From the NCBI RefSeq assembly GCF_016790065.1, contig NZ_JAEUPY010000325.1:1-36731 (forward strand): DNA of 36,731 nucleotides, in the 5' to 3' direction. Positions 1 through 36,731 of the stretch are shown in pieces. Source of the DNA: Steroidobacter sp. GTDB taxonomy: Bacteria; Pseudomonadota; Gammaproteobacteria; Steroidobacterales; Steroidobacteraceae. The notes below the pieces were generated by a model. That model was not told the DNA's origin. It saw only the letters and a list, made by a program, of their open reading frames with translations, and did no database searches. Numbering within the stretch: position 1 is the first letter of the stretch; every line of letters starts with the position of its first letter. The translations under genes and the position numbers were made by a program.

Positions 1-769
1 TGCCGGTCAATCCATCACGGCGCGCCGTTTCCATCAACAACTGGGATTCCAGGAAGTTGGTGCGATTGGCCCGTTCCAACGAATAACAAACGATGGCGCC
101 GATGACGTTGGTAAACAGCAATACACCTACATCGACCAGGCGCTGTGACCCGGGAATACCGGCCAGCGTGGCGATGATGGGATAAGAAAGCAGCACCAGT
201 AGCGAAGCAACTAGCGCCGGCCGGAACGCCAGACCCAGCATCAGATAGTTATAAATGACCGCCAACACTACCGAGGCGATCAGACTCACGCCTTGCGAGG
301 CCGCGATCACCGCCAGCACCACCACGCCGATACCAAACAAGGTGGCGCCGTACGGACATACGATGGGATACCAACGCTGATACAGCCGCGTGTGCACCAG
401 AAGCAACGCGAACAAAAAGATCGGCCCGAGCACGCTGACTCGAATCAAATCCAACGGCCGGTTCACCGGCGCCGGTAGCACCCAATGAGTCAGCGCGGAG
501 AAACCAATGACGAAACCGATGCCCAGTAACAGATTGCGGCTGATCTGGGTGCGATTGTTGGCCAGGTGGGAGCGTCGGAATTTTCGCTCCAGCTCGGCAT
601 CGTCGAATTTGAGGCGCGGAAAGCCGCGCTGGAGCTGGAGTGCGTATGCAGAACGAGGCGCCGCAGCGGTAGCGCCGGCCGCAGGAACTTTTTCTGTCGC
701 TGGCCCGGGGATTAGTTCGAATCCTGATGCTTGCGACGATCGCGCGCGTCTTTGATCAAGCGTCGCCAT
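1..769 (-). CDS. Membrane GGDEF-type signalling protein, 3' end cut by window edge
   Basis: A reading frame on the minus strand starts with ATG at 769-767 and runs off the left edge after 256 codons. Residues 1-60 are soluble and Ala/Pro-rich. A charged stretch follows (about 60-78, ELERKFRRSHLANNRTQISR). About six hydrophobic segments follow at roughly 79-96, 110-126, 140-156, 161-178, 183-203 and 213-230. The visible C-terminal part reads YSLERANRTNFLESQLL then ARRDGLTG, which is the usual junction between a membrane sensor region and a GGDEF diguanylate cyclase domain. The GGDEF motif itself would lie outside the window, so cyclase activity is inferred, not seen. No strong ribosome binding site precedes the ATG. 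The start lies inside the end of the small upstream gene (overlap 712-769), suggesting coupled expression. The probable role is c-di-GMP synthesis at the inner membrane in response to an unknown signal. Confidence 0.75.
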   Translation of the reverse strand, partial: MATLDQRRARSSQASGFELIPGPATEKVPAAGATAAAPRSAYALQLQRGFPRLKFDDAELERKFRRSHLANNRTQISRNLLLGIGFVIGFSALTHWVLPAPVNRPLDLIRVSVLGPIFLFALLLVHTRLYQRWYPIVCPYGATLFGIGVVVLAVIAASQGVSLIASVVLAVIYNYLMLGLAFRPALVASLLVLLSYPIIATLAGIPGSQRLVDVGVLLFTNVIGAIVCYSLERANRTNFLESQLLMETARRDGLTG

Positions 770-933
770 ACTTCGTAGGCATCCCAGCCCCCGGTGGATT
801 CGAGCGTTGGCTGCACCACCGTGTCGATGCCGAGCTCCGGCACCGCCAAGGCAATCGCCTCTCCGAGCTTATCGGCATTGGCCGCCGCTGAGCTGCTCAT
901 CGGTGTGACAACCGTTTCGATTTGTGTGCTCAT
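712..933 (-). CDS. Small hypothetical protein (73 aa)
   Basis: ATG at 933-931, stop TAA at 714-712. The protein is acidic in the middle and ends in a basic, charged tail. The segment GGWDAYEVWRRLIKDARDRR looks like a structured amphipathic helix, and I do not recognise the family. No signal peptide or membrane segment is visible. An internal ATG at 900 is an alternative start. No clear Shine-Dalgarno sequence is present for either. Its last 58 bases overlap the start of the membrane GGDEF gene in another frame, so either the two are translationally coupled or one of the two starts is wrong. The protein-like composition makes it more credible than the other short frames nearby, but it remains unproven. 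Confidence 0.5.
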   Translation of the reverse strand: MSTQIETVVTPMSSSAAANADKLGEAIALAVPELGIDTVVQPTLESTGGWDAYEVWRRLIKDARDRRKHQDSN

Positions 934-1233
934 AAAAAGTCGGTCGGCGGAGCGCTCTCACGCAAGTTCGGATGAAAAAAACGTGCCCATGTTATTTCTC
1001 ACCTGACTGTGAAAGCGTGCGCAGTTCTCAGTTTCAGAACCTTGAGGCGTCTTCGTGACGACTTCCGTGCGCGAAACACTCGACAGACGTGGGTGCACGT
1101 TTGAATTCGCTTGATTATGTACAAGCGAACCAACCTGCTAGCCAGGTTTGCGAGAGTAACCCTCGTTACTGCCTTCCACCAGTCAGCGCGAAAAATAAAC
1201 TTCACCCGCTAAATCGCGGCGCTGCGATATCCG

Positions 1234-1254
1234 GATTCGCGATTCGCGATTCGT
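1234..1254. repeat. Tandem 7-bp repeat, three copies
   Basis: The heptamer gattcgc occurs at 1234-1240 and 1241-1247, followed by gattcgt at 1248-1254. It lies in non-coding DNA downstream of gshA. It could be a simple slippage repeat or part of a protein binding site. No function can be assigned. Confidence 0.7.
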
Positions 1255-1276
1255 TCGCTTGCTTCTCGAACGACCG

Positions 1277-1293
1277 AGTCCGCGGCGCGGACT
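1277..1293 (-). terminator. Hairpin immediately after the gshA stop codon
   Basis: A perfect 7-bp stem (1277-1283 agtccgc with 1287-1293 gcggact) and a 3-nt loop begin at the base next to the gshA stop. There is no T-run after it in the direction of transcription, so it is not a classical intrinsic terminator. It may protect the 3' end of the mRNA or assist a factor-dependent stop. Confidence 0.35.
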
Positions 1294-2877
1294 TTACCGT
1301 GCGAAATATTTGACCAGGAACTGGTCGAAAGTCATGTCGTCGGCCGCTTCTACGGCAGCCTGTCGCTGCAACGACTCTTCGGCTTCGGCGCTGAATTCCG
1401 CCAAGCGCTGTTCGTTGGGCGGATACAAGTCCAAAAAGTAAGCTTTGTGGACTCGAGACATCCGCAGCGCGAACTGCGCGAAGCTTTCACCCGTGGTTCG
1501 CAGCTCTTGCAGGCTGCGCGCCGACGGGGTGCGATCCGGATCGTCGATCTTGGTCTGTTGCAAATCCAACGCGGCCGTATACGGCCGGCGCTCGTCGCCT
1601 TGATCCAGCAGTTCGCAAATGCCGCGCATCGAGTCGACCAGCTCCAGCGCCCAGGTCCGCAACTCTACCGGCTTTCCATTGCGGTTTAGTTTCAATCCAG
1701 GCTCGCGGCCACGCCGCGCCACGATGGCGTGATTGGCATCGAGGTGCACTTGTTCGTTGGCGTCGATCGGCTCGCTCTGCTTCAGCACACACAACGCCGC
1801 GAATGCTTCCAGAAAGCGCAACTTGTTTTGATTGACACCCACCGGATCGAAGGCGCTCACGTCCAAGGCGCGAAATTCGACATATTCGACGCCGCCACGA
1901 CGCAACGCTTGCGACGGATGCTCGCCGGAGCGCGCCACGCGTTTGGGACGGATGTAGCTGTAATACTCGTTCTCGATCTGTAACAGATTGGTGTTGAGCT
2001 GCTTATATTCGCCGTCGACTTTGACACCCATCTTTTGATAATCGGGATGGGGCGTGCTGACGGCAGCCGTCAGGTCGCGCATATATTCATCCAGACTGTT
2101 GACCGAAATCTGCACGCCGGCCTGGTTCTTGTTGCGATAGCCCAGATCGCTCATGCGCAATGACGTGGCGTGCGGGGCATAAAGCGTGCCGGGCGCCAAC
2201 GTTTCGAGCTGATGATCGCGCCCTTGCACGAACGAGCTGCACAGCGCCGGCGAATTCCCGAACAGATACAGGATCAGCCAACCATGGCGCCGGTAGTTAC
2301 GCAGTAACGCGAAATACTGTTCGGAGATGAAACTCTGCTCGGCCTGATGCTCCTGCAACGCCTCGGCCAACACCGGCCAGAAGTGTTGCGGGAAGGAATA
2401 GTTGAAATGCACGCCGGAAATGGCCTGCATCATCCGGCCGTAACGATTGCCCAAGCCCAGCCGGTACACCTCTTTGAGCTGCCCGATATTGGAGCGGCCG
2501 AAGCGCGCGATCGGAATCTCTGCATCGCCGGTGAGCATGCACGGCATGCTGGTGGCCCACAGCAGCTGCTCTTGCAGGTGCCGATAGACGAACTGATGCA
2601 GGTCGCACAGATACTGCAGCAGTTGCCAGGACTCGCGAAACGCCGGCGTCACCAACTCGATCAACGCTTCGGAATAATCGGTGGTAATGTGTTCGTGAGA
2701 GAGTGCCGAGCCCAGTGCGAGCGGATGCGAACTGTGCTCGATGCGGCCGTCCAGCGAGACGCGCAACGACTCCTTTTCCACGCCCTTCAGGCCATTCTGC
2801 AGGACGCGCGGCTCACGGGTATTGATCAGCGTCGCTAGGCGACGCTCGAAGGCGCGATCGATGCCGGAGCTGCTCAT
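1294..2877 (-). CDS. gshA: Glutamate-cysteine ligase (gamma-glutamylcysteine synthetase)
   Basis: This cytosolic ATP-dependent enzyme joins L-glutamate and L-cysteine, the first and rate-limiting step of glutathione synthesis. The 527-aa length fits the proteobacterial class 1 GshA family. Recognisable motifs in order are GLKGVEKESLRV near residue 30, the glutamate-site segment TTDYSEALIELVTP (about 65-80), ISGVHFNYSFP (about 154-164), QLNTNLLQIENEYYSYIRP (about 290-310) and YVEFRALDVSAFDP (about 330). ATG start at 2877-2875; there is no strong ribosome binding site, but the N-terminus agrees with the family. It is transcribed divergently from a GGDEF gene across 142 bp and ends at a small hairpin. 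gshB is not in the window. The other members of the glutathione pathway are therefore elsewhere, as is usual in proteobacteria. Confidence 0.96.
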   Translation of the reverse strand: MSSSGIDRAFERRLATLINTREPRVLQNGLKGVEKESLRVSLDGRIEHSSHPLALGSALSHEHITTDYSEALIELVTPAFRESWQLLQYLCDLHQFVYRHLQEQLLWATSMPCMLTGDAEIPIARFGRSNIGQLKEVYRLGLGNRYGRMMQAISGVHFNYSFPQHFWPVLAEALQEHQAEQSFISEQYFALLRNYRRHGWLILYLFGNSPALCSSFVQGRDHQLETLAPGTLYAPHATSLRMSDLGYRNKNQAGVQISVNSLDEYMRDLTAAVSTPHPDYQKMGVKVDGEYKQLNTNLLQIENEYYSYIRPKRVARSGEHPSQALRRGGVEYVEFRALDVSAFDPVGVNQNKLRFLEAFAALCVLKQSEPIDANEQVHLDANHAIVARRGREPGLKLNRNGKPVELRTWALELVDSMRGICELLDQGDERRPYTAALDLQQTKIDDPDRTPSARSLQELRTTGESFAQFALRMSRVHKAYFLDLYPPNEQRLAEFSAEAEESLQRQAAVEAADDMTFDQFLVKYFAR

Positions 2878-3010
2878 GTCAGATCAGAACTGGAAATGGC
2901 CGGCAAGTTTCCCGGCCCGCCCGCGAGGCGTCAAGCGGTCCCCCAGAACGACACAAGTGAATGATAGCCCCTGGCACAGTCACGCCTGATACCCAGACCC
3001 ACCCCCCACC

Positions 3011-3015
3011 AGGAG
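3011..3015 (+). promoter_or_regulatory. Ribosome binding site that fixes a GTG start
   Basis: AGGAG at 3011-3015, five bases before GTG 3020-3022, is the only good Shine-Dalgarno sequence near the beginning of the GGDEF gene and decides its start. Confidence 0.75.
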
Positions 3016-3019
3016 CGCC

Positions 3020-3847
3020 GTGCAGCCACCGACCGCCTTCGACCTCGACTTGCTAACCTCGCATCTGTCGATCGGAGTGGTCACAGCCCTGGCACTCACC
3101 GCTATTGCCGCCCTGGTCCGAATGCTGGTGCTGCATAACCGCCTGGCCCGGCGGACCCGCGAACTGGAGACCGAATTGGCCGCGCGCCGTGCACTGGAAG
3201 CGCGCAACGAACAGCTCAGCCGCCTGCGTCTGGCGCTGGAAACCAGTAATCAACGGCTCAAACGCCTGGTCGCGGTCGACGCTTTGACCGGCATCGCCAA
3301 CCGGCGCCAATTCGATCGCGTGCTGGAGCGGGAAGTACGCCGGGCGCGCCGCGAACAGCTGCCGCTGTCCTTGATCTTCCTAGATCTCGATGGCTTCAAG
3401 CAGTTCAACGACCGCTATGGCCACACCCATGGCGACGACGTTCTGCGCAAGGTTGCGCAGACCTTGGATGAAAGCTTTCGTCGGGGTGGCGACCTGATCG
3501 CCCGCTACGGCGGCGAAGAGTTTGCGGTCGTCCTGCCCGGCGTGGATGCGCATCGAGCCGGCCTGTATGCCGAACGCCTGCGCCGGCGCATCTGGCGGAT
3601 GGCCATTACCAATGAAGCCGGCAGCAGTAACGAACGCATCACCATCAGCGGCGGCGTCGCAACTCTGGATCCCCGCTCGGCCGAGATCGCCGCAGCCACG
3701 CCGGATGCATTGTTACGAGCGGCCGATCAGGCGCTCTATAGAGCCAAATGCCTGGGTCGCAACCGCATCGCTACGGCCGGTGCCAATTCGGCATCGAGCC
3801 CCGCGCCGGCTGACGCTGCACGCCCGCCTGTCGAGCTCGCTTCCTAA
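3020..3847 (+). CDS. Diguanylate cyclase with one N-terminal membrane segment
   Basis: Predicted to condense two GTP into cyclic di-GMP at the inner membrane. The 275-aa protein has one transmembrane segment at about residues 17-36, a charged coiled-coil linker rich in Arg/Glu/Leu at about 37-85, then a complete GGDEF domain. The domain contains DALTGIANRR, the metal-binding FLDLDGF segment, an intact active-site GGEEF preceded five residues earlier by RGGD. RGGD matches the RxxD inhibitory I-site, so product inhibition is expected. The C-terminal tail is Ala/Pro-rich and probably disordered. GTG start chosen because AGGAG lies five bases upstream. It is divergent from gshA. There is no separate sensory domain, so the input signal is unknown. 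This is the second c-di-GMP-type gene within 4 kb. Confidence 0.93.
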   Translation: MQPPTAFDLDLLTSHLSIGVVTALALTAIAALVRMLVLHNRLARRTRELETELAARRALEARNEQLSRLRLALETSNQRLKRLVAVDALTGIANRRQFDRVLEREVRRARREQLPLSLIFLDLDGFKQFNDRYGHTHGDDVLRKVAQTLDESFRRGGDLIARYGGEEFAVVLPGVDAHRAGLYAERLRRRIWRMAITNEAGSSNERITISGGVATLDPRSAEIAAATPDALLRAADQALYRAKCLGRNRIATAGANSASSPAPADAARPPVELAS

Positions 3848-3910
3848 ACTTCTAATAATCACCGACCCGCGCCCGGGCCGTCTGGCCCTACTCTTGCTTG
3901 TCACTTCCGC

Positions 3911-3947
3911 GCCGACCGCGAGCTTGCACCATTCATTCGTGGTCGGC
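3911..3947. promoter_or_regulatory. Inverted repeat overlapping the permease promoter (candidate operator)
   Basis: gccgaccgcg at 3911-3920 and cgtggtcggc at 3938-3947 are reverse complements at nine of ten positions, separated by 17 bp. The right arm abuts the candidate -10 box at 3949 and the left arm lies just upstream of the candidate -35 box at 3924. The placement suits a repressor or activator site, or a 5' stem-loop. No regulator gene adjoins the cluster. Confidence 0.4.
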
Positions 3948-3954
3948 GTATAGT
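3924..3954 (+). promoter_or_regulatory. Candidate sigma-70 promoter for the amino-alcohol cluster
   Basis: TTGCAC (3924-3929) and TATAGT (3949-3954) resemble -35 and -10 boxes with a 19-bp spacer, slightly longer than optimal. They lie about 90 bp before the permease start codon. The spacer contains one arm of an inverted repeat. Confidence 0.4.
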
Positions 3955-4043
3955 CGATTCGTCGCATTCATCCTCGATAACAACAGTTACACGGAATGTG
4001 GGTCGCTGTGCCGGCCGGCATTCGCAGCTGCAAGGAGAATCGC

Positions 4044-5606
4044 ATGACAGACAAGAAAACGGTTGGCGGCGTCACCTATCAAAACGCCGGTAAGGATTAC
4101 TTCGAAAAGCGCGGGCTGAAACGCCACGCACGCGTCTGGTCACTGTGGGCCTTGGGCGTAGGCGCGGTCATCTCGGGGCATTTCTCCGGCTGGAACTTCG
4201 GCATCGGCGCCGGCGGCTGGGGTGGCCTGTTCATCGCCGCCATCATCATCGCCATCATGTATCTGGGCCTGATTTTCAGTCTGGCCGAAATGTCGCCGGC
4301 CCTGCCCCACACCGGCGGTGCGTATTCGTTCGCCCGCAGCGCCATGGGCCCGTGGGGCGGCTTCATCACCGGTCTGGCGGAAAGTATCGAATACATCATG
4401 ACGCCGGCGGTGATCGTGTTTTTCATCGGCTCCTATCTCACCGGCATCTTCGAAACGCCAGCCGCCTATCAACCCTTGTGGTGGATCGGCTGTTATCTGG
4501 TGTTCGTGCTACTGAACTACGTGGGAGTGGAGCTTTCGTTCAAGATTTCCGTAGTGGTCACAGTGTTGGCGCTGGCGGTGCTGGTGGTGTTCTGGATCAG
4601 CGCCATTCCGCACGCGGACTTTTCGCGCTGGGCATTGAACATAGCGGTCGACCCGGACGGCAAGCTGGTGGAACTGCCGCAAGGTGGCGGCGACTTCCTG
4701 CCCTTCGGCTTCCACGGCGTGCTGGCAGCGTTGCCCTTCGCAGTGTGGTTGTTCCTGGCCATCGAAGAGTTGCCGCTGGCGGCCGAGGAGTCGGTGGATC
4801 CCAAACAAGACATGCCGAAAGGATTGATCTTTGGCATGTTCACGCTGATGTTGTCGGCGTTGATGATCATGCTGCTCAACGCTTCGATCGGCTCGCCCGA
4901 GGAAGGCAAGCTGCACGGCTCGTACTCGTTGGCCACGTCAGCGGAACCGTTGCTCGATGGCTTCCGAGTCATCTTTGCCGGCGACATCGCCAAGTTGCTG
5001 GCGTTGCTCGCGGTCATCGGCCTGATCGCCAGCTTTCACACCATCATCTTTGCGTTCGGTCGCCAGATCTATTCGCTGTCACGCGCCGGCTACTATCCAG
5101 CGGTGATGTCGATCACGCACGGCTCTCGCAAGACACCGCACATCGCGTTGTTTACCGGCGCAGCCATGGGCCTCGCGGTAATTCTTGCCGTGTGGGTCTC
5201 GCTCGGTGCCGAGAAAGGCGGTTCGGTGATCGGTGCGACGCTGCTCAACATGGCGGTGTTCGGCGCCATGATTTCGTACGCGTTCCAAGGGGTGTCGTTC
5301 ATCCTGTTACGCAAGAACATGCCGCACATCGAACGGCCTTATCGCAGCCCGCTCGGCATTCCCGGCGCGGCCGCCACTGTAGTCATCGCACTAGTCACGC
5401 TCTACTACCAGTTGCAGGATCCGGTGTATCGCGCCGGTGTGTATGCAGCTTTGGCGTGGTATGTCGCCGGTGTCGTGTACTTCGCGCTGGTGGGACGCCA
5501 CAAGCTGGTGTTGTCGCCGGAGGAAGAGTTTGCAATGACTGGCGGCCACCACGGTCATCCCGAGCGCGAGGGTTACGGCACTACCAAGGTTGATAGCGCA
5601 TCATGA
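4044..5606 (+). CDS. eat: Ethanolamine-type amino acid/polyamine/organocation permease
   Basis: An inner-membrane APC-superfamily transporter of 520 aa with about 12 hydrophobic segments. The N-terminal region (GLKRHARVWSLWALGVGAVI, then SGWNFGIGAGGWGGLFIA) and FSLAEMSPALPHTGGAYSFA are what I associate with the ethanolamine permease branch of the family. The loop EELPLAAEESVDPKQDMPKG also fits APC carriers. The start at ATG 4044 is set by AAGGAG at 4032-4037. The frame opens further upstream (3996) but that extension lacks a binding site. The stop overlaps the next start as ATGA at 5603-5606, so the permease and the ligase gene are translationally coupled. Context (gamma-glutamyl ligase, alcohol and aldehyde dehydrogenases) supports an amino alcohol such as ethanolamine as substrate. 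Another amine is possible. Confidence 0.85.
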   Translation: MTDKKTVGGVTYQNAGKDYFEKRGLKRHARVWSLWALGVGAVISGHFSGWNFGIGAGGWGGLFIAAIIIAIMYLGLIFSLAEMSPALPHTGGAYSFARSAMGPWGGFITGLAESIEYIMTPAVIVFFIGSYLTGIFETPAAYQPLWWIGCYLVFVLLNYVGVELSFKISVVVTVLALAVLVVFWISAIPHADFSRWALNIAVDPDGKLVELPQGGGDFLPFGFHGVLAALPFAVWLFLAIEELPLAAEESVDPKQDMPKGLIFGMFTLMLSALMIMLLNASIGSPEEGKLHGSYSLATSAEPLLDGFRVIFAGDIAKLLALLAVIGLIASFHTIIFAFGRQIYSLSRAGYYPAVMSITHGSRKTPHIALFTGAAMGLAVILAVWVSLGAEKGGSVIGATLLNMAVFGAMISYAFQGVSFILLRKNMPHIERPYRSPLGIPGAAATVVIALVTLYYQLQDPVYRAGVYAALAWYVAGVVYFALVGRHKLVLSPEEEFAMTGGHHGHPEREGYGTTKVDSAS

Positions 5607-6973
5607 TGGAACCTCGCCTGGTCAAGAGCGCTGCCGACGCCAAAGCCATCGTCGAGCAGCGCGGGTTGTCGCACGTCAAAGTCGGCGTGTTCGATACCGA
5701 CGGCATCATGCGCGGCAAATATATGTCGCGCGCCAAGTTCATCTCGGCCTTGGAAAGCGGCTACGGCTTCTGCGATGTGGTGCTGGGCTGGGACTGCCAG
5801 GACCAGCTCTACGACAACGTAAAATTCACCGGCTGGCACACCGGCTATCCCGACGCTCCGGTACGCATCCTGCCGGAGACTTGTCGTCCGCTGCCGTTCG
5901 AGGACAACAATCTTTTTTTCTTGAGTGAGTTCACCGGCGCGGGCGAACAGGTCTGCCCGCGCGGACTGTTACGACGAGTGCTCGACAAGGCGAATCAGCT
6001 CGGCTTTCAGGCGTACGCCGGCTTCGAGTACGAAGTGTTTTTCTTCGACGAGACGCCCGAATCGATCCGCGCCAAACATTATCGCGACTTGAAGCCCATG
6101 GCGCCGGGCTGGTTCGGCTACTCGGTGATTCGTAATTCCACGGCGTCGGAATTTTATCGTCACATGCTGACCACCTGCGACGCCATGGACTTCGGCATCG
6201 AAGGCCTGCACGAGGAAACCGGGCCGGGCGTGATCGAAGCCGCCATCGCGTTCGATAGCGCGCTCGCGTCAGCCGACAAGGCGGCGTTGTTCAAGACCTT
6301 CATCAAAGTGCTCGCCCAACGCAACAACATGATGGCGACCTTCATGGCCAAGTGGTCGCGCGACTGGCCGGGCCAGAGCGGTCACATCCATTTGTCGCTC
6401 AAGGACGCGCACGGCAAGGCGGTGTTCTACGACCAAGGCCAGCCTCACCACATGAGTGAAACCATGCGGCACTTCATCGGCGGCCAACAGCAACTCATGC
6501 CCGAGTTACTCGCCATGGTGGCACCCACGGTCAATTCCTACACGCGCTTAATTCCCGGCTTCTGGGCACCGACCGACTCGACCGTCGGCGTCGAGAATCG
6601 GACCTGCGCTTTGCGCGTCATTCCCGGCAGTGCGAAGTCACAACGCGTCGAGTATCGCGTCGCTGCCGCCGACGCCAATCCCTACATCATTCTTGCGGCG
6701 GCGTTGGGTTCCGGCTTGTGGGGTGTCGAGCATCGCATCGAGCCCGAGCCGTTGGTCGAAGGCAATGCCTACGATCATAAATTTCCCGAGCGCCTGGCAT
6801 TGCCACGGACGCTGTGGGATGCGGCCCAGCGCCTGAAACAGTCGCGCATGGCTCGCGAATACTTCGGCGACGCGTTCGTCGATCACTACGCCGCCACGCG
6901 CGAATGGGAAGAGCGCGAGTTCCGTAAGCACATTACGGATTGGGAGCTGGCGCGCTATTTTGAAATCATCTGA
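5603..6973 (+). CDS. Glutamine-synthetase-like gamma-glutamylamine ligase
   Basis: A 456-aa member of the glutamine synthetase superfamily of the PuuA/IpuC/GlnA4-like kind, which ligates glutamate to an amine with ATP rather than to ammonia. Visible active-site elements are the metal-ligand pair FEYE (Glu142, Glu144), the HEETGPGVIEAA segment (Glu204, Glu205, Glu212), SGHIHLSL (His261), the substrate-binding NSYTRLIPGFWAPT (Arg315) and ENRTCALRV (Arg333, Arg338). The adenylylation loop of housekeeping GlnA is not evident. The first of two adjacent ATG codons overlaps the permease stop. The next gene follows after 26 bp. Between an ethanolamine-type permease and two dehydrogenases, the most economical substrate is ethanolamine or another amino alcohol, giving a gamma-glutamyl-amide. 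A polyamine role cannot be excluded, but the puu oxidase and amidase genes are absent here. Confidence 0.88.
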   Translation: MMEPRLVKSAADAKAIVEQRGLSHVKVGVFDTDGIMRGKYMSRAKFISALESGYGFCDVVLGWDCQDQLYDNVKFTGWHTGYPDAPVRILPETCRPLPFEDNNLFFLSEFTGAGEQVCPRGLLRRVLDKANQLGFQAYAGFEYEVFFFDETPESIRAKHYRDLKPMAPGWFGYSVIRNSTASEFYRHMLTTCDAMDFGIEGLHEETGPGVIEAAIAFDSALASADKAALFKTFIKVLAQRNNMMATFMAKWSRDWPGQSGHIHLSLKDAHGKAVFYDQGQPHHMSETMRHFIGGQQQLMPELLAMVAPTVNSYTRLIPGFWAPTDSTVGVENRTCALRVIPGSAKSQRVEYRVAAADANPYIILAAALGSGLWGVEHRIEPEPLVEGNAYDHKFPERLALPRTLWDAAQRLKQSRMAREYFGDAFVDHYAATREWEEREFRKHITDWELARYFEII

Positions 6974-6999
6974 TTCACGTTCCTTCTTCGGGTCAGCCC

Positions 7000-8382
7000 A
7001 TGCAGAAGACGCTCAGCCCCATCGACGGCAGTGTTTATTTCGAGATCGAGCTGGCCACGCCGGCAGTCATTGACGACACGCTCGATCGGGCCCGCGCCGC
7101 ACAGCGCGCTTGGCGCAGCACTTCGGTGGCGGACCGCGCGAAAATTCTCAACCGATTTTGCGATCTGTTCGAAAGCCGACGCGCTGAGATCGCCACCGAG
7201 TTGACCTGGCAAATGGGTCGTCCCATCCGCTACACGCCTGGCGAAGTGAACGGCACCCTCGAACGCGCGCGGCACATGATCGCCATCGCGCCCCAAGCGC
7301 TCGCAGACATCGACGCCGGCCCCAAGGAAAATTTCACTCGCTTCTTACGACGCGAGCCGCTCGGTGTCGTACTCACCATTGCAGCCTGGAATTATCCTTA
7401 CCTGATCGCCGTCAACAGCGTCATTCCCGCGCTGATGGCCGGCAACGTGGTGATTTTGAAACATTCGGCGCAGACGCCATTGTGTGCCGAGCGCTTTGCC
7501 AGCTGCTTGGCCGAGGCCGGCCTGCCGGACGGCGTCTTTCAAGTGCTGCATCTCACGCACGCGGACACTGACAAACTCATTCGCGACCCTCGCATCGACT
7601 TCGTTGCCTTCACCGGCTCCGTCGCCGGCGGACACGCCGTACAACGCGCTGCCTCGGAACGTTTCATCGGCGTCGGCTTGGAGCTCGGCGGTTGCGACCC
7701 GGTCTATGTGAGACACGACGCTGATGTCGCACACGCCATCGAGAACGTAGTCGACGGCGCCTACTTCAACAGCGGTCAGTCGTGCTGCGGGCTACAACGA
7801 ATCTACGTGCACGACCACGTCTACGACACCTTCGTCGAAGGTTTCATCGATCTGACGCGCAAGTACGTGCTCGGCAATCCGCTCGAACAGAACACCACGC
7901 TCGGCCCAGTCATTCGCACCTCGGCGGCCGACACGATTCGACAGCAGATAGACGCGTCGATTCGCGCCGGCGCGAAGCCCGTCATCGACGAGTCGACTTT
8001 TGCTGTCAGCAAACCCGGCACGCCGTATCTGGCACCCCAGGTGTTATTGAACGTCGATCATTCGATGAACGTGATGCGCGAGGAAATTTTCGGCCCGGTG
8101 GCCGGTCTGATGAAAGTGACCTCGGACGAACAGGCGATCGCGCTGATGAACGACACAGTGTTCGGTCTGACCGCGGCAATCTGGACCCGCGATGAAGACG
8201 CCGCGCTGGCCATCGGCGATCGCATCGACACCGGCACCTGGTTCATGAATCGTTGCGACTATCTCGATCCGGCGCTGGCGTGGGTGGGCGTGAAGAACTC
8301 CGGCCGCGGTTGTACGTTGTCAGTGGTGGGTTACGAGCATTTGACTCGCCCCAAATCGTTTCATCTTCGCACGCGCACCTGA
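7000..8382 (+). CDS. NAD(P)-dependent aldehyde dehydrogenase
   Basis: A 460-aa aldehyde dehydrogenase, complete. The fold markers run in order: AAWNYP with the oxyanion Asn131, the cofactor-binding VILKHS (Lys154), FTGSVAGG (about 204-211), the general base Glu228 in LELGG, the nucleophile Cys262 in NSGQSCCG, and EEIFGP near residue 360. It oxidises an aldehyde to the acid. In this cluster the expected substrate is the gamma-glutamylated amino aldehyde produced by the neighbouring alcohol dehydrogenase. That assignment is inferred from context. The start ATG at 7000 has only a weak upstream purine signal (ggg at about 6990-6992). The gene lies 26 bp after the ligase gene and 62 bp before the alcohol dehydrogenase gene, consistent with one operon. 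Substrate specificity cannot be read from sequence alone. Confidence 0.93.
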   Translation: MQKTLSPIDGSVYFEIELATPAVIDDTLDRARAAQRAWRSTSVADRAKILNRFCDLFESRRAEIATELTWQMGRPIRYTPGEVNGTLERARHMIAIAPQALADIDAGPKENFTRFLRREPLGVVLTIAAWNYPYLIAVNSVIPALMAGNVVILKHSAQTPLCAERFASCLAEAGLPDGVFQVLHLTHADTDKLIRDPRIDFVAFTGSVAGGHAVQRAASERFIGVGLELGGCDPVYVRHDADVAHAIENVVDGAYFNSGQSCCGLQRIYVHDHVYDTFVEGFIDLTRKYVLGNPLEQNTTLGPVIRTSAADTIRQQIDASIRAGAKPVIDESTFAVSKPGTPYLAPQVLLNVDHSMNVMREEIFGPVAGLMKVTSDEQAIALMNDTVFGLTAAIWTRDEDAALAIGDRIDTGTWFMNRCDYLDPALAWVGVKNSGRGCTLSVVGYEHLTRPKSFHLRTRT

Positions 8383-8444
8383 AGGTCCTCCCCAGAGACA
8401 TGAGAGAGTTCGTCATCAAACCGGTTCGCTCCAAGGAAACCCTC

Positions 8445-9620
8445 ATGGCTACGTTACGGGGCAATTGGAATTATCCCACCGCGGTACGTTTCGGCCCCGG
8501 CCGCATTGCCGAGCTGGCCGACGCCTGCAAGTCGCTGGGCATGAAACGTCCGCTACTGGTGACCGATGCCGCGCTCGCCAAGTTACCCATGATCGCCACC
8601 GCCGCCGGCATCTGCCAAGCGGCCGGACTGGCGTGCGAAGTGTTCAGCGACGTGCAAGCGAATCCGGTGGAGTCGAATGTGACGAATGGCGTCAATGCCT
8701 ACCGCCGCGGTGCGCACGATGGCGTGATCGCTTTCGGTGGCGGCAGCGCGCTGGACACCGGCAAGGCCGTGGCCTTGATGGTGGGACAAACGCGCCCGAT
8801 CTGGGATTTCGAGGATCGCGAGGATTGGTACACGCGAGTGAACGTGTCCGGCATGGCACCGACGGTGGCCGTGCCAACCACTTCCGGCACCGGCTCGGAA
8901 GTCGGACGCGCCTCGGTGATTACCGACGTGCGCGATCACATCAAGAAAATCATTTTTCATCCCAAGATGTTGCCGGCCATCGTGATTGCCGATCCGGAAT
9001 TGACCTTGGGCTTGCCGGCGCCGGTGACTGCAGCGGTCGGCATGGACGCGCTGTCTCACAATCTCGAAGCCTATTGTTCGCCTTCCTATCATCCGTTGGC
9101 GGAAGGCATCGCACTGGAAGGTATGCGCTTGGTTCACGATTGGTTGGCCACCGCGGTGAAAGACGGCAGCGACATCGAAGCACGCTCGCAAATGATGGCA
9201 GCGTCACTGATGGGTGCGACGGCGTTTCAAAAAGGTTTGGGCGCGATGCATAGCCTGAGCCATCCCTGCTCGGCCAACCTGAACACCCATCATGGCCTGA
9301 CCAACGCGGTGGTGATGCCTTATGTTTTGTCGTGGAATCGCCCGGCGCTCAGCGAAAAAATGCAGCGCCTGGCCGCTTACCTGAACCTGCGGCAACATTC
9401 GTTCAGCGGCGTGCTGGATTGGATCGTGGCGTTGCGAAAAGATATCGGCGTGCCGGATACATTGAGCGAGTTGGGCGTTAAACCTGAGCACGCCCAAGCC
9501 TTCGCTCAGCAGGCGTTCGACGATCCTTCCACCGGCGGCAATCCCATCCCGGTGTCAGTGTCGGATTTCGCCCAGCTGTATCGAAACTGTATCGAAGGCC
9601 GGCTGCCGGCGTCAGCTTAG
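8445..9620 (+). CDS. Iron-containing (group III) alcohol dehydrogenase
   Basis: A 391-aa metal-dependent alcohol dehydrogenase of the FucO/EutG-like family. The cofactor motif GGGSALDTGK is at about 98-107 and PTTSGTGSE at 144-152. Metal ligands are predicted as Asp201 and His205 (GMDALSHNLEAY), His269 (GAMHSLSHP) and His283 (NTHHGLTN), spaced as in the family. The start ATG at 8445 is preceded by AAGGA at 8433-8437 and agrees with the family N-terminus (GNWNYPT). An in-frame ATG at 8400 would add 15 residues. The gene is the last of the co-directional four-gene block. The likely role is oxidation of the hydroxyl group of a gamma-glutamylated amino alcohol to the aldehyde taken by the preceding enzyme. 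Reduction of an aldehyde in the opposite direction is possible biochemically. Confidence 0.93.
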   Translation: MATLRGNWNYPTAVRFGPGRIAELADACKSLGMKRPLLVTDAALAKLPMIATAAGICQAAGLACEVFSDVQANPVESNVTNGVNAYRRGAHDGVIAFGGGSALDTGKAVALMVGQTRPIWDFEDREDWYTRVNVSGMAPTVAVPTTSGTGSEVGRASVITDVRDHIKKIIFHPKMLPAIVIADPELTLGLPAPVTAAVGMDALSHNLEAYCSPSYHPLAEGIALEGMRLVHDWLATAVKDGSDIEARSQMMAASLMGATAFQKGLGAMHSLSHPCSANLNTHHGLTNAVVMPYVLSWNRPALSEKMQRLAAYLNLRQHSFSGVLDWIVALRKDIGVPDTLSELGVKPEHAQAFAQQAFDDPSTGGNPIPVSVSDFAQLYRNCIEGRLPASA

Positions 9621-9660
9621 TCATTGGAAAATTCAGGCGTCGCGAGGCATAGTGATCGCC

Positions 9661-10035
9661 ATGCGCACTTCCCTACTCATCGGCTTGACTCTAGGTGCGG
9701 CCCTGGCCTTGCCGGCGCACGCCGACAGCATGCGCTGCGGCGGACGCGTGATTCGCGATGGCAATGCACGTGCGGAAGTACGCGCATTCTGTGGCGAACC
9801 GGCAGACGTTCAGACCCGAACGATTCTGCGTCGCCCTTCCTACACCGTCGGCGGCCGGATTGTTTATTTCGGCGAAGGCCTGGTGGAGATCCCGGTGGAA
9901 ACCTGGACTTATAACTTCGGCCCCAACAAGTTGATGCGCCGGGTGCGTTTCGTCGACGGCCTGGTCGACGATGTGGAAACGTTGGGCTACGGCTACAACG
10001 ATCCGCAGCGTGGCACCTACAACTCGGGCAACTAA
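9661..10035 (+). CDS. Small secreted DUF2845 protein
   Basis: A protein of about 124 aa with a signal peptide (basic RT, then a Leu/Ala-rich core, cleavage near ALPAHA-DS). The mature part RCGGRVIRDGNARAEVRAFCGEPADV followed by WTYNFGPNKLMRRVRFVDG matches what I recall of DUF2845, a periplasmic domain of unknown function with two conserved cysteines. The start is uncertain between ATG 9661 and GTG 9652. A GAGG at 9644-9647 is rather close to the GTG and rather far from the ATG. It follows the alcohol dehydrogenase by about 40 bp but has no evident link to amino-alcohol metabolism. Its stop overlaps the stop of the convergent MATE gene by four bases. Confidence 0.8.
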   Translation: MRTSLLIGLTLGAALALPAHADSMRCGGRVIRDGNARAEVRAFCGEPADVQTRTILRRPSYTVGGRIVYFGEGLVEIPVETWTYNFGPNKLMRRVRFVDGLVDDVETLGYGYNDPQRGTYNSGN

Positions 10036-11390
10036 CGCGCCGCTGCCAGCCGCAGCTTGGTCTCTCGCCGATAGCGTCCGACCAGCAAGACGGCGCTGAT
10101 GGTGAGGCCGATGTTCAGCCCAATCCACACCAGCACCGGCCCTTCGTCGCGGTAAACGCCGAAGTAATAGGCGAAGGCGAAGCCAACCACCCAATAAGAA
10201 AAGATGCACATCAGCATCGGGATGGTGGTGTCCTTGAAGCCGCGTAACGCGCCGGCCGCGCCCACCTGCACACCATCGGAGAATTGAAACAACGCGGCCA
10301 TGAGCAGCAACGTCGCTGCCAATTCGCGCACCGGCACATCTCGCGTATACAACGCGGCGATCTGATCATTGAAGAACAAGATCACGATGGCCGAGATCGT
10401 CATCACGACGGCGCACATCGCGACACCAATCCAGCCAGCATTGCGTGCGCCCAACAGATCGCCACGCCCGAGCGTGTGGCCCACATGAATGGTGGTTGCG
10501 GAACTGATCGCCAGCGGCACCATGAACATGAAAGCCGCGTAGTTCAGCGCGATCTGATGTCCCGCTGCAGTGACCGCGCCCATGCCACCCATCATCAACG
10601 CCGCAGCAACGAACAAACCACCTTCGGCCAGAATGCTGCCGGCAATGGGTGCACCGACCCGCGTCAACTCACCCAGCACCGGCCAATTCGGTGGATCGAT
10701 GCGCGCGAAAAAGTTGAAAGCCCGATACGCGCGATGCATTCGCACGTGTAGAAACATTACGAAGAACATCACCCACATCGAGATCGCCGTCGCCACACCA
10801 CAGCCCACCGCGCCGAGCTCGGGCGCGCCGAACTTGCCGTACATGAAAATCCAATTGCCGATCACATTCACGGTGAGGCCCAGAAAGCCGGTGAACATGA
10901 TGGGCTTGGTCCGGCCCAACCCTTCGCTGGTGTAGCGCAGAGAGAAGAACGCCAGCAGGCCCGGCATGCCCCAGCTGATCGCGTGTACATAGCCCACCGC
11001 CACCGGCAGCACGTCATCGGCGATGCCGATGGCCGGCAAGAACCAGTCGGCCTGTTGCATACCGAGGAACAACAGGATTGAAAGCAGCAGCACCAGCCAC
11101 CATGACTGACGCGCATAGACCGTGACTTTCCCGGTGTCGTTGGCGCCGTAGGCATGAGCGATGGACGGCGAGGTTGCCATCAGCAAACCGAAGCCCACGA
11201 ACATGAATAGGTTGAAGTTCGCGGCGCCCACCGCCAGCCCGGCCAGATCGACCGCGCCCAATTGACCCGCCATGACGGTGTCGGCGAAGGCCATGCCGGT
11301 GATGGAAAGATTGTTGCCCAACAGCGGTCCGCCGAGCGCGACGATGGCTCGAGCGTCCGCGGCCAGGCGGGCGCGGCTGGAAGTGCTCAT
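10032..11390 (-). CDS. MATE-family multidrug exporter (NorM-like)
   Basis: A polytopic inner-membrane antiporter of 452 aa with about 12 transmembrane segments in two homologous halves, typical of the MATE family. It would export cationic drugs or metabolites using a sodium or proton gradient. Family features include ALGGPLLGNNLSITGMAFADTVMAGQLG near the N-terminus, FGLLMATSPSIAHAYGA, and the second-half equivalents GAVTAAGHQIALNYAAFMFMVPLAISSATTIHVG and GVQVGAAGALRGFKDT. ATG at 11390-11388 is preferred because the family's first membrane helix starts soon after it. A GTG at 11453 would add 21 polar residues. Neither start has a good ribosome binding site. It is convergent with the DUF2845 gene, sharing the four bases 10032-10035, and divergent from the thiolase gene. 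The substrate is unknown. Confidence 0.92.
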   Translation of the reverse strand: MSTSSRARLAADARAIVALGGPLLGNNLSITGMAFADTVMAGQLGAVDLAGLAVGAANFNLFMFVGFGLLMATSPSIAHAYGANDTGKVTVYARQSWWLVLLLSILLFLGMQQADWFLPAIGIADDVLPVAVGYVHAISWGMPGLLAFFSLRYTSEGLGRTKPIMFTGFLGLTVNVIGNWIFMYGKFGAPELGAVGCGVATAISMWVMFFVMFLHVRMHRAYRAFNFFARIDPPNWPVLGELTRVGAPIAGSILAEGGLFVAAALMMGGMGAVTAAGHQIALNYAAFMFMVPLAISSATTIHVGHTLGRGDLLGARNAGWIGVAMCAVVMTISAIVILFFNDQIAALYTRDVPVRELAATLLLMAALFQFSDGVQVGAAGALRGFKDTTIPMLMCIFSYWVVGFAFAYYFGVYRDEGPVLVWIGLNIGLTISAVLLVGRYRRETKLRLAAAR

Positions 11391-11558
11391 ACGAATTCGG
11401 CCGCCGACGTTGGCGACCAGTGACAGTGCGGTTTCTTGAGATTGCGGCCGCACAGCCTACGGGTTTGCGCCCGGCGCGCCAACAGCGATCCCTAACTATG
11501 CTCACGCGACCACGGCTGGCATGCTGGCAGCCCTTCGTTCGCTCGTCAGGGAGCCACC

Positions 11559-12836
11559 ATGCTCGTAGGTTCTTCGATCCGTCGCGTCGCCATCCTCGGT
11601 GGCACTCGGATTCCGTTCGCACGTTCCATGGGCGTCTATGCCGAGGCCAGCAACCAGGAAATGCTGACCGCGTCGCTGCAAGGACTGGTGGAGCGGTTCA
11701 ACCTGCGCGGCGAAGTGCTTGGCGATGTCGGCGCCGGCGCAGTGCTCAAGCATTCCCGGGACTTCAACCTGACACGCGAAAGCGTGCTCGACAGCGGGCT
11801 CGCGCCGGAAACGCCGGCCTTCGATTTGCAGCGAGCCTGCGGCACCAGCCTCGACACCGCCATCGTGCTCGGCTTGAAAATCGCCACCGGTCAGATCGAC
11901 TCGGCCATCGCGGCAGGTGTGGATACAGCGAGCGACGTTCCTATCGTCTATCCCACTGCGTATCGGAAAATGCTCCTGCGCAGCGCTCGCGGTCGGTCAC
12001 TCGGCGAGCGGCTTTCGCCTTGGACGAGTTTTCGACCGAGCTTTCTGAAACCACAGCTACCCGGCGTCAGCGAGCCGCGCACCGGCATGTCGATGGGACA
12101 GCACTGCGAAAAGATGGCGCAGACCTGGCAAATCGCACGCGCGGATCAGGATCAACTGGCTTACGAAAGCCATCGCAAGGCCAGCGCGGCGTGGGAAGAA
12201 GGTTTCTATGAAGATCTGGTGGTGCCGTTTCGCGGTTTGAAGCTGGACAACAACATCCGGCGCGACACTTCGATCGAGAAGCTCGCCAAGCTCAAACCCT
12301 CGTTCTCGGCCAACGGCACGTTGACTGCCGGCAACTCCACGCCAATGACCGACGGCTCCGCTGCGGTGTTGCTCGCAAGCGAGGAATGGGCCAAGGCACG
12401 CGGCTTACCGGTGCTCGCTTATCTCAGCTACGGCAAGTATGCCGCTGTCGATTTCGTGCAGAAGGAAGGTTTGTTGATGGCGCCCGCTTACGCGGTGCCT
12501 CGCATGCTCGCCGATGCCAAGTTGAAGCTGCAGGACTTCGACATCTACGAAATCCATGAAGCCTTCGAAGCCCAGGTGCTGTGTACGTTGAAGGCGTGGG
12601 AGTCGCCGGAGTTCTGTCGCGACCGACTTGGTCTTTCTGAACCGCTCGGCGCCATTGATCGCAGCAAGATGAATTTGAAAGGCGGCAGCGTCGCCATCGG
12701 CCATCCGTTCGCCGCCACCGGCGCACGCATCATCGCCACTCTCGCCAAGCAACTCGCCCAACGCGGCAGCGGCCGCGGCCTGATCTCGATCTGCACCGCC
12801 GGCGGCATGGGCGTAACCGCGATCATCGAGAGATAA
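11559..12836 (+). CDS. Acetyl-CoA C-acyltransferase (FadI-like thiolase)
   Basis: A cytosolic thiolase of 425 aa that cleaves 3-ketoacyl-CoA to acetyl-CoA and a shortened acyl-CoA, or condenses two acetyl-CoA in reverse. All catalytic residues are visible: the nucleophile Cys94 in QRACGTSLD, His333 in EIHEAFEAQ, His382 in GSVAIGHPFAATGAR and Cys412 in CTAGGMGV. The motif NSTPMTDGSAAV at about 259-270 and DNNIRRD at about 230-236 resemble FadI. ATG 11559 is preceded by AGGGAG at 11548-11553. No fadJ-like hydratase/dehydrogenase gene adjoins it, so its place in beta-oxidation or ketoacyl-CoA metabolism cannot be settled. The gene ends just before an imperfect palindrome. Confidence 0.92.
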   Translation: MLVGSSIRRVAILGGTRIPFARSMGVYAEASNQEMLTASLQGLVERFNLRGEVLGDVGAGAVLKHSRDFNLTRESVLDSGLAPETPAFDLQRACGTSLDTAIVLGLKIATGQIDSAIAAGVDTASDVPIVYPTAYRKMLLRSARGRSLGERLSPWTSFRPSFLKPQLPGVSEPRTGMSMGQHCEKMAQTWQIARADQDQLAYESHRKASAAWEEGFYEDLVVPFRGLKLDNNIRRDTSIEKLAKLKPSFSANGTLTAGNSTPMTDGSAAVLLASEEWAKARGLPVLAYLSYGKYAAVDFVQKEGLLMAPAYAVPRMLADAKLKLQDFDIYEIHEAFEAQVLCTLKAWESPEFCRDRLGLSEPLGAIDRSKMNLKGGSVAIGHPFAATGARIIATLAKQLAQRGSGRGLISICTAGGMGVTAIIER

Positions 12837-12855
12837 ATCGGAAGCTAAAAGGGAG

Positions 12856-12897
12856 GGCGGCCGGTAGGGGTCAAAAAATTGATCCCTACCGACCGCC
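12856..12897. repeat. Imperfect 19-bp palindrome (REP-like element or terminator-like hairpin)
   Basis: Arms at 12856-12874 and 12879-12897 pair at 17 of 19 positions around a loop of four A, ggtaggggtcaa against ttgatccctacc at the core. It lies 20 bp after the thiolase stop. There is no T-run after it, which argues against a simple intrinsic terminator. The size and the two mismatches resemble repetitive extragenic palindromes, but no second copy is present in this window. Confidence 0.55.
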
Positions 12898-13274
12898 ATC
12901 CGGACTGTCACAGGAATAAGTTAAACCGGTGAACAGCCCACTGCACGAGGCGCCGCGATCCCGGGGAGGGGGCAGTAACGAATCGCGACACTTCGAACAA
13001 CGGTTGATGGAGGTTGGCGGAGCATGCGCGACCGCCAGCGACGTAAAGGGTTGAAGGGGGGTGAAGGGCGTCCTTGCCCGGGTGCATGCCCCGACCTTGC
13101 GGGTCCCTGTGAAGGTGTCCCTAATCACACGCACGCGGATCCTAAAGGGTAAAGCGACAAACCCAGGCGAATACCCTCACAGCCACAGCAGATTGTTGCC
13201 TAGCCGTGCATGAGGCCTCGTCGCAGGGCGCGCCAGTTTCTTGCCATTGGCTTACGGAAATAGCTGCAGCGCCG

Positions 13275-13322
13275 CGTCGGTAGGCATTACAAGTACCACA
13301 CCCTGGCTATTGGCCGTCGGTA
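13275..13322 (+). promoter_or_regulatory. Pair of cgtcggta boxes, candidate upstream activator sites
   Basis: cgtcggta occurs at 13275-13282 and 13315-13322, exactly 40 bp apart (about four helical turns), 45-92 bp before the sigma-54-type element. An agtacc/ggtact inverted pair (about 13291-13296 and 13319-13324) overlaps the second box. Sigma-54 promoters need an enhancer-binding protein upstream, and the position fits. The binding protein is not identified. Confidence 0.35.
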
Positions 13323-13366
13323 CTACCCCGTCGCTATCTCACTGATCTGTATCGACAATATGCTGC

Positions 13367-13385
13367 TTGGCACAGCGGTTGCTTT
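13367..13385 (+). promoter_or_regulatory. Sigma-54 (-24/-12) promoter of the PEP-CTERM gene
   Basis: TTGGCACAGCGGTTGCTTT contains TGGCAC, five bases, then TTGCT, a full match to the -24/-12 consensus recognised by RpoN. It lies 38 bp before the start codon, in the correct orientation, leaving a leader of roughly 30 bases. PEP-CTERM genes of some floc-forming bacteria are reported to depend on RpoN and the PrsK/PrsR two-component system, which supports the call. Confidence 0.75.
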
Positions 13386-13423
13386 ATCTTCGCTGCGTGC
13401 TTAGAACCAACAGGATTACCCAG

Positions 13424-13978
13424 ATGAAGCGTCTTTTTGCTCTCGTGCTGCTCGCGGTCGGCTTTATGGCCACCGCCCATGCCGACTACATCCCCGCCAC
13501 TTGGACCGACTCGGCCCCGGTGGGCAATGGCATCTACATCGGCAACCGCGCTTCGTACACCTATACCCATGACCTGACCGACAACGGCTTCCGTCCGTTG
13601 AACGACGTGATCACCAGCTTCTGGTTGTCCATCAACCTGACGGACGACGATCACAGCGCCCGCGATGGCATCGAACTGGCCTTCGTCGACCTGCCGGGCG
13701 TGACCGGCGACCGCCTGGTCTACAACTTCGACCTGGCCGGTGAAGAGTACGGCGGCTGGTCCATCCTCGGCCTGCTGCAGCTCAACGTGCTGGGCACCCT
13801 GACGGTGACCATCAATTCCATCATCGGCGACTTCAACCTGGTCGGCTCGACCTTGACCGCTCGCGGCTTGAGCAACACCGCCGGCAGCGTGCCGGAACCG
13901 GGTGCTCTGGGCCTCCTGGGCGTCGGTCTGGTTGGCATGGCTCTCGCTCGCCGCCGCAAGCAGGCGAAGCGCGCCTAA
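13424..13978 (+). CDS. PEP-CTERM sorting-domain secreted protein
   Basis: A 184-aa exported protein. Residues 1-20 are a signal peptide (MKRLFALVLLAVGFMATAHA, cleaved before Asp21). The body (about 21-150) is predicted beta-rich, without cysteine, and I recognise no named domain. The C-terminus is a complete PEP-CTERM signal: VPEP at 156-159, a hydrophobic stretch (about 160-174) and a basic RRRKQAKR tail. Such proteins are cut and anchored or released by an exosortase (EpsH/Xrt) and are tied to exopolysaccharide or floc formation. No exosortase is in the window. ATG 13424 is set by AGGA at 13412-13415; the frame's upstream extension overlaps the sigma-54 promoter. The gene stands alone between that promoter and a strong terminator, so it is a monocistronic unit. 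Confidence 0.9.
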   Translation: MKRLFALVLLAVGFMATAHADYIPATWTDSAPVGNGIYIGNRASYTYTHDLTDNGFRPLNDVITSFWLSINLTDDDHSARDGIELAFVDLPGVTGDRLVYNFDLAGEEYGGWSILGLLQLNVLGTLTVTINSIIGDFNLVGSTLTARGLSNTAGSVPEPGALGLLGVGLVGMALARRRKQAKRA

Positions 13979-14008
13979 AGCACGCATACCAATCTCCTGG
14001 TAGGGAAG

Positions 14009-14037
14009 GGCCCGCTTCGGCGGGCCTTTTTCTTTTT
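14009..14037 (+). terminator. Rho-independent terminator after the PEP-CTERM gene
   Basis: A 7-bp GC stem ggcccgc/gcgggcc closed by a ttcg tetraloop (14009-14026) is followed by tttttcttttt. This is a textbook intrinsic terminator 30 bp after the stop codon. Confidence 0.93.
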
Positions 14038-14084
14038 AGGGGCGTTTTTCTTTTTGCGGGTCGGGGTCATTAGACTGGCGCCCC

Positions 14085-15173
14085 ATGGCTCAGTACCTCG
14101 GCGACTCCTCCTTTCAACACGGCAGCCCTGACCGGCTCGGTGTCTTGCTGGTCAATCTAGGCACGCCCGATGGGCCGGACCCCGGCTCGGTGCGGCGCTT
14201 TCTGGCTGAGTTCCTCTGGGATCCTCGCGTTGTCGAAGCGCCGCGGTGGATCTGGTGGCTGGCTCTGCACGGCGTGATCCTGCGAATCCGACCGTCGAAG
14301 AGCGCGCACGCTTACCAACAGGTCTGGACCCCAGCAGGCTCGCCATTGCTGATTCACAGCACCGCCCTGACCAAGCGCATCGCCGCTGCGCTCCAGCCGC
14401 GCTGGAATGCAGCCGTGGCGTTGGGCATGAGCTACGGCTCGCCTTCCATTCCGAGCGCGCTCGAAGAACTCAAACGCCAAGGCGCACGACGCATCGTCGT
14501 GTTGCCGCTATATCCGCAGTACTCAGGCACAACCACAGCGTCGGTGTTCGATCGAGTCACCCGCGAGCTGCAACGCTGGCGCTGGGTGCCGGAGCTGCGC
14601 TTCATCGGTAGCTATCACGACGACGCCGGTTACATCGGCGCCCTCGCCGCCAGCATCGAACAACACTGGCGCAGCGCCGAACGAAACCATCTGTTGTTTT
14701 CCTTTCATGGCATTCCCAAACGTTACGTCGAGTCCGGCGATCCTTACTACTGTCACAGCGTGAAGACCGCGCGACTGGTTGCCGAACGACTCGAGCTCAC
14801 CGATAAGGACTGGAGCATCAGTTTCCAATCCCAAGTAGGCCGCGAAGAATGGCTGCGCCCCTACAGCGACGAACGTTTGCTCGAGCTGGCACGCAGCGGA
14901 CCGAAGCGCATCACTGTGGTGTGCCCGGGCTTTGCCACGGACTGCCTGGAAACGCTGGAAGAAATCGCGCTGCGTAATCGCCAGTTGTTTCTCGACGCTG
15001 GCGGCGAAGCTTATGACTATGTGCCGGCACTGAACGCCGATGAATCGCATGTCTCAGCGTTGACTGCTTTGATCGAACGGCACGCGCAAGGCTGGACGGC
15101 ACCGTCACAACAGTCGCCCGCTGACGCCGAAGCGACGCGGGCACGAGCGCTCCGCAGCGGCGCGCAGCGCTGA
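14085..15173 (+). CDS. hemH: Ferrochelatase
   Basis: Inserts ferrous iron into protoporphyrin IX, the last step of protoheme synthesis, on the cytoplasmic side of the inner membrane. The 362-aa protein shows LGVLLVNLGTPDGP at 18-31, GMSYGSPSI at about 114-122, VVLPLYPQYSGTTTASV near 138-154, the catalytic His208 in FSFHGIPKRY, and Glu289 in CPGFATDCLETLEEI. His and Glu are 81 residues apart, as in characterised ferrochelatases. The start ATG 14085 has no clear ribosome binding site and follows the previous terminator by under 50 bp, so the leader is very short or absent. The stop overlaps the next start as TGATG at 15171-15175. The window also has a cytochrome b561, a heme user, but it is not adjacent. 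Confidence 0.95.
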   Translation: MAQYLGDSSFQHGSPDRLGVLLVNLGTPDGPDPGSVRRFLAEFLWDPRVVEAPRWIWWLALHGVILRIRPSKSAHAYQQVWTPAGSPLLIHSTALTKRIAAALQPRWNAAVALGMSYGSPSIPSALEELKRQGARRIVVLPLYPQYSGTTTASVFDRVTRELQRWRWVPELRFIGSYHDDAGYIGALAASIEQHWRSAERNHLLFSFHGIPKRYVESGDPYYCHSVKTARLVAERLELTDKDWSISFQSQVGREEWLRPYSDERLLELARSGPKRITVVCPGFATDCLETLEEIALRNRQLFLDAGGEAYDYVPALNADESHVSALTALIERHAQGWTAPSQQSPADAEATRARALRSGAQR

Positions 15174-15892
15174 TGTTCGGCCGCTTCCTCGAAATCAGTC
15201 TGTACGCTCCCGACATTCGGGACTCGCTGGCGTTCTACGAATCGCTCGGCTTCGTGCAGGCACCGGTCGGCGAAGCACTCAATCATCCCTATGCGGTGGT
15301 CACCGACGGCCGCTTGTTTCTGGGACTGCACGGAGCAACCATTGCCTCTCCGGCGCTGACATTCGTCATGCCGCGCCTCATGCATGGCATCGAACAGCTC
15401 GAACGATTGGGCATCGAGCTGGAGAACATCCAGCTCGGCAACGAAGTCTTCAATCGGGTCAGCTTTCGCGATCCGTCCGGTCAATGCGTCAACGTGTTCG
15501 AAGCACGCACCTTTTCGCCGCCGCAGCTCGACACCGACCCGGCCACCACCTGCGGTTATTTCAGCGAGTTCGCGCTGCCAGTGCGCGAGCCAGGCCCGAT
15601 GCGCGTGTTCTGGGAAGCGCTGGGTTTCGTCGCCTGGGAGGAGCAACCTGAGCCATTCGCGCGTACGGCGATTACCAGTGACCACCTCAATCTGGCGTTG
15701 TATCGTTCGCGAGCTTTTCGTCAGCCGGTGCTGACGTTCGAAGATCCAGACATGCGTGAGCGCCTGGCTCGGCTCAAGGAACGCGGCTGCCAGCTTTCCG
15801 ACGAAATGCCCGATAGTCTCGACGAATCGTGTAACGCCATCCTGATCGCGCCGGAAGGAACGCGGCTGCTGCTGTTACAGTCTGACGATTGA
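15173..15892 (+). CDS. VOC-superfamily (glyoxalase/dioxygenase-fold) protein
   Basis: A 239-aa soluble protein with two tandem vicinal-oxygen-chelate modules. The first is about residues 3-110 (FLEISLYAPDIRDSLAFYESLGF through FRDPSGQCVNVFEA). The second is about 125-236 (YFSEFALPVREPGPMRVFWEALGF through IAPEGTRLLLLQ). The usual metal ligands of true glyoxalase I are not clearly conserved: the first strand of the first module carries Glu rather than His (FLEIS), and the final strand gives VNVFEA. Catalysis is therefore uncertain and a binding or immunity-like role is possible. Its ATG overlaps the hemH stop by one base, so it is translationally coupled to ferrochelatase; a link to heme or porphyrin handling is only inference from this. 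Confidence 0.8.
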   Translation: MFGRFLEISLYAPDIRDSLAFYESLGFVQAPVGEALNHPYAVVTDGRLFLGLHGATIASPALTFVMPRLMHGIEQLERLGIELENIQLGNEVFNRVSFRDPSGQCVNVFEARTFSPPQLDTDPATTCGYFSEFALPVREPGPMRVFWEALGFVAWEEQPEPFARTAITSDHLNLALYRSRAFRQPVLTFEDPDMRERLARLKERGCQLSDEMPDSLDESCNAILIAPEGTRLLLLQSDD

Positions 15893-15924
15893 CAGCTGTC
15901 GCCGGCGCGACGCTGTATACATCC

Positions 15925-15930
15925 AAGGAG
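15925..15930 (+). promoter_or_regulatory. Strong ribosome binding site of the S46 peptidase gene
   Basis: AAGGAG at 15925-15930 sits five bases before ATG 15936 and decides that start. The upstream gene stops at 15892, leaving a 43-bp gap. Confidence 0.75.
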
Positions 15931-15935
15931 AACCA

Positions 15936-18011
15936 ATGTTACGAAGTCTCGTTGCCGCAGCGGCGGCGCTGCTTGCTGTGAGCGCCTCAGCGGACGAAGG
16001 CATGTGGACCTTCGACAATGTGCCGCAGGCCGCCATCCAGAAAAAATACCATGCCGCGCTCGACAAGCCGTGGCTGGACAAGCTGCAACGCTCGATCACG
16101 CGCCTGGAAGGCGGTTGCACCGGCTCGTTCGTTTCTCCCGACGGCCTGATGCTGACCAACCATCATTGCTCCATGTCGTGTCTGGCCGAGTTGTCCAGCA
16201 CGACCGACAATTACGTGGACAACGGCTTCAACGCCAGCACGCGCAGTGCCGAAAAGAAATGTCCGACGCAAATCATCTCGGTATTGGTCGAGATGGAAAA
16301 CGTCACTGCCAAGGTCAACGGCGCCACCGCGGGCCTGGCCGACGCGCAGGCCAATCAGGCCCGCAAACAAGAGCTGAGTAAGTTGGAAGCGGCGTGTACC
16401 GAGACTTCCAAGAAGCACCGTAGCGGCCCGCTCGCGTGCGAGTCGGTGACGCTGTATCAAGGCGGCCAATATTATTTGTACAAGTATCGTCGTTACGACG
16501 ATGTGCGCATGGTGTTCGCGCCCGAACATGGCATCGCGGCGTTCGGCGGCGATCCGGATAATTTCAATTTCCCGCGCTGGAGCCTGGATTTCACTCTGAT
16601 GCGCGCCTACGACAAGGGCAAGCCAGCCCGCACGCCGAATCACCTGACCTGGCGTGTCGAAGGCCCGCAGCCTGGTGAAGCCACCTTCGTCGCTGGCCAT
16701 CCCGGCAGCACCAGCCGACTGCTCACGGTGGAGCAGCTGCGCTTCCAACGCGATGTTTCCGTCCCCTCCTACATCATTCGCAACACCGAGCTGCGCGGCC
16801 GATTGATTCAATGGAGCAAGACCGGCGAAGAACCGGCACGCATCGCCAGCGACTACCTGCAGAGCGTGGAAAACTCACTCAAGGTGTATCGCGGTTTCCA
16901 AACAGCCCTGCTGGACGACACCTTGTTTGCTCGCAAGACCTCCCAGGAACGTGAACTGCGTGAGCGCGTGAAAGCGGATGCGAAGCTTGCCGGCACGGTC
17001 GGCAATGCTTGGACCGACGCCGCCAACGCGCAGGACCGCTATCGTCAGATCTACGATCGTTATCTGTTCCTCGAAGCTGGCGCTGGCTTCAACAGCAAAC
17101 AGTTCGGCTACGCCCGTCAGTTGGTGCGAGCCGCAGCCGAGCGCAGCAAGAGCAACGAACAGCGCCTGCGCGAATATGCCGATTCGAATCTGTCCAAGGT
17201 GTCGTCGGGCCTGCTCGCCAGCACACCGCTGTATCCAGACTTCGAACAAGTGACGCTGTCATTCTCGCTGGACAAGTTGCGCGAGACTCTCGGTCCGGAC
17301 GACGCCGTGGTTCGCAAATTGCTGAGCACCGAATCGCCTGACTCGCTGGCGGCCAAGCTGGTCACCGAGAGCAAACTCGGCGATCCCGCCGTGCGTAAAG
17401 CCCTGTGGGAGGGTGGCGCTGCCGCGATAGCAAGCTCCACCGATCCGATGATCGTACTGGCTCGTGACATCGACGCCGAATCACGCGCGGTTCGCAAAAT
17501 CTATGAAGACGAAGTGCAAGCTCCGGTCGCTGCCGCTCAGGAGCGCATTGCTAAAGCACGTTTCGCCGTGCTCGGCACCAACACCTATCCGGACGCGACC
17601 TTTACGCTGCGCTTGAGCGACGGCGCAGTCGAAGGCTGGAAGGAAAAAGGCGTTCAGGTCGAGCCATACACCAAGCTGTCGCGCCTGTATGAGCGCGCCA
17701 CCGGCAAGGAGCCGTTTCGCCTGCCGCAGAAGTGGCTGGACGCGCGCGACAGGCTCGATGCCAACACGCCGTTTTGTTACGTGACCACCAATGACATCGT
17801 CGGCGGTAACTCCGGCAGCCCGCTGGTGGACACGCAAGGTCGATTGGTCGGCCTGGCCTTCGACGGCAACATCCATTCCATCGCCGGCAGCTTCTGGTAC
17901 GACGGCGACATGAACCGCAGCGTCGCCGTGCACCCGGCCATCATCATCAGCGCGCTCAAAGATGTTTACGGCGCCACGGCGCTAGCCGACGAACTGCTCG
18001 GCAAGCGTTAG
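15936..18011 (+). CDS. S46-family dipeptidyl-peptidase, DPP7-like
   Basis: A 691-aa exported serine peptidase that would remove dipeptides from peptide N-termini in the periplasm or at the cell surface. Residues 1-19 are a signal peptide. The chymotrypsin-like triad is visible: His in TNHHC (76/77), Asp218 in the segment NFPRWSLDFT, and Ser626 in GGNSGSPLV. A helical insert of several hundred residues separates Asp and Ser, as in S46 enzymes. Gly644, 18 residues after the catalytic Ser (GLAFDGN), occupies the position that is Arg in DPP11 and Gly in DPP7, predicting preference for hydrophobic rather than acidic penultimate residues. The gene follows the VOC gene by 43 bp with its own strong ribosome binding site. 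It ends at a GC-rich hairpin between convergent genes. Confidence 0.92.
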   Translation: MLRSLVAAAAALLAVSASADEGMWTFDNVPQAAIQKKYHAALDKPWLDKLQRSITRLEGGCTGSFVSPDGLMLTNHHCSMSCLAELSSTTDNYVDNGFNASTRSAEKKCPTQIISVLVEMENVTAKVNGATAGLADAQANQARKQELSKLEAACTETSKKHRSGPLACESVTLYQGGQYYLYKYRRYDDVRMVFAPEHGIAAFGGDPDNFNFPRWSLDFTLMRAYDKGKPARTPNHLTWRVEGPQPGEATFVAGHPGSTSRLLTVEQLRFQRDVSVPSYIIRNTELRGRLIQWSKTGEEPARIASDYLQSVENSLKVYRGFQTALLDDTLFARKTSQERELRERVKADAKLAGTVGNAWTDAANAQDRYRQIYDRYLFLEAGAGFNSKQFGYARQLVRAAAERSKSNEQRLREYADSNLSKVSSGLLASTPLYPDFEQVTLSFSLDKLRETLGPDDAVVRKLLSTESPDSLAAKLVTESKLGDPAVRKALWEGGAAAIASSTDPMIVLARDIDAESRAVRKIYEDEVQAPVAAAQERIAKARFAVLGTNTYPDATFTLRLSDGAVEGWKEKGVQVEPYTKLSRLYERATGKEPFRLPQKWLDARDRLDANTPFCYVTTNDIVGGNSGSPLVDTQGRLVGLAFDGNIHSIAGSFWYDGDMNRSVAVHPAIIISALKDVYGATALADELLGKR

Positions 18012-18023
18012 CTCTAGATAATT

Positions 18024-18045
18024 GGCGGGGCCGGCCGGCCCCGCC
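18024..18045. terminator. GC-rich hairpin between convergent genes
   Basis: A perfect 9-bp stem (ggcggggcc/ggccccgcc) with a 4-base loop lies between the stops of the S46 peptidase gene (+) and the YceI lipoprotein gene (-). No T-run follows on either strand, so termination would be weak or factor-dependent. Confidence 0.45.
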
Positions 18046-18050
18046 ACCGC

Positions 18051-18797
18051 TCAGCGCTTCACCGCCACCAGGTTGAAGCGCACGTGCAGCCGGTCCTGCA
18101 CTTCCAACGCCCCCAGCGCCACACTGAACGGTTTCATCCCGAACGCCGTTTGTTGAATATCGAACTCACCCTCGGCGGTCAGACGATCGCCATTCACGAC
18201 GATCCTGGCTGGCACGATCACGTCCCGAGTGGTGTCCTTGATAGTGATGCTCGCGGTGATTTGCGGAGCTTGTATGGAGCCCGACAGCGACGCGGATTTC
18301 ACTGTCACGCGCGGATAGGTTGCAGCGTCCAGCACCTCCTTACGGAGCATGTTCTTACGCGTTCCTTCCTTATCAGAGGCCGGAATCTCGAGCGGAAAAT
18401 CGCTGCCGGCCGCGCGCCGCGCCTCGGGATCGTCGACGATCAGGTCGGCCACCGGAAATGACAAATCGAATCCGGACTGCGCCCACTGCGGCCGCAGCCA
18501 GACACGCCCGGTCACCGCTTTGCTGCTCATCACATGGTTGTGGCCCAGCCGGGCGAAGGTGCCGCCGCGATAAACCAAGATATGCAGAACCGAGTCCTGC
18601 GCAGCGATCTCATAAATCGCGGCGCCCTCCGGGACCGGCGGCGGAGCAGGCTCGCTCGGCGTCGGGGGCGGCACGTTCGGCGCGGGCGGCGGCTGTTTTA
18701 CAGGTCGCGGGCAGGCGGTGAGACCCAGGCACAGCACCAGCAAAAGGGACGCCCGGCCGGCGGCAGTCCACGCACTTCGATTGCGGTCGATTAGCAT
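18051..18797 (-). CDS. YceI-domain lipoprotein
   Basis: A 248-aa predicted lipoprotein. The N-terminus has a basic then hydrophobic signal ending in the lipobox LTAC (Cys29), followed by a Pro-rich tether (about 30-58, PPPAPNVPPPTPSEPAPPP) and a YceI-like beta-barrel domain (about 60-248). The domain carries family features such as FARLGHNHVM, FPLEIPASDKEGTRKNMLRKEVLDAATYPRVTV and GEFDIQQTAFGMKPFS. YceI domains bind isoprenoid or fatty-acyl-type ligands in the periplasm. The start ATG 18797 is set by AGGAG at 18809-18805. It is divergent from the cytochrome b561 gene, whose downstream partner encodes a second YceI protein. The two YceI copies are clearly different in sequence, so they are not a recent duplication. 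Confidence 0.88.
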   Translation of the reverse strand: MLIDRNRSAWTAAGRASLLLVLCLGLTACPRPVKQPPPAPNVPPPTPSEPAPPPVPEGAAIYEIAAQDSVLHILVYRGGTFARLGHNHVMSSKAVTGRVWLRPQWAQSGFDLSFPVADLIVDDPEARRAAGSDFPLEIPASDKEGTRKNMLRKEVLDAATYPRVTVKSASLSGSIQAPQITASITIKDTTRDVIVPARIVVNGDRLTAEGEFDIQQTAFGMKPFSVALGALEVQDRLHVRFNLVAVKR

Positions 18798-18902
18798 CCA
18801 GGGGCTCCTACCGTGTCAGATTTGCAGCCTATTCAAGCCTCGCGTGGCCTCGCCCCGCGAATCGCTTACACTGTCGGCTCTAAGTGACCTGGGGTCGAAG
18901 TG

Positions 18903-19469
18903 ATGCAACTGAAGAACGACGAATCGCGCTACGGCGTCGTCGCGCAGTTATTTCACTGGGCCGTGGTGGTCCTCATCATAGTTCAGTACATCCTGGCCAA
19001 CCGCGCCGACAGCCTGCCGCTGGGCTCGGCCAAGATCGCGGTGCTGGCCCAGCACAAATCGTTTGGTATCACCATTCTGGCGCTGGCGCTGCTACGGCTG
19101 ATCTGGCGCTGGCTCAATCCGGTGCCGGCCGAACCCAACGACATTCCACAGTGGCAACGGCTGGCAGCCCGCGTTTCCCACATCGGCCTGTATGGGCTGC
19201 TGTTGATCACGCCGCTGGCCGGCTGGCTCATGTCCTCGGCCCGCAACTTTCCCGTAAGCTGGTTCGGGCTGGTGACGCTGCCGGATTTCATCGCGCCCAG
19301 TAAACCGGCCTATGAGTTTTTGCACGAGACCCATGAAATTCTGGCGCTGACGCTATTTTGGCTCGCATTGCTACACGTTGCGGCCGCGCTCAAGCATCAT
19401 TTCATCGACAAGGACAACGTGCTCCGGCGCATGCTGCCCGTCTCCTTGAAGGAACCGCCCCGCTCATGA
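18903..19469 (+). CDS. Cytochrome b561-family membrane protein
   Basis: A 188-aa four-helix inner-membrane diheme cytochrome of the bacterial b561 (CybB/YceJ) family that passes electrons in the quinone pool region of the membrane. Candidate heme-binding histidines are in QLFHW (near residue 17), AQHKSFGI (near 51), LHETHEILAL (about 142-145) and LLHVAAALKHHFI (about 158-167). Hydrophobic helices lie at about 15-32, 50-70, 90-110 and 145-165. The start is ATG 18903 or the immediately preceding GTG 18900; the choice changes one residue. The stop overlaps the next start as ATGA at 19466-19469. The pair b561-YceI matches the yceJ-yceI arrangement of Escherichia coli, so the two proteins probably work together. 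Confidence 0.93.
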   Translation: MQLKNDESRYGVVAQLFHWAVVVLIIVQYILANRADSLPLGSAKIAVLAQHKSFGITILALALLRLIWRWLNPVPAEPNDIPQWQRLAARVSHIGLYGLLLITPLAGWLMSSARNFPVSWFGLVTLPDFIAPSKPAYEFLHETHEILALTLFWLALLHVAAALKHHFIDKDNVLRRMLPVSLKEPPRS

Positions 19470-20053
19470 AATCAAGTCGCACCCCTCATCGTCTCGCCGC
19501 CCGGCTGGTGCTGGGCTGCGCCGTCGGGCTGGCCGCCATGGTGGCCCTGGCGGCCGCGCAATGGAGCCTGCAGCCCAAGGAAAGCAAACTGACTTTTGTC
19601 GGCGAACAGGCCGGTGCCAAGTTCGAAGGCGGCTTCGACAAGTTCAGCGCCGACATCCGCTTCGATCCCAAGGATCTGGCAGCCAGCCGTTTCGACGTAA
19701 AAATCGACACCGCCTCGGTGAACACCCAAGACGGCGAGCGCGATCAAACCATCAAGAGCGCCGACCTGTTCGATGTGAAACGCTTTCCGAGCGCGCAGTA
19801 CGTGGCCGACAAGTTCACGGACAAGGGCGGCAACAAATATTCCGCCACCGGCAAGCTCACCTTGCGCAACGTGACCAAGGACGTGCCCATCGACTTCACC
19901 TTCGAAAGCAAAGACGGTGCGGCGTGGCTCAAGGGCGCGGCCAAGCTGAAACGTCTGGACTTCGGCGTCGGCCAAGGCGAATGGAAAGACACTTCGACCG
20001 TCGGCAACGACGTGGAAGTGCGCTTCTCGTTGCGACTGAAAGGCGCTTCATGA
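19466..20053 (+). CDS. Periplasmic YceI-family protein
   Basis: A 195-aa exported protein, with a signal peptide at about residues 1-31 (Arg-rich start, Ala/Leu/Val core, ending VALAAA) and a YceI lipocalin-like barrel over the rest. Family motifs include SKLTFVGEQAGAKFEGGF, FDVKIDTASVNTQDGERDQTIKSADLFDVKRFPSAQY and ATGKLTLRNVTKDVPIDF. These proteins bind amphiphilic ligands such as polyisoprenoid quinone-like molecules. The ATG at 19466 overlaps the b561 stop and AAGGA lies at 19449-19453, so the gene is coupled to the cytochrome. An upstream open frame (from 19358) has no support. Differences from the divergent YceI lipoprotein: no lipobox and no Pro-rich tether, so this one is expected to be soluble. 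Confidence 0.92.
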   Translation: MKSSRTPHRLAARLVLGCAVGLAAMVALAAAQWSLQPKESKLTFVGEQAGAKFEGGFDKFSADIRFDPKDLAASRFDVKIDTASVNTQDGERDQTIKSADLFDVKRFPSAQYVADKFTDKGGNKYSATGKLTLRNVTKDVPIDFTFESKDGAAWLKGAAKLKRLDFGVGQGEWKDTSTVGNDVEVRFSLRLKGAS

Positions 20054-20096
20054 GCCGCTTAACGAACGGCCCGCGCGTAGGGTAATAGTCGCGCCG

Positions 20097-22277
20097 ATGG
20101 CCCTATCCGCTCCCCTCAAGTTCACGGCCCCCGACGACTGCGTGGAGGCCACGCTCAGCCGCGTCGGTAAGAATGTGGTGCTGGGCTTGCCCGTGGCTAT
20201 CGGCAAGCCGAACACGTTGGTCAATGCGTTCGTAGCACGCGCGCTGACCGATCCCAGCCTGAAGCTGACCATCATCACGGCGTTGTCGTTGCGCACGCCT
20301 CGTGGCCGCAGCGACATGGAACGTCGCTTCATCGATCCGATCTCGCGTCGTCTGTTCGGCAACTACCCCGAGCTGGAATATCTGCGCCTGATCGAGCGGC
20401 ACGCTTTGCCAGCAAACATCGAAGTGATCGAGTTCTATCTGGAACCCGGCGCCTGGCTGCGTAACGAACATATGCAGCAGCACTACCTGAGCAGCAACTA
20501 CACGCACGTTGCTCGAGATGCTTTGCGCCGCGGACTCAACGTCATCGCTCAACAGGTTGCCGCACCACCCGCCGACGAAGCGCCTGGTTTGTTGAGCCTC
20601 GGCTCGAACGCCGACATGACTGCCGATCTGTTACCGCAAGTCGCGGCCTTGCGTGCCAGTGGCAGCGGCAAACCCTTCACATTGATCGGTCAGGTGCATC
20701 GTGAGATGCCCTTCATGTATGGCGACGCGCTGGTCACCGCCGACACCTTCGATTTCCTGGTCCAGGATCCGGGCACGTCGCTGTTCAGTCCGCCGAACAT
20801 GCCGATTCCGCCCACCGAGCATGCCATCGCGTTGAACGTCAGCACGCTGATTCGCGACGGCGGCACACTGCAGCTCGGCATCGGTGAGTTGGGCGACGGC
20901 ATTTGCTACGCCTTGCAACTGCGCCAACAACAGCCGGCGTTGTATCGAGAAATTCTGGAATCCACCGGCTTGCTGGCCCGTCATCGCCGCTTGATCGAAA
21001 GCGAAGGCGGCACGGCGCCTTTCGAACGCGGCTTGTATGGTTGTACCGAAATGCTGGCCGACGGCTTCCTGGACCTGTACCGCAGCGGCATCCTGAAACG
21101 TCGGGTCTATAACAGCGCCAAGCTGCAACGACTCATCGACGACGGCCACATCGACGAAAGCGTCAGCCTGCACACGCTGGACGCACTGGTTGAAGCCGGC
21201 ATGAACCGCATGTCCTTCGCCGACTTTCAGGAATTCCGCGAAGTCGGTTTGTTTCGGGACGACGTCGAATACGACCGCGGCGTGTTGGTCACCCCGGACG
21301 GGCAAGAACTGCGCGCCACGTTCTCCGACCCTGAACAACGAGCCCAGATCGCCCAGCACTGCCTCGGCGACACGCTACGCAACGGCGTACTCGCCGACGC
21401 AGGCTTCTTCTTCGGCCCGAAAGGCTTCTATCAAGGCCTGCGTGAATTGCCGGCCGCTCAACGCAAGATGTTTGCGATGCGCGGCATCAGTTTCATCAAC
21501 GAGATCTACGGTCACGAGTGGGAATTGAAAGTCGCCCAGCGTCGCTACGCGCGCTTCGTGAACACGACGATGATGGTGACCGGCTTGGGCGCAGCTGTTT
21601 CCGATGCGCTCAGCGACGGCCGAGTCGTCAGCGGTGTCGGCGGTCAATATAACTTTGTCGCCATGGCGCATGCGCTGCCTGAGGCACGCTCCATTCTTTG
21701 TGTGCGAGCCACGCGCACTGCCGACGGTAAAACCTCCTCCAACATCGTTTGGAGCTACGGACACGTCACGATACCGCGTCATCTGCGCGACATCGTCGTA
21801 ACTGAATATGGCATCGCCGATCTGCGCGGCCGCACCGATCGAGAAATCGTCGAAGCGCTGGTCGGCATCATGGATGCGCGTTTTCAACATGAGTTCGTCG
21901 CCGACGCCCGCCGCGCCGGCAAATTGCCCAAGGATTGGCACATTCCTGAATCGGCTCGCAACAACACGCCGAATCAATTGGCCAAACAGTTCGCACCCTG
22001 GCGTGAACAAGGTTTGTTTGCCGAACTGCCGTTCGGCACCGACTTCACTGCTGAAGAAGTGGTGTTGGCCAAAGCCTTGCGCACCCTGCAAGCCGAAACT
22101 GAATCCTGGCCGGGCCGAGCTCGCGCCTTGCTGGATGCCGTTTTCAACGGCTCGCCGGTGCCTGCCGTGCAGCCCTATCTGGCCCGCATGGGATTGGCAC
22201 AGACCAGCTCCCTGTCACAAGCCATGCAACGTCGGTTGCTGACCACCGCTCTTCGCAAAATTTTGCACACGGGCTGA
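20097..22277 (+). CDS. Acetyl-CoA hydrolase/CoA-transferase family protein, long form
   Basis: A 726-aa protein of the acetyl-CoA hydrolase/transferase superfamily, which moves CoA between carboxylic acids or hydrolyses acyl-CoA. Useful landmarks are VVLGLPVAIGKPNTLVNAFV (about 27-46), GGTLQLGIGELGDGICYAL (about 254-272), a probable catalytic-Glu segment RGISFINEIYG (about 463-473), VVSGVGGQYNFVAMAHALPEAR (about 509-530) and TEYGIADLRGRTDREI (about 570-585). It is much longer than the roughly 430-550-aa enzymes of this family, with an additional helical segment between the halves and a C-terminal tail of about 100 residues. No good ribosome binding site is seen in front of ATG 20097. A physiological link to the thiolase gene 8 kb upstream is possible but not shown. 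Confidence 0.87.
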   Translation: MALSAPLKFTAPDDCVEATLSRVGKNVVLGLPVAIGKPNTLVNAFVARALTDPSLKLTIITALSLRTPRGRSDMERRFIDPISRRLFGNYPELEYLRLIERHALPANIEVIEFYLEPGAWLRNEHMQQHYLSSNYTHVARDALRRGLNVIAQQVAAPPADEAPGLLSLGSNADMTADLLPQVAALRASGSGKPFTLIGQVHREMPFMYGDALVTADTFDFLVQDPGTSLFSPPNMPIPPTEHAIALNVSTLIRDGGTLQLGIGELGDGICYALQLRQQQPALYREILESTGLLARHRRLIESEGGTAPFERGLYGCTEMLADGFLDLYRSGILKRRVYNSAKLQRLIDDGHIDESVSLHTLDALVEAGMNRMSFADFQEFREVGLFRDDVEYDRGVLVTPDGQELRATFSDPEQRAQIAQHCLGDTLRNGVLADAGFFFGPKGFYQGLRELPAAQRKMFAMRGISFINEIYGHEWELKVAQRRYARFVNTTMMVTGLGAAVSDALSDGRVVSGVGGQYNFVAMAHALPEARSILCVRATRTADGKTSSNIVWSYGHVTIPRHLRDIVVTEYGIADLRGRTDREIVEALVGIMDARFQHEFVADARRAGKLPKDWHIPESARNNTPNQLAKQFAPWREQGLFAELPFGTDFTAEEVVLAKALRTLQAETESWPGRARALLDAVFNGSPVPAVQPYLARMGLAQTSSLSQAMQRRLLTTALRKILHTG

Positions 22278-22305
22278 GCAACGCCTATCTTTGCTGCCCC
22301 GCTGC

Positions 22306-22324
22306 GGCAGGCCAAGTGCCTGCC
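22306..22324 (+). terminator. Hairpin after the CoA-transferase-like gene
   Basis: A perfect 7-bp stem (ggcaggc/gcctgcc) with a 5-base loop lies 29 bp after the stop. Only a weak pyrimidine stretch (ctct) follows, so it is a candidate rather than a clear intrinsic terminator. Confidence 0.35.
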
Positions 22325-22402
22325 CTCTAGCGTGCCCGCGACTCCAATGATTGGCAGCTCGCGAATCGATCCGGTTTTACTTATTCGTACAGGAAGTCAT
22401 AC

Positions 22403-23236
22403 ATGAACAAGTTTGCCGCCCACCTGCTGTGTTTTGCTTTGCTAAGCGGCGCCAGTGCCGCGGCGTGGGCACAGGATTGCAAGTTCAGTTCCGAGCGCGC
22501 GGCCAATTTCACCGGCCCGGTCAAGAGACTGGTGGTCTCGGCCGGCGCCGGTTATCTCAAAATCAAAGGCGAAGCGGGTGGCGGCGTAAAGGCCACGGGT
22601 CGTGCCTGCGCTTCCTCCGAAGCTTTGCTCGGCAAACTCACACTGGAAAGCCGCCGCGATGGCGACACTGTTTATCTAACAGTGGCCATGGCCGACGGCG
22701 CGGGCAACATGTTCAGTTTCAATCGCTACACCTCGCTGGATCTGGACATCGTCGTGCCACGCGACGCGCAACTCGAAATCAAAGATACCAGCGGCGATTT
22801 GGAATTGAGTGATGTGGCCTCGGCCAAGATCGACGACGACTCGGGCGATCAATTGCTGAAAAACATCAATGGCAATCTGGATATCAAGGACGCTTCCGGT
22901 GAGCTGCGCATCATCAGCGTGACCGGTAACGTTCAAGTCGTGGACACATCCGGTGACATCGACATCGAAGACGTGCGTGGCGATGTGAAGATTCTGAGCG
23001 ACAGCGCCGGCGATATCGCCATCACCAAGGTCACCGGCAACGTCGAAATCGTCGACGACAATTCCGGCGACATCACCATTCGTGAGGTGAAGCGTAACGT
23101 CAAAATCGACAACGACAGTTCCGGCAACATCAATGTGAGCGATGTCGGGGGCAGCTTCAGCGTCATCATCGACACCAGCGGCACCATTCTTTACGAGCGC
23201 GTGGCTGGTAGCGTGAAGATTCCAGCCAAGACCTGA
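22403..23236 (+). CDS. Secreted DUF4097-type repeat protein (beta-solenoid)
   Basis: A 277-aa exported protein. Residues 1-24 are a signal peptide ending ASAAAWAQ. Two cysteines (in DCKFSS and GRACASS) flank the first strand region. From about residue 118 the protein consists of consecutive short repeats with the pattern SGD/GNxxIxDVxG (for example TSGDLELSDV, ASGELRIISV, TSGDIDIEDV, SAGDIAITKV, NSGDITIREV, SSGNINVSDV). The spacing of about 20 residues is typical of a right-handed beta-solenoid such as the DUF4097 adhesin-like family. Asp-rich turns suggest metal binding. The start ATG 22403 has AGGAAG at 22391-22396. The gene is monocistronic and convergent with pyrF, with only 7 bp between the stops. 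The function is unknown; location is periplasm or surface. Confidence 0.85.
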   Translation: MNKFAAHLLCFALLSGASAAAWAQDCKFSSERAANFTGPVKRLVVSAGAGYLKIKGEAGGGVKATGRACASSEALLGKLTLESRRDGDTVYLTVAMADGAGNMFSFNRYTSLDLDIVVPRDAQLEIKDTSGDLELSDVASAKIDDDSGDQLLKNINGNLDIKDASGELRIISVTGNVQVVDTSGDIDIEDVRGDVKILSDSAGDIAITKVTGNVEIVDDNSGDITIREVKRNVKIDNDSSGNINVSDVGGSFSVIIDTSGTILYERVAGSVKIPAKT

Positions 23237-23243
23237 GTCGGGT

Positions 23244-24077
23244 CTATAACAATTCGCGCGCCTGCTCCTGCAGGCCGCGAATGGTGGCGCGAATGTCAGC
23301 AACGCTGCCGCCGTTGGCCAGGATGGCTCTAGAAACATTGGGCAGCACACGCCCTCGCGCCGACGGCATGCGCTTCAACACGTCTTGCATGGTCGCGCCT
23401 TGCGCGCCGACACCAGGAGCAAGAATGAACGACTGCGGCAAGGCGTCCACGGTTTCGGCGGCGTCATCGCAGGTCGCACCGACGACGGCGCCGATGTATT
23501 GCAGTCCTTCGCCGAAACGCCGATTGCGCAGCGTGATCTCACGACACAAGTTCTGAGCGACGGTTTCGCCGTTCGCCATACGAGCGGTTTGCAGCCCGAA
23601 GCCTTCGGGATTCGAAGAGCGCACGACGACAAACACGCCCCCTTCGGCACGAGCAGCAATGTCGAGAAACGGATCCAGCGCTGCCAGACCCAAATAGACA
23701 TGCGTGGTGACTGCGTCGACTTGCAGCGTCGTGGTCGACGAGAAATAACCTTCGGCGTAAGCGGCACCGGTGGTGTCGATGTCGCCGCGCTTACCGTCGA
23801 GCAGCACCAACACTCCGCGACTACGCGCCAGCGACGTGAGTTCCTCTACCGCCTTGAAGCCAGCGCTGCCAAAGCGCTCGAAGAATGCCGACTGCGGCTT
23901 GAGCAACGAGATCCGGAACTCCGCCGCCTCCAGCACTCGCTTGCCGAATTCGAAGGCGCCGTCCGGGGTATTGGGCAGATTGCAGGACTTCAGCAGCGCC
24001 GCGGACGGATCGATACCGACGCACAGCGGGCTATGTGCGGCGATTTGCTGTTGTAAGCGAGCGGCGAAGGCGGTCAT
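23244..24077 (-). CDS. pyrF: Orotidine 5'-phosphate decarboxylase, type 2
   Basis: Decarboxylates OMP to UMP, the last step of de novo pyrimidine synthesis, in the cytosol. The 277-aa length and motifs mark the type 2 (long, mycobacterial/myxococcal-type) subfamily rather than the roughly 230-aa type 1 form common in enterobacteria. CVGIDPS is at 19-25, LLKPQSAFFERFG at 58-70, the catalytic LLDGKRGDID at 92-101 with Lys96 and Asp94/Asp99, VTTHVYLG near 123-130, GAVVGAT near 194-200 and APGVGAQGA near 222-230. ATG 24077 has only a weak agg upstream. It lies 91 bp after the dioxygenase gene on the same strand and is convergent with the DUF4097 gene. Confidence 0.94.
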   Translation of the reverse strand: MTAFAARLQQQIAAHSPLCVGIDPSAALLKSCNLPNTPDGAFEFGKRVLEAAEFRISLLKPQSAFFERFGSAGFKAVEELTSLARSRGVLVLLDGKRGDIDTTGAAYAEGYFSSTTTLQVDAVTTHVYLGLAALDPFLDIAARAEGGVFVVVRSSNPEGFGLQTARMANGETVAQNLCREITLRNRRFGEGLQYIGAVVGATCDDAAETVDALPQSFILAPGVGAQGATMQDVLKRMPSARGRVLPNVSRAILANGGSVADIRATIRGLQEQARELL

Positions 24078-24168
24078 GAGCGCGAGTACCTGTGTCAGCC
24101 CCTATCGCAGGGACCGGGCATTGTACTTTCACGGGCGCCGGCCTGCTCGCCGGCAATGCGCCGACGGC

Positions 24169-24900
24169 TCAAGCCCCGGGCGCTTGGAAGCCCTGCTCGC
24201 GGAAGGTAATGACCAGCGTGTCGCGGACCCCGTCGGGGCCGTCGTTCTGGATCGGCGTGCTCTCGTGAATCACCTTGGCGTCATCGAGTAACAACGTCGT
24301 CCAGGGCGCAGTCATGGTGAAGCGCACACCTGACGTGCCTTCCGCCTCGAACACGCGCGTCTCACCGCCGCGCACGTTGAACCGGTTCACCAGAATGACC
24401 GCAACGTAGTCGACGCCGTCGCGATGTGCGCCTTCGGGCGTCGGCCGGCCGATGCCTTCCGCGGTGTCGATACGAAACTGATGAGCCTCGATATACCAGC
24501 GCGACGTGGGGCGCGCTCGGGAGACCAATTCCGCCAGGCCGCTCAGCAACCGAGTCCACACCGGCGCCTGCACAACTGCCGCAGTCATGGGATCGAACCA
24601 GCGTTCCATGCCGCCGTGAAGCGCGTTGTATTCGGTAGGTTGCCAGTGCGCGCGATGAGGGACCTGTTGCAGCCCGGAGCGATCGTGAATGAAACAACTA
24701 TGCAGCCGCGAGCGATAGCGGCCGCCATCGCGCAAGTAGGCATCCCGAGGCAATTGATTCCAGGTGGGCGCCAGCGCGGTTAGATCGGCGAGTTGTAAGC
24801 CGCACTCTTGTGCCAACTCATCCGGTTGCAACAATACGCAACCCACTTCGTGCAGCGTGGTCGCTGCATCGTCATTCACTCTGGTCAGTTTCAAGTCCAA
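24169..24900 (-). CDS. 2-oxoglutarate/Fe(II) dioxygenase, amino-acid-hydroxylase-like
   Basis: A cytosolic enzyme of about 243 aa of the 2OG-Fe_Oxy_2 type (the family that includes free L-isoleucine 4-hydroxylase). It would couple decarboxylation of 2-oxoglutarate to hydroxylation of a small substrate. The iron triad is seen as His159 and Asp161 in AHRDGVDYV and His212 in VIHESTP; Arg226 in GVRDTLVITFR is placed to bind 2-oxoglutarate. RSRLHSCFIHDRSG at about 63-76 and RWYIEAHQFRID at about 134-145 are also family-like. No ATG is available near the N-terminus. TTG 24900 is the first possible start and TTG 24894, six bases after GGGAG at 24905-24901, is an alternative. The substrate cannot be deduced from sequence; a free amino acid is most likely by family. 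Confidence 0.85.
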   Translation of the reverse strand: MDLKLTRVNDDAATTLHEVGCVLLQPDELAQECGLQLADLTALAPTWNQLPRDAYLRDGGRYRSRLHSCFIHDRSGLQQVPHRAHWQPTEYNALHGGMERWFDPMTAAVVQAPVWTRLLSGLAELVSRARPTSRWYIEAHQFRIDTAEGIGRPTPEGAHRDGVDYVAVILVNRFNVRGGETRVFEAEGTSGVRFTMTAPWTTLLLDDAKVIHESTPIQNDGPDGVRDTLVITFREQGFQAPGA

Positions 24901-24908
24901 CTCCCGCC

Positions 24909-24929
24909 GCGGGCCGCAGCGCGGCCCGC
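24909..24929 (-). terminator. GC-rich hairpin between TPR gene and dioxygenase gene
   Basis: A perfect 9-bp stem (gcgggccgc/gcggcccgc) with a 3-base loop fills most of the 45-bp gap. No T-run follows. It could attenuate transcription into the dioxygenase gene or occlude its weak TTG start. Confidence 0.45.
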
Positions 24930-24945
24930 CCGGATCGCAATCGAA

Positions 24946-25455
24946 TCAGCTCTTGTCCAGTTTGTCGGCCTTGGCTTCATCGGCCTTGGCTTCGGCGTTC
25001 TTACCCATTTCCTTGTAGATGTCGGAACGGCGGTAGTAGCCGTCCGGCTCGTTGGGCTCCAGCTCGATGGCTTTGCTGGCATCGGCCAGCGCCGACTCGG
25101 GCTTGTCCAACGAGATATAAATGCGGGAGCGGTTCAGATAACCGAAGGCGTCGGTGGGCTCCAGCTCGATGTACTTGTTGGCGTCTTCCAGCGCGGCATC
25201 GAACTTGCCCGACGAGTCGCGGGCGCGCGAACGAAGCATGTACAGCTCGGCGCGAGTCGGTGCCGCTTCGATGGCCTTACGAAGCAGGCCCTCAGCATCA
25301 CGCGGCTGCCCCTTCTGCAGGGCCTTCTGCGCCTGAATCACCAAGTCGTCGACGGCTTTGTCTTGTGCCTGCGCCGGCGCGGCCAACAACCAAGCGGCCG
25401 TGAGCAGGCCGGCAGCGATGCGTCTTAATCCCATATGAGTACCTAAGCTAACCAT
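24946..25455 (-). CDS. Secreted tetratricopeptide-repeat protein
   Basis: A 169-aa exported protein with a signal peptide (hydrophobic core GLLTAAWLLAAPAQAQ, cleavage near residue 31). About three and a half TPR units follow, covering roughly 35-160, with the typical A/G/Y/P pattern: AQKALQKGQPRDAEGLLRKAIEAAPTRAELY, then YIELEPTDAFGYLNRSRIYI and AIELEPNEPDGYYRRSDIYK. The tail is Lys/Asp/Ala-rich. TPR proteins of this size act as periplasmic scaffolds; the partner is unknown. ATG 25455 is preferred because AGGGGG (25466-25461) lies five bases upstream. An internal ATG at 25434 would shorten the signal peptide but still work. The downstream gap to the dioxygenase gene holds a strong hairpin. 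Confidence 0.85.
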   Translation of the reverse strand: MVSLGTHMGLRRIAAGLLTAAWLLAAPAQAQDKAVDDLVIQAQKALQKGQPRDAEGLLRKAIEAAPTRAELYMLRSRARDSSGKFDAALEDANKYIELEPTDAFGYLNRSRIYISLDKPESALADASKAIELEPNEPDGYYRRSDIYKEMGKNAEAKADEAKADKLDKS

Positions 25456-25593
25456 GACGACCCCCTGACTGTGCCGATGCCCAGTGACTTGCCGAGTAGT
25501 TGTTGCTGATCTTGGGTCCTGACGCCGCTACTGACGTCGTTCGGCAACATTATGCGCTCACGCCGAGCGGCACAGGAATATCTACATCACACC

Positions 25594-26016
25594 TTACCTG
25601 CACTTTTCGGTACGCCGCTGCTCGCCGAGCCGCTGTTGACGTGCCTTCAAGCGCTCGCCTTCCTTGGCGCCATAACCGGTGCGCATCTTGGTCCGCACCT
25701 CACGTAAGGCCTGATCCAGCTTGGCGCATTTGAGGCCATGCTTGGCCGGATCGGTGCCGGCACCCCGCCCCGACTTGGGACGCTTGCTCGCCGCCTTGTT
25801 GGCGGTTGCGGCCGGCAAAGTGCGCTCGGGTGTCGGTGCAGGGGTGTAAACCGTCACGCGACTGGTGTCGGTCTGGTGCTGGTCGGCGTCAGCACCGCAG
25901 GGACGATCCGAGTAGACGGTGCCGCTGGCACCCGCGCAGCGGTAGATGGCCGGTTGCGCGTCGGCGCCCGACGCCACTCCTACTAGAACGAGTATTCCCA
26001 AAACGGTGACTTTCAT
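25594..26016 (-). CDS. Small secreted DUF4124-type protein
   Basis: A 140-aa exported protein with a signal peptide at residues 1-20 (MKVTVLGILVLVGVASGADA). The segment QPAIYRCAGASGTVYSDRPCGADA is the short DUF4124 signature, with two cysteines that probably form a disulfide. The remainder is a Pro/Thr/Lys-rich linker and a charged helical C-terminus (LDQALREVRTKMRTGYGAKEGERLKARQQRL) with two further cysteines. The start ATG 26016 has AGGAG at 26029-26025. It is separated from the TPR gene by 138 bp and from the exonuclease gene by about 110 bp. The function of the domain is unknown. Confidence 0.82.
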   Translation of the reverse strand: MKVTVLGILVLVGVASGADAQPAIYRCAGASGTVYSDRPCGADADQHQTDTSRVTVYTPAPTPERTLPAATANKAASKRPKSGRGAGTDPAKHGLKCAKLDQALREVRTKMRTGYGAKEGERLKARQQRLGEQRRTEKCR

Positions 26017-26129
26017 CGCTGCTGCTCCTCATGCAAGGGCACGCAGGGTGCAGCCAGGGCCGCGCCATGAAGGGACTCAGTAGTGGGTTTTTGCCGCGAA
26101 ACTCAGTCGCCCGCGGCCACCGAAAAGCG

Positions 26130-27056
26130 CTAGCTCAGGGCGGTGATGCGCTCGGCCTGATTCCGGAGCAGGCGGCCGAAGCCGACCACGTCGTAGAACT
26201 TGTTGAGTGCGCCCAGATCCGGCGGGCGCCGGCGCAACTGGGACATCTCCACATCGAGCGGCATATCGCAGGCTATCTCAGTGAGCTGGCGCGCCAGGAA
26301 CGCAGCCTCGCGATGATCGCGCAGCTGGCCGCAGACGAAGCCGGCATTACGAAGCTTGATCTTCAACACTCGATCCAGGTCGCTATACAAATGCGTCAAT
26401 GACTCGAAGTGATGAAACAACGTCGCGGCGGTCTTGCGGCCCACCCCCGGCACGCCGGGAATGTTGTCCACGGCATCGCCCATCAACGCCAGGAAACAGG
26501 CCATCTGCTCGGGCTTCACACCGAACCGATCGGCGATGCGGTCGTAACCGAAGCGCTTCTCGCTCAGATAATCCCAGTACTCGTCGCCCGGGCGGACCAG
26601 TTGCGATAGATCCTTGTCACGGGTCACCAGCACCACTTTGCGACCGTCGGCACGAGCACGCGTTGCCAGCGTGCCGATGATGTCGTCGGCTTCGTATTCG
26701 CAACTGACGAACGAACTGATGCCGAGGCCTTCGCACACGCGCTGGCATTGCACGAACTGCCGCTTCAACTCTTCGGGCGCCGGATCGCGATTGGCCTTGT
26801 ACGGCGGATACAAACGATTCCGAAACGAGTTGATGCGACCGGAGTCGAATGCCACCGCGATGTGCTGGGGCCGCACCTGCTCGATCAAATCGCCGAGGAA
26901 GCGGCTGAAGCCATGCAGCGCATTGACCGCGTTACCGTCGGGATCGACGACCGCGAGCGGCACGGCGTGCCAGGAGCGAAACACAAAGACCGAAGCATCG
27001 ATCAGGTATAGCGGCTGCTGGGCCGGCTGTTGGACAGCGAAAGCGGAATTCAACAC
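26130..27056 (-). CDS. Stand-alone 5'-3' exonuclease (PolA N-terminal/ExoIX-like flap nuclease)
   Basis: A 308-aa cytosolic FEN-type nuclease like the N-terminal domain of DNA polymerase I but without a polymerase part. It would trim RNA primers or 5' flaps. Metal-binding acidic residues are visible in LYLIDASVFVFRSWH (Asp20), AVAFDSG, CEYEADDIIGTLA and VTRDKDLSQLV, followed by the helix-hairpin-helix segment GDAVDNIPGVPGVGRKTA. The predicted start is GTG at 27056-27054, and the upstream HNH gene ends (TGA 27052-27050) inside its first codons, so the two are translationally coupled. No ribosome binding site of its own is seen, which fits coupling. It is longer than E. coli ExoIX (about 250 aa). 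Confidence 0.9.
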   Translation of the reverse strand: MLNSAFAVQQPAQQPLYLIDASVFVFRSWHAVPLAVVDPDGNAVNALHGFSRFLGDLIEQVRPQHIAVAFDSGRINSFRNRLYPPYKANRDPAPEELKRQFVQCQRVCEGLGISSFVSCEYEADDIIGTLATRARADGRKVVLVTRDKDLSQLVRPGDEYWDYLSEKRFGYDRIADRFGVKPEQMACFLALMGDAVDNIPGVPGVGRKTAATLFHHFESLTHLYSDLDRVLKIKLRNAGFVCGQLRDHREAAFLARQLTEIACDMPLDVEMSQLRRRPPDLGALNKFYDVVGFGRLLRNQAERITALS

Positions 27057-27694
27057 TGCAGTTTCAGGCGGGCGTGCAACGGGCTGGAGCGTGGGAAGTG
27101 GGCTAGCAAATATTCCATCTGGTCCGCCAAGACGCGGCGGCCTTTCAAATAAATGTACTCGGCGTAAGTGGGCTTGAACGGCACGGCGATCAATTGCAGG
27201 CCGGCTTGTTCAGGCGTCAGCGATGCCTTCTGATTGTTACAACGACGGCAAGCCGTCACCACATTGGTCCATAAATCCAAGCCGCCCTGACTGAGCGGCC
27301 GGATGTGATCCCGCGACAGCATGCTCGTGGGGAAACGCTGCCCGCAGTACATGCACAAGTGCGCATCGCGTTTGAACAGCGTCTGGTTGTTCAGCGGCGG
27401 CGTGTAGTCGTGCCGCAGGTTACCGGGATTGTGAGTATGACCGATGGTGGCGATGATCGAATTGACCTCGACCACGGTCTGCAATCCGGAGCGTGCGTTG
27501 GTGCCGCCGAGCAAGCGATACAACTGCGTGCCACAGGTGTATGCCACCTGTTCCGTGTGGTAAAGCCGTACCGCGTCCCGGTAGTCAATCCACTCCAGGG
27601 GCATTCCTGAGACATCCGTCCGCAGGATTTCTTGGGTCAAGTTGTACAGCTGTGGTTGCACGACTCGAACACGACAAGGTGGCCCGCCAGACAT
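27050..27694 (-). CDS. HNH endonuclease
   Basis: A 214-aa protein with an N-terminal substrate-handling region (about 14-55, containing ILRTDVSGMPLEWIDYRDAV and LYHTEQVAYTCG) and a C-terminal HNH nuclease domain (about 110-160). The zinc-finger-like pair CMYCG and CRRCN brackets the ββα-Me core SRDHIRPLSQGG and NVV, so both metal and catalytic residues are present. The protein belongs to the widespread chromosomal type of small HNH proteins whose target is unknown; repair or nucleic-acid editing are possibilities. ATG 27694 is the chosen start because the conserved N-terminal region begins after it. A candidate sigma-70 promoter lies 47-76 bp upstream. Its last bases overlap the exonuclease start. 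Confidence 0.88.
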   Translation of the reverse strand: MSGGPPCRVRVVQPQLYNLTQEILRTDVSGMPLEWIDYRDAVRLYHTEQVAYTCGTQLYRLLGGTNARSGLQTVVEVNSIIATIGHTHNPGNLRHDYTPPLNNQTLFKRDAHLCMYCGQRFPTSMLSRDHIRPLSQGGLDLWTNVVTACRRCNNQKASLTPEQAGLQLIAVPFKPTYAEYIYLKGRRVLADQMEYLLAHFPRSSPLHARLKLQC

Positions 27695-27740
27695 TGGCCG
27701 GCCCGCAAAGCTTCAGCGGCTGCGTCGCACCCGCTGTCCT

Positions 27741-27770
27741 AAGATACGCGACTGTTGTGTAAAGATTCAA
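27741..27770 (-). promoter_or_regulatory. Candidate sigma-70 promoter for the HNH-exonuclease pair
   Basis: On the minus strand TTGAAT (27770-27765) and TATCTT (27746-27741) are separated by 18 bp, each matching four of six consensus bases, 46 bp ahead of the HNH start codon. Confidence 0.45.
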
Positions 27771-27849
27771 CGTGATGGGCAGGATGCCCGAATGCAGCGG
27801 GCGCAGGGACGCGCAGGAGCTGCGGGCCGAATGCCCAAATGCCCTCAAT

Positions 27850-29250
27850 TTAGCCTTGCCAGCCACCGCCCAAAGCTCGAATCAGCGCGACGCTGGCTCG
27901 TAGTTGTCGTGTTTCCAGGTCCAAAGCTTCGCGCTGCGCGTTCAGGGCCGTAGTCTGCGACTGCACCACTTCCAGGTAACTGACCGCGCCTTCGCGATAC
28001 CTGTTCATCGCGAACTCCAGCGACCGCTGCGCCGAGGTGACCGCCGAGCGCTCAGATTCTGCAGCGTTTCCATAGTGATGCAGCAAGGCCAGGCTGTCTT
28101 CGACTTGCTGAAACGCCCCCAGCACCACACCTCGATACGAGGCGCCGGCTTCATCGAGCACGGCCCGGGCCTGGTCCACCCGCGCGCGACGCCGGCCTGC
28201 ATCGAACAGTTCCAGCAGGATGGAAGGCCCCACCGACCACGCCGCGTTTGGCGCCGTCAGCCAATCGCTCGAGCGGTTGCTTTCGAAGCCATACACGCCA
28301 CTGAGCGTAATAGCCGGGAAGTAAGCGGCCCGCGCCACGCCTACACTGGCATTCGCCGCCGCCGTCCGGCGCTGAGCCGCGGCGATGTCCGGCCGGCGTT
28401 GCAATAGGTTTGCAGGCACATCGCGCGGAATCTCAGGCAGTTGCAACGGAACTGAACGTGGCGTTAGGGAGAACTGCGACGGCGATTCGCCCACAAGCAC
28501 TGCTATGGCGTGTTCGAGCGTGGCTCGCTGCGCCTGGCTCTGCGAGTTCTGCGACCGTGCGGTCTCCAACTGAGTTTGCGCACGAGCCACGTCGAGCCCG
28601 GACACGATGCCCGCTTCATGTCGTTCTTTGGTCAGCGACAGCGCTCGCTCGTAGGCAGCGACGGTATCGCCGAGCAGCGCGGCTTCGCGATCCAAGCCGT
28701 AGAGCGCGATGTAATAGTCGGCAAGTTGGGCTTGTAAGCTGAGTCGCGCGGATTCCAAATCGGCTGCCGCGGCACTGGCTTCGAGCTTGCCGGCGTTGAC
28801 GTCATTGCGAACACGGCCCCACAGATCGACTTCATACGTCGCTTCGACGCCCGTTCCATACGAGTTGTAATAGCGAGGCGATGCTTCGCCCGCTGGCGGG
28901 CTCGTTTCCGACTGTCGAGCGCGCACGCCATCGGCACGTAGTGCGAACGATGGAAACAAACCGGAGCGAAGTTGATCTGCGAATGCTTTCGCTTGCTGAT
29001 ACCGAGCCAGCGCGGCTTGCAGATCGGGACTGTTCTCGATCAAGCGAGCTTGCAGGGTATTTAGTTCTTGGTCGCCATACGGCTGCCACCAAGAGTCGCG
29101 CGGGAGTTGATCGGCAGGTGCTGCCGGCGACCAAGGCGCGGGTTCTTTGTAGGCGTCGGCGACGGGGACTTCAGGTAGCTCGAGCTTCGGTGCGAACGAG
29201 CAGCCTGTCAGAGCCAACGCTGCGACTATCGTCAGCTCAACCCGACGCAT
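27850..29250 (-). CDS. RND efflux outer-membrane factor (NodT/OprM-like lipoprotein)
   Basis: A 466-aa outer-membrane channel of the TolC/OprM type. The signal peptide ends in the lipobox LTGC (Cys17). Two repeats of the outer-membrane efflux protein domain follow, about 55-250 and 260-455. Typical segments are LIENSPDLQAALARYQQA, VDLWGRVRNDVNAGKLEASAAAA, LLQRRPDIAAAQRRTAAANASVGVARAAYFP and GAVSYLEVVQSQTTALNAQREAL. It forms the exit duct of the pump encoded by the two upstream genes. ATG 29250 lies within the end of the adaptor gene (overlap 14 bp). The operon ends here; no intrinsic terminator with a T-run is seen in the following 155 bp. Confidence 0.94.
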   Translation of the reverse strand: MRRVELTIVAALALTGCSFAPKLELPEVPVADAYKEPAPWSPAAPADQLPRDSWWQPYGDQELNTLQARLIENSPDLQAALARYQQAKAFADQLRSGLFPSFALRADGVRARQSETSPPAGEASPRYYNSYGTGVEATYEVDLWGRVRNDVNAGKLEASAAAADLESARLSLQAQLADYYIALYGLDREAALLGDTVAAYERALSLTKERHEAGIVSGLDVARAQTQLETARSQNSQSQAQRATLEHAIAVLVGESPSQFSLTPRSVPLQLPEIPRDVPANLLQRRPDIAAAQRRTAAANASVGVARAAYFPAITLSGVYGFESNRSSDWLTAPNAAWSVGPSILLELFDAGRRRARVDQARAVLDEAGASYRGVVLGAFQQVEDSLALLHHYGNAAESERSAVTSAQRSLEFAMNRYREGAVSYLEVVQSQTTALNAQREALDLETRQLRASVALIRALGGGWQG

Positions 29251-30418
29251 TGTGACCTTGTGAGGCGTCCGCCTCCTTCACCTGCGACTGGAGCACACGA
29301 ACCGTGCTGCCGGCGATCAAGCCGTCTGGCGGCGTGGCGATCACCCGATCAGTCACTTCGAGTCCTGTAGCCACTTCAATGAACGCGCCATGGTCTCGAG
29401 CAATCGTGATGGGCTTCATCACGACTTCATTGTTCGCACCAACCGTCGCGACACGCAGGCCTGACTGATCGAAGATCAGCGCACTCGCCGGCACTCGCAA
29501 CGCCTGCGCACCGCCGGCCAATTCGAAGCTCACACTCGCATAACCGCCAGGCATCAACTCGCCCGTCCGGTTGTCCACACTGAGTTGGATGAGCGTGGTC
29601 CCAGTCGCCACATTGACCGATCGCGCCGAGGCTTCCACGGTCGCTGAATATTTCTTGCCCGGCTGATCCGGCACAGCAATCGACGCCGTCGCATGGGTGT
29701 TCAACTGACTCGCATACACCTGCGGCACATTCACATACACCCGCAATCGTCGCGTATCGGAAACCACAAACAACTCACGACCCGCACTACCGCCAGCAGC
29801 AATCAGCTCGCCAATATCGGTGTTACGCGCCGTAACGACACCGTCGAACGGCGCCACGATGCGCGTGAAGCCTTGCATCGTCCGCAAACGTTCCACGTTG
29901 GCACGTCCAGCCTTCACCAACGCTTCCTTGGCAGCCAGATCGCCGGCCTTCTCGTCCACTTCCTGCCGAGACACCGAGTCACGACCCAGCATGGACTGCC
30001 AGCGCTTGGCGGTGCTGGCAGCGAGCGCGGCATTGGCTTCGGCGCTGGCGAGATCCGCTTCAGCTTGTAACAACTGCTGCTCGATATCCGGCGCTTCGAT
30101 CTCAGCCAACAACTGCCCTGCCTTCACCGGCGTGCCGATATCGACCTTCCACGTCTTCAAGTAACCAGCAACCCGAGCATGCAATGGCGCACGAGACAGC
30201 GCTTCCAAACGACCCGGCAATTCCAACCGAGCCGCGGCATCTTCATTCGTCGGAGAGATGACGGCGACCGTTGGAATGGCTTGCTCTTCGGTCCACTCGC
30301 GCAGCTCGCGGCGATCATGGGCACGCAATCCGATCCCAGATACGACGATGACAATGGCAATGACGGCGATGACCACGCCGAGACGGCGCAATCCGCGATG
30401 CGAATCAGTGGGCGACAT
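29237..30418 (-). CDS. RND efflux periplasmic adaptor (membrane fusion protein)
   Basis: A 393-aa adaptor anchored by one N-terminal membrane helix (about residues 12-30) that bridges the inner-membrane pump and the outer-membrane channel. It shows the biotinyl-lipoyl-like halves around AGYLKTWKVDIGTPVKAGQLLAEI and IVAPFDGVVTARNTDIGELI, a coiled-coil hairpin between them (LLQAEADLASAEANAALAAS onward), a beta-barrel region (VYVNVPQVYASQL to GGYASVSFEL) and the membrane-proximal domain. The start is ATG 30418, because AGGAG at 30429-30425 lies six bases upstream; an upstream in-frame codon at 30433 lacks a site. The start overlaps the permease stop by 14 bp and the stop overlaps the next start by 14 bp. 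Confidence 0.94.
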   Translation of the reverse strand: MSPTDSHRGLRRLGVVIAVIAIVIVVSGIGLRAHDRRELREWTEEQAIPTVAVISPTNEDAAARLELPGRLEALSRAPLHARVAGYLKTWKVDIGTPVKAGQLLAEIEAPDIEQQLLQAEADLASAEANAALAASTAKRWQSMLGRDSVSRQEVDEKAGDLAAKEALVKAGRANVERLRTMQGFTRIVAPFDGVVTARNTDIGELIAAGGSAGRELFVVSDTRRLRVYVNVPQVYASQLNTHATASIAVPDQPGKKYSATVEASARSVNVATGTTLIQLSVDNRTGELMPGGYASVSFELAGGAQALRVPASALIFDQSGLRVATVGANNEVVMKPITIARDHGAFIEVATGLEVTDRVIATPPDGLIAGSTVRVLQSQVKEADASQGHNASG

Positions 30419-33400
30419 GAGGTTCTCCTGCAATCGACGGCGTGGCCTGCGGCGTCGGCTTGCGGGCGTAGTGACGATGCACGATGCTGAACACGATAGG
30501 AACGAAAATGAGCGTGGCGATCGTGGCGAAAATCAGGCCGCCGACCACAGCGCGACCCAGCGGCGCGTTCTGTTCGCCGCCTTCGCCGAGACCCAGCGCC
30601 ATCGGCGCCATGCCGATGATCATGGCGAGTGCCGTCATCAACACGGGCCGGAAGCGAACGAAGCCAGCATCGATAGCCGCAGCGACAGGATCAGCCAACT
30701 CTTCCAAACGCTCGCGCGCGAAGCTCACCACCAACACGCTGTTGGCCGTGGCAACACCCATACACATGATGGCGCCAGTGAGCGCCGGCACCGACAGCGT
30801 CGTAAACGTGGTGAACAACATCCAGACGATGCCCGCCAGCGCCGCCGGCAACGCACTGATGATGACGAACGGATCGCTCCAGGACTGGAAGTTCACCACC
30901 ACCAGCAAATAGATCAGCACGATGGCGCCGACCAGGCCCCAGATCAGCCCCGAGAATGAGCTGTTCATGGTGCGTTCCTGGCCGACCAATTCCACCGAGG
31001 AACCCTTGGGCAACTCCTTGGCATGAGCAGCGACCACCTCGCGAATGCCCGAAGTCACCGAGCCGAGATCGCTGCCCTGAGTAGTCGCGAAGATCTGAAT
31101 CATCGGCTGAATATTGTATTGAGAGACCACGCCGCTCGCGGTAGTCCGAGTGATATCGGCAAGGCCGCCCAACAGCTGCGACGTTCCGCCACTGGTGCCG
31201 GTGACAGGCAGGGTGGCGAGCGAGCTGAGTTCATCCATCCGGTACTGCGGCGTCTGCATGACGATGGGGTACTGGATATTGGTCTCGGGATTCAGCCAGA
31301 ACGTGGGCGCGACCTGCACCGATCCCGCCAGATTGACCACCATGCTGTTAGTGACATCACGCTCGGTGAGGCCGGCGTATTGAGCGCGCGTACGATCCAC
31401 GTCGACATCGAAGGCCGGCAGGCTGCGCACCTGTTGAATGCGCACGTCGGCGATGCCTGGAATCCGTTTGATCTCACCCAGCAACTGCTCGGCATAGGCA
31501 AAGTTCGCCGCCTGATTGTTGCCACGGACTTGGAGATCGATGGGCGCCGGCGAGCCGAAGTTCAAAATCTGACTGACGATGTCGGCCGGCGTGAACGCAA
31601 AGCTGGTGCCGGGAAACCGTTTCGGCAGCTCCTCACGCAGCTTGCGAACATAGTGGGCCGTCGGTCCGTGCTCTTTTTCCAGCGTGATCTGGATGTCGCC
31701 ATCCTGCACGCCGATGGTGCCGGTGTTGTTGTAAGTCATGTTGATGCTGGAGAACGGCATGCCGACGTTGTCTACTAGCAGCATCAGCTCATCGTCTGGA
31801 ATGACCTGTCGGATCGTGTCTTGAATCCGTGCGGACAGATTGGCCGTCTCTTCCACGCGCGTGCCAGGCTGCGCACGGAAATGAATCATGATCTGGCCCG
31901 AGTCCACCGACGGGAAAAAATTCCGGCCCAGGAACGGCACGAGCAGGAACGACGCCAGCACGAATGCCATGAAGCCGGTCACGAAGCCGCGCCGATGCGC
32001 CATCGCGGTCACCAGCAGCTCTTTATAACCGCCGCGGAAACGCTCGAACCGTTCTGAGAACCCGCGCTGGAAATTCACCAGAGGATTGGTCGACGGCGCG
32101 CTGAGCTCTGCGTGCGAATGCGGCCGTAGCAGGTACATCGCCATGGTCGGCACCAAGGTGCGCGACAGAATGAACGAACACACCATCGCGTAAATCACCG
32201 CCAACGCCATGGGCACGAACAGAAAGCGCGCCACGCCTTCGAGAAAGAACATCGGCACGAACACGATACAAATACATAGCAACGAGACGAACGCCGGCGT
32301 GACGATCTGCGCTGCGCCGTCGAGGATGGCAGTTTGCACATCCTTGCCGTGTTCCAGATGCCAATTGATGTTCTCGATGGTCACGGTGGCGTCGTCGACC
32401 AGGATGCCCACCGCCAACGCCAGGCCGCCCAGCGTCATGATGTTCAAGGTTTGCCCGGTCAAGGCCAGCAGGAAAATCGAGCCCAAGACTGCTAGCGGAA
32501 TCGACGTAGCGATGATGACAGTCGAACGCCAACTACCGAGGAACAACAGAATCATCAGGCTGGTCAGCAGCGCCGCGATCGCGCCTTCGACCACCACGCC
32601 GGTGATGGCGCTACGAACGAAAATGGATTGATCGCCGATGGGCTTGATCTGCAGCTGATCCGGCAGCTGCGCCTTGATCTGCTCGGCGCGCCTTTTCACG
32701 CCTTCAATCACTGCCAGCGTCGATGCCGAGCCGCTCTTCAGCACCGTGAGCAACACTGAGCGCGAGCCAGCGACATGCACGATATTGGTCTGCGGAGCAT
32801 TGCCGTCGCGCACGTGTGCCACGTCGCGCAAATAAACCATCGCACCGTCGACCACGCGAATCGGCAATCGACCCAGGTCTTCGATGACCGATGGGCTGTT
32901 GTTCAAATTGATGACGTACTCGAAGCCGCCGATCTTTTGCGTGCCCACCGGCGTGATCAGATTCTGCGCGGCCAGTGCATTGGCTACATCGGTACCCGAC
33001 AGACCGCGCGCCTGCAAAGCCGTGGGATCGAGATCGATTTGGATTTGCCGACTCTTACCTCCGAACGGGTAAGGCACAGCGGCGCCCGGCACGGTCACCA
33101 GCTGAGTACGAATATGATTGATGCCCAAATCGCTGAGCTGCTGCTCGCTCATGCCTTCGCCCGACAACGCCAGCTGCAGGATCGACACGGTCGACGCGCT
33201 GTAATTCAGAATCATCGGCGGATTCACGCCAGGCGGCATTTGTTTCAGCAGCGTCTGTGCCACCGCCGTCACCTGTGCGTTGGCCGTGTTGATGTCGGCA
33301 GTGGGCTGGAAAAAGATCTTGATGACACCGAAGCCGGTGTACGAGTGCGCTTCGATATGTTCGATGTCGTTGACCGTGGTGGTCAGCGTGCGCTGAAAGT

Positions 33401-33599
33401 TGGTAGTGATACGTCCGGACATGCCATCCGGCGGCAGGCCGGCGTACTGCCACACCACGCTGATCACCGGGATCCGAATGTTCGGGAAGATATCCGTGGG
33501 CGTGCGCAGGATGGCGAGCACGCCGAAGATCAGGATGAGCAACGCCAGCACCACGAATGTGTACGGGCGGCGTAGAGCAATTTTGACGATACCGAGCAT
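30405..33599 (-). CDS. RND efflux inner-membrane transporter (AcrB-like superfamily)
   Basis: A 1064-aa proton-driven pump with the usual 12 transmembrane helices and two large periplasmic loops. The N-terminal RRPYTFVVLALLILIFGVLAI and PTDIFPNIRIPVISVVWQYAG identify an RND branch common in Proteobacteria and Acidobacteria. The proton-relay aspartates are visible in AVGILVDDATVTIENI (TM4), and SRTLVPTMAMYLL marks the later part of the first half. The operon order here is transporter, adaptor, outer-membrane factor, rather than the more familiar adaptor-first order. ATG 33599 has no clear ribosome binding site. The gene lies 105 bp downstream of a histidine-kinase gene on the same strand, so the pump is probably under its control. 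Substrates cannot be deduced; both drugs and metabolites fit. Confidence 0.95.
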   Translation of the reverse strand: MLGIVKIALRRPYTFVVLALLILIFGVLAILRTPTDIFPNIRIPVISVVWQYAGLPPDGMSGRITTNFQRTLTTTVNDIEHIEAHSYTGFGVIKIFFQPTADINTANAQVTAVAQTLLKQMPPGVNPPMILNYSASTVSILQLALSGEGMSEQQLSDLGINHIRTQLVTVPGAAVPYPFGGKSRQIQIDLDPTALQARGLSGTDVANALAAQNLITPVGTQKIGGFEYVINLNNSPSVIEDLGRLPIRVVDGAMVYLRDVAHVRDGNAPQTNIVHVAGSRSVLLTVLKSGSASTLAVIEGVKRRAEQIKAQLPDQLQIKPIGDQSIFVRSAITGVVVEGAIAALLTSLMILLFLGSWRSTVIIATSIPLAVLGSIFLLALTGQTLNIMTLGGLALAVGILVDDATVTIENINWHLEHGKDVQTAILDGAAQIVTPAFVSLLCICIVFVPMFFLEGVARFLFVPMALAVIYAMVCSFILSRTLVPTMAMYLLRPHSHAELSAPSTNPLVNFQRGFSERFERFRGGYKELLVTAMAHRRGFVTGFMAFVLASFLLVPFLGRNFFPSVDSGQIMIHFRAQPGTRVEETANLSARIQDTIRQVIPDDELMLLVDNVGMPFSSINMTYNNTGTIGVQDGDIQITLEKEHGPTAHYVRKLREELPKRFPGTSFAFTPADIVSQILNFGSPAPIDLQVRGNNQAANFAYAEQLLGEIKRIPGIADVRIQQVRSLPAFDVDVDRTRAQYAGLTERDVTNSMVVNLAGSVQVAPTFWLNPETNIQYPIVMQTPQYRMDELSSLATLPVTGTSGGTSQLLGGLADITRTTASGVVSQYNIQPMIQIFATTQGSDLGSVTSGIREVVAAHAKELPKGSSVELVGQERTMNSSFSGLIWGLVGAIVLIYLLVVVNFQSWSDPFVIISALPAALAGIVWMLFTTFTTLSVPALTGAIMCMGVATANSVLVVSFARERLEELADPVAAAIDAGFVRFRPVLMTALAMIIGMAPMALGLGEGGEQNAPLGRAVVGGLIFATIATLIFVPIVFSIVHRHYARKPTPQATPSIAGEPHVAH

Positions 33600-33704
33600 G
33601 CGGGGAATGACAGGATCTTTGAAGGATCATTATGGGTCCGCGCATCCCCGAGCACAGACCCCAGCACATGAAAGCTTTTTTAAGTATTCCTCACCGACTG
33701 GCCA

Positions 33705-35090
33705 CTACGCACTGGCCTGGCGCACCGGGCCACATAACACCGTAAACCATGCACCACCCGCGGGATTGTCGACAATCTGTAGTTGATAGCCATGCAATTT
33801 GACGATGGCCGCCACAATGGACAACCCCAAGCCGGAACCCGACACGTCCTTGCTACTGCAGGCACTCCGGTAGAACCGCTGCAATACCGCCTCACGCTCC
33901 GAGCTGCGAATGCCCGGACCGCTATCGATTACGTCGATGCGCGCGCCGTTGCCGACATCGTGCACCAAGCGCAAATGAATGCTGCCGCCGGCAGGCGTGA
34001 ATTTAATGGCGTTGTCGACGATGTTGGAAACGGCTTCCAGCAGTAGATGCGGATCGCCGCGCACCTGAGGCACGCCGGGCGCGATCTCGAACGAGAACGT
34101 GATGTGCTTGTCCTCGGCCAGCGGTGTGTAAATCTCACGCACATGGTCGAACGTATTCAACAGATTCACGTCGGTGAAGCCGGCGCGCCGATGCATGTCC
34201 TCCAACTCGGAGATTCGCAACAGCGCGCGAAAGCGGTCCAACAACGAATCCACATCGAGGATGGCCTGCTCCATCATCGGGGCATACGCGGCATTGCCGG
34301 CGTCGCGGTGCATGCGATGCAGTTGCGAACGCAATCGAGTCAGCGGTGTGCGCAGGTCGTGCGCGATGCTGTCGCAGACGCCTTTGACCTCGCTCATCAG
34401 CCGTTCGATCTCTTCCAACATCGAATTGACGATGCCGGCCAGCATGTCCAACTCGTCACGACGACCGGAGACGGGCAGGCGCTCATGCAAATCGCCACGC
34501 ATGATGGGTTGCGCGGCGGACTCCAGCAGACGCAGCCGTTGTAATGGCCCACGCGCCAACCACAAGCCGCCGATCAATCCCGGAATGATGGTGAGCGTCA
34601 GCCCCCAAATCAGCGAGCGATAAATGATGGTGTTCACTTGATCGATCACGCTGGTGGCACGCGCCAGGATCAATACTTCACCGGAGCTGACTTTGGTCGC
34701 GAGTCCCCGCGCACGCACCGGCTCTTTGACACCTTCCTTACGCACGCCGCCCGGCAGGAAATGCACCACGCCATCCAGCGACACGCCGTTCGGTACTTGC
34801 TCGATGTTGCCGGTGATCTTGTGGCCCTCGGCGTCGAACAAGCCATACAACATCACGCCTTGCATATCGAGCGCATCGGTCTGCGCCATGGCGTCGGGCA
34901 AGCGCGCCCGGTCGATGTGAGTGAGATAATGAATGCGTTGACGCAGGATCTCGTCGACGACACCGGACAGGTAGCGCATGGTGTCGTACTGCACCCAGCC
35001 GATCAGCAGCACGCTCCAAACTACGAACAGAACGCCGTAAACCGGCAGCAGTCGAACCGTGCTGACGCGCGACAGCTCAGCGAGCTTCAA
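33705..35090 (-). CDS. Two-component sensor histidine kinase
   Basis: A 461-aa inner-membrane kinase. Membrane helices at about 13-33 and 157-178 enclose a periplasmic sensor region of about 120 residues. A HAMP linker follows (about 180-235). The dimerisation/phosphoacceptor box SIAHDLRTPLTRL (His244) and the ATP-binding boxes NIVDNAIKFTPAGG, DSGPGI and GSGLGLSIV complete the domain set. The frame can start only at TTG 35090 (a stop lies just upstream at 35102), overlapping the response-regulator gene by 14 bp. No other start is seen near the N-terminus, so translation is probably coupled. Its partner is the preceding OmpR-type regulator. The RND pump follows after 105 bp, pointing to an envelope or drug stress signal. 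Confidence 0.92.
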   Translation of the reverse strand: MKLAELSRVSTVRLLPVYGVLFVVWSVLLIGWVQYDTMRYLSGVVDEILRQRIHYLTHIDRARLPDAMAQTDALDMQGVMLYGLFDAEGHKITGNIEQVPNGVSLDGVVHFLPGGVRKEGVKEPVRARGLATKVSSGEVLILARATSVIDQVNTIIYRSLIWGLTLTIIPGLIGGLWLARGPLQRLRLLESAAQPIMRGDLHERLPVSGRRDELDMLAGIVNSMLEEIERLMSEVKGVCDSIAHDLRTPLTRLRSQLHRMHRDAGNAAYAPMMEQAILDVDSLLDRFRALLRISELEDMHRRAGFTDVNLLNTFDHVREIYTPLAEDKHITFSFEIAPGVPQVRGDPHLLLEAVSNIVDNAIKFTPAGGSIHLRLVHDVGNGARIDVIDSGPGIRSSEREAVLQRFYRSACSSKDVSGSGLGLSIVAAIVKLHGYQLQIVDNPAGGAWFTVLCGPVRQASA

Positions 35091-35754
35091 GCACGTACCC
35101 TACTCCGCGCACGGTATGGATCAGCGCATCGCGTTCCGGTGGATCGAGCTTGCGACGCAGCCGACCGATATGCACTTCGATGACGTTGGTGCCCGGGTCG
35201 AAGTGATAACCCCACACCGCTTCGAAAATCATGGTGCGCGTCAGCACCCGACCGCTATGACGCATCAGAAACTCGAGCAGCTTGAATTCGGTGGGCAACA
35301 GATCCAGCAAGTTGCCGCCGCGGCGCGCGGTCCGGTCGATGAGATCGAGCTCGAGATCGCCCACTCGCAGCGCCATGGGTCGCGCGATACCGGCATGACG
35401 ACGCAACAGGACTTCGATGCGAGCGGCCATCTCATCGGGATTGAACGGCTTGGTGAGATAGTCGTCGCCGCCGGCACGCAGGCCGCGAACGCGTTCATCG
35501 GCATCGGACAGCGCACTGATCATGAGCACCGGGGTTTGCACCCCCGACTCTCGCAGGCGCGTGACCAGCGTCAGGCCATCCATGCCCGGCAGCATGCGAT
35601 CCAGCGTGATGGCGTCATAAAACCCCCCTCGCGCGCGCTCCAAGCCGCTATTGCCGTCGCCCACCCATTCGGTATCCAGGCCGTACCGCTGCAACTCGGC
35701 GCAGATTTCATCCGCGGTCACGCGGTCGTCTTCGATGATGAGCACTCTAGCCAC
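35077..35754 (-). CDS. OmpR/PhoB-family response regulator
   Basis: A 225-aa DNA-binding regulator. The receiver domain (about 1-115) has the acidic pocket IIEDD (Asp9, Asp10), the phospho-acceptor Asp52 in LDRMLPGMDG and Lys in DDYLTKPF. The winged-helix effector domain (about 125-223) contains LLPTEFKLLEFLMRHSGRVLTR and a recognition region ending RRKLDPPERDALIHTVRGVGYVLE. The start is chosen as GTG 35754, giving the usual N-terminus (ARVLIIEDD); a TTG at 35790 would add 12 residues not expected in the family. Neither start has a Shine-Dalgarno sequence. A 20-bp perfect palindrome lies just upstream. It overlaps the kinase gene and is the probable regulator of the downstream RND pump. Confidence 0.93.
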   Translation of the reverse strand: MARVLIIEDDRVTADEICAELQRYGLDTEWVGDGNSGLERARGGFYDAITLDRMLPGMDGLTLVTRLRESGVQTPVLMISALSDADERVRGLRAGGDDYLTKPFNPDEMAARIEVLLRRHAGIARPMALRVGDLELDLIDRTARRGGNLLDLLPTEFKLLEFLMRHSGRVLTRTMIFEAVWGYHFDPGTNVIEVHIGRLRRKLDPPERDALIHTVRGVGYVLEAR

Positions 35755-35767
35755 GGGGGCCAGCGTA

Positions 35768-35787
35768 CCGCCCCGGGCCCGGGGCGG
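35768..35787. repeat. 20-bp perfect GC palindrome upstream of the response regulator
   Basis: The sequence reads the same on both strands over 20 bases and is made only of G and C (centre ccccgggcccgggg). It lies 13 bp before the GTG start and about 45 bp after the pntB stop. It could be the pntB terminator stem (no T-run follows), an autoregulatory operator, or an mRNA structure limiting translation. Confidence 0.6.
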
Positions 35788-35831
35788 CAATTAACGATCA
35801 GTTTAAGAAGGCCCCGCAGAAGGCCGGCGGC

Positions 35832-36731
<900 letters not shown>

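Follow-up and report, generated by a model that had tools for sequence, protein, structure and literature searches.

Ethanolamine, derived from the phosphatidylethanolamine of cell membranes, is an abundant source of carbon and nitrogen. A pathway for its gamma-glutamylation has been described in the gammaproteobacterium Chromohalobacter salexigens, for which a review table gives the enzyme families PF00120, PF00465, PF00171, and PF05013, and Phaeobacter MED193 carries an ethanolamine operon that comprises ETAGA-GAADDH-GETADH, EtoVWX, and GGAH. In Streptomyces coelicolor, the GlnA4 cluster corresponds to SCO1610-1615.

Here, these systems are compared with a four-gene cluster in a 36,731-nucleotide stretch of DNA from the soil bacterium Steroidobacter sp., the whole of which is called the window. 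Comparison at the sequence level indicates that the cluster is very probably an ethanolamine utilization operon of the gamma-glutamylation type.

Gene layout and the predicted pathway

The cluster consists of four open reading frames, all on the plus strand, which span positions 4044 to 9620. The initial annotation began the cluster at 3911, which takes in upstream DNA, but its end at 9620 and its description of four tightly spaced genes on one strand agree with the reading frames and spacings. The first gene (4044 to 5606, with an ATG at 4044 and a stop at 5606) encodes a permease of the APC family that resembles the ethanolamine permease Eat, and a Shine-Dalgarno-like AAGGAG lies upstream of its start on the same strand (4032 to 4037). 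It overlaps by ATGA with the gene for a glutamine synthetase-like gamma-glutamylamide ligase (5603 to 6973; Gln-synt_C, 328.9 bits), whose clade is labeled GSw and referred to below as window type. A gap of 26 bp separates this gene from one for an aldehyde dehydrogenase (ALDH; 7000 to 8382; Aldedh, 415.2 bits), which is followed after 62 bp by the gene for an iron-type alcohol dehydrogenase (Fe-ADH; PF00465/PF25137; ATG at 8445, stop at 9620). Matches in a promoter and terminator scan were no commoner than in shuffled sequence.

In the proposed pathway, the permease would import ethanolamine, and the ligase, a proposed ethanolamine gamma-glutamylase, would use ATP to attach glutamate, through its gamma-carboxyl group, to the amine of this substrate, as predicted from enzyme family and gene context. 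The masked alcohol of the resulting gamma-glutamylethanolamide would be oxidized to the aldehyde by the Fe-ADH (a putative gamma-glutamylethanolamide dehydrogenase), and the ALDH would convert gamma-glutamylaminoacetaldehyde to gamma-glutamylglycine. Glutamate and glycine would then be released by a hydrolase whose gene lies elsewhere and which is most likely a homologue of class I glutamine amidotransferases. Such a route would dispense with acetaldehyde, vitamin B12, and a microcompartment. As had been predicted for the hydrolase, none is encoded by the four genes and none of the panel hydrolases was found in positions 1 to 20000 of the window, and candidate gamma-glutamylglycine hydrolases are present away from the cluster in the same genome (C876, C862, and C402). 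A search limited to EutB gave no match in the assembly, which is 96.4% complete, and detected the Escherichia coli control.

The catalytic Glu228 and Cys262 of the ALDH are both at the positions first assigned to them. The Fe-ADH likewise has Asp201, His205, His269, and His283 within its motifs, in agreement with the metal ligands initially proposed; we take these residues to be metal binders on the basis of the family. The ALDH is 50 to 52% identical, and the Fe-ADH 53 to 60% identical, to the corresponding enzymes of three ethanolamine-type operons from Paracoccus and Ruegeria, two of which are arranged like the Phaeobacter operon. Identity of the Fe-ADH to FucO and EutG is 31 to 32%.

The ligase and its gene neighborhoods

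Alignment with glutamine synthetase supports the earlier description of an intact active site for the metal and ATP-phosphate residues and for most of the glutamate-site residues that were compared. The description fails at Asn264, which is replaced by Pro, and at the flap Glu327, which is replaced by Trp (Trp321). The Glu327 column contains Trp in 77 and Phe in 2 of the 79 aligned window-type ligases, and Trp or Phe in all 20 aligned rows of Csal-type ligases. Replacement of the flap glutamate by Trp or Phe has likewise been reported for GlnA4 and PauA7. A structure model of the ligase (pLDDT 76.7) confirmed the glutamine synthetase fold and nothing further.

The window ligase is 29 to 36% identical to four Csal_0679-type ligases (from Ruegeria, Thermomicrobium, and, in two cases, Paracoccus) and is nearer to two ligases annotated as IpuC (37.9 and 40.1%), which suggests that its specificity may differ from that of the Csal_0679 type. 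Against 5dm3, identified as Csal_0679 from match titles in a structure search with the ligase model, it scores 202.7 bits, versus 603 bits for a Paracoccus ligase. A quick tree separates the window-type and Csal-type ligases, with 99 SH-aLRT for each; the IpuC-annotated ligases branch apart from the window type, and the deep forks are left open. As placed in this tree, the window ligase is not a member of the Csal_0679 clade.

Window-type ligases are found in Steroidobacter, Legionella, Marinobacterium, Marinomonas, Colwellia, Vibrio, and others. Ten of 398 sampled genomes of the phylum, including that of the window, encode one, and 8 of these 10 have no EutB match. Mutual avoidance of EutB and the window-type ligase was considered and rejected (EutB in 2 of the 10 genomes versus 80 of 398 overall).

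Gene neighborhoods were assigned with a tblastn panel, which replaced longest-ORF picking (wrong frames were obtained in GC-rich loci) and codon-usage scoring. In a search for the same grouping elsewhere, 58 of the 76 window-type loci had both an ALDH and an iron-type ADH no more than 9 kb from the ligase, and the arrangement is thus not attributable to chance. An Eat-type permease or an EtoX-type TRAP binding protein is near the ligase in 36 of the 76. The co-occurring gamma-glutamyl hydrolase that was also sought has a candidate, either an amidotransferase or an N-formylglutamate amidohydrolase, close to the ligase in 43 of the 76. The ALDH or ADH is absent nearby in the other 18 loci, some of which lie on short contigs. 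Two plasmid-borne loci (L098 and L099) lack the ADH and carry genes for Pot-type ABC transporters and aminotransferases beside the ligase, indicating that the wider clade is not uniform.

Substrate and alternative explanations

The window permease scores 376.4 bits on the “ethanolamine permease” model TIGR00908, 5 bits short of the curated cut-off of 381.75, and is 49% identical to the annotated eat product of Thermomicrobium roseum. Permeases that adjoin Csal_0679-type ligases at L113 and L121 resemble it (69 and 66% identity, respectively), and the two permeases linked to window-type ligases that were scanned exceed the cut-off (L030, 580.8 bits; L026, 550.8 bits). EtoX-type TRAP binding proteins are close to the window-type ligase in 8 of the 76 loci. 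In a PDB comparison, those of L067 (559.5 bits) and L049 (520.3 bits) match 4UAB, the ethanolamine-bound structure of Csal_0678, and the next-best structure reaches 67.3 bits or less. The structure predicted for a TRAP binding protein was of low quality (mean pLDDT, 36.7) and was set aside. We infer that the substrate is ethanolamine and not a near-related amino alcohol.

The same chemistry could serve mainly another small amino alcohol, such as alaninol, 3-aminopropanol, or serinol. The proximity of the ligase to the IpuC-annotated enzymes rather than to the Csal_0679 type is compatible with this, any amino alcohol would suit an alcohol dehydrogenase, and 4xf5, which is presumably a second structure of the 4UAB binding protein, holds an amino-propanol. 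However, the match of clade-linked binding proteins to the ethanolamine-bound structure and the scores of the two linked permeases on the ethanolamine model make this improbable. A polyamine or monoamine operon, in which a PuuA- or IpuC-like ligase glutamylates putrescine or isopropylamine and the ADH and ALDH act later, would draw on the same ligase superfamily, and PotF-type binding proteins are near the ligase in 5 of the 76 loci. It is nonetheless very unlikely, given that the window ligase scores 184.7 bits on the PuuA model NF045547 (curated cut-off, 650), that the four genes include neither a PuuB-type oxidase nor a P450 like that neighboring ipuC, and that a distinct locus in the genome holds PuuD with a ligase and an aminotransferase.

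Least credible, to the point of being nearly negligible, is a true ammonia-assimilating glutamine synthetase next to oxidoreductases by chance. Its catalytic residues are mostly kept, and the glutamine synthetase residue Asp50, which is tied to ammonia, falls in a column with Asp71 of the window ligase, although the surrounding stretch is poorly aligned. Against this stand a score of 218.8 bits on the GlnA model, below the cut-off of 429.15, the aromatic residues in place of Glu327, and the conserved linkage to ALDH and ADH. The gamma-glutamylation of ethanolamine put forward in the initial annotation is supported at the level of sequence by the published operons compared, by neighboring binding proteins whose type of ligand is known, and by the failure to find a EutB match.

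Comparison with described systems

With the canonical eut system, based on the EutBC lyase, the cluster would share its substrate but not its chemistry. The GlnA4 cluster, compared by description, has in common with the window a glutamine synthetase-like ligase, an ALDH, and an alcohol-oxidizing dehydrogenase, and GlnA4-type clusters of other Streptomyces include a putative ethanolamine permease; however, its dehydrogenase is of the short-chain rather than the iron type, and it has its own regulator and amidotransferase. IpuC, from plasmids of Paenarthrobacter aurescens TC1, is also a glutamine synthetase-like ligase, whereas the neighbors of ipuC include a P450, a ferredoxin, a short-chain dehydrogenase, and an amidotransferase.

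The comparison with Chromohalobacter and MED193 uses 5dm3, 4UAB, and the Paracoccus and Ruegeria operons as stand-ins for their sequences. Like those systems, the window has genes for a PF00120 ligase, a PF00171 ALDH, and a PF00465 iron dehydrogenase clustered on a single strand, and the ligase-ALDH-ADH order is that of the Paracoccus and Ruegeria relatives. It differs in its ligase clade, in having an Eat-type permease instead of a TRAP transporter, and in that its four genes include no hydrolase or RpiR gene. The suggestion that few descriptions of this arrangement exist for gammaproteobacteria cannot stand in that form, since the pathway and its enzyme families have been published for C. 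salexigens and Phaeobacter; it is right in part, in that the ligase differs.

Permease, TRAP, and oxidoreductase families are common to window-type and Csal-type ligase loci. The ADHs that accompany Csal-type ligases are monophyletic (97/92), and monophyly of the window-linked ADHs is not rejected (AU P = 0.34), so that the ADH gives no evidence for repeated ligase exchange; the ALDH partners do (AU P = 0.0024), both tests having been chosen after the quick trees had been seen. It appears somewhat probable that two clades of glutamine synthetase-like ligases perform the same committed step on ethanolamine in otherwise interchangeable operons and have been exchanged at least once, with the ALDH, Fe-ADH, and transporters retained. 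If so, the window clade would be an uncharacterized family of ethanolamine gamma-glutamylases, which could escape surveys based solely on EutBC or the Csal_0679-type ligase. Relative to the Chromohalobacter and Phaeobacter operons, as judged from these alignments and trees, the oxidation pair and the transporters are of the same families and the ligase clade differs, a concrete case in which the enzyme at the head of a pathway was apparently replaced and its partners were retained.

Organization of the cluster and its ligase

Four open reading frames, all on the + strand, make up the cluster: a permease at 4044-5606 (Pfam AA_permease_2), a ligase at 5603-6973 (Gln-synt_C), an aldehyde dehydrogenase (ALDH) at 7000-8382 (Aldedh), and an iron-type alcohol dehydrogenase (ADH) at 8445-9620 (Fe-ADH). 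The tight spacing described in the initial annotation was recovered, with an ATGA overlap between permease and ligase, 26 bp between ligase and ALDH, and 62 bp between ALDH and ADH, and the catalytic Glu228 and Cys262 of the ALDH are at the positions assigned to them there. Among the NCBIfam families listed (the 25 best of 45 in the case of the ALDH), no cut-off was reached by any of the four proteins; the permease came closest, scoring 376.4 vs 381.75 for the ethanolamine permease model (TIGR00908). The source assembly (8.5 Mb in 937 contigs, the window being contig 231) is 96.4% complete and 5.6% contaminated, and the nearest named relatives of the ligase, from Steroidobacter and Peristeroidobacter, are 93% identical to it. 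Elsewhere in the window, the product of an open reading frame at 13367-13978 has at its C terminus VPEPGALGLLGVGLVGMALARRRK followed by a few more amino acids, a tail that we take to resemble a PEP-CTERM sorting signal.

By alignment, Glu142, Glu144, Glu205, Glu212, His261, and Glu350 of the ligase match the metal-binding columns of Escherichia coli GlnA, and its Arg315, Arg333, Arg338, Arg352, Gly257, and His263 also agree with that enzyme. Asn264 of GlnA is replaced by Pro256 and the flap residue Glu327 by Trp321, Tyr179 is without a counterpart, and Asp50 falls on Asp71 in a stretch where the alignment is poor. The flap column holds Trp or Phe in all aligned rows of the window-type clade, to which this ligase belongs (79/79), of the clade of the published Chromohalobacter salexigens enzyme Csal_0679 (20/20), and of the IpuC type (3/3), while PuuA has Tyr. 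At this position, the GlnA4 paper (PMC6529630) has Phe for its model of that enzyme and Trp for PauA7.

Conserved neighborhood and distribution

Gene context was compared at 105 loci, near-copies included, by mapping 22 query proteins and counting partners within 9 kb of ligases at least 45% identical to their reference. Partners were accepted at identities of >45% (ALDH and ADH), >40% (permeases), and >55% (binding protein), and hydrolases by E ≤ 1e-15 only. The 76 window-type loci comprise the window, 12 from one set, 47 from a contig scan, 7 hand-picked from plasmids, and 9 from a phylum search; the 19 Csal_0679-type loci comprise 14 chosen from 42 other genomes, 4 from plasmids, and a paralogue on contig C862 of the window's own genome.

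The linkage anticipated in other genomes was found: ALDH lies near 65 and ADH near 66 of the 76 window-type ligases, and both accompany the ligase in 58. The other 18 lack one or the other nearby, some of them being short contigs. An ethanolamine permease-like (Eat-type) permease or a TRAP binding protein of the EtoX type occurs at 36/76. A candidate hydrolase, either an amidotransferase or an N-formylglutamate amidohydrolase, is present at 43/76. Corresponding counts for Csal_0679-type loci are 13/19 for ALDH plus ADH, 10/19 for the transporters, and 9/19 for the hydrolase.

Several loci show further features. At six (L026, L069, L074, L085, L054, and L055), the Fe-ADH adjoins the ligase without an ALDH, and another aldehyde dehydrogenase may serve. 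The ADH match of Legionella parisiensis (L062, 10810-12004) is split in two, so that this copy may be interrupted. An M81/MlrC-type metallopeptidase gene, identified by Pfam for one copy (L049), lies upstream of the ligase near permease or TRAP genes at seven loci (L046, L049 to L053, and L087).

Window-type ligases were found in 13/196 genomes of the order (E ≤ 1e-100) and 10/398 of the phylum (E ≤ 1e-120), own genome included in each. The 47 named loci from the contig scan include Steroidobacter, Povalibacter, Legionella, Colwellia, Marinobacterium, Marinomonas, Vibrio, Kangiella, Ketobacter, Halioglobus, and Woeseia; two records are labelled Desulfobacterales.

Ligase clades and candidate hydrolases

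In a quick ligase tree with SH-aLRT support only (93 of 104 rows, 11 near-copies dropped), a branch with 99% support divides the window-type rows from all others, and with the distant second ligase of L092 excluded, the Csal-type rows likewise group together at 99%; deeper forks are not settled, and the program warned of long branches meeting between these groups. In the ALDH tree (67 rows, without near-copies and five other loci), ALDHs of three window-type operons (L065, L096, and, on a long branch, L106) fall among those of Csal-type operons. A single clade for the latter was rejected by an AU test (P = 0.0024) made with the quick ALDH tree already in view. Permeases of the window's type also adjoin Csal_0679-type ligases at L113 and L121 (66 to 69% identical). 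This mixing of ALDHs, together with the permease and TRAP types common to both clades, suggests that ligases have been exchanged among these operons. The ADHs give no such support: in their tree (70 rows), all operon ADHs stand apart from EutG and FucO, and no comparable mixing between ligase types was seen.

No match to EutB, part of the ammonia-lyase of the canonical eut route, was found in the 96.4% complete assembly. The hydrolase missing from the window cluster may be supplied from elsewhere in the genome, candidates being a homologue of the sister-operon amidotransferase (42%) on contig C876, a PuuD-like protein on C862, and an N-formylglutamate amidohydrolase on C402 beside another glutamine synthetase (GS)-like gene (40%). 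The C402 locus (10500-22949) carries, at 7342-10989 of that segment (L039), an RpiR-type regulator, an isochorismatase-like hydrolase (by eye), the GS-like ligase, and the amidohydrolase in a row, likely another gamma-glutamyl pathway. At the C862 locus (L037), the PuuD-like hydrolase accompanies a GntR-type regulator and a class III aminotransferase (both by eye) and a ligase that shares 46% identity with the Csal_0679-type clade; this is possibly a polyamine locus.

Probable substrate and relation to published ethanolamine operons

We infer that ethanolamine is the substrate of the window cluster and that its amine would be glutamylated by the ligase, the alcohol oxidized by ADH and ALDH, and glutamate and glycine freed by the hydrolase. 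Binding proteins beside window-type ligases match structure 4UAB at 559.5 bits in a Vibrio locus (L067; next structure, 67.2) and at 520.3 bits in a Steroidobacteraceae locus (L049; next structure, 67.3), where the ligase is 76% identical to that of the window. 4UAB is described as Csal_0678 holding bound ethanolamine (PMC12410723), and a passage of PMC4646407, which gives no PDB code, supports this pairing. The two permeases scanned beside window-type ligases score 580.8 (L030) and 550.8 (L026) with the ethanolamine permease model, and a Thermomicrobium roseum permease annotated eat, beside a Csal_0679-type ligase, is 49% identical to that of the window. On a Paracoccus pantotrophus plasmid (L093, 6127-14107), a hydrolase-Csal-type ligase-ALDH-FeADH cluster is joined to bhcB, bhcC, and bhcD, a linkage that we would expect if the product were glycine entering the beta-hydroxyaspartate cycle. 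Insertion-sequence genes lie upstream of this cluster.

The review's Table 2 assigns PF00120, PF00465, PF00171, and PF05013 to the C. salexigens pathway (PMC9397018), which is called "predicted in silico" in the text cited for GlnA4 (PMC6529630) and "demonstrated" in that of PMC10132767. The latter gives the Phaeobacter MED193 operon as RpiR-GGAH-EtoVWX-ETAGA-GAADDH-GETADH and reports that four enzymes, together with the binding protein, increase on phosphorylethanolamine; its value for the binding of ethanolamine by EtoX is 7.9 µM (PMC10132767). Among the matches listed from the open-licence literature, no title or abstract opening pointed to a window-type ligase. The MED193 layout, with an annotated iron-containing ADH, also occurs on Paracoccus denitrificans and Ruegeria plasmids, where ALDH (51 to 52%) and ADH (53 to 55%) resemble those of the window, as do those of P. 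pantotrophus (50% and 60%). In contrast, the Paracoccus and Ruegeria ligases are 29 to 32% identical to the window ligase and that of Thermomicrobium, an outlying member of the Csal-type clade, 36%; the window ligase matches 5dm3 (Csal_0679) at 202.7 bits, whereas the Paracoccus ligase reaches 603.
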